Origin: a virus
Strand: one strand, 5' to 3'
Length of the DNA: 44,076 nt
IMG/VR virus record: IMGVR_UViG_3300046008_000864
Span: 1 to 44,076 of that record
In this document: piece by piece, positions 1-44,076 of the stretch
Layout: each line of letters begins with the position of its first letter
How positions within the stretch are numbered: the stretch's first letter is position 1
Position numbers and translations under genes: made by a program
The notes under the pieces: model-generated
Seen by the model: the letters and a program-made list of their open reading frames with translations, nothing else
Told to the model about the DNA's origin: nothing
Databases searched by the model: none

Positions 1-822
1 TTATTTAACCGTATGGTAGCAAACACGATTTCTGTATCATCAAGCCGTTATGACGTTCCTATGATTGATGTAACAGCCCCACGTGGCGCAGCATCAGCAA
101 TGGCTCCGATCTCGCAGAATTCTGAACCGAAATCTATGGTTTCAATCAGCTTGTCTGAAAAATCATTTAGATTACCTACGTACTCTATCGGTTTGAGTAT
201 CACAAAAGAAGCACAAGCTGCAACTACGTTGGACTTAGTTTCTATTGCATTACGCGAACAAGCACTTGGTGAACGTATTCGTATCATTGATGGTGGTTTA
301 ACTAAAATGATTACGGGTGATGTTGACTTAGGCATCTCTGCTTTGACAAGTAAAACTGCTGCTCAGTATGATACTGTTGCATCACCAAACAGTGCTGCTA
401 CGTTTACTCAACGTGCTTGGCTCCAGTACCTTCGTGCAGATTGGAAGAAATTATCAATTGATTGGGTTATGTGTTCATTAGATACATACTTAGCAATCGA
501 AGGTCGCGTAGGTAAGCCGATTTGGACGGGTAACGAAGGTACTGATGGTCGTTTAAATTCTTTAATCGTTGCTGCAAACACTAACATCCCAGGTTCAATG
601 AACTTCTTCATCGTTGATGATGCAGTTTTAGGTGGTGCTGGTAAAATTGTTGGTATTGATAGCAAACGTGCGATTACACGAGTTATCAATTCATCTGCGA
701 ATTACAGCGCAATTGAGGAATTTGTATTGCGTAAATCAACTGCGTTGAGATTTGATTTCAGCGAAACTTACAACCGTATGTTGAACTCTGGCGAAGGCTG
801 GAGAGTAATGACATTTGCTTAA
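1..822 (+). CDS. Major capsid protein, C-terminal part (5' end outside window)
   Basis: The reading frame is open from base 1, with no stop before the first in-frame ATG at 13, so this is taken as the last 273 residues of a longer gene. The segment mixes beta-strand and helix and ends with a short strand (GEGWRVMTF), the general look of HK97-fold coat proteins. No family motif is conclusive. The call rests mainly on position: it precedes the connector, completion and major tail genes in the usual siphophage order. A small ORF follows with a good ribosome binding site, then a terminator, which suits a highly expressed coat gene. Another virion or head protein is possible. The ATG at 13 could be a real start, but the lack of any stop upstream argues for truncation. 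Confidence 0.6.
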   Translation, partial: LFNRMVANTISVSSSRYDVPMIDVTAPRGAASAMAPISQNSEPKSMVSISLSEKSFRLPTYSIGLSITKEAQAATTLDLVSIALREQALGERIRIIDGGLTKMITGDVDLGISALTSKTAAQYDTVASPNSAATFTQRAWLQYLRADWKKLSIDWVMCSLDTYLAIEGRVGKPIWTGNEGTDGRLNSLIVAANTNIPGSMNFFIVDDAVLGGAGKIVGIDSKRAITRVINSSANYSAIEEFVLRKSTALRFDFSETYNRMLNSGEGWRVMTFA

Positions 823-836
823 TTTAGGAGAATAAC

Positions 837-1010
837 ATGGCAGAAGCACCAGCATTAAAATCAGCAAAAACAGTAACTTTAGTTACAGAGTTTGATATTT
901 ATGACTCAACAGAAGGCGTAGCAACCTGGTATCGTTCAGGTGATACATTTGAAGTAGTCCCACCTTTCTTGCAAGTGCAGGTTGAGTTGGGCGCGGCAAA
1001 ATTAGTTTAG
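837..1010 (+). CDS. Small hypothetical virion-region protein, 57 aa
   Basis: ATG at 837 follows a clear ribosome binding site (TTAGGAG, 824-830) and the frame ends with TAG at 1008-1010, giving 57 residues. The protein starts MAEAPALKSAKTV and has alternating hydrophobic residues suggesting a small beta-rich domain, with no membrane segment and no cysteine. It lies 14 bp after the coat gene and 16 bp before a strong terminator, so it is probably co-transcribed with the coat gene and may be a small head or decoration protein. I do not recognise the family; the role is inferred from place only. Confidence 0.65.
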   Translation: MAEAPALKSAKTVTLVTEFDIYDSTEGVATWYRSGDTFEVVPPFLQVQVELGAAKLV

Positions 1011-1026
1011 ACTAGTTAGCTTAAAG

Positions 1027-1053
1027 AGCCTCGCTTCGGCGGGGCTTCTTTTT
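1027..1053 (+). terminator. Rho-independent terminator after the capsid unit
   Basis: An 8-bp stem, AGCCTCGC (1027-1034) with GCGGGGCT (1039-1046) and one G-U pair, is closed by a TTCG tetraloop and followed by TCTTTTT (1047-1053). It separates the capsid transcript from the next unit. Confidence 0.9.
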
Positions 1054-1069
1054 GGCATAAAAAAAAACA

Positions 1070-1099
1070 TTGACAACAACTAAGCGTAGGGAGTAGGCT
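1070..1099 (+). promoter_or_regulatory. Candidate sigma70-type promoter for the 1156 gene
   Basis: A perfect TTGACA (1070-1075) lies 18 bp before TAGGCT (1094-1099), a weak -10. It falls directly between the capsid terminator and the DUF3102-like gene, which would give that gene its own transcript. Confidence 0.5.
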
Positions 1100-1112
1100 T
1101 AAATTGTAAGTT

Positions 1113-1139
1113 TTATAGTTAATTTAGTTATTTTAGTTA
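1113..1139 (+). repeat. Three tandem 9-bp direct repeats before the DUF3102-like gene
   Basis: TTATAGTTA (1113-1121), ATTTAGTTA (1122-1130) and TTTTAGTTA (1131-1139) stand head to tail with a shared core TAGTTA. They fall between the candidate promoter and the gene start, in the likely 5' leader, where an operator or translational control site would sit. The low complexity of the region means chance is possible. Confidence 0.45.
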
Positions 1140-1155
1140 CTTTAAGGGTAAGGTT

Positions 1156-1869
1156 ATGAACGATTTAATTGATGTCAATGATATGACGTTAAATGAGATT
1201 CAAAAAGAAAACGAGTTAAAAATTATAACAGGCAAGGAAAAGCTTGATAAGTATTCGTTAGGCGAGTTGGCTTTAGCCTACGGTAGAATTGAGGGTGTAG
1301 TAGCACTGGCGAAAGGAAGAATATTATTAGCTGCGAGAAAGAAATTTATCAATGATGTTGAGTTTGGATGCTGGTTGAGAGACAACGGAATTGATGAATT
1401 TACGCAACAAACCAGATACAGATACATGCAATTAGCAAAACATTTCTCAGAACGGGAAATGACAGGTATGTCTATGTCAGTATGCGCGGAAATTGCGATG
1501 GTGATGAACCAGGATAGGGAAGTTGGAAATAAAGCATACCAGTACGCACTAGGACGTGGATTAACTAAAAATGAAATACTAGCTAAGATTGCGGAGTTTA
1601 AGGGTAAGCCTGTCCCTGTAGCTAAACAAAAAGAGGGAGCGACTTATGAAGGTAGCTCTGTAAGGGTTCAACAAGAATCTTTTGCAACCACACCTGTTAC
1701 TACGCCACCTCGACCAGCACCTGAAGAGCCTAAAAATTCAGCGGTTGAGATACTCACGGTTGAAGACAAGTTAATTTACACAATAAAAGATTATGATATA
1801 TACGAACAGTTGAGAATTATTGAGCGTTGTAAAGAAATCTTGGAAGAAAAGATTATAAATAATGTCTAG
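1156..1869 (+). CDS. DUF3102-like DNA-binding-type protein, paralogue of the ParA partner
   Basis: This 237-residue protein shares a co-linear block with the ParA-linked protein encoded at 38787-39386. Shared elements, aligning without gaps at an offset of 2, are SLxELAxxY (34-42 here), KGxILLxAR (53-61) and DxEFGxW (67-73). A later RxRxM...AKxFxxRxxTGxS stretch, an EIxxxIxxxKG segment and a short C-terminal helix also match. The L-x-AR...EFGxW pattern resembles the DUF3102 family found in phages and plasmids. A proline-rich linker (about residues 155-198) precedes the C-terminal helix. ATG at 1156 follows AAGGGTAAGG. The gene has its own candidate promoter and a terminator upstream, so it is separate from the capsid transcript. 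A second partition protein or a transcriptional regulator are both possible; there is no direct evidence of DNA binding. Confidence 0.65.
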   Translation: MNDLIDVNDMTLNEIQKENELKIITGKEKLDKYSLGELALAYGRIEGVVALAKGRILLAARKKFINDVEFGCWLRDNGIDEFTQQTRYRYMQLAKHFSEREMTGMSMSVCAEIAMVMNQDREVGNKAYQYALGRGLTKNEILAKIAEFKGKPVPVAKQKEGATYEGSSVRVQQESFATTPVTTPPRPAPEEPKNSAVEILTVEDKLIYTIKDYDIYEQLRIIERCKEILEEKIINNV

Positions 1870-1875
1870 TTGAGG

Positions 1876-1881
1876 TATAAT
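1876..1881 (+). promoter_or_regulatory. Candidate -10 box for the connector/tail operon
   Basis: A perfect TATAAT lies just after the stop of the preceding gene (1869). No strong -35 is visible; TTATAA (1853-1858) is 17 bp upstream. The predicted start site would lie about 1887-1890, inside the palindrome at 1879-1908. This also argues that the following gene starts at ATG 1910 and not at ATG 1880, which lies inside the -10 box. Confidence 0.45.
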
Positions 1882-1908
1882 GCATCCATCAAAGTTGAAG
1901 GATGCATT
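1879..1908 (+). promoter_or_regulatory. 9-bp inverted repeat overlapping the candidate promoter
   Basis: AATGCATCC (1879-1887) and GGATGCATT (1900-1908) are perfect reverse complements with a 12-base centre that itself holds TCA/TGA pairing. Position over the -10 and predicted +1 fits an operator, and as RNA it would form a hairpin next to the AAGGA ribosome binding site (1899-1903) of the gene starting at 1910. Confidence 0.5.
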
Positions 1909-1909
1909 T

Positions 1910-2377
1910 ATGTTACCCGTAGGTTTTACCGATACAGATAAAATCCGCTCAGTATTAGGTTTATCAGAAAAAGATAGTCCAGATTCACGTTTAGTTGTGA
2001 GAGACTTGGAGAAAGAGTTAAATCTTGATTTATCAAGTTGGATTAGTGGTATTCAGACGATTGTAGATTCTGTTAGTTATGGGTCAACTATACCTGCAGA
2101 GCTAAATATTGTTGACGCTATCGGATTATACTCAACTTACTTTTGTGCAAAACTTGTCATACCTTCGCTTCAAATGTCAGCAATACAAAGTATTTCTGAT
2201 GGCAAAAATTCAATGGATAGATTCAGCAGCATTAACTGGGATAGTTTATACAACCAGTTATCTGAGCGAGTTGCTTTTTACAAAAAATTGGCTATGGACA
2301 ATAACAGTTCAGTCGCAGTTGTAGCCTATCCAAGATTCTCCTTAGCTGGATCTGAGCGTGACTCAGTGGTCGGGTAG
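1910..2377 (+). CDS. Head-tail connector candidate
   Basis: ATG at 1910 has GAAGGA 7 bases upstream and yields 155 residues. An in-frame ATG at 1880 would add ten residues but overlaps a perfect -10 box, so 1910 is preferred. The product is largely alpha-helical with a short N-terminal strand, and its size and place (first gene after the capsid unit, before the completion proteins) match the small helical adaptor or connector proteins that bind under the portal in long-tailed phages. No diagnostic motif is visible, so the role comes from synteny. The 3' end overlaps the next gene by 20 bases, implying translational coupling. Confidence 0.5.
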   Translation: MLPVGFTDTDKIRSVLGLSEKDSPDSRLVVRDLEKELNLDLSSWISGIQTIVDSVSYGSTIPAELNIVDAIGLYSTYFCAKLVIPSLQMSAIQSISDGKNSMDRFSSINWDSLYNQLSERVAFYKKLAMDNNSSVAVVAYPRFSLAGSERDSVVG

Positions 2378-2969
2378 TTTGGACTTATCCACAGCTGCCT
2401 CATACTTTACAAATACAACCATTAGTGGCTGGAACGGAACCTCATGGGTTCCAAACGTAGGCACAATTGCAATACTCCCCTCTGATCGATTTGTTTCATT
2501 CCATGAGTTCGATACGAACTGCCAATACGCATTAACTGAAGTATCTTCAACGGCTTTAGACGATTATTCAATAGTCCGAGTTGATGTTACTGACCAAGTT
2601 TTCCTTGTAGGATTTAAGACCAGTGACGTAAATGGCGATCAGTACAGTAAGTTTTACTTATTACGCCGTGCTGATTCTCAGGGTGAATTACTCTCTCAAT
2701 TAAAAACGTATGCTGCCTCTGGAGTGGTTAACGGTGCAACACGCCAAAGTGTGGGGTTGTACTACTGTGATGTTGAACACGTCACATCTGCCACGTCATC
2801 AATGGTCAAGACAAGTAAATATTCTGATAGTCTAATTTTCATGCCTTCCGATAGTGTTTTTGACACGTCTAATGAAATTAGAATAGGTGATATGTTTTAC
2901 GAAGTTCGGGATGTGTATGCCAGTTCAGGGTTTAAGGTGTGTAGAGCCATAGGGAAGAAACAGGTATGA
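2358..2969 (+). CDS. Head closure/neck protein candidate
   Basis: The gene begins with GTG at 2358, inside the end of the upstream connector gene, and gives 203 residues. The product is beta-rich with many short hydrophobic strands, including a late segment around residues 175-195 (IGDMFYEVRDVYASSG) that looks like the beta-barrel style of head-closure or stopper proteins. Identification is from gene order between connector and tail completion candidates. It ends with an ATGA overlap with the next gene. No membrane segment is seen. Confidence 0.45.
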   Translation: MTQWSGSLDLSTAASYFTNTTISGWNGTSWVPNVGTIAILPSDRFVSFHEFDTNCQYALTEVSSTALDDYSIVRVDVTDQVFLVGFKTSDVNGDQYSKFYLLRRADSQGELLSQLKTYAASGVVNGATRQSVGLYYCDVEHVTSATSSMVKTSKYSDSLIFMPSDSVFDTSNEIRIGDMFYEVRDVYASSGFKVCRAIGKKQV

Positions 2970-3421
2970 GTTATGCTACATTTTCTGTTGCATTAAAATC
3001 GACGATAGATTTCTTAACGAAAGAAGTTGCGGATGGGAAATCGTTACCGTTCTTTGACTTCGCCTCACCTGAATTTGACATGACGTTAGTTGCGCCTGAA
3101 AAGCCTGCAATCTTTTGGGATTTCACAGGCTTAGACGAAACCCCATTTGACCCGCTTTACACAGCGAGTTTTGATGTGGGTGCCATGACAATGTTAGACC
3201 CAAGCCAATACATATCCTTAGACATCATTGGTGCTATATCCGAAAAATTCAGAGTAGGCACGAGTCACGATATTTACGATTACAGTGGTGATGTTGCCTC
3301 TAATGTTTTTGAAGGAAGATTTCATATTGTATCGTGTGGTTTATCACCATCTCAGCAAGACCAATCTACTAATGTACGCAGTGTTTCTGTGGTCATAAAG
3401 GTGCTTAGAAATGTCGGGTGA
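2966..3421 (+). CDS. Tail completion/terminator protein candidate
   Basis: ATG at 2966 overlaps the previous stop (ATGA). The 151-residue product has a helical N-terminus and a beta-rich remainder with a C-terminal strand (VRSVSVVIKVLRNV), similar in size and layout to tail terminator proteins that cap the tail tube. It is the third of three overlapping genes between capsid and major tail protein. The family is not recognised with certainty. The 3' end overlaps the next gene by 11 bases. Confidence 0.45.
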   Translation: MSYATFSVALKSTIDFLTKEVADGKSLPFFDFASPEFDMTLVAPEKPAIFWDFTGLDETPFDPLYTASFDVGAMTMLDPSQYISLDIIGAISEKFRVGTSHDIYDYSGDVASNVFEGRFHIVSCGLSPSQQDQSTNVRSVSVVIKVLRNVG

Positions 3422-5090
3422 TTGGGACTACGATTATGGTTCTGATGATGGGTTTAAATCTAGTAATAGTAGATTAGATAGTCACGATGATTTCCATGGC
3501 ATTGAAGATCACTACCTTGATGATGGTGCTTCAAAAGCAGATGCTGCGGATGCTAAGTTTAAAGGGCATAAAAAATCAACAGCTGATTGGGCTAGAGAGA
3601 TTGAAGCTGCTGAAGCGGCGAAGGTTAAGTCTGCCGCTGACTTAATAGCTGATCGCACTAAGCTCATGAAGGAGCAGCAAGAAAGGAATAGTAACAACGG
3701 CGAAACCATGAAGGAACGTGGTGCGCGGGTAGAGCAGGAACTGATAGACAAACACAATAAGTTTATGTTGGATAACCCAACGGTTATTGTAAGTAAAATT
3801 AAGTCGCGTGTTGAGAACAGAAAAGAAAACCAAGTTGGGTCAATAAGTTTATCTACTGAAAGTGGCGGTGAAGTAGGTACGAATAAGACTAGTAACGCTA
3901 GAGCAAATACGTACATTAAAAAAGCTCCACATTCCACAAGATTGACAAATGGTAATTTCTCGCGCCATGACCTTACACAAGATTTAAAAGACAAGGTTGC
4001 AAGATCACTCAATTTAAAAGCAATTGTTGCCACTGATTTCTTTAGAACAATGGAAAAGCAAGGATTGCACGAGAATATAAAGGGGTTGTCTCCCGTTGGA
4101 AAGTCCTCAATTTTTGGTCGTGTTGAAAGGCTAATAAGCGCACAAGAAAAGGTTTATACATCTTATGTTAAGGCTCTTGGTGGGTTCTTAAACAGCCCAA
4201 ATTTAAAAGTTAACAGCGAAAAAGAAATAGGTCAGCAGGTTACTAGAAAAATTTCTGTACGAGTTGATTCTGGGCATCAGGTGTACACTCCGAATGTCAC
4301 AGTACAATGGGATGCTTTACGCAAACGAAAATTAGATGAAGTAAAAGCAGGAAAATCAAAACCATCTTTTTGGCAGCACCAAGATAAGACGAGTAAAGCT
4401 TACCAGAATAATTTACGCCAGCATTTAAGCAAAGTTAAACGTACTGATTTTTATGATGCGAAAAAGCTCGTAAAAGACATGAATGAATGGAGATCTAATG
4501 CTGTAACTTTTGCTTCGGAAAAGAAGGTGTATGGTGAAAGAACCACACCTGTAACATTCTCTATTGACTTGGCTATTCCTAAATGGAGAGCATCTAATGG
4601 CGCGTTAATGGATGACCTGATAACAGGACCTTACAACAATCCGTATAATCATGCAGGTTCACACCGCAATACTTCAGGTGGTATCGCAGGAAAAGTGTCT
4701 AAACATTTCCGAGTGTTAAAAAAACAGAAAGAGTATTACGAAGAGTTTATGGCTAAGGTTCAAGCATCTCCGTATCAGAGAAATGAACAGAATAGATTCA
4801 TTCGGCAAACCGAGCATAATCGCTACATCGGTCAATCCGAAAAGGCTAAAGCATATGCCAAGAAGATGTACAAAGAACAAAAAGAAATTGAAGCAAAAAT
4901 GGATGCTAAAAACGCACCACTGACAACAGCAGAATTACGCAGTGCCTTCTATAACATCCGCAATGTGGGTGGGAAAGAAGTAGGAGTTCGGAGGTTACTA
5001 AACCCTGAATTCCGCAGACCTTTTATTCAGCAGCTTTCACATGCAGCTGGGAATGAAGCAAGAAAATCCATCAGAGACTTGCTGGATTAA
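3411..5090 (+). CDS. Large charged protein of unknown function in the head-tail joining region, 559 aa
   Basis: ATG at 3411 overlaps the previous gene. The first 50 residues are very rich in Asp, Ser and Gly with aromatic residues (DWDYDYGSDDGF), followed by long Lys/Glu/Ala-rich helices likely to form coiled coils (about 50-130). The central part is basic, and the C-terminal 30 residues (RRPFIQQLSHAAGNEARKSI) resemble the helical end of small HK97-gp10-type tail joining proteins. One reading is a joining protein with a long N-terminal extension. Others are a scaffold, an internal virion protein or an ejected protein. No enzyme motif is visible. At this place most siphophages have either nothing or a protein of about 130-150 residues. 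Confidence 0.6.
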   Translation: MSGDWDYDYGSDDGFKSSNSRLDSHDDFHGIEDHYLDDGASKADAADAKFKGHKKSTADWAREIEAAEAAKVKSAADLIADRTKLMKEQQERNSNNGETMKERGARVEQELIDKHNKFMLDNPTVIVSKIKSRVENRKENQVGSISLSTESGGEVGTNKTSNARANTYIKKAPHSTRLTNGNFSRHDLTQDLKDKVARSLNLKAIVATDFFRTMEKQGLHENIKGLSPVGKSSIFGRVERLISAQEKVYTSYVKALGGFLNSPNLKVNSEKEIGQQVTRKISVRVDSGHQVYTPNVTVQWDALRKRKLDEVKAGKSKPSFWQHQDKTSKAYQNNLRQHLSKVKRTDFYDAKKLVKDMNEWRSNAVTFASEKKVYGERTTPVTFSIDLAIPKWRASNGALMDDLITGPYNNPYNHAGSHRNTSGGIAGKVSKHFRVLKKQKEYYEEFMAKVQASPYQRNEQNRFIRQTEHNRYIGQSEKAKAYAKKMYKEQKEIEAKMDAKNAPLTTAELRSAFYNIRNVGGKEVGVRRLLNPEFRRPFIQQLSHAAGNEARKSIRDLLD

Positions 5091-5095
5091 AAACC

Positions 5096-5168
5096 TCGTC
5101 GAGAGACGACACGCCACGTCGAGATGATGTCGCAAGCCCTAGAGGCAACAACCATGTCGTGATGACAT
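5096..5168 (+). promoter_or_regulatory. Run of short stem-loops in the major tail protein leader
   Basis: Three similar 5-bp hairpins occur in the 104-bp gap before the major tail gene: TCGTC-GAGA-GACGA (5096-5109), ACGTC-GAGAT-GATGT (5116-5130, one G-U pair) and ATGTC-GTGAT-GACAT (5154-5168). A weaker GCC-CTAGA-GGC lies at 5136-5146. The first has a GNRA loop. The last is followed by AATTTTTC and could act as a weak terminator. The stretch is visibly richer in G+C than its surroundings. Confidence 0.5.
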
Positions 5169-5194
5169 AATTTTTCTATAAACGGAGTTTTAAA

Positions 5195-6385
5195 ATGGCA
5201 GTATTAGGTTCAGCAAAATCAAGTAAATTTCAAATTGGTGCATCAGAAATCCGAATTGGACCTTTAGAGCGTGCGGGTCGTTTGACTCAAGATGATTCTA
5301 TTGGTTTATTGCAATCAGCTTCAGTAAATTACACACAAGAATCGACAGATTTGGAAGGTGGATTACCTAAAGCGACTATTGCAACGGTTATTACCAAGAC
5401 AGGTTTGACTGTTTCAGCAAGTGCTTACGAGTACACGTTGAAAAACATGAAAATCATGATGAACGATGCATCGGCATTCACTGATGTAACTTCAGCTGGT
5501 TTTTCATTAAACATGGCTGCAGCTTCAGCAGCTGCGACTTCACTTCCTACAACAGCTATTCCAGCGGGTACTTACTCAGTTGAAAAAGTTACAGCTGCTG
5601 GTATTGCAACTTATGTAACAGCAACTGTAGCGGCGGATTCAACAGCTGGTGTTAGTTACAAATTGTTGAACACAGCTGGTCAAGTTGTGCATACGTTGAA
5701 AGTTGGCAGTTCATTCAAATTAAACAATGATTCAGCAACAACTTATACTTTAAATAGTATTGCTCTGACATTCACTGCAGGTAGTGTGTCGTCAATTGCG
5801 TTAGGCACAACAGCGTTGGTAACTGCTCTTACAGGCATTGACGTTGCGAGTTCAGTTGGTGCCCAAGCATGGACAGATGTTGTTAAAACAGCAACTTCTC
5901 CAGCTGCTGGTGCATTGACCTTAGATGTGCAGGTTAATGGTGCTGGTTTGAAAAAAGATGACGTGTTAGTCGCTTATCCTGCTGGCAAACCAGAACAAAT
6001 GACAGTATTGGTATTGTCAGCTGATGCTTCAGGTCAAACATTGAATTTTGCAAACACACCATTGTTATTTGCGTTGACAGCGGGTGATACAATTTACAAA
6101 GCAGATAATGCTGGTATTGGTGGTAACACTACAACCAACTATTTCGCTATGGATATTATTTCAAAAGATCAGTCTACAGGTAAACCAGTTGGCTTCCAAT
6201 TATGGAAAGTTGCAGTAACTTCAGGTTTGGATTTCTCGTTCTCTGGCGATTCTTGGGGTACTACGAGTATGGCATTTAAAGCGATGTTACCAACTGCTGA
6301 TGATGTAGCAGCCAGTGGTAAACTAGCGCATACTGGAACTTTCAATTCTAAAAACCCATATGGTCGTTTCCTTTCAGGCAACTAG
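5195..6385 (+). CDS. Major tail protein (tail tube)
   Basis: ATG at 5195 follows ACGGAG. The 396-residue product opens with LGSAKSSKFQIGASEIRIGP and then LLQSASVNYTQESTDLEGG, a pattern typical of tube proteins (a short strand, then an SxxVNY-type strand and the long loop). Composition is Ala/Thr/Ser-rich and almost free of Cys and Trp, as expected for a polymerising beta-sandwich. It is larger than a minimal tube protein (about 170-250), and the middle (about 95-250) looks like an inserted or appended beta domain, perhaps surface-decorating. A strong terminator follows, and the next gene is a chaperone candidate and then the tape measure, as in standard tail modules. Confidence 0.75.
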   Translation: MAVLGSAKSSKFQIGASEIRIGPLERAGRLTQDDSIGLLQSASVNYTQESTDLEGGLPKATIATVITKTGLTVSASAYEYTLKNMKIMMNDASAFTDVTSAGFSLNMAAASAAATSLPTTAIPAGTYSVEKVTAAGIATYVTATVAADSTAGVSYKLLNTAGQVVHTLKVGSSFKLNNDSATTYTLNSIALTFTAGSVSSIALGTTALVTALTGIDVASSVGAQAWTDVVKTATSPAAGALTLDVQVNGAGLKKDDVLVAYPAGKPEQMTVLVLSADASGQTLNFANTPLLFALTAGDTIYKADNAGIGGNTTTNYFAMDIISKDQSTGKPVGFQLWKVAVTSGLDFSFSGDSWGTTSMAFKAMLPTADDVAASGKLAHTGTFNSKNPYGRFLSGN

Positions 6386-6402
6386 GCTGTAACTTTTAAA
6401 CT

Positions 6403-6437
6403 AAGCCTGCAAGTCGTTAAAAACTTGTGGGCTTTTT
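6403..6437 (+). terminator. Rho-independent terminator after the major tail gene
   Basis: A 12-bp stem, AAGCCTGCAAGT (6403-6414) with ACTTGTGGGCTT (6423-6434) and two G-U pairs, has an 8-base loop and runs into TTTTT (6433-6437). Confidence 0.9.
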
Positions 6438-6441
6438 CATG

Positions 6442-6447
6442 TATAAT
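6442..6447 (+). promoter_or_regulatory. Candidate -10 box for the chaperone/tape measure operon
   Basis: TATAAT directly follows the terminator and lies 22 bp before the start codon at 6470. No convincing -35 is seen. Together with the terminator, it suggests the tape-measure operon is transcribed separately from the tail tube gene. Confidence 0.45.
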
Positions 6448-6469
6448 ACATTGAAAATTAGGAGGAAAA

Positions 6470-7021
6470 ATGTTTCAGGACTACCCAAGTAATACCCCCC
6501 GTGTATGTCTATCGTTTGGTATTGAAAGAGCCATTCTCAATGAGTTAAAAGAAGAAGTAACTCACGAACAGTTTGAAAATATTGTGCTAAACAGTTATGC
6601 GCTTGTCTACCCTATTGATGTTATAAAAGCAACGGCGTATGGCTTAGTACAAAGGGTGATAGAGCGTATCAATGAGCTGCAAATAACAGAAGTCCAACCA
6701 ACATTGCACACTCGTCAAGGTAAATCATTTGGTTCGAGTTTTTCTGCATGGTTCAGTGGTTTATCTGCTACAGAGTCTTGCCTCTATCTAGCTGATTACG
6801 ATATAGAGAAGGCTTTGAATTATTACTGGAAAGAGGATTTTCTCCTTGTACAGGAGGCTATCCGAGTAAAGTCAGCTTGTGACAGCCAGTTATCGTTAAT
6901 TGCATTAGAAGCAAGTATGTACGGGTTTGGTGGGAAGTATGCAGATGACCAAGCGGGTGAAAATATAATTGATTTATCAGACCCAAGTGCTAAAGCAGCA
7001 CTTGAGGCATTTGGGTTTTAA
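6470..7021 (+). CDS. Tail assembly chaperone candidate
   Basis: ATG at 6470 follows a very strong ribosome binding site (AGGAGG, 6460-6465). The product is 183 residues, mostly helical and acidic towards the end. It sits between the major tail protein and the tape measure, the invariable place of G-type chaperones that coat the nascent tape measure. No slippery heptamer leading to a -1 or +1 extension was found near its end, and only 9 bases separate it from the tape-measure start, so the usual frameshifted longer form appears to be absent. The call rests on synteny, size and fold type. Confidence 0.55.
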   Translation: MFQDYPSNTPRVCLSFGIERAILNELKEEVTHEQFENIVLNSYALVYPIDVIKATAYGLVQRVIERINELQITEVQPTLHTRQGKSFGSSFSAWFSGLSATESCLYLADYDIEKALNYYWKEDFLLVQEAIRVKSACDSQLSLIALEASMYGFGGKYADDQAGENIIDLSDPSAKAALEAFGF

Positions 7022-7030
7022 AGGATAAAA

Positions 7031-10000
7031 ATGGCTAACGCGAAAGTTAAACAAACAATTGACGTAGAAGTAGGGCTTGGCAAAGTTGACTACACGGGTA
7101 TTACGAGCAAGATTCAGACGATGCACAATGGCATTGAGCAGTCCTTAAAACAGGCAGCTGTATCTGGTCAAATGAACGTCCCTGTATCCGTAGCGGCTAA
7201 GTTCACGTATAAGCATAATCGTGTAAACATGCACGAAGTTATTGGAGGTGTGCCTCAATCCCAAACGTTTTCACCGCTTATAACTGTAGCCCCAAAGTTT
7301 AAAACAGTAAATCATGATGGCTCCGTCAAGACAATCCGTAAAGCGTTAGGTATTGATGGGGTTAAACTTGCAAGTAAGGAAATGGAGTCAGAGGTCAAAA
7401 GCCTTGAGTCTACATACGGGAAGATTCACAACTTACGCAAAGAGTCAGATAAACTAAAACCAGAGTTTTTCCAAGCGCACTCTGAAATGTCAAACGGTGC
7501 TGACTACAAGAAATTTAATCATGAGTTACAAGTTGGTGCGCTACAAGTCCAAAAATACAAAGAAAATTTAAACGAACTTGAGCGTCAGGCAGTAACTGCG
7601 TCTAAAACATTACACGATTTAGCAGCAAGACAGAATAACGTGCAGAACCTTGTGTATGCACGAGGTGAAAGAACAAGCGCAGGCAAAGCGTTTGACGCAG
7701 CAAAAAATAACCCTAACCTTGATATGGCTGAGATTACCGCAGCCCAAAAAAGATTAGCCAGTGCCAGACAATTAGTAAAAGATCTTGACCAAGTAAATTT
7801 AAAACTAAAGAACTCTGATGCAGTATTATCAACACAGCGTCTTAACGCGATACAACGTACAACAGCGGCGGAAATAACTAGTTTTAGAAGTCAAGTACCC
7901 GCAAGTGTAATCAAGGCTCAAGACTCTTACACGAAAGTGTTGATGGATGCCCAAGCGTTACGGAATGATTCTAAAACACAAGATGCGAAAGTCCTTGAAT
8001 CTGGGATAAAAGAAGCACAAGCGTTAAATGGTCGCATATCGCGCTTAATGACTAATGCCAATGTCACGGACGACCAAAAGACGAAGCTTGCAGATCAACT
8101 GACGAAAAAAGAAGGTTTAATATCATCATACACAGATCGGCTACATGAGGTTAAACACGAGAGTAAAATAGGTACAGATTTTGATAAGCAGATGCGGGAT
8201 TCAGCTGGCATCACAGAAGGTGTTCAGCAGAAACTTGCGAATAAACGTGCATCTGAAGAGGCTAGAAAACGAAACAGTTTAAGCAACTTAGAATCGAATC
8301 TACGCGGCACATCCGAATCAGCCCAGTTACGGGAAAGTGTAAAGCAGGATAAGCTAACGTCACGTGCTACGAGCATACTGCAAGAAACAGATAGCTTAAA
8401 GCGTCTAAGAAAAGAAATCACGGATATGCCACTTGAGGATTTGAAAAACCTCGGCAAGAGGTATAACGAGATTCAGCATAAAATCAAATTATCACCTGCC
8501 AATTTGGGTGACATGAATGATAGACATTTAGCGGATAAAGTAATTGATTTACAAGGTGAATTCAAATCTATTCAAACGTTGGCTCAAAACAGATTAAAGT
8601 TTTTATCACCAACGGAAGGAAGATCAGCATCGCGTGGGGAGCAGGTAAAAGCTGCTGAGGTTAAACTTGGTGAACAATTTATCGCTGAAGGGACTAGATT
8701 TACTTCTCGTCCAAGAGAAGATATGCGTTTTATCAAGGCTGCTTATCGTAATCGGATGGATGAGACATCTGTAGCTCTTTCACAGGAACAACCAGGCTCA
8801 GATAAGCATACCGAGTTGTCACGGAATATGAAAGAGCATGAAGCTGGTTGGAATAAGGCTTCACACGCAGCTAAGGAGTACAGAGGGGTTTTAGGTAAAG
8901 TAGGACATGCCTTTGACACTTTAACGCGCTACGGGGCAGTTGGGGCTATTGTATACAACGTAGCAAATGCTATTAAAGAAGTAGTGTCTTCAGTGATAGC
9001 GCTTGAAGATGAAATGAAGAATATCCAAGCGATTACTTCTTCATCCGATACACAAATGGCTGTGATTAACCAGTCAATAAAAGACACGGCTGTAACAACA
9101 GCATTCAGTATAAAAGAAATTGCTGGGGCGGTGAAAACAGTAGCGCAAGCGGGTGTCGAGATGAAAGACATTCCGAAAACTGTACAAGCGATTGCAGATG
9201 TAGCTACTGCAACTGGGAGTCAGTTACAAACGGCTGCTGACATCATCACCACAGTAAAAGAAGTTTGGGATGGAATTGATGTAAGTACGATTGGTGACAG
9301 GATTACTCAGGCTGTAAACATATCCAAGTTACAGATTGAAGATTTGAAAACCATCTTGTCTTTGAATGCTGCTGCTGCAAAGTCTGCAAATGTATCACTT
9401 GAACAGTCATTATCACTTGATGCTTTGTTAAGAAACTCAGGTGTTAAAGCAAGTACAATTGCAACTGGTTCAACACAGATGTATCGTGAGTTGTTCTCAC
9501 CTGATAAGAAATTTTCTGACTTCTTATCGAGCCAGTATGCGAAAAAAGGTGAAGATGTAACTGCGGAACAAGCATCTAAAAAATTCTCAGATTACCGAAA
9601 TTCAGAAAACCCACTTATTCAAGCTGTTGCTGAGTTAAAACGTATTGGTGTTGGTGACTACAAGTCTATTGCAGAGATGGAAAGGGCTTTAGATTCACGT
9701 GCATTAAATGTGTTTAAACCGCTCTTGAACAGTAAAGAAAGTCTTGCAGGGCTTGAAGCTCAGATGAGAGCAGGAGCAACTGCTGCGGCTGGTGCTGCAA
9801 CAGCGTCACACACTACTAAAAAAGCATTTGAAAACTTAGGTGATCAAGTTGAAGTTCTTGCTGATGCTATTGGTGAGCCTTTCTTAAAACCGCTTACAGC
9901 TGTTATCAACAAGCTGAAAGAATATGCAGGTGATGCTGCGTCTGATTTAACCATTGAGAATTCTAAGGATAAGCGTAACGCTAGGAATTTCAAGGAATTA

Positions 10001-13000
10001 CCAGGCGATGCAAATAACCCCAACCACTCAAGAGATGCTGCGCGAGTAAAGAATTCAAAAGAAGAAGATTATTTTAGAAAAACAGGTGTAGTGATTGGTG
10101 CAGGTATGGCGGACTTGCTTGCACAGCAAACAAAAGGTATGGAGAAACCGACTAAAGAGTTGGAATCCCTAAAGAATTATACTGATTCACCTGATTCACT
10201 TTTGACATACTTCAAGGATTCACAGGCTAAAAAGGACGTACTTAACGCCACAATCGTTGATACAGTTGGAGGTGATAATAGCCAGAAGCTAAGTGAACAG
10301 TTATTACAACAGTTATCGAAAGCAGACCCATCGAAAGATAACAGTGATTTGATTGAACAAATCAAGACACAATTCCGAGGTACAAATAGTGTTTCTTCTG
10401 AGAGTTTTAGTAAACTTGTACTGGGTGCAAAAGAAATAACAGAACCACTAACAGGCACAGTTAAAGGTTTACGCGACCTTTATATGAGTCTCGTTACTTC
10501 AGAAGAAGAGCTTTCTAAATCGGGAAAATTAGAGCTTGAAGCAATATCTGAACTCATTAAAAATCCTGTTTTTAAAGGGGCGATTGTTGACAACAAGGCA
10601 CTAACCCCTGCTCAAGCTGAAGAATTTATTAAGGCGGTACAGGAGAAAGTTGCGCCTGTTGCGAGACAAGCACAAGAAGATTTAAAGACTAAAGCTGCAC
10701 TAAACATCGGGCAACAAACATTAGAAGTTGGAAACAGCGAAAACCCTGATGAAAAGAATGTGTTCACAGCTACTCGGAATGACAACATACGTTCTGCGTT
10801 GGAAGCGAATGGAAAAGAATTTGCAGGTGTTTTAAAAACTCAAATCACAAATCAGGTTAAGGACTATAAATTTTCTCCTGCTGTGGAATCTGCGCTTCTT
10901 CTTGATGCGAATAATCAGATAGAAACAGTATTACAAGAGTTGAATAAAACTGTTTCAGAAAAAGCTGAAGCATTGATTGTTGCTTATACTGATCAGATTT
11001 CCAATTTAGATTTAATCCCTATTGAGAAAAGGGAGCCTGAGCAACAACGTGCAGCTGGTGTTATGTTTACGGAAGTTAAACGTCTTAGTGGAGGGATGAA
11101 AAAACACCAAGACATCGTAAATGAAGCGGCAAGTACCTTGGGTGTTGATCCGTTTGAGATTGCTGCGAGAGGACAGCATGAAAGTAATGGGAATGAAAAA
11201 GCCCAGAACCCAGAACCTGGTTCGTCTGCACGGGGGGTAATGCAGCAGCTAAACATCTCAAGAGAACAAGTTAAACAGTGGGGATATGATAAGCAGTTTG
11301 GTTTTGGTATGGATCCGTTTAATGCTAGGGATAGTATTTTCGGTGGTGCTTCAATCATCAAGGGCTTAACTGAGAAAGAAGGCTTCAAAGATGAACAACA
11401 GCGCCAGCTTGCGTATCATGCAGGACCAGCGTTAGCTCGGGAGTTGATAAAAACTACAGGTGGTGATTTCAACAAATTACCTGAGCCGTTCAATTCTGCA
11501 TTAAAAGAATACAATGCGATGAAGGCTGATTTGATTCGTCAAAATCAAACTCAGGGAAAATTAGATTTACCTGATGCCGAAAAGACTGTTGATTTAAAAG
11601 TATCCCCGAATGTAGCCCACTCGTCTACAATTCTTAAAAATACTAAAGCAGCAGAAGACGCTAGGAAAAAGCAGGTGTACACGGAAGCTAACAGTGTAGA
11701 AATCGAGGCAAGAAGACTCGAAATGACACAGATGCAGCTTGATTTTAAGAATGATAAAAAGAATGACGATAATGATGCAGCAAGAGCTGAGTTTAGTGCA
11801 AAGTTGTATGAAAAACAGTTAGTTGATTTAAACGGTGCTATTGATTGGGCAGAGAACACTCAGGATTTTCCAAAAACCAAAGTAGGACATAAGGCAAGGG
11901 CAGCAGCTATTGCTAAAGCGCAACAAGCAAAGCAAGATGCGGATATAAGCCAAGCTGAAAGCCAGTCTAAGTTAACTAGAACTGATGGGAGAACGCCGTT
12001 TAATGAGAACGATCCTAAGTATGTCGCGTTTAGAAATCAGTCTACTGATGCTGAAATTAAAAAAGCCAATTACATTGCGGAACATGGTGGTTCTTCGGGT
12101 AAACAAGCACAACCGATACTAGACGCTTTTGATGCAGAGAAGAAAGCTGGCGTAGATGGTATGGCAGCTATGAAGCTGGAGCATACCCAAAAATTCAGAA
12201 CCAATGCAAACGAAGAACGTGATGGTTTAGGGACAGATGCAAAGGTCGCAGAATTAAAAAGGCAGCAGGATAAGTCCGATGCAGAATTTGCTCTGACGAA
12301 GAAAAAACGTGAAATAGAAGCTGCTAGAGTTCCGTTTAATGAGTCAGACCCTACTTATAGAAGTCACGAAAAGGCTGCTGTAGACCTTGGCGTTGAAATG
12401 GACAACTTGGCAGCAGCTAATAAACATGACCCTGCTTTAGACTCTAAGGATAAAGAAAGAACTGCCCATATCGTAGCCAACCTTAATGATAAGTTACAGA
12501 AAAGTCTTGCTTATAGCTGGAACGATGTTGAAAAGGAATTAGGGAAAGATACAGCTGAACGTGATGACATCACTGCTAAGATTGCTAAAGAAAATACAGA
12601 TTTAGCTAAACGTATCAAAGAACGCTCGATTGAATCAGTTCTTAAAAATATCCAAACTGAGCTGAAGGTTCTGGATAAAACGATTGAGTTGAATGATACG
12701 AATTCAAAGGTTGCAGAGGACTCAGGAAACTTAACACTGTTCAATGAACTTGAGGCACAGAAAACTAAGTTAGTTGAAGATCGTAGACTCAAGAAAATAG
12801 AAGAAATCAAGGCAAACCCTGACAAAACAAATCAGGCTCAGGATTTGATTGATGCTGCAGATGAAGCGAAGAAAGCGAAAGAAGCCTTGCATGATGTTGG
12901 GTCATTCAATACTTTGGAAGCAGCAAAATTATCTAAAGTAGTTGATAAGCCTATTGAAGGAGCTTCAAGAAAAGGTCGTCAGGACGCATTAGGACATACG

Positions 13001-14794
13001 CAGTACCTTTCAGACCAGAAGGCTCAAAACACACGTGACATGGGTGCACAGCAGGCGAAGTTAGCTGATTACCTTGAAAGAATTTCAACATTACAACCTG
13101 CTGCCCAATCCACGGATATAAACATTAGTGAAAAAGCGAAATTAGACATTGAGCAGTTAGGAAAAGAAGCTGATATTGCGAGAGCAGAAATTGCCAAGCT
13201 GGGTGTTGTGGCTGAGGATCTCGCGCCAACCCTTGCAAATCAATTAGGTCAAATTTCAGCGAGTAACATTGGTGCTGAGATTGATAACCTGAATGGCTCA
13301 TTGAAGAATTTAGATAAGAATCTGACTTCGCGTGCTGTGCAGTTTGCTGATGCTGTATCGGGTGATCTTGCTGATTCTACGATAAAGGCTGCTGAAGGGT
13401 TGCTGGGCTTCAAGATTGCTACGAAAGAAGCCACTGATGCGTTACTAAACGTAATGGATAAGAAAGGTGACTTAGCCCTTTTACAAACAAATCGTATTGA
13501 CCTAGCACAAAAGATTGCATCAGTACGGATGAACGAAGTTGACCCTGTCGCTCAGGAAGCGCAAATAAAAGCCGCCACGGACGCTCAGGTACAAGCGGAG
13601 CAACTAGCTCAGTTCCAAATAAACGAAGCGCAGAAGGCAGCCGACAAGGTTGCATTTAATGAAAGCTTTGCGGGTAAACTCCAGTTAGCGGGAAAAGACT
13701 TAATTGAGGGTGCGGTTAAAGATGTAATCAAAGCGGAAGTGACAGGATTATTCTCTGATGCTTTAGGGTCTGCTCCGACAAAACCTATTTATGCTGAAGT
13801 CACAAACTTCCCAGAAAAAATGGGCGGGACTGGTGCTTCAACGTCTCCCACAGGTTTAATTGGGACTGCGTTTAATAAAGTAAAGTCTTTCTTTACTGAC
13901 ACATCTGGTGGAACAACACCACCTCCGTCAGAAGGACTGATTCAAGATCAAGGAACTGCACCTAGATTTGACAGCACATCAGCATCGGGAGTTACGATTT
14001 CGCCATTGGCTGACCAAACTTCCTCGATTGTTGGTGAATTTACAGACGGTACCTCGATGGCGGGTGGTGGTGGTGCGGCTGTAGATGCACTCGGAACGGC
14101 TGCTGAGACAGGTATTTTCGATGGTATGTCGAAAACTTGGGATGAGACAAAGACGATATTCACAGACTTCACTGACGTAATGGGAGACAAACTTGATGGG
14201 TTTGTCACTGGGTTAGGAGCTACGTTATTCTCAGCATTAGGCGTAAGCAAAAAAGAGTCAACGCTTGATCAGATAAAGAAGTGGACAGGAATTGCTAGTT
14301 CTGTATTAGGTCTTGCAGCAGGAGCTGGTAAAGCCTTTAGTGGGTTAGGCTCGATTGCTGGCGATATAAATATGGAGACATCAACTTTCGATGGACCTGT
14401 TCAGTATAACGCTGCCACGGGTGGTTATATTACTGGTCCTGGCTCAGGTACGTCAGACTCTATTCCTGCTATGTTATCCAATGGTGAATATGTTATTAAA
14501 GCTGACGCGGTTCGGCATATTGGTAAAGATGTTTTGGATAACTGGAACGCTATTTCACGTGCGCCTGTACATCGCGCTACGGGTGGTGCGGTTGGTACAT
14601 TAAGCCCATCCAGATTAGGCTATGCTGCACCAGCTCCAGCACAACAAGCTCCAGCAGGTGATACTAACATTCGAGTAGTCATGGTTGATGACCAACGAAG
14701 AGTTGGTGATTTTATAAATTCTTCAGAAGGTGAAAAAGTGTTAGTAAACTTTATGAAACGTAATAGTACAATGATGAAACAGGTGGTTAAATAA
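7031..14794 (+). CDS. Tail tape measure protein with embedded lytic transglycosylase
   Basis: This 2587-residue protein is the largest in the window. Long charged helices fill residues 100-610. A TP901-type tape measure domain follows at about 625-900, beginning with a hydrophobic stretch (YGAVGAIVYNVANAI) and containing ALEDEMKNIQAITSSS and FSIKEIAGAVKTVAQAGV. A soluble lytic transglycosylase domain lies at about 1355-1500: ARGQHESNG supplies the catalytic Glu (E1384), then SSARGVMQQL and AYHAGP match the family's ARGLMQL and AYNAG motifs. Residues 1530-2200 are coiled coil with a duplicated element (RTPFNENDP and RVPFNESDP). The C-terminus has the SNGEYVI segment common to tape measures. 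It sets tail length, and the transglycosylase probably opens peptidoglycan during DNA entry. Overlap with the next gene is TAATG. Confidence 0.95.
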   Translation: MANAKVKQTIDVEVGLGKVDYTGITSKIQTMHNGIEQSLKQAAVSGQMNVPVSVAAKFTYKHNRVNMHEVIGGVPQSQTFSPLITVAPKFKTVNHDGSVKTIRKALGIDGVKLASKEMESEVKSLESTYGKIHNLRKESDKLKPEFFQAHSEMSNGADYKKFNHELQVGALQVQKYKENLNELERQAVTASKTLHDLAARQNNVQNLVYARGERTSAGKAFDAAKNNPNLDMAEITAAQKRLASARQLVKDLDQVNLKLKNSDAVLSTQRLNAIQRTTAAEITSFRSQVPASVIKAQDSYTKVLMDAQALRNDSKTQDAKVLESGIKEAQALNGRISRLMTNANVTDDQKTKLADQLTKKEGLISSYTDRLHEVKHESKIGTDFDKQMRDSAGITEGVQQKLANKRASEEARKRNSLSNLESNLRGTSESAQLRESVKQDKLTSRATSILQETDSLKRLRKEITDMPLEDLKNLGKRYNEIQHKIKLSPANLGDMNDRHLADKVIDLQGEFKSIQTLAQNRLKFLSPTEGRSASRGEQVKAAEVKLGEQFIAEGTRFTSRPREDMRFIKAAYRNRMDETSVALSQEQPGSDKHTELSRNMKEHEAGWNKASHAAKEYRGVLGKVGHAFDTLTRYGAVGAIVYNVANAIKEVVSSVIALEDEMKNIQAITSSSDTQMAVINQSIKDTAVTTAFSIKEIAGAVKTVAQAGVEMKDIPKTVQAIADVATATGSQLQTAADIITTVKEVWDGIDVSTIGDRITQAVNISKLQIEDLKTILSLNAAAAKSANVSLEQSLSLDALLRNSGVKASTIATGSTQMYRELFSPDKKFSDFLSSQYAKKGEDVTAEQASKKFSDYRNSENPLIQAVAELKRIGVGDYKSIAEMERALDSRALNVFKPLLNSKESLAGLEAQMRAGATAAAGAATASHTTKKAFENLGDQVEVLADAIGEPFLKPLTAVINKLKEYAGDAASDLTIENSKDKRNARNFKELPGDANNPNHSRDAARVKNSKEEDYFRKTGVVIGAGMADLLAQQTKGMEKPTKELESLKNYTDSPDSLLTYFKDSQAKKDVLNATIVDTVGGDNSQKLSEQLLQQLSKADPSKDNSDLIEQIKTQFRGTNSVSSESFSKLVLGAKEITEPLTGTVKGLRDLYMSLVTSEEELSKSGKLELEAISELIKNPVFKGAIVDNKALTPAQAEEFIKAVQEKVAPVARQAQEDLKTKAALNIGQQTLEVGNSENPDEKNVFTATRNDNIRSALEANGKEFAGVLKTQITNQVKDYKFSPAVESALLLDANNQIETVLQELNKTVSEKAEALIVAYTDQISNLDLIPIEKREPEQQRAAGVMFTEVKRLSGGMKKHQDIVNEAASTLGVDPFEIAARGQHESNGNEKAQNPEPGSSARGVMQQLNISREQVKQWGYDKQFGFGMDPFNARDSIFGGASIIKGLTEKEGFKDEQQRQLAYHAGPALARELIKTTGGDFNKLPEPFNSALKEYNAMKADLIRQNQTQGKLDLPDAEKTVDLKVSPNVAHSSTILKNTKAAEDARKKQVYTEANSVEIEARRLEMTQMQLDFKNDKKNDDNDAARAEFSAKLYEKQLVDLNGAIDWAENTQDFPKTKVGHKARAAAIAKAQQAKQDADISQAESQSKLTRTDGRTPFNENDPKYVAFRNQSTDAEIKKANYIAEHGGSSGKQAQPILDAFDAEKKAGVDGMAAMKLEHTQKFRTNANEERDGLGTDAKVAELKRQQDKSDAEFALTKKKREIEAARVPFNESDPTYRSHEKAAVDLGVEMDNLAAANKHDPALDSKDKERTAHIVANLNDKLQKSLAYSWNDVEKELGKDTAERDDITAKIAKENTDLAKRIKERSIESVLKNIQTELKVLDKTIELNDTNSKVAEDSGNLTLFNELEAQKTKLVEDRRLKKIEEIKANPDKTNQAQDLIDAADEAKKAKEALHDVGSFNTLEAAKLSKVVDKPIEGASRKGRQDALGHTQYLSDQKAQNTRDMGAQQAKLADYLERISTLQPAAQSTDINISEKAKLDIEQLGKEADIARAEIAKLGVVAEDLAPTLANQLGQISASNIGAEIDNLNGSLKNLDKNLTSRAVQFADAVSGDLADSTIKAAEGLLGFKIATKEATDALLNVMDKKGDLALLQTNRIDLAQKIASVRMNEVDPVAQEAQIKAATDAQVQAEQLAQFQINEAQKAADKVAFNESFAGKLQLAGKDLIEGAVKDVIKAEVTGLFSDALGSAPTKPIYAEVTNFPEKMGGTGASTSPTGLIGTAFNKVKSFFTDTSGGTTPPPSEGLIQDQGTAPRFDSTSASGVTISPLADQTSSIVGEFTDGTSMAGGGGAAVDALGTAAETGIFDGMSKTWDETKTIFTDFTDVMGDKLDGFVTGLGATLFSALGVSKKESTLDQIKKWTGIASSVLGLAAGAGKAFSGLGSIAGDINMETSTFDGPVQYNAATGGYITGPGSGTSDSIPAMLSNGEYVIKADAVRHIGKDVLDNWNAISRAPVHRATGGAVGTLSPSRLGYAAPAPAQQAPAGDTNIRVVMVDDQRRVGDFINSSEGEKVLVNFMKRNSTMMKQVVK

Positions 14795-16200
14795 TGCTTA
14801 CTAATAGTCAGATTTTATTGGGGTATGGCGAAATTTTTGGTACAAGTTATACCCCCGCACAAGTCGAGATAAGTTTTTGGGCGAATCGAAGTGGATTCAC
14901 AATTGTTAATTTGCCTGCGATGATTTGTCGGCATTACTTAACTGAGGCGATGACAGCAGATTACCTTGATTCGCCTACACTGAAAGCCCTAAAACTCCGA
15001 GCGCTACATTATCTTTATTACTCGCCGACTACTGAATTGTTACACCCTATGGCGAACTGGACAACACCAGTTATAGAGAGGGTAAGTTTTCACACTGACA
15101 TTTTACAATCACGGTATGGTCGTGAGACTCGTCATGGTTTAGTGTACTACCCAAAGATACAACTTGAGTACGACATTCTCGTGTATTTTGAGCTGTACCA
15201 GCATTTTGTGAATCAGGTCAATTACATACAAGGTAGAACTATTGGGATTCCTCAATGGCATTTAATGAAGGTATTAACCCACGCATTAGTTGACTCAGGA
15301 AATCTCTTAACAGACGGTGAATTAGTCCCTGGTAAGTACATATTATTCGCGTCCTACGCGCATACTGAAGAAGTTGAACTTGAGTTAACAGGTGGTATTC
15401 TTTGGTTTAAGAATCAAGTAGAAATGGATTTGAATACCACACCCTGGATTGTGCCAATATCCAAGGGAAGTATAAGGGATAAAATATCCTTATCGATGAT
15501 TTCAGCAGCAGCTGCTACAGGTAAGGTCTCTGCGGATATTAAACCAAACGGTGGGGATACTCGAAACATAGCCAAAGTATTGCCTAAGATCGGAGACTAC
15601 CCTATATTCAATGAAGAGTTAAATTGGGTGACTCCAGCAAGTATGGATTTGATTAGACCTACTACGCTTTTGGATTACGGCACGGGTGTAACAGTTGCGT
15701 ATGACTTACATATGTACTCTGATACGCTAAGGACGTTTACATTTGTGGGCAGGAAAGGTGCGTTTGGGGTTAGGGATATGTTTTACCAAATGAAGGGAAA
15801 GCTTAAAGCCTTTTACTTACCGAGTTTTACAGCTGATATGAATCTAATAAAGGGGTTTAAGTATTCGCATGTCACACAAAGCTTTCAAGTTGTAGCTGCA
15901 GGGCTTGCTGATGCATACACGTTGGCTAACCTCACCAAATTTCTCTATGTAAAATTTAAAAATAGAGAACCTGTTGTATGTAAATTTGGTCAGCCAGTTG
16001 AACATAACGGCATAGAAACTGTACCTGTGTTCGCAACGAATGGAAGTGCTGATCCTTTCCCGTTTGATTGGACTGAAGATGATGTAATTAGTATAAGTTT
16101 CTTGACGTTAAGCAGGTTTAACTCTGATATAATAGAAATTAGTTGGATTACACCTGACTTGTATCAGGCTTCCGTCACGTTCACAAACATACAGCAATAG
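14794..16200 (+). CDS. Distal tail protein candidate
   Basis: ATG at 14794 overlaps the tape-measure stop. The 468-residue protein lies between the tape measure and the BR0599-type hub, where distal tail (Dit or M-like) proteins occur. The C-terminal half contains LRTFTFVGRKGAFGVRDMFY and then KLKAFYLPSFTADM. This is the phage tail pattern in which a flexible F-x-G...R repeat leads to a F-x-LPS...D strand, as seen in distal tail and DUF2460-like proteins. The N-terminal third is more helical and not recognised. The protein would form the ring joining tube to baseplate. Confidence in the general role is fair; the exact family is uncertain. Confidence 0.6.
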   Translation: MLTNSQILLGYGEIFGTSYTPAQVEISFWANRSGFTIVNLPAMICRHYLTEAMTADYLDSPTLKALKLRALHYLYYSPTTELLHPMANWTTPVIERVSFHTDILQSRYGRETRHGLVYYPKIQLEYDILVYFELYQHFVNQVNYIQGRTIGIPQWHLMKVLTHALVDSGNLLTDGELVPGKYILFASYAHTEEVELELTGGILWFKNQVEMDLNTTPWIVPISKGSIRDKISLSMISAAAATGKVSADIKPNGGDTRNIAKVLPKIGDYPIFNEELNWVTPASMDLIRPTTLLDYGTGVTVAYDLHMYSDTLRTFTFVGRKGAFGVRDMFYQMKGKLKAFYLPSFTADMNLIKGFKYSHVTQSFQVVAAGLADAYTLANLTKFLYVKFKNREPVVCKFGQPVEHNGIETVPVFATNGSADPFPFDWTEDDVISISFLTLSRFNSDIIEISWITPDLYQASVTFTNIQQ

Positions 16201-16201
16201 C

Positions 16202-17536
16202 ATGAGTACAATAACCTTTAGCCCGTTTAAAGAAAATACATCCGCAGCAGGGCAATTCAGTCTTGATTCTGATGTAATTTTAGTCGGGGATGTATTTTAC
16301 AACAACATGTCCGAAGGTAGTGTTGGTATTCCAGGCTGGACAGCAGAACTAATCATCGCAGATACTCCGAGTACAGCAACACTGAGAGTGTATCCTGGTC
16401 CAGGCAGACCCGTGGGGCTTATAACTGGGAATGTAACTTTAGATTTCTTAACTTCTGATGCATTTTATATAGGTGAATTACCTATAGATATTCCTGTCTC
16501 CTTAGCATTTTCTGTTGATGTTAGCGTGTACGTCCCTCCCGTATCTAATTTACCTGTATCGCCTGCAACATCTACAACTTTAGCTAGTAACGCCTTGTTT
16601 CTTGAGTATGAAAAATCAGCTGTCAATGAGCCAATCGATGCTTACGAGTTTTCATACGGTGGGGTAGGGTTTGAAGAAGGATTATTATTCTATCGTTACA
16701 CATCGGGTAATTTTCTTGTAAAAATAAATGGGAATGTCTATGCACCTGAACTGATTAGACGATCAGAACTCAGGCAAACAACGGATATTTCAAAAGGGCA
16801 GTTAACACTCACTGTATCAAAGAATAATGATATAGCGAAGATGTTCATAGCAGGTACGCCATCTACTGTTATTTTCGTCAGGTCATACAGAGGATTTGTT
16901 AATAAGAATGGTGACTACGATTTTATTGTTCAGTATCACGGTAGAGTTAGTGCCTGTTCTTTTACTGGGTTTGAAGCGTCAATCGACTGTGATTCGCTTT
17001 ATGTGTCTATAAAACGTCTTGGGTTACGTCAATACTATGAAACAAGTTGCTGCCATGCTTTATATGACATGTCATCTTGTAAATTAGCGAGAAGCACAAA
17101 GGCTAACTTAGTGATGGATTACACGCTGAATTCATATAGAAATAGCTTGGAGATACGGGATGCTGGCGTGGTAGCCCAACCAGCAGAAACTACGGCTCGT
17201 CAAGCAGGAACTAATTTGTTAAACCCTGTTCTTGATGGAACTACAGGCGAAGTCGTATCATCTGGAACTGGCTGGTTTACAGGTGGGATGTTAGAACTCC
17301 CCGATAAAACGCTCCATATGGTCTCATCTCATACGAAAGAATCTGGTGTAGTAGTAATTCACTTAGTCAGGTCTATCCCTGTAGCCCAGCTTGTTGAGGG
17401 TAATTTGAAAATATACCCAGGCTGTGATCACACGACTGTAACTTGCTCCAAATTAGGAAACATTCTTAATTTTGGTGGATTCCCTTGGTTAACACCATCA
17501 AATCCGTTTGAAGGTACACATGTACCTATGGGTTAA
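16202..17536 (+). CDS. Tail hub protein, DUF2163/BR0599 type with Fe-S cysteines
   Basis: This 444-residue protein starts one base after the previous stop. The part from about residue 140 on matches the DUF2163/BR0599 family: a beta-barrel section with a YEFSYGG start, then Cys284-x8-Cys293 (CHALYDMSSC) and Cys408-x6-Cys415 (CDHTTVTC), followed by NFGGFPWL near the end. The C-x8-C and C-x6-C spacings equal those of the lambda gpL Fe-S cluster, though here the two pairs are 114 residues apart, as expected for a domain inserted between them. The first 140 residues are an added beta-rich domain. It probably links the distal tail ring to the central hub. The next gene begins two bases later. Confidence 0.8.
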   Translation: MSTITFSPFKENTSAAGQFSLDSDVILVGDVFYNNMSEGSVGIPGWTAELIIADTPSTATLRVYPGPGRPVGLITGNVTLDFLTSDAFYIGELPIDIPVSLAFSVDVSVYVPPVSNLPVSPATSTTLASNALFLEYEKSAVNEPIDAYEFSYGGVGFEEGLLFYRYTSGNFLVKINGNVYAPELIRRSELRQTTDISKGQLTLTVSKNNDIAKMFIAGTPSTVIFVRSYRGFVNKNGDYDFIVQYHGRVSACSFTGFEASIDCDSLYVSIKRLGLRQYYETSCCHALYDMSSCKLARSTKANLVMDYTLNSYRNSLEIRDAGVVAQPAETTARQAGTNLLNPVLDGTTGEVVSSGTGWFTGGMLELPDKTLHMVSSHTKESGVVVIHLVRSIPVAQLVEGNLKIYPGCDHTTVTCSKLGNILNFGGFPWLTPSNPFEGTHVPMG

Positions 17537-17538
17537 GT

Positions 17539-17988
17539 ATGAATGGATTAGCTGAAATTTTACAGTCACGAGGAGATATGCCGTGGATGTTAGAGATTGA
17601 AAAGCGAATGCAAGAAAGCGGTGAAGCATGTGAATTACCTGTAGAACACTACAGGATTCCTGGCGTGTACGTGAGATGCCTGTTCATACCAAAGGGAACT
17701 TGGTTAGTCGGGAAGATACATAACGCACCAAAGATTTCAGTATTGCTGAAGGGAAAATTAGATGTAACTGACGGTTTAACAACAGTGACGATAACCGCAC
17801 CAAATACGACTATTGATGCACCTGGGACAAAGCGTATGTGTCATGCACTTGAGGATAGTCTATTTTTGAATATACATCACACACATGAGAGTGATTTAAA
17901 CTTGATTGAAGAAGAATTAGTTTCAGATACCTTTAAGGAATTTGAACAGAAATATAAAGGAGATACGTTATGTCTTGGGTTGTCGTAG
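17539..17988 (+). CDS. Cupin-fold tail-module protein
   Basis: The 149-residue product has the alternating strands of a single cupin barrel at residues 45-120: VYVRCLFIPKGTWLVGKIHN, then VLLKGKLDVTDG, then TIDAPGTKRMCHAL and LFLNIHHTHE. The first cupin motif, G-x5-H-x-H-x(3-4)-E-x6-G, is poorly kept: one His (IHN) is present and the Glu is not obvious, so metal binding is uncertain. Such proteins are found in tail modules where lambda has its NlpC/P60 protein gpK. Role unknown; a structural barrel at the tip or a sugar-binding or modifying activity are both possible. It overlaps the next gene by 19 bases. Confidence 0.65.
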   Translation: MNGLAEILQSRGDMPWMLEIEKRMQESGEACELPVEHYRIPGVYVRCLFIPKGTWLVGKIHNAPKISVLLKGKLDVTDGLTTVTITAPNTTIDAPGTKRMCHALEDSLFLNIHHTHESDLNLIEEELVSDTFKEFEQKYKGDTLCLGLS

Positions 17989-18221
17989 CAATAGTTGGTA
18001 TCGTACTGGGCGTTATATCTATGGGGATTAGTATTTACCAAATGATGACAGCAAAAACGCCAGAACCACCTGTCCCACCTGCACAGAATATCAGTTACAT
18101 ACCAACAGCTGAACAAGGGAAGGCTGTACCAATTGTATTTGGTACTCGAGTAATTACTACGCCGAATGTAGTTTGGTGGGGTAATCCAAGAGCGTTACCT
18201 AACCGTGTTAACGTACAATGA
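17970..18221 (+). CDS. Small tail-tip protein with N-terminal membrane segment
   Basis: ATG at 17970 follows AAGGAG and lies inside the end of the cupin gene. The 83-residue product has a hydrophobic helix at residues 3-22 (VVVAIVGIVLGVISMGISI), a proline-rich linker (PEPPVPP), and then AVPIVFGTRVI and VVWWG. The last two are the pattern that opens J-like hub proteins (IPVVFG...V.WWG). It therefore looks like the detached N-terminal module of the hub encoded at 18406. The hydrophobic helix could enter the host membrane or pack inside the tail tip. The stop overlaps the next start (ATGA). Confidence 0.6.
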   Translation: MSWVVVAIVGIVLGVISMGISIYQMMTAKTPEPPVPPAQNISYIPTAEQGKAVPIVFGTRVITTPNVVWWGNPRALPNRVNVQ

Positions 18222-18406
18222 TAGTCACAATCGAAGATGTTAGAGCAGCAGGATTCTGTGTAAAGGGCATTAAGTACCACGCTGAAACTCTCGGCTTGGA
18301 TTTCAAAAAGTTATTAAGGGAAGGATATACTGTGCAAGAAGTTGAACATTTAAAAGGTGATGCTTTTATATCCAAAATTATCAAATATAAAGAAGGAGTT
18401 GCATAA
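18218..18406 (+). CDS. Small tail-module protein, 62 aa
   Basis: ATG at 18218 overlaps the previous stop and the stop at 18404-18406 overlaps the next start (TAATG). The 62 residues include IEDVRAAGFCVKGIKYHAET followed by LGLDFKKLLREGY. This resembles a small conserved phage protein seen next to hub genes, with pattern D-x-R-x-AG-[FY]-C-x-x-G and then GLD-x(3)-[FL]. It is predicted helical. Function unknown. The tight coupling to the hub gene suggests a tail-tip assembly role. Confidence 0.6.
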   Translation: MIVTIEDVRAAGFCVKGIKYHAETLGLDFKKLLREGYTVQEVEHLKGDAFISKIIKYKEGVA

Positions 18407-21400
18407 TGGGCGGTAAAGAGTCAGGCGGTCCCATAACCATTGGTTATCATTACTTTTTGAGTATGCAGTTAGCCATTTGTAAAGGACCCGTAGATTATGT
18501 AAAAGATATTCGCTCGTATGAAAACGTCATTATTCATGGTAAAAATGATATAGAACAAACTAGTTTGCGACCATCTTTAAGAAGTGATGGGAGTTATAAC
18601 ACGGATGATTTACTTTCTGTGAATGTAGAGCATCCAAATATCTATGGTGGGGTTAAGCGAGAAGGTGGCGTGGGTGTGTCGGGTACGGCTAATGGGAGTA
18701 CCGTGTACTTAGCAAATGGTGGGTATTCCCAACCGCGTATGACACGTCTCGCTGAGTTAGTTGCAGGTACAGGAGAAAGTCGTAATGCTATTACATCGTT
18801 TGGAGCTTCACCTAGTGCTTACGTTCCGATTACATCCTTCACTTTAAAAGACTTAGCACAGCATTTAAGATCAACTGTTATGGCTACTCCGAGTAATGTG
18901 GATGTAGCAACAACATTAGTTGCAGAAGATATACAGATTCTTGTAGAAACAAAAGTAGTTACGGATCCAGTTACAAGTGCGCCTGTATCGACTACAGAGG
19001 AGAAGAAAGTAGTCGTAGCAACGACAACAACTACGACTCAAACGTCAGTTGTTCCTGTTACTCAGAACGCACTGGTAAACGAGGTTGGTTACGCTGATAG
19101 ATTATCCGCATACCGAGGAATTGCTTATTGTGTGTGGGATGACTTGCATTACCAGACGAATTCCTCACGACCCAAGCCGTGGAACTTTAAAGTCTGCCGT
19201 GTACCGTTTCGACTTGCTAAAACTAAAGCGGGTAAAGCTATAGGGGTAATCAATAATGATACAAAGGATAACGTCAACTCTATAGCACTCATGGGTGGTG
19301 CGGATATGGGGAGTGTGTCCAAGAAAGGGGGAGTGGGAGACCCTTCTTTCAAGATAAACGATATGCTCGTGACTTTCCCATGGAAGAAAACGGCTTACTA
19401 CACATCTAATGGTCCAGCAGGTAAACCATATGCACTTGATCAGTTTTACTGGAATGCAAAGGTAATCTGGACTGGTCGCAAAATTACAGCTGACTCAGGT
19501 GTAAAAACAGTAGTCCCACCTAGTGTTGTATCGTGGGCGTATTACGAGTTGACTACGGGGCTTAACGAGTCGGGGACTTCATCACAAGTGTGGGTAAAAC
19601 TGGAATGGACTCAGGCTTTCTGTGCTGCTATCAGTAGCTCTTACTACGCTTCTGCGGAGGTAATGTTCAGCCAAGCAGATAAGTTAGCTGAAATTGCATC
19701 CCAATCTGTAGCATCAAATGACGGGCGTAAAGCATCACATGAAGAAGCAAACCCAGCCTTGATCATACTTGAGTGCTTAGTTAGCCCTGAATATGGAATG
19801 TCATACCCATTAGAATTCATTGATTTTGATTCTTTTGAATTTGCTGCGGAAACACTAGCTACAGAAGAATTTGGGATGTCTGCGGTATGGGAAAACAATG
19901 CTACTGTGGAGGACTTCATAAGCACAGTCATTCAGACGATCAATGCGGTTTTATATGTACATCCGCTAACAAGCAAATTCACGCTTCAACTTATCCGTAA
20001 GTGGACTGGAAATAAGAAACTGGCGAATGAATATAACGTCTTGGAGATGAGAAGTTTTGCAAGACCCGCAATATCGGAACTTACAAACCAAGTTACGTTA
20101 CAGTGGACAGATGCGATCTTGGGTACTCAGCGTTCAATGACTGTGCACAATACAGCTATGAGAGAAATGCAGGGAGGTATCATTGGTACGATTAGAAATT
20201 ACGTAGGGATTACGTCTGATAAACTCGCAAACCAATTAGCTGCAAGGGATTTAGCTATTTTATCTCAGCCATTAGCAACCGTGGAGTTAATTGTAAACAG
20301 AGATTTTATGGACTCTCATCTTGGCGAGGTGATTGAATTTCACTGGTTAGACCTTGGCATCGAAAGCATGATCTTGCGTATTGTGGATATTGGATATGGT
20401 TTAATTGAAGATGGAAGAATCACGCTGAAGTGTGTTGAAGATGTGTACAACGTAGGTATTGCCTCTTTCATTCCCATGTCTGAGCCTGAAATGGCAGCAG
20501 TAAAAACAGACACTGCTCACATACCCGTGGAGTATGACTTAGTAAACTTAAACTATGTTGATTTGCTCAGATTAAGATTACAGGCAGGTGCTACAACTTC
20601 CTTTGATTACGTTGATACATCAGGTGGTGCTATTGCAGCTTTCTGTGGAGCAAAAACCGAGAATGAAAAGATATTTGAGTTGGCAGTTAGAAGTACCATA
20701 GGCACAGGAATTATCGAAGTAGATAATACCCCATCAGATTACACACACCCTGAAAATTCTAAGTTGTACAGAACTATTGGAGTCTACGATACTGTCCCTT
20801 ATGCTGAAACAAGCGTTTTAGCCCATCGCCATGAAACAGTAATCCACCTAAACGTAGAGGTAAGTTTGCTGTTACAAACCGTTAAAGGTCAAGATGTGTA
20901 TGCTTATTGTAACGGGGAATACTTGCAAATCATTGAATTTGGGGTTAACTACGAAACAGTAACTGTTGGACGTGGATGTATATCATCTGTACCACAAGAA
21001 ATTCCTGTAGGGTCTACTATCTGGTTTTACAGCCAAGATTTAGACAAAGTTACTATTGATATTGAATGGGTAGCGAAGCAACAGATTGGTGGAACCATGT
21101 TCCCTGTCTCGAATAATAACCGCCTTAAAGATGAGAATGCGCCACCTACGAAAGTTGTTACAGTGAATTCAAATTGGGCAAACCCTTACCCACCTGCAAG
21201 CATTGGTGTTGAGTCAGATGATAGCGGATACATGCGTATTCACTGGAAGCATAGGGATGCTGTGGCACAACAAGACAAGTTGTTAAGCGAGTCTGATGCG
21301 GGTATGCCAAGAAGACCAGGTATTTACTATGCCATTCGTGTACTGACTACGGATGGAAACCTAACTCCTAACCCAATGAATATACCCAGATACGTTGGTG

Positions 21401-22422
21401 CAAAGAATGTTACAGGTGGATTTGATACTGAATATGTGACCTATGACATGGTGGATAATTGGTGGGCTTTGCCTGTTGTGGTTGTTGCGGTAAAAGCAGT
21501 AGAAGGCGAGTTACACAGTGACTGGGCTTACGTTGAGTACAATACAGTAACAAACACTGTTACGAATAAAAGTTACCCACAAAGCTTCTTTGGTACGTTC
21601 ACGCCAGTTACAATGGACTTGATGACTAAGCTCCGTGTAGAAGTTAGTGGTGATTTTGACTATGACCCAGATCAAAGTAGGTATGAATTTGAAGGTGAGG
21701 AGTTAAAACTGTCTTTTAAAACAAACATCAATACCATCCTTGAAGATGAAAAGATGTTCCACTCTCAGGAAGAGCTTGATTCGTGGTTTAAAAGATACCG
21801 AATTGATTTCTACAACCTAGAGACGGTAGTACCAAAACTGAACAGTAGTGGCGTTGTAATTCCTGGAGAATTTACTTCCCCAATCCTTGTCACAAAGTAC
21901 ACTAAAGAAGATTACTTTAATTACGTGCTTCACGATAACGCTTCAGATCATAAGAATGCGGCTCAGGTGCACGATAATTTACCATCACCAACTTTTGGGT
22001 TTATGGTGTACGTTGAAGATATTCATGGGAATTTAAGTTTAGCCCACTCCACAGTAAAAACTAAAGCTGGTGAAACGTTTAACACTCCTGATTCTTTCAC
22101 TACCGTAACAAGCTCTACAGGTTTAAAAGTACCAAGTAATGCGCCTAGACAGGGCTTAGTTGCCATTCTTGGAACAACAGCAACTTTGACTAGAGACGCT
22201 ACTATTTCTAAAGACGTAAACTATTACTATGTTAGGAAAGGTACTGTAACAGCAGTAGACGTAACGCCTGTGTACAAGTTTAATGTACTAGGGGCAACTG
22301 TTATTGATTCTGTTTTAGACATGACAGGACTAGATGTAATCCACCCTAAAACTTTAGATATAACTCGGCTGGAAATGGACACGATAACTAACTTAACTAA
22401 AGAGGTTCAAGTAACAAAATGA
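18406..22422 (+). CDS. Central tail hub / host specificity (J-like) protein
   Basis: The 1338-residue protein opens with the motif YHYFLSMQLAICKGPVDYV, which starts many J-like hub proteins (a strand followed by a CxGPV turn). Residues 455-530 (NPALIILECLVSPEYGM... VEDFISTVIQTINAVLYVHP) and 560-690 (QVTLQWTDA, ATVELIVNRDF, GEVIEFHWLDLGI) match the trimeric hub barrels of the phage tail 3/TipJ type. The remaining C-terminal part has fibronectin-like beta domains. A Thr/Val-rich insertion (about residues 165-215) interrupts the N-terminal region. This protein closes the tail tube and carries the fibres. ATGA overlap with the next gene. Confidence 0.85.
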   Translation: MGGKESGGPITIGYHYFLSMQLAICKGPVDYVKDIRSYENVIIHGKNDIEQTSLRPSLRSDGSYNTDDLLSVNVEHPNIYGGVKREGGVGVSGTANGSTVYLANGGYSQPRMTRLAELVAGTGESRNAITSFGASPSAYVPITSFTLKDLAQHLRSTVMATPSNVDVATTLVAEDIQILVETKVVTDPVTSAPVSTTEEKKVVVATTTTTTQTSVVPVTQNALVNEVGYADRLSAYRGIAYCVWDDLHYQTNSSRPKPWNFKVCRVPFRLAKTKAGKAIGVINNDTKDNVNSIALMGGADMGSVSKKGGVGDPSFKINDMLVTFPWKKTAYYTSNGPAGKPYALDQFYWNAKVIWTGRKITADSGVKTVVPPSVVSWAYYELTTGLNESGTSSQVWVKLEWTQAFCAAISSSYYASAEVMFSQADKLAEIASQSVASNDGRKASHEEANPALIILECLVSPEYGMSYPLEFIDFDSFEFAAETLATEEFGMSAVWENNATVEDFISTVIQTINAVLYVHPLTSKFTLQLIRKWTGNKKLANEYNVLEMRSFARPAISELTNQVTLQWTDAILGTQRSMTVHNTAMREMQGGIIGTIRNYVGITSDKLANQLAARDLAILSQPLATVELIVNRDFMDSHLGEVIEFHWLDLGIESMILRIVDIGYGLIEDGRITLKCVEDVYNVGIASFIPMSEPEMAAVKTDTAHIPVEYDLVNLNYVDLLRLRLQAGATTSFDYVDTSGGAIAAFCGAKTENEKIFELAVRSTIGTGIIEVDNTPSDYTHPENSKLYRTIGVYDTVPYAETSVLAHRHETVIHLNVEVSLLLQTVKGQDVYAYCNGEYLQIIEFGVNYETVTVGRGCISSVPQEIPVGSTIWFYSQDLDKVTIDIEWVAKQQIGGTMFPVSNNNRLKDENAPPTKVVTVNSNWANPYPPASIGVESDDSGYMRIHWKHRDAVAQQDKLLSESDAGMPRRPGIYYAIRVLTTDGNLTPNPMNIPRYVGAKNVTGGFDTEYVTYDMVDNWWALPVVVVAVKAVEGELHSDWAYVEYNTVTNTVTNKSYPQSFFGTFTPVTMDLMTKLRVEVSGDFDYDPDQSRYEFEGEELKLSFKTNINTILEDEKMFHSQEELDSWFKRYRIDFYNLETVVPKLNSSGVVIPGEFTSPILVTKYTKEDYFNYVLHDNASDHKNAAQVHDNLPSPTFGFMVYVEDIHGNLSLAHSTVKTKAGETFNTPDSFTTVTSSTGLKVPSNAPRQGLVAILGTTATLTRDATISKDVNYYYVRKGTVTAVDVTPVYKFNVLGATVIDSVLDMTGLDVIHPKTLDITRLEMDTITNLTKEVQVTK

Positions 22423-25400
22423 AACTAATACCTAACGAAATTTTCATCGATGAATTATCAAATAGAACTTATTTTAATGACAATGGTAAATTAAGACTTA
22501 TCGCTACGATAGGAGCCCCTGCGGGTTCTCCTATTGAGTTAGACGGCATTACAGTTGAAGAACTAGTCACGACTAAAGCCGATTTCTACGCTGATAATAA
22601 CCTGATTACCACACCAATTACTGATGCTCTCACGAGTGTAGTTTTTTCAACCCCAACAGACGTAGGTGACGGCACGGTTGATTTTCGTGCTTCTTGGAAG
22701 TGGGAACACGTGGATGTTAACGGTAAAATCGTTCAACCAATAGACGGGTTTTTTATTCAGGTTGTAGGTTCTACAGCAGACGTAGCCGCAGATTTCACAC
22801 TCAATAGCAAAACGTCAGGTGACATCATAAAGTTCTTACCTGCTGTGGGAGGTGATCATAAGACGTTTCATTACACGTTTAATGGCGTAATGAATTCTTT
22901 TTACACGATGAGAATCACGCCGTACAGAACTGTGAAAGCGTTATTAGCTTCTGAGGCTACAGTTATTTATGGTCCACCCACAACATCAAGCAGAACACAA
23001 AGCTATGCGTTAAAATTCAATAACATAGACGTATCAGCATTAAGCATATCTTACAATAATGTCATAGAAGATGGAGTAATTGAGCCATATGAAAAAAAGT
23101 TCTTTGTACTCCCTTACTTAGCCAAAATAGCGACAACCCCAGATTCAGAATATAGTAATGTCCTTGCTAAACTAGCTGGACTTACGGGGATACCTGCTAG
23201 TCTCACGAGCAACATAACAACAGCCAGAAATGCGCTTAACCAGTTGTTGACTCAAACATACCACGAGGCAAAGCCAGATAACACAGCAAGCACGGTTATG
23301 TCTGATCTTTTAACTGGAGCGAATCGGAAAAAGACGCATCTTATTTCTGACAAAGCTTTATTCCTCGCTGTGTTTGACACGTATGAGAAAAGCCTAATTT
23401 CTATTGACTTTGCGATTACACTTTTCTTGCTAAACGCAAATGATCAAGCTCAAGGCTTAATTTCAACAATCGCTGACTTAATTATGGACGTTGGAGAGCT
23501 TGTTAGTTTAGACGCTCGCTTCCAAGCAGTAACTGATTCTTACAATAACCATTTGATGGCTGCGGCGGTAACGAAAGCTAGTATTACACCAGTTACTACA
23601 GCGTTTAATAACCTTAAAACAGGGCTGACTACACCCAGATTTACATTGTCTGCACTTAACGTAACGTCAAGTTCAGCAGATACACCGTTTCTGCCAAAAT
23701 TGAATGGTGGTGCTTCGAGTAGTTTAAGGCGTATTTTTGTTGATCGCGTAGACGTGATTACTTTTTATAACCTATGGGATGCTTGGTATGCCGCATCAGA
23801 CGCATTTGATGTAGTAACTAAGGCAGCATCAGAATCGACTTTAACAAGTATTTCTTCATTTGACCATAGTACGGACTACCGTATAAACCTATTATCTCAG
23901 TTGGATAAAAAATGGGGTCTTATTTTAACCAATAGCTTTCAGTCTACGTTGCTTAACTGGCTAGATGATACATGGGAGAAGAAAAATAACAAACTAATGG
24001 TGAACAATAACGTAACAAATACGTTAACTACCTTACGGGCACAACTCCTAACTCTGCTCAATGCTAATCAAGATACATTTAATACGAAAACTTATGTATT
24101 TGCACAAGACGTAACAACTATTAAGACTTTTAAGGGTAACAATGCGTATATTATCTTAAAAAGTATTACCTCTTTAGAGTCTCTGTTTAACAAAGCTGTT
24201 GAGATGTATGTTGCTAAACAAGCATTAGCCATAAGTTTAGGGTTGAGTCTAAGTCAAATTTATTCTGACTCAAAAACACTTGCACTATTTCTTGCTGCGA
24301 ACACTTTACTCGTGTTTGTAAAAGGTGATCAGTATGTTGACAAACTTACAGGATTACGAAGTCATTACGATGGCACAACCTGGGTTGTGGACTCTATCAG
24401 TGTTGACTCAAATATCCCAGATGGTGGTGCAGATTTTGCAACTTTAAGCGATTTGTTAGCGAAAACAGCGAGTTTCGGTAACGATTCTGTTATCTCTATT
24501 GCTGAAAAAACATCTGGATCGGGTAGTTTACAATCTCTTCTTGATACAGCAAGACTTGAATCGGAAAAATTTACTGCTGATATTGCAAAGTACAACATAA
24601 CAACAACATACGCGAGTAAGTTTGCAGCATTAGAAACTATGTTGACGGTTACTAGGCATGAGATGCTAAAACCTAATTTAAAATCGTATAGCCCAAATTG
24701 GTACAGACGTATGTTTGGTACGGGTACTTCAGTCTACTTTGCTAATGGTAGTTCTGGGGGGTATGTAGGTGGTAGTGACACGAAATGTAATAACAAGGTT
24801 GATCCGATTGCGTTTAATTTAGTGATTGCTGATTACCTTGCAGTGCGTGTGGCGTTAAAGTCAGCTATTACTGAAGCCGCAAAACTCGTAATTGAGCCTA
24901 CCGCAACAGTAGTTACGACAGATCCAGAAACTCAACTCCCTGTGACTGTGACCATTGTGGATTACATGAAAGGTGTGGACACAATTCTTGATGATGACGT
25001 GATTGTTAGTAAAGAAAAGACAGGATTGAAGGCAATTCTTGATGACGCTAAAGCTGAACACGCTGATGTGTTAGAGCGATACAGATTCTACGGTGTCCCT
25101 GATGCAGGGTACACATCAACTTACAATGCTTTAGTTACTGCGTTGGAGGTTACTCGTTATCAAATTTGTGACATGCCAGGCAAAAAACTTGTGGTTAATC
25201 GCTTCAGTCGCTTGCTGGGTATTGAGAAAGAGGAATACACATCAACGGGGGTAATTAACAACACAGGTGGAAGAGCTTACAAAACCTGTTACCAAAAATC
25301 ACACTTAATAACTGATATTGCAGCATTCAGAGTGGTTATTGCTAATTACCAGTTGAGGAGAAATACAGCCGCTAAATTGCATGAAAGAGGGAAATGGGTA

Positions 25401-25739
25401 GGTTCTGCTACAACTGCTGGGGCTATTGCAGTTGATAAACCAAAAGTACCTGGATCATTTTATTGGAACCCTGACGTAGGTCAAAAACGGCTATACGGTG
25501 TCCGTTCAAGTTTTTGGGTATTAGTTGTGATACTCGCGTCTGCAAATGAAGGGTACGGTAACTTAGATGCTGGGCAGACACCTGATAAAGGGACGGGGGC
25601 AAACTCAACTATCATTCGTTTCTACGACACTCAAAATGGGTTATACTACACCAGAAGAAAGACAACAGATAGCTGGTCATTAGTAGACATAACAAAACCG
25701 ATCACTATCTACGGAACCACGTTACCAGGAACAAACTAG
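22419..25739 (+). CDS. Large tail-tip protein with repeated helical units
   Basis: The 1106-residue product starts with a beta-rich domain (1-190) resembling fibronectin-type tail domains, then changes to long helices. A degenerate helical unit recurs: a helix ending TRHEM (about nt 24652), then a variable Gly/Asn/Cys loop and FNLVIADYL (about 24813-24839). The next copy has TRYQI (about 25153) and FRVVIANYQ (about 25326-25352), a spacing near 168 residues. Earlier, weaker copies lie near TYHEA (about 23257) and TPRFT (about 23630). The loops contain single cysteines. The final 100 residues are beta-like with a fibre-style end. Function unknown; a side fibre, hub extension or adhesin scaffold is likely from position after the hub. 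Confidence 0.6.
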   Translation: MKLIPNEIFIDELSNRTYFNDNGKLRLIATIGAPAGSPIELDGITVEELVTTKADFYADNNLITTPITDALTSVVFSTPTDVGDGTVDFRASWKWEHVDVNGKIVQPIDGFFIQVVGSTADVAADFTLNSKTSGDIIKFLPAVGGDHKTFHYTFNGVMNSFYTMRITPYRTVKALLASEATVIYGPPTTSSRTQSYALKFNNIDVSALSISYNNVIEDGVIEPYEKKFFVLPYLAKIATTPDSEYSNVLAKLAGLTGIPASLTSNITTARNALNQLLTQTYHEAKPDNTASTVMSDLLTGANRKKTHLISDKALFLAVFDTYEKSLISIDFAITLFLLNANDQAQGLISTIADLIMDVGELVSLDARFQAVTDSYNNHLMAAAVTKASITPVTTAFNNLKTGLTTPRFTLSALNVTSSSADTPFLPKLNGGASSSLRRIFVDRVDVITFYNLWDAWYAASDAFDVVTKAASESTLTSISSFDHSTDYRINLLSQLDKKWGLILTNSFQSTLLNWLDDTWEKKNNKLMVNNNVTNTLTTLRAQLLTLLNANQDTFNTKTYVFAQDVTTIKTFKGNNAYIILKSITSLESLFNKAVEMYVAKQALAISLGLSLSQIYSDSKTLALFLAANTLLVFVKGDQYVDKLTGLRSHYDGTTWVVDSISVDSNIPDGGADFATLSDLLAKTASFGNDSVISIAEKTSGSGSLQSLLDTARLESEKFTADIAKYNITTTYASKFAALETMLTVTRHEMLKPNLKSYSPNWYRRMFGTGTSVYFANGSSGGYVGGSDTKCNNKVDPIAFNLVIADYLAVRVALKSAITEAAKLVIEPTATVVTTDPETQLPVTVTIVDYMKGVDTILDDDVIVSKEKTGLKAILDDAKAEHADVLERYRFYGVPDAGYTSTYNALVTALEVTRYQICDMPGKKLVVNRFSRLLGIEKEEYTSTGVINNTGGRAYKTCYQKSHLITDIAAFRVVIANYQLRRNTAAKLHERGKWVGSATTAGAIAVDKPKVPGSFYWNPDVGQKRLYGVRSSFWVLVVILASANEGYGNLDAGQTPDKGTGANSTIIRFYDTQNGLYYTRRKTTDSWSLVDITKPITIYGTTLPGTN

Positions 25740-27311
25740 ATGTCGGATATTGTGTATATTGGAGATATTTTTATAAACGGAGGTACTTCTAGTATCTCTG
25801 CCCCTGGGGGTGTAATGATCCCACCAGGAGAATCTGCTAAATGGAATGGTAGTGTTTGGGAATTGTTGAAGACACCTTGGAGTGCGGTGGATGGGTTGAA
25901 CAAAAGGATTCACTCCGATAATCCTCCAAGTACGTCTGGTCTAACCGTTGGTGATTACTGGGTAAATACAGGACCAAATCAGACATTCACGGCGGGTGGA
26001 AAAACATATGACATAGATACAAACGGCGAGGCAGTGTGGGACGGGACACAGTTCAAAATTTTAACAAGTGTTTCCTACGACAAAATAACGGACCCAACCA
26101 GTGCGGATGGTAATAACGGCGATGTGTGGGTAAACAAAATAAAGGGATTTGTTTATAAAAAATCCTCTGATGTTTGGGATTTGAAAGGGACAATAAATAA
26201 AAAATTCACGGGTGCAAGCGGAACAACCTTGCCATCTTCTGTTGCAGCAGAAAAATTCTTCTTACTTGCATCTGGAACCATTTCAAGCAAGAGCTACAGT
26301 CTCTACAAAAGCGCCTCGGGGGGCTGGGTTAATATAAACGCTCAAGCAACGATGTCAGATGAGTTTTTCTCTGAAACCACAAATACTTTGTTTTACAAAA
26401 CTTTAGATAACTGGGAAGCTAGAGCAAAAACTAATGCTGTGTTCAACACTGACGGAGAAGGAAATGAGCCGCTTGTCTACCCTTCAAACTCTTCTGCTGG
26501 AGATATTGTAATTCACACCAACACTGCCCCTGGTGCGGAAAATGGGAGAAAAACAGTTTTTATATCTTATGAAAGTGCGTTGGAGCAAATACGCTGGAAG
26601 GCAGCATCAAATCTGGTAACACACTCAAGCCACTTAACAGATGTGGCTGATATATTAAACACCAAAATAATAATTGATTCTGGGGTTTTGAAAGGTATAG
26701 GCTCTGCAGGCGTTACAGTTGATAACGCTGTGCAAAAATGGTCGCAGGTTGTAAACGACAACGGAAAAAAAGCAGTGGACGGAGCAACAAAAAATACTGG
26801 TTTGTTTGCTAATATCGAAGGTCAGTTGACTCCAGACATGAACATAACCAATTACATTGCCCCAGAGACTTTAGGGACAGTGAAAATGGCTACATTTTCC
26901 TCTATATTTCCGTTAACACCTGCATCGCTAACGCAAACTCTTGGAAGCACTTTCGCTACAGGGGAGCTGGTCCTGCCAGTCAGAACAGGATACTCGGTAA
27001 AGTATGCACTTATATTTTCTGGGGATGTTAGGGCATGGTCTTTTTCCTCTGGGGATTATGCAGACTGCGTCTTTGCTATTTACAAAGGTACGGTGAAGGA
27101 TGGAACAGCAGTTAAGTTGCTGGATTCAGCGGTCACGGTTGGTTCTCCGCCAAAATACGCGAATTTCTCTGTAAGTTATAGTCTTACCGTTGCGGCAGGA
27201 GAAGCAGTGAAGATTTTCGTATCTGCAGGTGTATTGAGTAAATCTGCCAACGCCTCGGCATATGTATCGTCTAATGACGTTAGAGTAGTCGCAATAATGC
27301 AGGTGGCATAA
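25740..27311 (+). CDS. Tail fibre protein, beta-repeat type
   Basis: The ATG at 25740 directly follows the upstream stop. The 523-residue product has repeated beta units with a Trp-centred pattern: GESAKWNGSVWELL (about 27-40), GDYWVNTG (78-85), GEAVWDGTQFKIL (98-110), GDVWVNKIKGFVYKKSSDVW (125-144) and GGWVNINAQATMSD (189-202). This is typical of trimeric fibre shafts. The C-terminal 120 residues form a separate beta domain ending in NDVRVVAIMQV, probably a tip or knob. Ile is often coded by ATA here. It ends with TAATG overlap with the next gene. Receptor binding or chaperoned trimerisation is inferred. Confidence 0.6.
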   Translation: MSDIVYIGDIFINGGTSSISAPGGVMIPPGESAKWNGSVWELLKTPWSAVDGLNKRIHSDNPPSTSGLTVGDYWVNTGPNQTFTAGGKTYDIDTNGEAVWDGTQFKILTSVSYDKITDPTSADGNNGDVWVNKIKGFVYKKSSDVWDLKGTINKKFTGASGTTLPSSVAAEKFFLLASGTISSKSYSLYKSASGGWVNINAQATMSDEFFSETTNTLFYKTLDNWEARAKTNAVFNTDGEGNEPLVYPSNSSAGDIVIHTNTAPGAENGRKTVFISYESALEQIRWKAASNLVTHSSHLTDVADILNTKIIIDSGVLKGIGSAGVTVDNAVQKWSQVVNDNGKKAVDGATKNTGLFANIEGQLTPDMNITNYIAPETLGTVKMATFSSIFPLTPASLTQTLGSTFATGELVLPVRTGYSVKYALIFSGDVRAWSFSSGDYADCVFAIYKGTVKDGTAVKLLDSAVTVGSPPKYANFSVSYSLTVAAGEAVKIFVSAGVLSKSANASAYVSSNDVRVVAIMQVA

Positions 27312-30300
27312 TGGAAAGTACAATCAGTCTTGACGTTAACATACTCAACAGTGATGGGTTTAGCGGCGATGAGAAAAAAACTGCACAAGATCTTATTGTT
27401 GACGGGAGTTTAGGCACAAAGATAGGAATAGTAGCAATAAATGATTACATCCCAGACACACCTCCAGACCCTCCTGCGGTACCGAAAGTCTACGTGTACT
27501 CCAGTGCTGCCGACATGGTGTCGCTGGCAAATCAAACATCTATAGCCTCAATAGTTGAAGATGCAATTGGCTCGACGATAAACAGCTATGACCGTCTTAT
27601 TGCCGAGGCAAATACATCTCACCAGGCACTTAGCGGCTTGTCTACTGTGGTAGAACCTGGTGGCGTGAGTATTCGGACGAATATAGCTTATTTTGGCTTT
27701 AAAAACTCTGGAGACCTGTCTAGTTTTGTATCCAGTATCGGCATAACTACGGGCATAGTAGTATCAGTAACCAACATACTGTTCGCGTCTGTCTCAGACG
27801 CTGATTTGTTTGTTGCTAAGGAAAGAGAATATCGCTGGAGTCTAATTGCGAAAATAGAAAAGCTAGATTTCCTAGTTAAGTCAGCAACTCTGAACACACC
27901 ATCCATCTCTGAAGACTCTCTTCAGTATGCTTACACTAGGAAGTTTTTAAGAACAACGGATAAAGAGATAGACTATAAAAAGAAGGACGGTGCATTATGT
28001 TTTGAAATCGACTACTTTATGAACCTCAGCATGGTCTACTACGCTTATGTATGTGGTCAAATGCCGCTTGATGCTTCTTACGCCTATGAGACCGTTGCTG
28101 CTCCTGACCCGCAAGACCCTAAAAAACTTATCATCACTCCAATGTTTTTTGAAGATGATTACGAGGTTGAAGGAAACCATGTAACTTTAAGATGTACAAG
28201 AAGCGGATTTATAACAATTAGAATATCCACTCAAGCCCAAAGGGATGCGTTTGCAAACAACGATATAGTGGTCCCTGGTGTCACAAGAATAAACGAAGAG
28301 AGTTTTTACATCTGGTTAAAAAAACTACCAGCTCTGCCAATTACACTGTTTGTCAATTTGAAAATGATGAACATTGATGAAATCCCAGAAATAGCAGCCG
28401 TATTTGGAAAGACTACAGGAATCACAACGTCCGACCCGAGATACCAGGCTGCATTAAGGTATGAACTTGAAAAAGAACAAGAGGCAAAAGACCTTTTAGA
28501 CTTTAAAATGCAGCAGTTGGATATGTACAACCGCATGAAGGCAGAGCTTGCAGAGGTAAAGCTCAAAGCCGACTCAGCTTATTATTTGAGTAGGGTTTCA
28601 GGGTACGATCAGTATGCTGAGGATATAATCAATACTGGGTCTATCATAGCCACTATATTTAGACTCGAGGCTGGCAACAATTTAGATTTACAAACATCAA
28701 TAACCCCCATTGTAAACCAGCAAGTAAGTTACGGTACATTCTCTATAACAGAATACGGGGCTTATACTTATGAAATAACCTCTCCGCCGACTGGTGACGT
28801 AGGTGCCAACGTCTCCATACCTATTAAGTTAAGCGCAACTACCCCATCTGGACAGACAAAAGAACTTTGGGAAAATTTAAGATTTTATGTCTTTAAGTAT
28901 GAGCCCAAAGCCCAGACAGAAACTTTGCCAGAGATTACTCTTAACCTATCCATGTCATCAAAAGATGGGAAAATACAAATTCTTTCCAACCATTCAAAAA
29001 TGAACGGAACGCTTACAGGAAGAGATGTTAAGTTTGAATTAGTGTCTGGTCAGCCGCTATATGGGACAATAAGCAAAACAGAGACTGTGCGTTCTAAACT
29101 AGACGAATACCTTTCACTTGCTCTTTCTGGGGGTGTTAAGGATGTTATTGATGGGGTGGATTTTGTTATAAACAAAGCATCCATAAGGCACTTGAGGCAA
29201 GGCACTTCCGTAACCATTTCAGACATTTTAGTAAACAGGGTCAGGGAGGACATCACGACAAAATATATTCCCGTAGATGAGAACGTGATTAGCGGGTACA
29301 TGGAGGTGGCTACTGGTTATTCCCAATCAATTGATAATTTAGAGTTCGATGGTACGGTTACAACTTGGGGAATAGCAGATAAGACTGTGTGGGAAATGAG
29401 ACCACTTTACACAACAAGACCCGTGTCCTGGAAGGCTACCACAACAAAAACAACTATACAGCCTTACAGGGTGAATTTGACAATCGTAAAAGAAACTAAG
29501 GCAATATTGGAAACAGTTGTTACAGAGCCAGTTTTTTACGACAGCTTCTTCGCTCAAGGTGATTTGTCCTATCTTGACGAAGGGGAAGGGTATCAAGTCT
29601 CCTACATTCCTGTAAATAATTATGATGTCGAAAATGGGTTGTTCACGATACTCCCTAATGGGAAATGGGTTTGTGAGTTTGACCCCGTAAGAATGCAAGG
29701 AATTGATTCTGGCGACACAAAGACGTTAAGTATTCCAGTAAAATATACTATTGATGGTGAAATTTCACCTACTGATAGAGTTGTAACTATTAGAATAATC
29801 GGTGCAGACAACATAGACACTACAAATTTGTCAGTGGTGCTTAAAAATCTTGAAGCCAGTCAAATTCACACGCCATCATATAATGAGCTAGATTCGACAA
29901 TACTGACGGGGAAATTTTTAGCTAAAAGGAATAATGAGGTAGTAAGTCCTGAGATGGTTTATATACCGTTTTCTTATGAATCTTATTACCCTTCCTTTTA
30001 TTTCGAGTTTTCAAATACAGCTGGAGTCTATTCAGCGTATTACTCATTCGGTGGCGACCCTTTCGTAACTGTAAATGCTGTTTCGGTTTTGGGTAAGTTA
30101 AATGACGGCACTGTTGTTCCCGATAGCTACATTACATTCTATTTTAGACCCTACTTTAAATACAAGCAGGACCAAGTATGGGAGTGTAGGCTTAACGAAG
30201 TTGCAAAAAATAGCGATCTACCTATAGGGACAGAAATTTATTATGAGATTCCAGTGGGGTTGAAAAGGCTGACAGGGATAAATTCGACACTGCACTCCCC

Positions 30301-32413
30301 TATTTACACGTCCGCCACAGAAGTTACCGCAATAACTCTTAAATTAACAACAACGTCTCCAGACTTTGTTTGGGGTTTTTTGGAGTACCCCTCTTCAACT
30401 AGCATTGCAGAAACAGATGTGACAGCTCCATTCGGCGTAGTAACCGAAAAAAGCATATTTAACGAGCCAACAATTGCCTCGTTTGAGGTTCAAGGAACCT
30501 ACGGAAAGTTTATATTTGAAAGATATGCCTACTCGATAAATGACATCTTGCTTGAAGGGTGCGAAGTTTACATATCCCAGATACTGTACCGCTACGCAGT
30601 TGTGGGATACAAAACACAATTTGCAAAAGAGGGGGTTTACTATGAGATTAAAAAACTCCCCAAATATGCCTATAAAGTTACGTACAGCCTAGCGGATTAC
30701 GATGTTACGCAATTGTTTGGAGGGGAAAAGTATATAGACACTTTATTTATTGGTGGTGAAAGCGCATCAATGGAAATCACAGGGGCATTGACGATTGGAG
30801 AAATAACAGATTTATCTCTTAATAATTCTGAAATATCTTTCACTTACGACCCTGGTGGGAGGCTCTACGGGTTTGGCGATCTGTATAACTTGGTTGTTGG
30901 GTGGCTTCCGAGTAATACATGGCGTTTAACAAGAAGCGGACTTGAAACGTGGTCAAGTAACTACGCTTCAGCTAATTACACTCTGTCAGGTAATTTTATT
31001 CACTCCAACCCCGACAATACCACTATAACCTTTGTAGAACAGACGACAGAGTCTTACATGGGAGATTTTACTGTATTTGAAAACGGGTACTGGGAGTTTA
31101 AGTTTTACACCCCAACATACCGCCCAGACAGAATAAAGCTCGACCAACGAGAACATTGTATATTCACCGTTACTACTGTCCAGGACAGTGTTAGCGCAAC
31201 GCTGTTTTGTGATATACTCGCCCCTACTTTTCCAATGGAACTTGTATTAACTGGAAGTCTTTTCGGAAGTTCTTCAGCGACATATTTAAAACAAAAAGAT
31301 GACTTAATACTTTCTGGGAAAATAACTCCTCACGACTACGGCGCAACTTCATACACTTTTGCCTACGCCACAGGTGCACCCAATGGGATAGCAGACTACT
31401 CAACACCTGTTACTTCAGAGGGTCTAACGGTAACAAAAGTTGGGGACGGTCCGAACAACCCTAGTTATAGTTTATCGCTGCAAAATGACGGAAGCTGGCA
31501 AGTTACCATACCTATGGCGCAGTACAAATACTCCGTCAGCGGAAGCAATTTCATTGCGGTTGGATACGTCTGGATTTCTTCTTTGGCGAGTAATGGTACA
31601 AATTCAAGTTTTAAATACGTCAGACTGTATTTTTACGTTTCAGGCTACGATATGCCAACAGAAACTGTAAGCTCTGTGGGCGTATACGCTATTTTAGAAG
31701 GAAATTCACCTCAAACAACAAGCGGGGTTATCACCTATTTTGACTATGAATTTGGGGTACCCAGTGTTTCTAGTAAAAACATATTAGGGGTATACGGAAC
31801 CTTTAGCTATTACATCGAACACCAGCTAGAAAACAGGGGGACGGCTTATTGGAGTTATACAACGGAAGATTCTGTTGAGTCATTGGTAGAAGGTCAAACA
31901 GTTACAGAAATCTTCAGTATCCGAAGCTACAGTGGGACTGTGTTGAGTGTTGTTAGCATTGATGTAACTGGAACAGGGGAGGTGGCTGTTGTTTCTAACC
32001 CCCAGTCAATAGCGGCTTATCGCTCATCTATTTTTTACAAAACTGGAAAGTTACAAAATGTTGTTGACGCGGACTTGGGTGAAAATAAGTATGTACCTCA
32101 ATTTCAAACCCAGGGGACTTATGGCTTATTCAGTGTTGACGAGAATGGGGATTGGAGTTACTCCGCAAACTTTGAATCTGCCTTTTCGCAAAACGGGGTG
32201 CTTATAACCGAAACCTTTACTGTTAGCTCACACGATGGGTCAGCGTCAACAACAATCACTATAGACATTATTGATGACACGGTAATTTATGAACCGTATA
32301 CACTACTCACGGCAAGCAAACTTGGTGGTGTGGTTATTGACTCTAACGACCCTGTTGATGGGGATTATTTAATCGCTACCTCTGCTACAAGCGCAGAATG
32401 GACAACTTTATGA
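27311..32413 (+). CDS. Giant tail fibre/adhesin with VCBS-like repeats
   Basis: This 1700-residue protein has a short N-terminal module, a helical region with a coiled coil at about 375-425 (ALRYELEKEQEAKDLL), and a long beta-rich remainder. VCBS/cadherin-like signatures recur about every 200-300 residues: YGTFSITEYGAYTYEI (about 474-489), NGLFTILPNGKWVCEF (about 775-790), YGKFIFERYAYSI (about 1064-1076), MGDFTVFENGYWEFKF (about 1250-1265), and YGLFSVDENGDWSY (about 1603-1616). The known consensus is GxYG-x-L/F-x(3)-DG-x-[WY]-x-Y. The end, YLIATSATSAEW, matches a motif in the next protein. A side fibre or adhesin that spans to the host surface is the best guess. TGA overlaps the next ATG. Confidence 0.65.
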   Translation: MESTISLDVNILNSDGFSGDEKKTAQDLIVDGSLGTKIGIVAINDYIPDTPPDPPAVPKVYVYSSAADMVSLANQTSIASIVEDAIGSTINSYDRLIAEANTSHQALSGLSTVVEPGGVSIRTNIAYFGFKNSGDLSSFVSSIGITTGIVVSVTNILFASVSDADLFVAKEREYRWSLIAKIEKLDFLVKSATLNTPSISEDSLQYAYTRKFLRTTDKEIDYKKKDGALCFEIDYFMNLSMVYYAYVCGQMPLDASYAYETVAAPDPQDPKKLIITPMFFEDDYEVEGNHVTLRCTRSGFITIRISTQAQRDAFANNDIVVPGVTRINEESFYIWLKKLPALPITLFVNLKMMNIDEIPEIAAVFGKTTGITTSDPRYQAALRYELEKEQEAKDLLDFKMQQLDMYNRMKAELAEVKLKADSAYYLSRVSGYDQYAEDIINTGSIIATIFRLEAGNNLDLQTSITPIVNQQVSYGTFSITEYGAYTYEITSPPTGDVGANVSIPIKLSATTPSGQTKELWENLRFYVFKYEPKAQTETLPEITLNLSMSSKDGKIQILSNHSKMNGTLTGRDVKFELVSGQPLYGTISKTETVRSKLDEYLSLALSGGVKDVIDGVDFVINKASIRHLRQGTSVTISDILVNRVREDITTKYIPVDENVISGYMEVATGYSQSIDNLEFDGTVTTWGIADKTVWEMRPLYTTRPVSWKATTTKTTIQPYRVNLTIVKETKAILETVVTEPVFYDSFFAQGDLSYLDEGEGYQVSYIPVNNYDVENGLFTILPNGKWVCEFDPVRMQGIDSGDTKTLSIPVKYTIDGEISPTDRVVTIRIIGADNIDTTNLSVVLKNLEASQIHTPSYNELDSTILTGKFLAKRNNEVVSPEMVYIPFSYESYYPSFYFEFSNTAGVYSAYYSFGGDPFVTVNAVSVLGKLNDGTVVPDSYITFYFRPYFKYKQDQVWECRLNEVAKNSDLPIGTEIYYEIPVGLKRLTGINSTLHSPIYTSATEVTAITLKLTTTSPDFVWGFLEYPSSTSIAETDVTAPFGVVTEKSIFNEPTIASFEVQGTYGKFIFERYAYSINDILLEGCEVYISQILYRYAVVGYKTQFAKEGVYYEIKKLPKYAYKVTYSLADYDVTQLFGGEKYIDTLFIGGESASMEITGALTIGEITDLSLNNSEISFTYDPGGRLYGFGDLYNLVVGWLPSNTWRLTRSGLETWSSNYASANYTLSGNFIHSNPDNTTITFVEQTTESYMGDFTVFENGYWEFKFYTPTYRPDRIKLDQREHCIFTVTTVQDSVSATLFCDILAPTFPMELVLTGSLFGSSSATYLKQKDDLILSGKITPHDYGATSYTFAYATGAPNGIADYSTPVTSEGLTVTKVGDGPNNPSYSLSLQNDGSWQVTIPMAQYKYSVSGSNFIAVGYVWISSLASNGTNSSFKYVRLYFYVSGYDMPTETVSSVGVYAILEGNSPQTTSGVITYFDYEFGVPSVSSKNILGVYGTFSYYIEHQLENRGTAYWSYTTEDSVESLVEGQTVTEIFSIRSYSGTVLSVVSIDVTGTGEVAVVSNPQSIAAYRSSIFYKTGKLQNVVDADLGENKYVPQFQTQGTYGLFSVDENGDWSYSANFESAFSQNGVLITETFTVSSHDGSASTTITIDIIDDTVIYEPYTLLTASKLGGVVIDSNDPVDGDYLIATSATSAEWTTL

Positions 32414-34128
32414 CAGAAATTTTAGGAACAGCCGTAAGACTTAAAACGGCAACGGGTGTGATTGACATATCAACAATAGCACCGCCGATGGCAGGTCAAG
32501 TATTGAGAGCAACCAGCGCAACTACTGCGGTGTGGGCTAATCCGCCGACAGCTTTTATACCTGGAACTGGAACTGGAACTGGCGGTGGGGCTTGGACAAG
32601 ACCAGCAGAATGGCTGCCACTTGCCGAAATTACAGAAGGCTTCTCTGGGCTGTTCGAGGTGATACCTGCAAACAGTGTTTGCTGCTTTCCGCTAATACCA
32701 TGCGATTGCACGATTGATTGGGGTGACGGTAATACAGAGACTTTTGCTTCTGGGACCTACGCGATTCACAATTATACTTTTGCGTCTATTTCAAATGCAG
32801 CGCTATCAAGTGGCAACAAGCAAGTAGTGGTAACAATGACTCCAACAGTTGCTGGAGGGTTTATTGATTTAGACTTGGGAAAATATCTTGATGCAGCATC
32901 GCCAGCATTCTATGTTGCGAGAAAATCACGAGTTCGGTGGTTGGATATAAGATTTGGCGGTCCAGGATTTACTTGCCAGTCAGCATCTCAGCTTGGAGCA
33001 TCATTTATCGCCTTGTCGAGTATTGAGTTGATAAATACCGCACCTAGCCTGACTAAAATGCCGAATATGTTTAGAGGTGGACTTATAAAATATGCAAAAG
33101 TAAATGCACCTTATGTCACAGACATGAGTCAGGCTTTTTATGTGGCTGGCTTTTTGGAAAAGATAGATATTGTTGCTCTAGGCGTTGTTACAAACATGAG
33201 CCAGTGTTTTTATAGATGCAATTTATTACCAGAGTTGCCACTGATAGATACCAGTGCAGTTACTAATTTCTATGGTGCTTTCCAATACTGCGTAACGATA
33301 AAGACTATTCCAGAATCGTACACAACAGCAGCAGCTACGGATGTGGGTTCGATTGTTAGCGACTGTTACAACCTAGAAGCTGTTCCTGTTTGGAATTTGA
33401 ATAGCTTGGCATATAGTGCGTATGGCGTTGGTGAGTACGGTTTAGATAAGATAACTAGCTTTGTTGTGTTAAATCTAAAACGCTCAATAAGTATTTCTGA
33501 CTTTAATTGGAACAAAGCGCAAGTTGAGTGGTTCATTACCAATTGTCTTATAGCATCAACATTCAGTCCGAAATTAACAACCAACGGGAAGTTTGTCGCT
33601 CCAACCGTTATGAAGCGAGCTGTTACAGTGTCTGGGTCTCAAGATATTACTGTTTCTGACAGTACGGGACTTGCTGTGGGAATGAAGATAGTCGGCGCAT
33701 ACGCAAGTAGCTTTTCTGCTTCATTACAAGCCTCTGGAAATAACCGCTTTGTGAATCCAACAAGCAGCACGATTACAATTCTTGGATACGGGACTAGATT
33801 GCTGCCAATAGCCTCGTCAAACCCATTTGCATCCAACTCAGGAATGCAGTTGTTTAAAATAACAAGCAAGTCAAGTAATGACGGAAGTGGGGGTTTTTAC
33901 ACGCAAGATTACTACCCAGTGGCTACAGCAGGGACGGTGGTAGAGTTTGCATTGGACATTATTAACACAAGTGTGTCTGGAATCATCACTGCCATAAACG
34001 GCAATACTGTTACGTTAGACACTACTCAAACAGTTAGTGGTGTATTCGGGGTGGGTTTCAAATCTCAAGACACTACAGCCTACATTGACGAATCACTCGC
34101 CACTGCAAAAGGCTGGACTGTTGTGTAA
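32410..34128 (+). CDS. Tail protein with PKD-like segment and BspA/DUF285-type repeats
   Basis: ATG at 32410 forms an ATGA overlap with the upstream stop and gives 572 residues; an in-frame ATG at 32398 would add four. Residues 22-35 (PMAGQVLRATSATTAV) mirror the end of the upstream fibre. A Gly/Thr linker from a CTGGAA repeat follows. CTIDWGDGNTETF (about 100-112) is the signature of PKD-type or surface-layer beta domains. Residues 215-320 carry BspA/DUF285-like repeats (VTDMSQAFYVAGFLEKIDIV, VTNMSQCFYRCNLLPELPLI, VTNFYGAFQYC), a leucine-rich-repeat variant frequent in surface adhesins. The C-terminal region is beta-rich with a possible knob. A receptor-binding role is inferred. No later overlap; a 48-bp gap with a promoter candidate follows. 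Confidence 0.65.
   Translation: MTEILGTAVRLKTATGVIDISTIAPPMAGQVLRATSATTAVWANPPTAFIPGTGTGTGGGAWTRPAEWLPLAEITEGFSGLFEVIPANSVCCFPLIPCDCTIDWGDGNTETFASGTYAIHNYTFASISNAALSSGNKQVVVTMTPTVAGGFIDLDLGKYLDAASPAFYVARKSRVRWLDIRFGGPGFTCQSASQLGASFIALSSIELINTAPSLTKMPNMFRGGLIKYAKVNAPYVTDMSQAFYVAGFLEKIDIVALGVVTNMSQCFYRCNLLPELPLIDTSAVTNFYGAFQYCVTIKTIPESYTTAAATDVGSIVSDCYNLEAVPVWNLNSLAYSAYGVGEYGLDKITSFVVLNLKRSISISDFNWNKAQVEWFITNCLIASTFSPKLTTNGKFVAPTVMKRAVTVSGSQDITVSDSTGLAVGMKIVGAYASSFSASLQASGNNRFVNPTSSTITILGYGTRLLPIASSNPFASNSGMQLFKITSKSSNDGSGGFYTQDYYPVATAGTVVEFALDIINTSVSGIITAINGNTVTLDTTQTVSGVFGVGFKSQDTTAYIDESLATAKGWTVV
32561..32582 (+). repeat. CTGGAA tandem repeat in a Gly/Thr linker
   Basis: CTGGAA occurs three times followed by CTGG, encoding a (Gly-Thr)n linker. 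The 6-bp unit keeps frame on gain or loss, so linker length can vary. Confidence 0.8.
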
Positions 34129-34143
34129 TCAATAGCTTATCTA

Positions 34144-34152
34144 TGATACAAT
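34144..34152 (+). promoter_or_regulatory. Candidate extended -10 promoter
   Basis: TGATACAAT is an extended -10 (TGnTACAAT) located 16 bp after the stop of the preceding gene and 24 bp before the next start. A -35 is not evident. It suggests the adaptor/receptor-binding unit has its own transcript. Confidence 0.4.
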
Positions 34153-34176
34153 ACCACTACTTTCAAGGAGCGTTAA

Positions 34177-34584
34177 ATGCAAGTATTAGATCTAAGACCG
34201 CCAAACATTACAATTAAGTTCACCAAGGGTGCAACTTTAAACCCGATCTTTTTCTACTTAGGCAAGAATAACTCTGTTATTGATATGACAGGATACACTG
34301 CTCAGTTCCAGGCAAGGTTAAACCCTACAGCTGAAGAAGTGTTACCAGGATTTGATTTAACCACTGTAAATGGTGGACTTGTCATTGTTACTGCTGATGC
34401 TGAAGATGCAAAAGGTATTATGATCCCACAAGCTCAGGGTGTGCAGTTGAATGTTCCTAGTTCTGTTACTTCTGCAATTGCGTTCCGCAAAGCAATCTTT
34501 GGTCTCGAGGTAACTTCGCCTAATGGGATCACCAGCACTCTTGTTGTTGGGATTCTCGAGCCAAACTTAGAGGTTGTGCGGTGA
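34177..34584 (+). CDS. Small tail/baseplate beta protein
   Basis: ATG at 34177 follows AAGGAG (34164-34169). The 135-residue product begins with ITIKFTKGATLNPIFFYLGK and then IDMTGYTAQFQARLNP, a pattern well known from small phage tail proteins related to the BppU N-terminal or fibre-adaptor domain (F-x-x-G-x-T...DLTGYxx-x-x-x-R). It is beta-rich throughout. Such proteins generally anchor fibre or collagen-like linkers. The stop overlaps the next start by four bases (GTGA), implying translational coupling to the collagen-like gene. Confidence 0.6.
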   Translation: MQVLDLRPPNITIKFTKGATLNPIFFYLGKNNSVIDMTGYTAQFQARLNPTAEEVLPGFDLTTVNGGLVIVTADAEDAKGIMIPQAQGVQLNVPSSVTSAIAFRKAIFGLEVTSPNGITSTLVVGILEPNLEVVR

Positions 34585-34997
34585 CAGACACTTATTTGGT
34601 CTATGCTCAGAATGCCGTAACCAACATTGTTGCTAAAGGCAGCGGTGAATTTGCTGCAAGCAATGGCTCAAATAATATCAACATCATTGCAACCCCTGGC
34701 AATGAAAATGTAGTTACGATTGGCGTACAAGGTCCAGCAGGACCTTCAGGTTCAGTAGGTCCTTCGGGTCCAGCAGGACCTGCTGGAGAGTCTAACCTTT
34801 CAGGTCTTCGTAAGGTTTCAATACCCTTACAGACAGGAATTTTGGATTATGTACTGGACGATGTTGCTGTCGGAGTAGTATTGGCATTCGTCAATGGTAT
34901 AGAAACATCAACTTCGATAGACGGCGTAAACATACACATTGATGACTTAACACCTGGAGAGGTTGACAACTCGGATATTCTAACAATTTATTACTAA
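34581..34997 (+). CDS. Collagen-like tail fibre linker protein
   Basis: GTG at 34581 overlaps the previous stop. The 138-residue product has an N-terminal beta region, a GXY collagen-like block at about residues 51-69 (GPAGPSGSVGPSGPAGPAG), and a C-terminal beta module (LDYVLDDVAVGVVLAFVNGI...) of the type that caps phage fibres. Collagen-like triplets in phages build trimeric shafts and often mark sites where fibre ends are swapped. The C-terminal module may be a trimeric knob or docking domain for the following proteins. Confidence 0.75.
   Translation: MTDTYLVYAQNAVTNIVAKGSGEFAASNGSNNINIIATPGNENVVTIGVQGPAGPSGSVGPSGPAGPAGESNLSGLRKVSIPLQTGILDYVLDDVAVGVVLAFVNGIETSTSIDGVNIHIDDLTPGEVDNSDILTIYY
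34731..34781 (+). repeat. Duplicated palindromic 15-mer in the collagen-like block
   Basis: GGTCCAGCAGGACCT is repeated exactly at 34731-34745 and 34767-34781. Each copy contains GGTCC-AGCA-GGACC, a perfect 5-bp hairpin. The repeats offer homology for recombination within or between phages. Confidence 0.8.
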
Positions 34998-35012
34998 GAG
35001 AGAGATAGAAAA

Positions 35013-35693
35013 ATGTCAAAAATTAAAGGTAAACAGATTAACCAACTTGTGGGTCAAGCGCACTGGAATACTACAGGAATCGCAGTGCCTTCTGCTGCAT
35101 CTGTGACAGTAACTACTGCGTTTACAGGTAAAGCTCCTGGCGGCTCTGATGCGTTAGCTGGAGTTTATACAACCACGCCACATAATAAAGTTTTCTTACG
35201 CAATGCAGCAACAGGTAAGCCGCTCGTTGACCTTGAAAACGAATCGTCAATCTTTGGCAGACTAACAGAAAGTGGTGGCACATGGTTAGTGTCGTTTTTT
35301 AGTCTTGTGTCTGGAATTGAAACCGCGTTTGACTTTACTGCTGATTTACAAGCAGGCGCAACGTTTGATTTTCGCTGGTGCGAATCAGTTCAAATTGGCG
35401 TATCGACACCATCGGCGATTGTTTATGCAGGTGAAGGTATTGATGAGTTTGACGCATCGTCACCCGCTTCGCATTTACATATTGTTGAATCACCCGCAAT
35501 TACAACAAACGGTCAAACAGGTTTTGCGTTAGCGCAGACACCAAAAGACATTAACGATTTAGCGTTAACTGTCAATGGCATTCGCTACAAAATTGGTGTT
35601 GATTTTAGTGTATTGGGTACAACGGTAACGTGGCTTGATGTTGATTTCACCTTGCAAACCACTGACACACTTTTGATTGAATACGCTTACTAA
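35013..35693 (+). CDS. Tail fibre protein with MSKI-x-x-KQI N-terminus
   Basis: ATG at 35013 follows a purine-rich stretch. The 226-residue protein begins MSKIKGKQINQLVG, matching the start of the next protein, then shows beta-rich domains. A Gly/Ser/Asp segment (about 145-155) is followed by a C-terminal module, LTVNGIRYKIGVDFSV and TVTWLDVDFTLQTTDTLLIE, resembling the fibre-tip domain (VNGxRYxxGxD...L..TD.l.I.Y) common in phage fibre proteins. A receptor-binding or short fibre role is inferred. It is separated by two bases from the next gene. Confidence 0.6.
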   Translation: MSKIKGKQINQLVGQAHWNTTGIAVPSAASVTVTTAFTGKAPGGSDALAGVYTTTPHNKVFLRNAATGKPLVDLENESSIFGRLTESGGTWLVSFFSLVSGIETAFDFTADLQAGATFDFRWCESVQIGVSTPSAIVYAGEGIDEFDASSPASHLHIVESPAITTNGQTGFALAQTPKDINDLALTVNGIRYKIGVDFSVLGTTVTWLDVDFTLQTTDTLLIEYAY

Positions 35694-35695
35694 CT

Positions 35696-36118
35696 ATGTC
35701 AAAAATCGCGCTTAAACAAATTGAAGGCATAAATGAACTTGCTCAAATCGCACAAAGTTTAGCTGGGATTGATTTAAGCGCGATACAACAGACTTATGAA
35801 ACCAAGTTAAACTTAATCGGAAGCCTTTCCCCGTTTGTAGGCACTGCAAAGTGGTCGCCAGCTTATGACGTAACGCTAATTAACGCCTATTTCATTTTAG
35901 GTAAATCAGATACTGCGCCTGTTACCGTGCGAATTAAAAAGAATGGCGCAGCGTTATTTGAACTCACGGCCCAAGCCAACAATTTTAAATCCGCAATCGC
36001 TACCTTTAGCATAAATGAAAATGTCATTTTAGCGTCAGATTATTTAACCGTTGATGTTGTGCAAGCAAGCAATAGCGAAAATTTAACCATCATTTTAGAG
36101 CGTCAAAAATGGCAATAA
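35696..36118 (+). CDS. Small fibre-associated beta protein with MSKI-x-x-KQI N-terminus
   Basis: The 140-residue product starts MSKIALKQIEGINELAQIAQ, sharing the first residues with the upstream protein, then a helix, then a beta sandwich: KWSPAYDVTLINAYFILG, VTVRIKKNGAALFEL, and DYLTVDVVQAS. The last three are typical of small phage structural proteins of the type found near fibre tips. It overlaps the next gene by ten bases. Likely a fibre accessory or connector; no enzyme motif is visible. Confidence 0.6.
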   Translation: MSKIALKQIEGINELAQIAQSLAGIDLSAIQQTYETKLNLIGSLSPFVGTAKWSPAYDVTLINAYFILGKSDTAPVTVRIKKNGAALFELTAQANNFKSAIATFSINENVILASDYLTVDVVQASNSENLTIILERQKWQ

Positions 36119-38175
36119 ACGTAACATCTCTTGGCAGTAGTACCAGTCAAATTACACTCAGTGGCATAGGTAGCACCTTTGCAGATTTAATCAGCGCAAT
36201 CGACAATGCCATTTTAGGCAGTAATCCCGTGCGAGAAACAGGCTGGACTCTCTACGATACTGTAAATCCAGCTAATACCCAAGTCACGAAGGTGTATCGC
36301 TCACCCAATATCGACGGCTTAACTTACAAGTATTTAATTTTGCGTATTCATAAGCTGGTGCAAGAAATCAATGTTTCGACCTGCGAGTCATGGAATCTCA
36401 CAACAAAAACGCCTGTCAATGAAGCCTTCACTTATTACAGTTGTGCGCCGATTCATTTTAATTTGAGCGCATGTGATTTGCTAATTGTGACGCATAAACG
36501 TTTTTGCGTGGTGCATAGTTACATTTTGAGTGAACCCGATTTATGGGCAGGCGTGTTTGAAATGGAGCGTGAAGATGTGAATGACACGGCTGCAAATAAC
36601 TTTCCTTGCTGGGGTGTGATGAATAGCGTGTTATTTACCCTAGGTGCAGCAACCATAGGTGGAATAGGAAGACCTCTTGGTGGTACTGATTTTCCGCTAA
36701 TTTGTATGCCAAGAACCCGCTCAGGCGAAACAGGGGTGAATGCTGCGAAAAACTTTGCTGCCGATTACGGCATCGTGTCCTATCCAAACTGGTTGCACAA
36801 CACAGGAAGCGCGTTTACGCAGTATTTGGGTAATGGTGGCAATAAATTTAGTGCTAATGCGTGGGACATCACGAGCAAAATGGCATTCCCAATTAAACCA
36901 CTATTCAATTATGCAGGGAACTATGTTGCTAATTATGGCACGGTATGCGGCTTAAAATTTATTTCGCCAGTCGGCAACAATATGAGCAGCATCAAGGTGA
37001 GCGCAAATGAAAACGGCAATTATGGTGCAGGTGCAACAGACAAAGACCATTGGGTTTTGAATACTCACCACAAACCTATAGCAGCTTACGATTTATCCTC
37101 TATTACTAATTTAGTTACCAACACTTACATTCTTCCCAGCGGCGCTAGACCAACGGATATGATTTCAACTGGTGGGTTTTACTATTTCATTACATCGTTT
37201 GGTGTATCAAAATGGAACGCCATTACGAATGTCGAAACTGTTTTGGTATCAGACACTACGCTAGTTGATATTGTTTATGACGGCGAGTTTTATGTCTATG
37301 TTGGTTCTACCGCAAACACGAATACAGTGCGCCGCATTGACATTAGAACAGATGCGATTTCAGCAGTTGATATTTCAGGCGGTGCGGCTGCGTTAGCCGT
37401 CACTGATACTTTTGTCGTCGTATCAAACCCTCCCGTAGCTCTAAACCCAAATGTACGAAAAATCCCCGTTAATAACTTTAGCACCGCAAACGTTTCGGCG
37501 GCTATCCCGATTGTGACTGGAGATGCAACTAATACCTGCGTCATTTCTGATATGGTGGTTGATAAAAATGGCACTGTGTTCGGTTTTTGTCGCTATACAC
37601 TTGGCGCAGCGGCAAGAATTGCTATGTTTTATCCAGACACAAACGCGGTAGGTATTATCGTATTGAGTGTCGCGTTACTCGGCATATACGGTGGTTTGTT
37701 ATTACTTGATGAAAATACTCTACTGGTGCAGTATGGTACAACCACAGGAACAGCAGCAACCCAGCAAGTAAGAGTAAATGGATTATCTAGTTTAACTTTA
37801 CAATCCCCAGTTAGTCCAACACCAACTGCTACAGCAGTTGTAGCAGGGGGGGCGGCAGTTGTTACTACCCTCTCACAGCCCATCACGTTGACAAAAATAC
37901 AAGGTGTGATTCACGCATTACACCGCACAGGTGCTGCTGGTGGCGGGTTGCAAACGCTCTCACTAGGTGGAAATAGTGCTGGAGATTTGGCTACAGCTTT
38001 TAGTGCAACTGGGGCCAGTACCGTGCTTGTACCTTCAACCACCAATCAATTTATTGCTTATGATGGCTCACGAGTAATTGCCCCTACTGCTAACGGCTTC
38101 AAAGTGTATGGAAATCTGAATAGTCAGTTTGTGGCTTCTAATGTGACGCTCGCGCAAGCTGTGATACCAGCGTGA
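36109..38175 (+). CDS. Putative receptor-binding tail protein with propeller-like middle
   Basis: The 688-residue product starts within the upstream gene. The N-terminal 260 residues form a conserved phage structural domain type (ETGWTLYDTVNP, VYRSPNIDGLTYKYLILRIH, ESWNLTTKTPVNEAF) with several cysteines. Residues 325-560 hold repeated short blades such as PTDMISTGGFYYFITSFGVS, VDIVYDGEFYVYVGST and IAMFYPDTNAVGIIVLSV, suggesting a beta-propeller. The end resembles a further blade or tip. This would fit host surface binding at the tail end. No catalytic triad or depolymerase signature was identified. The stop overlaps the next GTG start. Confidence 0.6.
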   Translation: MAINVTSLGSSTSQITLSGIGSTFADLISAIDNAILGSNPVRETGWTLYDTVNPANTQVTKVYRSPNIDGLTYKYLILRIHKLVQEINVSTCESWNLTTKTPVNEAFTYYSCAPIHFNLSACDLLIVTHKRFCVVHSYILSEPDLWAGVFEMEREDVNDTAANNFPCWGVMNSVLFTLGAATIGGIGRPLGGTDFPLICMPRTRSGETGVNAAKNFAADYGIVSYPNWLHNTGSAFTQYLGNGGNKFSANAWDITSKMAFPIKPLFNYAGNYVANYGTVCGLKFISPVGNNMSSIKVSANENGNYGAGATDKDHWVLNTHHKPIAAYDLSSITNLVTNTYILPSGARPTDMISTGGFYYFITSFGVSKWNAITNVETVLVSDTTLVDIVYDGEFYVYVGSTANTNTVRRIDIRTDAISAVDISGGAAALAVTDTFVVVSNPPVALNPNVRKIPVNNFSTANVSAAIPIVTGDATNTCVISDMVVDKNGTVFGFCRYTLGAAARIAMFYPDTNAVGIIVLSVALLGIYGGLLLLDENTLLVQYGTTTGTAATQQVRVNGLSSLTLQSPVSPTPTATAVVAGGAAVVTTLSQPITLTKIQGVIHALHRTGAAGGGLQTLSLGGNSAGDLATAFSATGASTVLVPSTTNQFIAYDGSRVIAPTANGFKVYGNLNSQFVASNVTLAQAVIPA

Positions 38176-38528
38176 TAAACATAACAACGCTTTTTACCAA
38201 AACCTCGCCTATTCGCACAATTAAAGTGCCTGGCAGTAAGAGATTGAGCGCGTTACTCGGCAAAGCAAAAGTTGGGGGTATCAATTCGGCAACGTTGGTG
38301 TCGTTTAAAGCGGAAAATAATTTTTCGGTCGCAATTAGTGGATTTAAAAAAGCCACCAGTTTGCAAACTGCAAAAGTGACCTCGATTAAAAACACAAAAG
38401 CTATCACGCAAAAAATAAAAACGCTTGGCATCAGCGGGGCAAAACTGGCAACATTTAAAACGCGATTAGCATTTGCTACGACAAATGCTCAAGCTGCTGT
38501 AAGAACTATTGTTGAATTTTGGAGTTAA
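38172..38528 (+). CDS. Small basic tail-cluster protein, 118 aa
   Basis: GTG at 38172 forms a four-base overlap (GTGA) with the previous stop. The product is rich in Lys, Thr, Ser and Ala with very few acidic residues, and repeats a short K-x-A-[TS]-L-x-x-[FA]-K type pattern (INSATLVSFK, KKATSLQTAK, SGAKLATFKT). It is predicted as amphipathic strands with no membrane segment. The family is not recognised. The last place in the fibre cluster suggests a fibre assembly factor or small structural protein. The start codon is inferred from coupling; no ATG is available near it. Confidence 0.5.
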   Translation: MINITTLFTKTSPIRTIKVPGSKRLSALLGKAKVGGINSATLVSFKAENNFSVAISGFKKATSLQTAKVTSIKNTKAITQKIKTLGISGAKLATFKTRLAFATTNAQAAVRTIVEFWS

Positions 38529-38532
38529 AAAC

Positions 38533-38730
38533 ATGAATTATTTTGAAGTAAAGAACTTGTTACCGAATGCAGAGTTTATTTACGTTGATGTAACGGATAA
38601 AGAGTTGGCAGAAATTGATGTGCCGTTTTATCAAAGTGAACTTGAAGGTAAAGTCATTCTAGGCACCACAACGCCTATTCAAGAGCTTTCAAAGAAAGAA
38701 CTTAAAGCAGGTAGTGTGAGTTTTGGCTAG
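38533..38730 (+). CDS. Small hypothetical protein closing the tail cluster, 65 aa
   Basis: ATG at 38533 follows GGAG (38521-38524) and lies just after the previous stop, giving 65 residues. A TTG start at 38509 would add eight residues but has no ribosome binding site. The product begins MNYFEVKNLLPNAEFIYVDV and is acidic with helix and strand segments. Unknown function. It is followed 32 bp later by a bidirectional terminator, so it is the last gene of the late block. Confidence 0.6.
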   Translation: MNYFEVKNLLPNAEFIYVDVTDKELAEIDVPFYQSELEGKVILGTTTPIQELSKKELKAGSVSFG

Positions 38731-38762
38731 TAGAAATTCACACTGATCTTCAGTTTTAAACA

Positions 38763-38784
38763 AAAGCCCCTACTAAGGGGCTTT
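38763..38784. terminator. Bidirectional terminator between convergent genes
   Basis: An 8-bp perfect stem, AAAGCCCC (38763-38770) with GGGGCTTT (38777-38784), has a TACTAA loop. On the plus strand it runs into TTTCTTT, and on the minus strand into TTTTGTTT. It stops the late + transcript and the minus parAB-type transcript. Confidence 0.9.
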
Positions 38785-38786
38785 CT

Positions 38787-39386
38787 TTAATCCTCGCTAG
38801 TCTGCTTCACGCTTTGCAAACAATTTTCAAGTATCTCGATTGCTTCAGCTTTTTCAAACTGATGCACAATGTTAATGACTTTCTTTTCAGCCTGATTCTT
38901 GTTTATAGATTTCTGTGTTGTTTTCAACTCAGGAATACCTTTTGTTTTTAGAATGATTTGCTTAACTTCTTCGACTGGTAAGTCTTGACCTTGTACGATT
39001 GAATAAACTACTTCTGCAATATCTTCATTGGCTGGTGAAGCGATTAGATACCCTGCTGTCAATGAAATCCCTGTTGCATCCCTATCTTTGAAGAATTTAG
39101 CATAGTGCATAAGTCTGCTACGATTCATTCTGCTGTCACATAATGTTACAGTAGCCTCAACCCATTGCCCAAATTCCTTGTCAGATGCAAAGCGATTTCT
39201 TGCTTCTAACAAGATCAACCCTTTCATCATATGCGATTGTATGTCAACTTGGGAATACCGATCAGCCAACTCTTCCAAGGATAAGTCAGCCAACGTAGTC
39301 TTTTGTGATGACTGCACAAAATCAACTGCACCTGATGCAAGTTTAGCGTCTTTAAACACCTGTGGTTCTCTGGCTCTTAAAACCAT
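38787..39386 (-). CDS. DUF3102-like ParA partner (ParB-type role)
   Basis: The 199-residue product is encoded right after ParA, overlapping it by ten bases with AAGGAG inside the parA end, so the two are co-translated. Key residues are SLEELADRY (36-44), MKGLILLEAR (54-63) and DKEFGQW (69-75), matching the protein encoded at 1156-1869 without gaps over this stretch. The L-x-AR...EFGxW pattern fits DUF3102. It lacks the classic ParB/Srx (GExR) box and any obvious ParB helix-turn-helix signature. In a type I system the partner would bind the centromere and stimulate ParA. That role is inferred from place, size and overlap. The gene ends three bases before the terminator stem. Confidence 0.75.
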   Translation of the reverse strand: MVLRAREPQVFKDAKLASGAVDFVQSSQKTTLADLSLEELADRYSQVDIQSHMMKGLILLEARNRFASDKEFGQWVEATVTLCDSRMNRSRLMHYAKFFKDRDATGISLTAGYLIASPANEDIAEVVYSIVQGQDLPVEEVKQIILKTKGIPELKTTQKSINKNQAEKKVINIVHQFEKAEAIEILENCLQSVKQTSED

Positions 39387-40000
39387 GTAAATATCTCCTT
39401 ACAAACGTTTGTCATTTCTAATGTTGCTTTCGGATCTTTCATTTCAATCACACCCAAACCATAACCTAGAGCGTCCCTGTAGGACCTACGTTCATAAATT
39501 ATTGATTCTAAAGGAGTTAATGAGTCTTCATAAGCTAATAAGGCTTCTCTTGCTTCTTTTGTTTCTGTTGATGAACTTGGCGATTGAGTAAGCACACAAT
39601 ATGACTTTAGCTTCTTGTTGTAGACCCTAGAAGTAGCAATCAATGAAATTACTTTCGGGAGTGTGTCTAAATCGGCTTGTGAGGGGCGAACTGGTGAAAT
39701 GAATATGTCTGCCACCATCAGCCCAGAACGAAGCTCTACGGAGTCCCTACCAGGACAATCTACAACAACGTATTCAAACTTGCTGTTAAGTGTTTCTAAA
39801 GCTGACTGAATATCTTCGTGTTTAGAGACGCATTCAACACCTGATTCTTTTCTGTCTTGAGACCAAGTGGAGCTTGTACCTTGACGATCAGCATCAACAA
39901 GAATGACTTCCTTGCCTGCTTTTGCCAAAAAGACAGAAATGTTAGTTGCCATAGTTGATTTACCGACTCCACCTTTTTCACTACCGACGATTATTATCAT
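39377..40000 (-). CDS. parA: ParA-type partition ATPase
   Basis: A 207-residue ParA/MinD-type ATPase. The deviant Walker A is VGSEKGGVGKSTMATN, with the signature lysine K9 and the P-loop lysine K14. Walker A' is VDADRQG (D38), and Walker B-like VVVDCPG lies at about residue 77-83. The short N-terminus without helix-turn-helix is the type Ib form, in which the partner, not ParA, carries DNA binding. It moves plasmid copies or regulates its own operon through the partner. ATG at 40000 has GGAG eight bases upstream and a candidate promoter (TTGCAT/TAGCGT). It diverges from the rep gene, with the iteron origin between them. Strong evidence for low-copy plasmid maintenance. Confidence 0.95.
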   Translation of the reverse strand: MIIIVGSEKGGVGKSTMATNISVFLAKAGKEVILVDADRQGTSSTWSQDRKESGVECVSKHEDIQSALETLNSKFEYVVVDCPGRDSVELRSGLMVADIFISPVRPSQADLDTLPKVISLIATSRVYNKKLKSYCVLTQSPSSSTETKEAREALLAYEDSLTPLESIIYERRSYRDALGYGLGVIEMKDPKATLEMTNVCKEIFTWF

Positions 40001-40028
40001 TGCTTAGACTCCAAATTAACTTTCGATT

Positions 40029-40057
40029 ACGCTATCACATGAAATTGGGTTATGCAA
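40029..40057 (-). promoter_or_regulatory. Candidate promoter for parA
   Basis: On the minus strand, TTGCAT (plus 40052-40057) and TAGCGT (plus 40029-40034) are 17 bp apart, just upstream of the parA start. The pair resembles the TTGACA/TAGGCT pair ahead of the paralogue gene at 1156. The strength is uncertain. Confidence 0.35.
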
Positions 40058-40080
40058 AAGTTTATTTTTCCGCAACCAAT

Positions 40081-40262
40081 ACCTAACCAAAATCTCTTTT
40101 TTTATTTTTATTATTTTTTCTTTTAGCGACACCTACTTTGTAGGAATAACAAGGGTTGTGGAGGTTTTACTCCCTACAAAATAGGGACTGAATTACTACC
40201 AAATAGGGACGAACTACCTACCGATTAGGGACTGAAACACTACAAATTAGGGACTATCCCCT
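40081..40262. other. Iteron-type replication origin region
   Basis: From 40090 to 40125 the sequence is nearly all A and T (long T runs), a likely melting region. CCTAC-TTT-GTAGG is a small palindrome at 40132-40144. Then four iterons follow to 40261, next to the Rep_3-type initiator. This is the standard layout for Rep_3 plasmid origins. No good DnaA box was identified by eye. Together with the parA side it fills the 292-bp gap between the divergent genes. Confidence 0.8.
40174..40261 (+). repeat. Four 22-bp iterons
   Basis: Units start at 40174, 40196, 40218 and 40240, an exact 22-bp period (two helical turns), with consensus CTACMRAWTAGGGACTGAA and an invariant TAGGGAC core (40182-40188, 40204-40210, 40226-40232, 40248-40254). 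They are expected to bind the Rep protein encoded at 40293. Confidence 0.95.
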
Positions 40263-40290
40263 ACAATAATAATTTTGTCTGTAGGGGATA
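40255..40290 (+). promoter_or_regulatory. 11-bp inverted repeat, candidate rep operator
   Basis: TATCCCCTACA (40255-40265) and TGTAGGGGATA (40280-40290) are perfect reverse complements with a 14-base AT-rich spacer containing AATAAT-like -10 sequence. The left arm overlaps the last iteron and shares its CTACA, and the right arm ends two bases before the rep ATG. This is the classic arrangement for Rep dimer autorepression. Confidence 0.8.
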
Positions 40291-40292
40291 AA

Positions 40293-41105
40293 ATGCCGCA
40301 CATACCGCCCATAGAAAAGCTCGTGGTAGTTAAACACAATGACTTGATCGATGCTGCCCAACAACTTTCCGTGCTTGAAAGCAGGATTATTTTGACTTGT
40401 ATCTCCCGCGTCAACTCAAAAGAAGTGTTGGACCCAAGCATTAAATTTGTCCTGTCTGTTGAGGACATCAAAGACCTTGTTGGTGTGGGAGGGAGAAGTG
40501 CGTATGAGAACCTACGCGATGCGGTGAACAGGTTAGCTGAACGCTGGGTTGTTCTGTTAAAGCCATCCAAAAGAATTTCAGAAAGAAAAATACGCTGGGT
40601 TTCTGAAATTGCGTATATACCAACAGAGGGGGTTATTGAATTATTCTTCACACCAAGCATTTCAAACCTGCTAAGTGACATTACAAAAAACTTCACTCAG
40701 TACAAACTCGAGAATGTGCTTGGGTTCAAATGTATCTACAGCATAAGATTCTACGAGCTGTTCAAACGATGGGGAGGAACAGGAAAGGAGATTGACCTTG
40801 AAGATTTGCAAGAACTGTTAGAACTAGGTGATAAGTATGCTAGGTGGGATAACTTCAAGGCAAAGGTCCTAATCCCAGTGGTAAAGGACATCAATGAAAC
40901 ATCTGATGTGAAAGTGAGTTGGGATCAAGTACATCGTGGGAAGAGGGTGAGCGGTATAATCTTTGCTTATTCTTTACCGAAGAAAGTCACCACGCAAAAG
41001 AAAGCCCCAACAAGTAAACCTGCTGAGGCTAAAAGTGACTTGTCCCACAAAGAAGAACTAGTGAGACGATTCGGAGAGGACATTGTGAAGAAGTACAAAA
41101 TGTGA
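40293..41105 (+). CDS. Rep_3-family plasmid replication initiator
   Basis: The product (270 residues from ATG 40293) matches the Rep_3/RepB initiator family: VVKHNDLIDAAQQLSVLESR and IILTCISRVN near the start, the first winged-helix domain to about 120, then TKNFTQYKLENVLGFKCIYS and IRFYELFKRW (about 135-165), the signature of the second winged helix (Y-x-L...K-x-x-YSxRxYELL). The C-terminal tail is Lys/Ala-rich. ATG at 40293 follows AGGGG in the operator arm. TTG at 40275 is in frame but lies in the operator spacer and is not preferred. It binds the four iterons as monomer and represses its own promoter as dimer by family precedent. The gene faces away from parA and converges with nrdB. Confidence 0.95.
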   Translation: MPHIPPIEKLVVVKHNDLIDAAQQLSVLESRIILTCISRVNSKEVLDPSIKFVLSVEDIKDLVGVGGRSAYENLRDAVNRLAERWVVLLKPSKRISERKIRWVSEIAYIPTEGVIELFFTPSISNLLSDITKNFTQYKLENVLGFKCIYSIRFYELFKRWGGTGKEIDLEDLQELLELGDKYARWDNFKAKVLIPVVKDINETSDVKVSWDQVHRGKRVSGIIFAYSLPKKVTTQKKAPTSKPAEAKSDLSHKEELVRRFGEDIVKKYKM

Positions 41106-41196
41106 TTTGCTATTCACTTTGCTATTCACTTTTAGGGGCTAAAATCGCTCTAGCCCCCGTAGTTCCTACAATCTTGATTTTGATTTGCTATTCACT
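41103..41196 (+). repeat. 16-bp direct repeat pair and hairpin between rep and nrdB
   Basis: TGATTTGCTATTCACT occurs at 41103-41118 and again at 41181-41196. A further tandem copy of its core TTTGCTATTCAC lies at 41118-41129. The first copy contains the rep stop and the second the end of nrdB. Between them GGGGCTA (41135-41141) and TAGCCCC (41151-41157) form a 7-bp hairpin without a clear U tract, so termination is uncertain. Confidence 0.8.
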
Positions 41197-42211
41197 AATC
41201 CCACTGAAGACTACCTCCAGCAACATACGAGGAATTTTTTCCCTCAAAAAAGTTAGTCTCGCCATTATTGATATTACTAGCCTCATCAAACCATGAGACG
41301 GGGTTCTTGGTTCCATAAATGGGGTCTAAACCAATGCTTGTCAGACGTTTATCAGCAAGGTACTGGATAAATTCTGTCACGATAACATCTGTTAAACCCA
41401 TTACACCGCCTGAAATAATCCATTTCCCCCAAACTATCTCGTGTGCCGCCGCAAGCCTAATTATTTCTGAGCATTCAAATAGCAGCTGTTCATCGAACAA
41501 TTGTGGATTCTCTTCTTTCAGTGTTCGGAACATGTTAACAAACAGAGGTAAGTGCGTACCCTCCTCGTCACGCTGAATTAACTGTATCATCTTTGCGCTG
41601 TTTTTCATTAACCCCTGACGTTCCAATGTGTAGAAGGTTAAGAACCCATTGAAAAAATAAATACCTTCTAAAGCGATATTAGCAACAACTGCTTTGACAA
41701 AGTTTTTTGGGGAATAATCCTTCCCCAGTATTTCACTAGATTGGACAATGAATTCGTTCTTCTCAGCTAAAATTGGGTCATCGAGAAACTCCCAATATAC
41801 CTTGATAGGGTCAAAACCAATGCTTTCAATCATCTGTGCGTAGCTTAGGACATGTAACGCTTCTTCCCAAGATTGCCTTACTAAACAAAGAGTTACTTCA
41901 GGGCTCGTAACCCATTTGCCAATATTTGTCGTCAGATTGTTCAGTTGTATCCCGTCTAAATTACTTAAAAATGCTAAGGCTTTTCGGTAAGCATGTAGGT
42001 TTCCATCTGTAAGCATCCCTGTCGCATATTGCTTTGCATCTTCTGTTAAATCAACTTCACGCTGATCCCAAGAATTATTCTGCATTTGTTCTAGTATCTG
42101 CATTGCCCAAGTGTGCTTAACGGGGCGAATTTGCATGAGTTTATTAAATTCTGAAGTACCTTCAATAAGTCTTCTATTATTTACTGCTTCTGCTTTGTTT
42201 ATAACTTGCAC
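41195..42211 (-). CDS. nrdB: Ribonucleotide reductase class Ia, beta subunit
   Basis: The 338-residue product carries all diiron ligands and the radical tyrosine by alignment to E. coli R2: D86 (NLDGI), E117 and H120 (EEALH), Y124 (H-x3-Y), E182 (ALEGI), E217 and H220 (RDEEGTH). The end NFFEGKNSSYVAGGSLQWD is typical of one phage and bacterial NrdB type, with the Tyr near the C-terminus that joins the radical path. It makes dNTPs with NrdA, which is not in this window and may be further upstream. The start is GTG at 42211, preceded by AAGGGG, inside the end of the homing endonuclease gene. The length and N-terminus look complete, with no intron or fragment sign. Confidence 0.95.
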   Translation of the reverse strand: MQVINKAEAVNNRRLIEGTSEFNKLMQIRPVKHTWAMQILEQMQNNSWDQREVDLTEDAKQYATGMLTDGNLHAYRKALAFLSNLDGIQLNNLTTNIGKWVTSPEVTLCLVRQSWEEALHVLSYAQMIESIGFDPIKVYWEFLDDPILAEKNEFIVQSSEILGKDYSPKNFVKAVVANIALEGIYFFNGFLTFYTLERQGLMKNSAKMIQLIQRDEEGTHLPLFVNMFRTLKEENPQLFDEQLLFECSEIIRLAAAHEIVWGKWIISGGVMGLTDVIVTEFIQYLADKRLTSIGLDPIYGTKNPVSWFDEASNINNGETNFFEGKNSSYVAGGSLQWD

Positions 42212-42900
42212 AACTTTTCCCCTTTACGCTTGATGCTGGTTCTTTGATACGATGAGTTTGAGGGTACGTTTAATGCGGACTCTACGTCCCAACCATTCCG
42301 TATCCGTGAATGCACCCTGTAATACTTAGCATTTTTGCTCCCCCCACAAATTTCAGCTAGGGTCTGGTCCTTTCCTTCAAATAAGAATCTGAGATTGGTT
42401 CGCTTGTTATTGGACTGCTCGCTTCTGGAAGCCCACCTGCAATTTTCTTTGTAGTACCCTTGGTTGTTGTCTATTCTATCTAGTGTCATCCCAACACCTG
42501 CATCCCCCATATCTGCATAAAAATTATCAAAAGTTCTCCATGACTCGCAGACACTTATACCCCTACCCCCGTAGTTGCTGTACTCAGCATCATTTTTGCT
42601 GTTGCACCTTTGTAGCATACACTGCCAGGAGTTGTACACACTAGAGCCAAGTTTTCCATGCTTGAAAGATCGTTTATGTAATACCTCACGGCTTAGACAA
42701 CCACATGACTGAGTTCCATTTATGCGCCCCAAATTACACCCTAGAACGGATACCACGTTCCCACACTCACACCTACATGCCCAAGAATATCTTGGTGACT
42801 CACCTTTCCTCCCCTCACAGTGCAAAACGGTTAACCTAGAATAAACATTTCCTGTTATGTCCTTGAAGTTATGGTGCCTAGCTGGTTTATTTTCATTCAT
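42199..42900 (-). CDS. HNH-family homing endonuclease
   Basis: The 233-residue protein (ATG at 42900; GTG at 42903 possible) is the free-standing phage HNH type. It has YSRLTVL near the start, a zinc ribbon with CRCECGN (about 44-50) and QSCGCLS, and then HGKLGSSVYNSWQCMLQRC. The YGGRGISVCESWRTFDNFY segment is followed by TLDRIDNNQGYYKENCRWA, the HNH-like active-site region, and a C-terminal DNA-binding part (GWDVESALNVPS) follows. It overlaps the upstream hypothetical gene by eight bases and nrdB by 13 bases, so it is inserted exactly between two coupled genes. Its likely target is the intact nrd site in related phages. It is a selfish element with no direct role in virion assembly. Confidence 0.9.
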   Translation of the reverse strand: MNENKPARHHNFKDITGNVYSRLTVLHCEGRKGESPRYSWACRCECGNVVSVLGCNLGRINGTQSCGCLSREVLHKRSFKHGKLGSSVYNSWQCMLQRCNSKNDAEYSNYGGRGISVCESWRTFDNFYADMGDAGVGMTLDRIDNNQGYYKENCRWASRSEQSNNKRTNLRFLFEGKDQTLAEICGGSKNAKYYRVHSRIRNGWDVESALNVPSNSSYQRTSIKRKGEKLCKL

Positions 42901-43144
42901 CACTTTCCCTTTCTTCTTTTAATTTTAATAAAAAATCCAGTGTTGGTTGCCAACACGTTTGCATTGAACAACACACTTCTTTGTCTTCAGGTGGGCTATC
43001 CAATCGTAATGTCAAGTAGGATAAACCTTTAACTGAGTCCAATCGACTTACAGTGTTTTTAACTGAGAATCCCCATATTCTCTCTACAGGGATTCGGATA
43101 ACATCACCTTGATAATGAAACTTTAGTTCTTTAACTTTAATCAT
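42893..43144 (-). CDS. Hypothetical protein, 83 aa
   Basis: ATG at 43144 overlaps the upstream peptide gene by eight bases (ATGATTAA), and its end overlaps the homing endonuclease start. The product begins MIKVKELKFHYQGDVIRIPV, which reads as a beta strand pair, then has a helix-rich end (TLDFLLKLKEERESD) and two or three Cys (CCSMQTC). The Cys pair might bind metal, but no family was recognised. It is part of the minus-strand nucleotide-metabolism operon. Confidence 0.65.
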   Translation of the reverse strand: MIKVKELKFHYQGDVIRIPVERIWGFSVKNTVSRLDSVKGLSYLTLRLDSPPEDKEVCCSMQTCWQPTLDFLLKLKEERESDE

Positions 43145-43232
43145 AGGGTAAGTATGCCCAAATCATCAGTAAAGTTACTACTACGCTAACAGTTGCTGTT
43201 GCAATACCATAACTAGCAAAGTATGAAATCAT
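43137..43232 (-). CDS. 31-residue single-span membrane peptide
   Basis: ATG at 43232 overlaps the upstream stop (ATGA) and TAA lies at 43137-43139, overlapping the next start by eight bases. The peptide has a hydrophobic segment at about residues 9-27 (GIATATVSVVVTLLMIWAY) with a short N-terminus and a negatively charged end (PYD), consistent with a one-span inner-membrane peptide. GAGG lies upstream (about 43239-43242). The tight coupling on both sides supports translation. Function is unknown; an early membrane regulator is possible. Confidence 0.6.
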   Translation of the reverse strand: MISYFASYGIATATVSVVVTLLMIWAYLPYD

Positions 43233-43804
43233 AGTAAGTCCTCAAGTAATTCAGGATGTTCAATCTGCTCCATCACTTGTGCAATAAGATCGTCCCAATA
43301 CTTGTAACGATGCCCTTTTCTTTGCACAATAATGTTACGCAAGGTAGCGTAGTTAAGGTTAACACCACGAGTTTGTAAGTAACCCTCTGGGAGAGAATCT
43401 TTCAAAGCCATGAAATCAATTTCCCCTGCTTTGTGCACATCCCAAATTTTCTGAAACGTTTCAATGACTATGAAAGGTGTGTTAACAGAAAAGTCACAGG
43501 CTTCTGGTCTGCGCTTAGAAAGTTTGTGCATGGTAGATGCTGACAACTCAGTAGAACCTACCTTGTATGTTGCATATTCTTGCCAGTACGCTCGTGTTGC
43601 TTTAATCTCTACCCAGACCTGAATGGCTCGTAAGAACTTCGCGTGTTCTGGTGATTTAGATGCCAGAATTCCTGCACGTTTAATTGCTTTCGGATGCTGG
43701 TTTTCCCACCATTCATCCACATCATCTGCTTCATCTAAGTAACTGAAGCTCATAAATTTTAAAGACTGCTCATACCCAGCTTCAAGTGTGATTTTTAATT
43801 GCAT
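43229..43804 (-). CDS. Phage protein of unknown function in nucleotide operon, 191 aa
   Basis: The 191-residue product begins MQLKITLEAGYEQSLKFMSF. Conserved-looking features are RAIQVWVEIKATRAYWQEYA followed by TYKVGSTELSASTMHKL, and later a region YLQTRGVNLNYATLRNIIVQ followed by RKGHRYKYWDD. I have seen this type in phages but cannot name a function with confidence. A relation to thymidylate-synthase-like (ThyX-type) proteins is only a guess, and the ThyX RHRxxSxNxxSxR motif is absent. It overlaps the upstream gene by one base (the A of the shared stop/start) and the next by four. Confidence 0.65.
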   Translation of the reverse strand: MQLKITLEAGYEQSLKFMSFSYLDEADDVDEWWENQHPKAIKRAGILASKSPEHAKFLRAIQVWVEIKATRAYWQEYATYKVGSTELSASTMHKLSKRRPEACDFSVNTPFIVIETFQKIWDVHKAGEIDFMALKDSLPEGYLQTRGVNLNYATLRNIIVQRKGHRYKYWDDLIAQVMEQIEHPELLEDLL

Positions 43805-44076
43805 TACGCTTGCTCCTCAAACCAAATTAAAAACAATAAACAACACCCCATATGGTACAAGTGCGGCAAGCCTGATTCTTCATCGAGTGGGTTGCCCTCT
43901 TGGTACTCAACGTAATGTCTAAGAAATGCAGATTTGTACCTGTTCTTAGCGTCTGGGACGTGTTTCCAGTTGTCTCGAGCATATTTACGCTCTCCAAACA
44001 TTAACACCTTAACAATGCCTTTCAACGCACCGAATGGGAGCAGAGTCCAATCAAGTTTGTCTTGGTCATCTTTTCT
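43804..44076 (-). CDS. dATP/dGTP diphosphohydrolase-like protein (5' end outside window)
   Basis: The frame is open to the window edge, and the ORF begins before 44076 with in-frame KLDWTLLPFGALKGIVKVLM. The visible 90 residues match the DUF5664 family: FGERKYARDNW, RYKSAFLRHYVEY, GNPLDEESGLPHLYHMGCC. The E-x-K-Y...DNW...RH...D-E-S-GLPH residues are the typical catalytic or metal region of this phage dNTP-pyrophosphohydrolase family. The internal TTG at 44025 is not the likely start. It would hydrolyse dATP or dGTP and may shape the dNTP pool together with NrdB. The gene ends with a one-base overlap with the following gene. Confidence 0.8.
   Translation of the reverse strand, partial: RKDDQDKLDWTLLPFGALKGIVKVLMFGERKYARDNWKHVPDAKNRYKSAFLRHYVEYQEGNPLDEESGLPHLYHMGCCLLFLIWFEEQA

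Follow-up and report, generated by a model that had tools for sequence, protein, structure and literature searches.

The DNA analyzed here (the window, 44,076 nt) is an IMG/VR virus record overlapped at 99.9–100% by two further IMG/VR records, G001 (23 kb) and G002 (70 kb), which also overlap each other, at both ends. The mutual overlaps of the three records imply a circle of about 93 kb, of which the window is about half; the comparison of the circle and the gene lists were made piecewise, on the window, G001 and G002. Because a Rep3 initiator with 22-bp iterons, a ParA and virion genes are found together, the element was recognized as a phage-plasmid. The features considered below are collected in Table 1. 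The capsid gene crosses the start of the window, with the whole ORF of 399 aa located at G001 11266–12465, and capsid relatives at about 39% were found in Vibrio and Pseudomonas phages of the SHOU24- and PMBT3-like kind. In its early region, the phage of the window carries repeated segments of about 100 bp that include gene starts (G001 22592–22922, G002 2207–3118).

Table 1. Location of the analyzed genes and signals in the 44,076-nt window.
Feature	Position	Strand	Basis or remark
Major capsid gene, C-terminal 269 aa	13..822	+	phrog_3922 major head protein, E 1e-24
57-aa gene, conserved beside the capsid gene	837..1010	+	same-place homologues in L035 (59 aa) and L064 (79 aa)
Intrinsic terminator, closes the capsid unit	1026..1047	+	-18 kcal/mol, z -3.4
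Promoter candidate: TTGACA, 18 nt, TAGGCT (weak -10)	1070..1099	+	read from the sequence
Three direct 9-bp repeats, TAGTTA(A/T/C)TT	1116..1144	+	candidate operator or centromere-like site
P0001, 237 aa, lone late-site homologue of the ParA partner	1156..1869	+	ORF, BLASTP, tblastn
TATAAT in the conserved promoter-like element preceding the next late gene	1876..1881	+	sequence comparison
Hairpin	1880..1907	+	the ribosome-binding site falls within the right arm, which adjoins ATG 1910; the left arm and the -10 box overlap
Next late gene	1910..2377	+	position suggests head completion; start probably 1910 instead of the listed 1880
P0002, ParA partner, 199 aa	38787..39386	-	shares 10 nt with the end of parA; phrog_4571 E 7e-7
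parA, 207 aa	39377..40000	-	AAA_31 E 1.2e-19; phrog_164 ParA-like partition protein E 2.5e-47
Iterons, 22-bp, plasmid origin	40174..40255	+	repeat search
Rep3 replication initiator	40275..41105	+	PF01051, E 1.8e-33

The original prediction, made from the sequence of the window, held that P0001 and P0002 are related, that only P0002 is paired with parA and that P0001 could be a second partition-type protein placed among virion genes. Both ORFs were present at the expected positions, and no ParA gene adjoins that of P0001. Similarity of the two proteins clearly exceeded chance: pairwise BLASTP gave 43/128 identities (34%, 64 bits, E = 2e-17), tblastn within the record recovered the match with E = 2.5e-14, and the Smith–Waterman score of 156 lay 24 sd above that of shuffled sequences (mean 33, sd 5.2, maximum 59). 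The shared blocks were confirmed at an offset of 2 residues (SLGELALAY at 34–42 of P0001 and SLEELADRY at 36–44 of P0002, KGRILLAAR/KGLILLEAR and DVEFGCW/DKEFGQW). The block described as gapless indeed runs for about 95 residues without a gap, but a 2-residue gap follows within the alignment. The C-terminal helix is also common to both proteins (residues 215–236 of P0001 and 179–198 of P0002 in the models), with an aligned Cys.

A gene of the P0002 type was found directly behind parA in three phages (that of the window, G003 and G004), on a Methylobacter plasmid and at all seven genome loci recovered, among which L060 has both parA and the partner broken and one locus shares with the window the divergent arrangement of Rep3 and parA. 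Such a location is good evidence for a partition cassette, and P0002 belongs to this group of ParA plus DUF3102-like cassettes (Methylobacter sp. YRD-M1 plasmid, L057–L062, G003, G004). The P0002 type may be regarded as a genuine ParA partner, with its partition function deduced from the association with ParA. Cellular partners of this type were encoded on the Methylobacter plasmid, in a Methylococcaceae bin and in Bathymodiolus methanotroph symbionts, with further relatives in proteobacterial bins without closer names and in one bin labelled Bacteroidetes. In view of the methanotroph relatives, the host of the phage is probably a methanotroph, probably one of the Methylococcales. Five AAGTACAC copies precede parA in phage G004 (L017 7150–7290) and are likely a centromere or operator array for this ParA family. 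A distant P0002 relative in Vibrio phage henriette 12B8 (L013 1297–2421) is fused to a C-terminal DnaJ-like domain (sub-threshold match) and is encoded two genes upstream of UvsX, no ParA being annotated among its neighbours.

The designation DUF3102-like was only partly justified. The score of P0001 against the Pfam DUF3102 profile (PF11300) was 13.8 bits, below the curated cut-off of 24.4 bits, and P0002, P0012, P0016 and P0017 gave no match; P0001 also had no match to phrog_4571. It is the predicted fold that speaks for the relationship. The AlphaFold model of P0001 is all helical, with a core pLDDT of about 90 or more, and appears to resemble the predicted fold of viral DUF3102 proteins, which were several of its top Foldseek matches. 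The best BFVD match was a viral DUF3102 protein (E = 0.011, prob 1.0, TM 0.40), others following with E between 0.27 and 0.8. A fold look-up in the PDB revealed no solved structure alike (best E 3.0 and 0.47), a weak sequence match to KEOPS Pcc1 was judged spurious, and P0001 or P0012 had no matches among isolate phages and plasmids. The literature on DUF3102 yielded nothing about function. Helices 67–76 and 84–97 of P0001 were assigned, on the model and a reading of the motif, as a candidate helix-turn-helix. The segment of residues 83–98 is identical in P0001 and P0012 at 11 of 16 positions, the top value of all 16-residue windows, and corresponds to the predicted second helix of the turn, presumably the recognition helix.

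Homologues of P0001 were identified at the same site in two other phage lineages, L035/G006 (34% over 220 aa, E = 4e-39), the capsid protein of which is 54% identical to that of the window, and L064–L066/G008–G010 from three metagenomes (42% over 159 aa, E = 4e-35 for L064). The gene order is capsid, a gene of 57–79 aa, terminator, an inserted gene in two of the three, the P0001 homologue and head-completion genes. In the tree, P0001, P0012 and P0017 formed one clade (support 100/100) apart from the ParA-linked proteins, a late-site clade known from these three lineages only. P0001 is a true homologue of the ParA partner, as had been claimed, but its being a copy of the phage's own partner was not supported; recent duplication of P0002 in this phage as the source of P0001 was ruled out by the trees. 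Compared with the proteins of the ParA-linked cassettes, P0001 has a homologous core and C-terminal helix and differs in the missing adjacent ParA, in its N-terminus and in its clade. Another orphan, P0016 (G005 19788–20459), arose independently: it follows virion genes, at the end of their block, and groups with a ParA partner, whose first 20 or so residues it does not have. The 30-kb G005 contig carrying it contains no ParA.

The boundary where the capsid unit meets the P0001 homologue is a hot spot of insertion, occupied by a GIY-YIG/NUMOD3 homing endonuclease gene in L035 (7160–8464) and by a different insert encoding a 640-aa DUF723/Mom-like protein in L064 (1362–3284). These inserts just upstream would fit P0001 being a passenger, a relic associated with mobile elements that plays no role in the phage. 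The intact frame, the core conserved in three divergent phages and the conserved flanking elements indicate selection on P0001, and a passenger is the least probable of the explanations considered.

The P0001 gene constitutes a separate transcription unit within the late block, as had been proposed. The terminator upstream was confirmed, and terminators occur at the equivalent place in L035 and L064. Of the promoter proposed for the gene, the TTGACA at 1070–1075 is present, but no good -10 box lies at 16–18 nt and the promoter scan listed none. The upstream boundary of the unit is marked by a clear terminator and a weak promoter, and there is no classic terminator downstream. The gene is followed by a promoter-like element that would serve the next late gene: GGTATAATGCA is also present in L035, with TATAAT kept in all three phages, and none of 2000 shuffled pairs shared 11 nt in the comparison of the window with L035. 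GGTATAATGC was considered as a phage-specific late promoter and rejected, since its two other sites (exact or near) have ordinary TTGAC -35 boxes and it looks like a host sigma-70 type. The next gene probably starts at ATG 1910 rather than at 1880, as homologues and signals indicate; its product is 60% identical to that of L035 9321–9794 and weakly matches the second post-capsid gene product of five Vibrio/Pseudomonas phages.

The hairpin at this start (-16.6 kcal/mol, z -5.5) was the strongest among 80 gene starts tested. L035 forms a hairpin by a different sequence (-19.9 kcal/mol, z -8.0) and L064 has no start-masking hairpin, so that this part of the insulation is found in two of the three phages. 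A transcript starting at 1888 has no left arm and folds at 0 kcal/mol. In phage T4, read-through transcripts of late genes are untranslatable and late transcripts are translated. With the left arm absent from the promoter-started transcript, read-through from P0001 would likewise be untranslatable and late transcripts would be translated, which suggests that P0001 is expressed while virion genes should be silent.

The same signals bear on the proposal that P0001 is a packaging or virion-associated protein, produced late along with the head as a structural or DNA-binding component. Its site between the capsid and head-completion genes would suit such a role, as would the fact that it occupies the place of a different gene of about 160 aa in relatives. 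However, the terminator and the hairpin separate it from the late genes, and the large terminase gene and its neighbours lie away from the P0001 site. Moreover, profile comparison revealed no similarity to the 160-aa post-capsid protein, so that descent from that gene was discarded, and the family is otherwise one of plasmid partition. With a separate clade kept at the late site in three phages, the packaging role suggested originally found no support, and a virion function appears very unlikely.

The leader of P0001 contains three direct 9-bp repeats, an arrangement equalled in none of 1000 shuffles and in 1 of 815 window segments. The leaders of P0001 and L035 have TATAGTTAATT in common, with 11 nt reached in 10 of 500 shuffled pairs (2%), and AGTTAWT was over-represented in the leaders of L035 and L064 (13 of 3000 shuffles), although this motif, short and AT-rich, was picked once the leaders had been seen. 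Copies of the leader repeat elsewhere in the phage were evaluated as multiple binding sites and dismissed, their number being near chance level.

The most telling comparison is with the 54-kb G008, which encodes the late protein P0017, Rep3 (45%) and ParA (38%), arranged as in the window. The gene behind parA in G008 (51041–51307; L076 11041–11307, - strand) encodes an unrelated protein of 81–88 aa, perhaps of the ribbon-helix-helix type as judged by weak Arc-like matches (E = 0.23). No second member of the P0001/P0002 family was found within these 54 kb, a part of the genome being missing. By sequence comparison, the two par loci represent a non-orthologous exchange of the partner at a syntenic position with ParA conserved; as the incomplete G008 stands, the late gene appears to be kept whichever partner ParA uses. 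Partner swaps behind a conserved ParA are known from mycobacteriophages (PMC7157519).

The N-terminus also separates the two groups. A [KR]xR motif within the first nine residues, regarded here as the putative contact to ParA, was present in all eight ParA-linked proteins scored and in none of the four orphans, which represent two independent events and make the statistics modest; the Methylobacter partner has it too, as found by eye. Elsewhere among ParA systems, the partner uses a basic residue at its N-terminus to trigger the ATPase. By analogy with those systems, the loss of [KR]xR suggests that the orphans probably lost the ability to trigger the ATPase of ParA. P0012 and P0017 have N-terminal lysines, which might substitute for the motif.

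These data were set against the idea of a second centromere-binding adaptor, in which P0001 would sit on the 9-bp repeats, share the single ParA of the phage and so provide the late region with another site of segregation. In favour of it are the relationship with the ParA partner and short direct repeats resembling phage parS arrays; in RedRock, parS holds eight direct copies of an 8-bp motif (PMC7157519). The P0001 leader has only three repeats, and none in common with the parA/origin region. Neither the [KR]xR motif nor an adjacent ParA is present, and the P0001 type, a clade of its own, is retained beside a ParA with a non-homologous partner. A second centromere binder is quite unlikely. 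It is unlikely, too, that the lone adaptor and its centromere-like repeats form a second DNA-organising site in the virion block, independent of ParA or sharing it, which would couple the plasmid state to the silencing of late genes.

P0001 resembles phage morons, which are extra genes amid virion genes, with their own signals and absent from more distant relatives. At its site, five Vibrio/Pseudomonas relatives and L068/L069 do not have it, and no member of the P0001/P0002 family was found anywhere in the genomes of the five or in L068/L069. It differs from morons in having been kept long in three lineages, and its lysogenic expression is presumed. An insulated, moron-like unit could encode an incompatibility or superinfection factor, with P0001 made by the prophage binding the centromere or the ParA of related incoming plasmids and blocking them. 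Many related ParA-partner plasmids occur in the same host group, and phage ParB proteins are thought to diversify and so to avoid incompatibility (PMC7157519). Exclusion genes, however, usually turn over, whereas P0001 is conserved by three lineages in a slowly changing context; its N-terminal motif is lost, and this role is considered improbable.

The preferred explanation, with about an even chance of being correct, is that P0001 stems from the partition-adaptor family and is a DNA-binding protein with expression of its own, probably regulating itself. Since its gene is insulated and has no motor protein (ParA) beside it, P0001 would more probably regulate by binding DNA than serve as a second segregation protein. 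A member of the ParA-partner family would have settled permanently, without its own ParA, at the site between capsid and head-completion genes in a phage-plasmid lineage. Its own promoter would drive its expression, probably while the phage persists as a plasmid prophage, and the putative helix-turn-helix would recognize the AGTTAWT repeats of the P0001 leader, making P0001 an autoregulator. Perhaps it also controls the late promoter next to it; its role would be that of a transcription factor and not of a segregation protein. A regulatory link to the late genes is possible and is the preferred direction.

There are precedents for parts of this arrangement. KorB of plasmid RK2 forms a clamp of the CTP-dependent ParB type. 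It is a DNA-sliding clamp and a partition-type protein that acts as a transcription repressor (PMC11790492), unlike P0001 in that the Pfam search detected no ParB domain in P0001, nor in P0002. The parABS systems of the extrachromosomal mycobacteriophage prophages RedRock and Miko likewise combine a phage-plasmid and its ParA with partners of diverse families and with sites made of short direct repeats; there parB adjoins parA, and no lone homologue in the virion region is noted in the accessible part of their description (PMC7157519).

The analysis documents a ParA plus DUF3102-like partner family in methanotroph plasmids and phages, to which the libraries searched assign no function, and the replacement of such a partner by an unrelated small protein where ParA itself is conserved. 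The P0001 locus is a compact system in which to test how a phage-plasmid silences virion genes while expressing a gene among them. If the proposed explanation is true, a plasmid-segregation family would have been re-used as a stable part of a phage late region.

What the first reader, a model, noticed from the sequence alone, without database searches (positions are those of the whole stretch)
32410..34128. BspA/DUF285-type repeats in a phage tail protein
VTxMSQxFYxxxxL repeats with a WGDGN (PKD-like) segment are typical of surface adhesins of bacteria and of protists, and unusual as a phage tail component. A flexible Gly-Thr linker precedes them. A host surface target is likely.
Basis: partly seen in the sequence, partly recalled or inferred. 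Interest (0 to 1): 0.5.

Follow-up and report, generated by a model that had tools for sequence, protein, structure and literature searches.

The report
Leucine-rich-repeat tail protein of a phage
A phage tail gene carries a short leucine-rich-repeat array of the kind found in bacterial adhesins; it belongs to a common phage tail-protein family and probably helps the phage stick to its host, though no functional test of it was found.

Summary
Gene 32410-34128 (+) encodes 572 aa: connector, Gly-Thr linker, WGDG beta domain, five ~24-aa DUF285 (BspA/TpLRR-type) repeats, and a C-cap interrupted by a ~160-aa insert. Pfam alone puts DUF285 just under its cut-off (23.4 of 25 bits). Profiles from relatives settle it: 98.5 bits for the WGDG domain (best of 200 shuffles 4.7), 82.3 bits for the repeats (best of 500 shuffles 7.6). 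'Unusual in a phage' is wrong: 42 distinct IMG/VR ORFs share the WGDG-type domain and the repeats, and one of them matches 77 of 50,697 GenBank phage records, duplicates and 8 unverified Listeria contigs included. The gene follows tape-measure and tail-tip genes and precedes a collagen-like gene. Best explanation (0.6): a tail-fibre-tip adhesin whose LRR face binds the host surface. Binding is inferred. Support: in seven pairs of relatives the LRR is less conserved than the N-terminal part in six and level in one; in one close pair the changes cluster on six positions per repeat and central repeats look exchanged. Known kind, new divergent member.

The parts
32410..34128 (+). whole gene, 572 aa, WGDG + DUF285-type LRR tail protein
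32410..32559 (+). aa 1-50, N-terminal connector with GQVLRATSATTAVW, a motif also at the C-end of the upstream tail protein (GDYLIATSATSAEW)
   Evidence: docking role is inference; pLDDT under 50
32560..32589 (+). aa 51-60, PGTGTGTGGG flexible linker
   Evidence: sequence
32590..33024 (+). aa 61-205, WxRPxxWL...WGDG beta domain shared by the phage family
   Evidence: profile of 14 relatives 98.5 bits v 4.7 best of 200 shuffles; AF2 mean pLDDT 83 for aa 56-222
32719..32733 (+). aa 104-108, WGDGN motif
   Evidence: its two glycines are invariant in all 36 rows of A5
33049..33414 (+). aa 214-335, five DUF285/TpLRR-type repeats
   Evidence: Pfam 5.3e-5, under cut-off; repeat profile 82.3 bits; LRR fold matches
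33484..33606 (+). aa 359-399, first half of the LRR C-cap (QVEWFITN...KLTTNGKFVAPT)
   Evidence: alignment with relatives
33607..34089 (+). aa 400-560, insert in the C-cap, at the same place as inserts in five relatives
   Evidence: 17.6 bits v 5.6 best of 200 shuffles; no Pfam hit, no GenBank phage hit
34090..34125 (+). aa 561-572, ESLATAKGWTVV, second half of the C-cap
   Evidence: 24 of 31 relatives with a complete 3' end finish in ATxK[GN]W plus a few residues
27311..32413 (+). upstream 1700-aa protein with VCBS repeats, overlapping the LRR gene by 4 nt
   Evidence: NCBIfam VCBS 1.2e-32, 5 stretches
34177..34584 (+). downstream 135-aa protein, phrog_1084 (unknown function, 7.6e-10); similar ORFs in three DUF285 loci at E <= 1e-4 (L104, L046, L112) and two weaker ones (L087, L109)
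34581..34997 (+). downstream collagen-like protein
   Evidence: Pfam Collagen under cut-off, tail-fibre PHROGs 1e-5
7031..14794 (+). tape measure protein (PhageMin_Tail, SLT)
16202..17536 (+). tail-tip protein (Phage_BR0599 8.2e-12)
   Evidence: matches 447 of 50,697 phage records

Best explanation
The protein is a tail-fibre-tip (or tail-tip) adhesin of a tailed phage, possibly a phage-plasmid. Its N-terminal ~50 aa and the neighbouring fibre-like proteins fix it to the tail, the Gly-Thr linker gives reach, the WGDG domain caps a short DUF285-type leucine-rich-repeat solenoid, and the solenoid's variable face binds a molecule on the host surface. The C-cap insert is an accessory domain. Shown: architecture, homology to a phage family, predicted LRR fold, location in a tail gene cluster, faster change of the repeats in relatives. 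Inferred: presence in the virion, docking by the N-terminus, binding, and the ligand.
For: Tail-gene context. Homology to 42 distinct IMG/VR ORFs with N-domain over 100 bits, all 42 with the repeat motif. Their nearest neighbours lie on the same strand in 110 of 125 cases; of 111 of 112 neighbours scanned, 197 PHROGs match, 25 are listed, and of the 15 listed with a description 14 are tail or collagen-like tail families and one a virion structural protein (these families overlap, and the most frequent, phrog_1276 with 17 members, has no description). In Klebsiella phage ST16-OXA48phi5.4 the repeats are fused behind Tail_P2_I and Big_2, two genes before the tail collar fibre gene. Fold: 6mlx TpLRR Z 12.7, and 4fs7, 4cp6, 4fdw, 4fd0 at Z 12.3-10.9; BFVD ranks 1 and 3 are phage '26-residue repeat' proteins. 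In 7 pairs of relatives the LRR is less conserved than the N part in 6 and level in 1 (54.8 v 55.0%), and less than the C part in 6 of 7 (L051 is in two pairs). In L063/L108, 41 of 58 LRR residue changes fall on 6 of 24 repeat positions. BspA binds fibronectin and fibrinogen (PMC2843621, passages).
Against: No experiment seen here tests a phage DUF285 protein. The window's own units share only 29-50% DNA identity, so the variability results come from relatives. In one of the 7 pairs the C part changes faster than the LRR. Raised silent differences in the L063/L108 array (pS 0.214 v 0.039 and 0.018) point to recombination and do not by themselves show selection. The host is unknown, and the close-relative scan of viral contigs found only a second contig of the same virus. 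The VCBS, collagen-like and unassigned neighbours are other candidate receptor binders.
Confidence: 0.6

Rival explanations
1. The protein is a tail subunit whose LRR packs against other tail proteins (spacer or bracket), not a receptor binder.
For: It is not the last gene of the cluster: at least five further genes on the same strand follow, one collagen-like. In contig L007 the S-CBWM1-type homologue lies beside genes that look by eye like T4-like portal, protease and capsid genes, not fibres.
Against: A packing protein should not have its repeats as the fastest-changing part.
Confidence: 0.2
2. It is a decoration that sticks the particle to mucus, extracellular polymers or particles and raises encounter rate, not a specific host receptor binder.
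For: VCBS, PKD and Big_2 domains nearby or in relatives suit adhesive decorations (recalled); cellular BspA binds extracellular-matrix proteins (PMC2843621, passages).
Against: Repeat-level variability between close relatives fits a changing specific target better.
Confidence: 0.15
3. A bacterial surface-protein gene caught by misassembly or a recent stray transfer into the phage.
For: DUF285 is described mainly from cellular proteins (PMC2996958, passages).
Against: A second contig carries the same region, 17,715 of 17,716 bases identical; 4-nt overlap with the upstream tail gene; N-domain and C-terminus shared with ORFs of viral contigs.
Confidence: 0.03

Closest known systems
IMG/VR family of ORFs found here (L085, L106, L102, L066 etc.)
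   Same: WxRPxxWL/WGDG-type N-domain, DUF285 repeats, mostly an ATxKGW C-terminus (24 of 31 complete 3' ends); five share the C-cap insert position
   Different: 23-31% identity to the window protein; up to 14 regular 24-aa units v 5 degenerate ones; 17 of 42 have a ~108-aa partner gene upstream that none of the ten window proteins tested matches
[quoted passage not shown]
   Same: best structural matches of the model in the viral library (4.9e-13 and 5.5e-9)
   Different: longer (697 and 974 aa), 22-23% identity; their own domain order was not examined
Synechococcus phage S-CBWM1 gp104 (putative tail protein)
   Same: WGDG domain (Pfam PKD) followed by DUF285 repeats, near a collagen-like fibre gene
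   Different: no WxRPxxWL segment and no C-cap insert by eye; 25% identity over 44% of the query
Sphingomonas phage PAU gp103
   Same: two WGDG motifs, each ahead of DUF285 arrays
   Different: 1857 aa with 16 DUF285 stretches
Klebsiella phage ST16-OXA48phi5.4 gp35 (tail protein I)
   Same: DUF285/LRR_5 in a tail protein
   Different: repeats fused behind Tail_P2_I and Big_2
BspA / TpLRR bacterial adhesins
   Same: repeat unit and LRR fold (6mlx Z 12.7)
   Different: cellular surface proteins; the window protein shows no signal peptide by eye and lies in a tail gene cluster

Membership tests
DUF285 / BspA-type (TpLRR) repeat proteins | Pfam PF03382 match over the curated cut-off by the protein alone | tested here: not met
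   23.4 bits v 25; the six IMG/VR relatives tested score 138-262 bits
DUF285 / BspA-type (TpLRR) repeat proteins | tandem ~23-26-aa units with VTxMxxMFxxCxxL core | tested here: met
   five units, spacings 22, 24, 24, 25; 82.3 bits to relatives' repeat profile v 7.6 best of 500 shuffles
DUF285 / BspA-type (TpLRR) repeat proteins | LRR solenoid fold | tested here: met
   AF2 block pLDDT 81-94 for aa 231-330; best PDB chain 6mlx Z 12.7, rmsd 3.6, 204 aligned. The tool warns that for repeats Z under about 13 may mean only a common arrangement; Foldseek itself gave no match at E <= 0.001
DUF285 / BspA-type (TpLRR) repeat proteins | signal peptide and cell-surface anchoring (cellular BspA adhesins) | tested here: inconclusive
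   by eye only: no hydrophobic N-terminal segment; no predictor was run
phage WxRPxxWL-WGDG-DUF285 family (defined here) | N-domain homology along its length | tested here: met
   98.5 bits, best of 200 shuffles 4.7; the 14 seeds were chosen by the WxRPxxWL motif, which the window shares
phage WxRPxxWL-WGDG-DUF285 family (defined here) | C-terminal ATxKGW cap, with or without insert | tested here: met
   the feature itself is present in 24 of 31 relatives with complete 3' ends
PKD domain (PF00801) | Pfam profile match | tested here: not met
   no hit for the window; hit for the S-CBWM1 relative
PKD domain (PF00801) | PKD fold | tested here: inconclusive
   a PKD structure (4xed) at rank 41, E 0.17; no Z of 5 or more in the second look
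phage tail component | gene inside the tail gene cluster | tested here: met
phage tail component | protein present in virions | not testable with these tools
   needs proteomics
phage receptor-binding protein | binds host surface and is needed for adsorption | not testable with these tools
   needs binding and deletion tests

The most novel reading that the evidence does not exclude
Phages use DUF285 leucine-rich-repeat arrays as exchangeable recognition modules, in the manner of vertebrate variable lymphocyte receptors (comparison recalled): a WGDG cap and a C-cap enclose 24-aa (72-bp) units whose six variable positions form the binding face, and new specificities arise by recombination among units within the gene. 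The window protein would be a short, aged member.
Probability: 0.3. Interest if true: 0.6.

Novelty: new member of a known kind. Interest (0 to 1): 0.3.

Why it matters
It links a repeat family known mainly from bacterial and protist adhesins to a common class of phage tail proteins for which I found no functional test, and gives them a shared domain plan (connector, WGDG cap, LRR array, C-cap with optional insert). If the LRR face is the receptor binder, its repeat units offer a readable and testable code for phage host specificity.

Tried and rejected
Chance match: rejected by shuffle controls. Misassembly: rejected by a second contig. 'Unusual in phages': rejected. Diversity-generating retroelement as the source of variation: in the one pair tested only 35 of 120 substitutions start from A, so no adenine signature. 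Host assignment failed: a Rep-protein scan of genome contigs gave 81 pattern matches and no relative (a second scan was allowed and not used); Terminase_6N was not found in the 70-kb record of the same virus. PDB sequence search: best E 0.062. The insert alone had no Pfam or GenBank phage match. FCCH identity of the relatives' inserts: one hit in L037, E 0.079, under cut-off, left open. PARCEL palindromes (PMC2996958, passages) were not tested in the window DNA. The N-domain's fold is unassigned.

Literature searches: DUF285 + phage; BspA + leucine-rich repeat + tail fiber (13); 'BspA family leucine-rich repeat' + phage (61); leucine-rich repeat + receptor binding protein + bacteriophage + tail + PKD (62, no paper); leucine-rich repeat, tail fiber, phage, DUF285, three of four (79); BspA + fibronectin + leucine-rich repeat + Tannerella (87). 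In these listings, and in passages of PMC7765460 (DUF285 annotations of Vibrio phage pir03 ORF200 and ORF287), PMC2996958 and PMC2843621, I saw no functional test of a phage DUF285 protein. No paper was read whole.

Of the 120, L064, L079, L082 and L098 gave no ORF with the motif; the other 116 collapsed to 110 distinct. Of 47 strong profile hits 42 are distinct; the 14 seeds or their duplicates are among them. Only 30 of the 42 have WGDG letter for letter, 40 have it or a variant. Eight of the 12 GenBank records are unverified, unannotated Listeria phage contigs that may hold bacterial DNA; the other four are duplicate records of two phages. Segment borders and units were set by a regular expression, so only its free positions are informative. 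In one search the pairs L025/L070 (4 of 8 units flagged) and L016/L051 (6 of 9) have different unit numbers and low identity, so they say little. One neighbour over 1200 aa was left out. Alignment A4 was not used further.

Full report
What is there. Gene 32410-34128 (+) encodes 572 aa; its ATG overlaps the stop of the upstream gene by four bases. It reads: connector (aa 1-50), Gly-Thr linker (51-60), WxRPxxWL...WGDGN beta domain (61-205), five ~24-aa leucine-rich repeats (214-335), a C-cap (359-399 plus 561-572) and, between the two halves of that cap, an insert of ~160 aa (400-560).

Is it DUF285? Pfam says almost: 23.4 bits with a cut-off of 25. PHROGs and NCBIfam list nothing. Relatives decide it. 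A profile of the N-domain from 14 of these scored the window protein 98.5 bits, with 4.7 for the best of 200 shuffles. A profile of repeats from 12 relatives scored the window repeats 82.3 bits, with 7.6 for the best of 500 shuffles. The six IMG/VR relatives tested in Pfam carry DUF285 at 138-262 bits. So the repeats are DUF285-type units that have drifted below the Pfam threshold.

The family. Among 2185 ORFs of the fetched loci, 84 distinct ones match the N-domain profile at E <= 1e-3 (its end overlaps the repeats) and 42 of these exceed 100 bits (the 14 seeds or their duplicates are among them). All 42 hold the repeat motif, 40 have WGDG or a variant (30 exactly), and of 31 with a complete 3' end 24 finish in ATxK[GN]W plus a few residues. 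The window ends LATAKGWTVV. In five relatives (L102, L066, L037, L026, L061) an insert interrupts the cap at the same place as in the window and begins with a similar stretch (17.6 bits v 5.6 for the best of 200 shuffles).

Context. Upstream lie a tape measure protein with PhageMin_Tail and SLT, a Phage_BR0599 protein, a protein with a sub-threshold Phage-tail_3 match and a 1700-aa protein with VCBS repeats. Downstream lie a phrog_1084 protein and a collagen-like protein; the first has similar ORFs in three DUF285 loci at E <= 1e-4 and two weaker ones. For the 42 family loci 110 of 125 nearest neighbours are on the same strand. Of 111 of 112 neighbours scanned, 197 PHROGs match and 25 are listed; of the 15 listed with a description 14 are tail or collagen-like tail families. 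In GenBank, relative L085 matches 77 of 50,697 phage records and L106 matches 49, duplicates and 8 unverified Listeria contigs included; names include 'tail protein', 'tail protein I', 'putative tail protein' and 'BspA family leucine rich repeat surface protein', many are hypothetical. In Klebsiella phage ST16-OXA48phi5.4 the repeats are fused to Tail_P2_I. One counter-case is contig L007, where the homologue sits beside genes that look by eye like portal, protease and capsid genes.

Structure. The full-length model is good only for aa 61-150 (block pLDDT 82-96) and 211-330 (74-94); its mean is 60 and the insert is under 50. Foldseek gave no PDB match at E <= 0.001, its best rows being bacterial LRR proteins. 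The second look gave 6mlx TpLRR Z 12.7 (rmsd 3.6, 204 aligned), 4fs7 12.3, 4cp6 11.8, 4fdw 11.7, 4fd0 10.9. Against viral predicted structures 13 match at E <= 1e-3, among them phage 26-residue-repeat, PKD and BspA proteins. The N-domain alone folds well (pLDDT 83) but has no convincing PDB match, so PKD membership is left open.

Function. Cellular BspA binds fibronectin and fibrinogen (PMC2843621, passages). In seven pairs of related phage proteins (one protein used twice) the LRR has lower identity than the N part in six and level identity in one, and lower than the C part in six of seven. For L063/L108 the identities are 96.7 (N), 81.4 (LRR) and 98.8 (C). Silent differences rise as well (pS 0.214 in the LRR v 0.039 and 0.018), which points to recombination more than to selection on point changes; 41 of the 58 residue changes fall on six positions per unit. 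Across 195 units of the 42 proteins the most variable positions are 11, 8, 5, 14, 9 and 4, five of them among those six. In L063/L108 eight of 13 units match their counterpart best or nearly so, and five central ones (6-10 of 0-12) match another unit better by more than 4 points. This is what one expects of a recognition face that changes by unit exchange. The window's own units are too diverged (29-50% DNA identity) to show it, and the other two pairs tested are too diverged to judge.

Verdict. The most likely role is a tail-fibre-tip adhesin (0.6). A packing role or a general sticky decoration remain possible. What is added here is the domain plan of the family and the pattern of repeat change, the latter resting on few pairs.

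Noticed in passing
window 39377-40000 (-), 40275-41105 (+): ParA-type ATPase and a Rep_3 plasmid initiator (Rep3_N 1.8e-33) beside the tail cluster: the virus may be a phage-plasmid.
   Followed up: partly
window 32360-32401 and 32494-32535: The motif GxxLxATSATxAxW occurs at the C-end of the VCBS protein and again near the N-terminus of the LRR protein; possibly a shared docking segment. A stricter form was found in none of the 2185 ORFs of the other loci.
   Followed up: partly
17 of 42 family loci, e.g. L085:8518-8841, L083:4632-4955, L051:4474-4797: A conserved ~108-aa gene (MATxYKVLGQSNPAATTxTTLYTVPA...) lies 0-9 nt upstream of the DUF285 gene; 38 of the 42 have a complete 5' end. None of ten window proteins matches it; the L085 copy has no Pfam hit.
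   Followed up: partly
A5 columns 101-170; C-terminal parts of L066, L037, L102, L026, L061: By eye, a similar insert (HGxxxGxxVxF...TFQV...GG) sits in a loop of the N-domain in 12 of the 42 relatives (by pattern) and in the C-cap of others: perhaps an exchangeable insert domain.
   Followed up: partly
L063:297-2021 v L108:1617-3341: Close relatives in which five central 72-bp units match a non-cognate unit better than their counterpart: unit exchange inside the array.
   Followed up: partly
window 41195-42211 (-): Ribonucleotide reductase small chain in the phage (1.2e-62).
   Followed up: no
window 1156-1869 (+) and 38787-39386 (-): Two proteins that look alike by eye; the first has a weak DUF3102 match (E 0.069).
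   Followed up: no
window 7031-14794 (+): The tape measure protein carries an SLT transglycosylase domain (4e-6).
   Followed up: no
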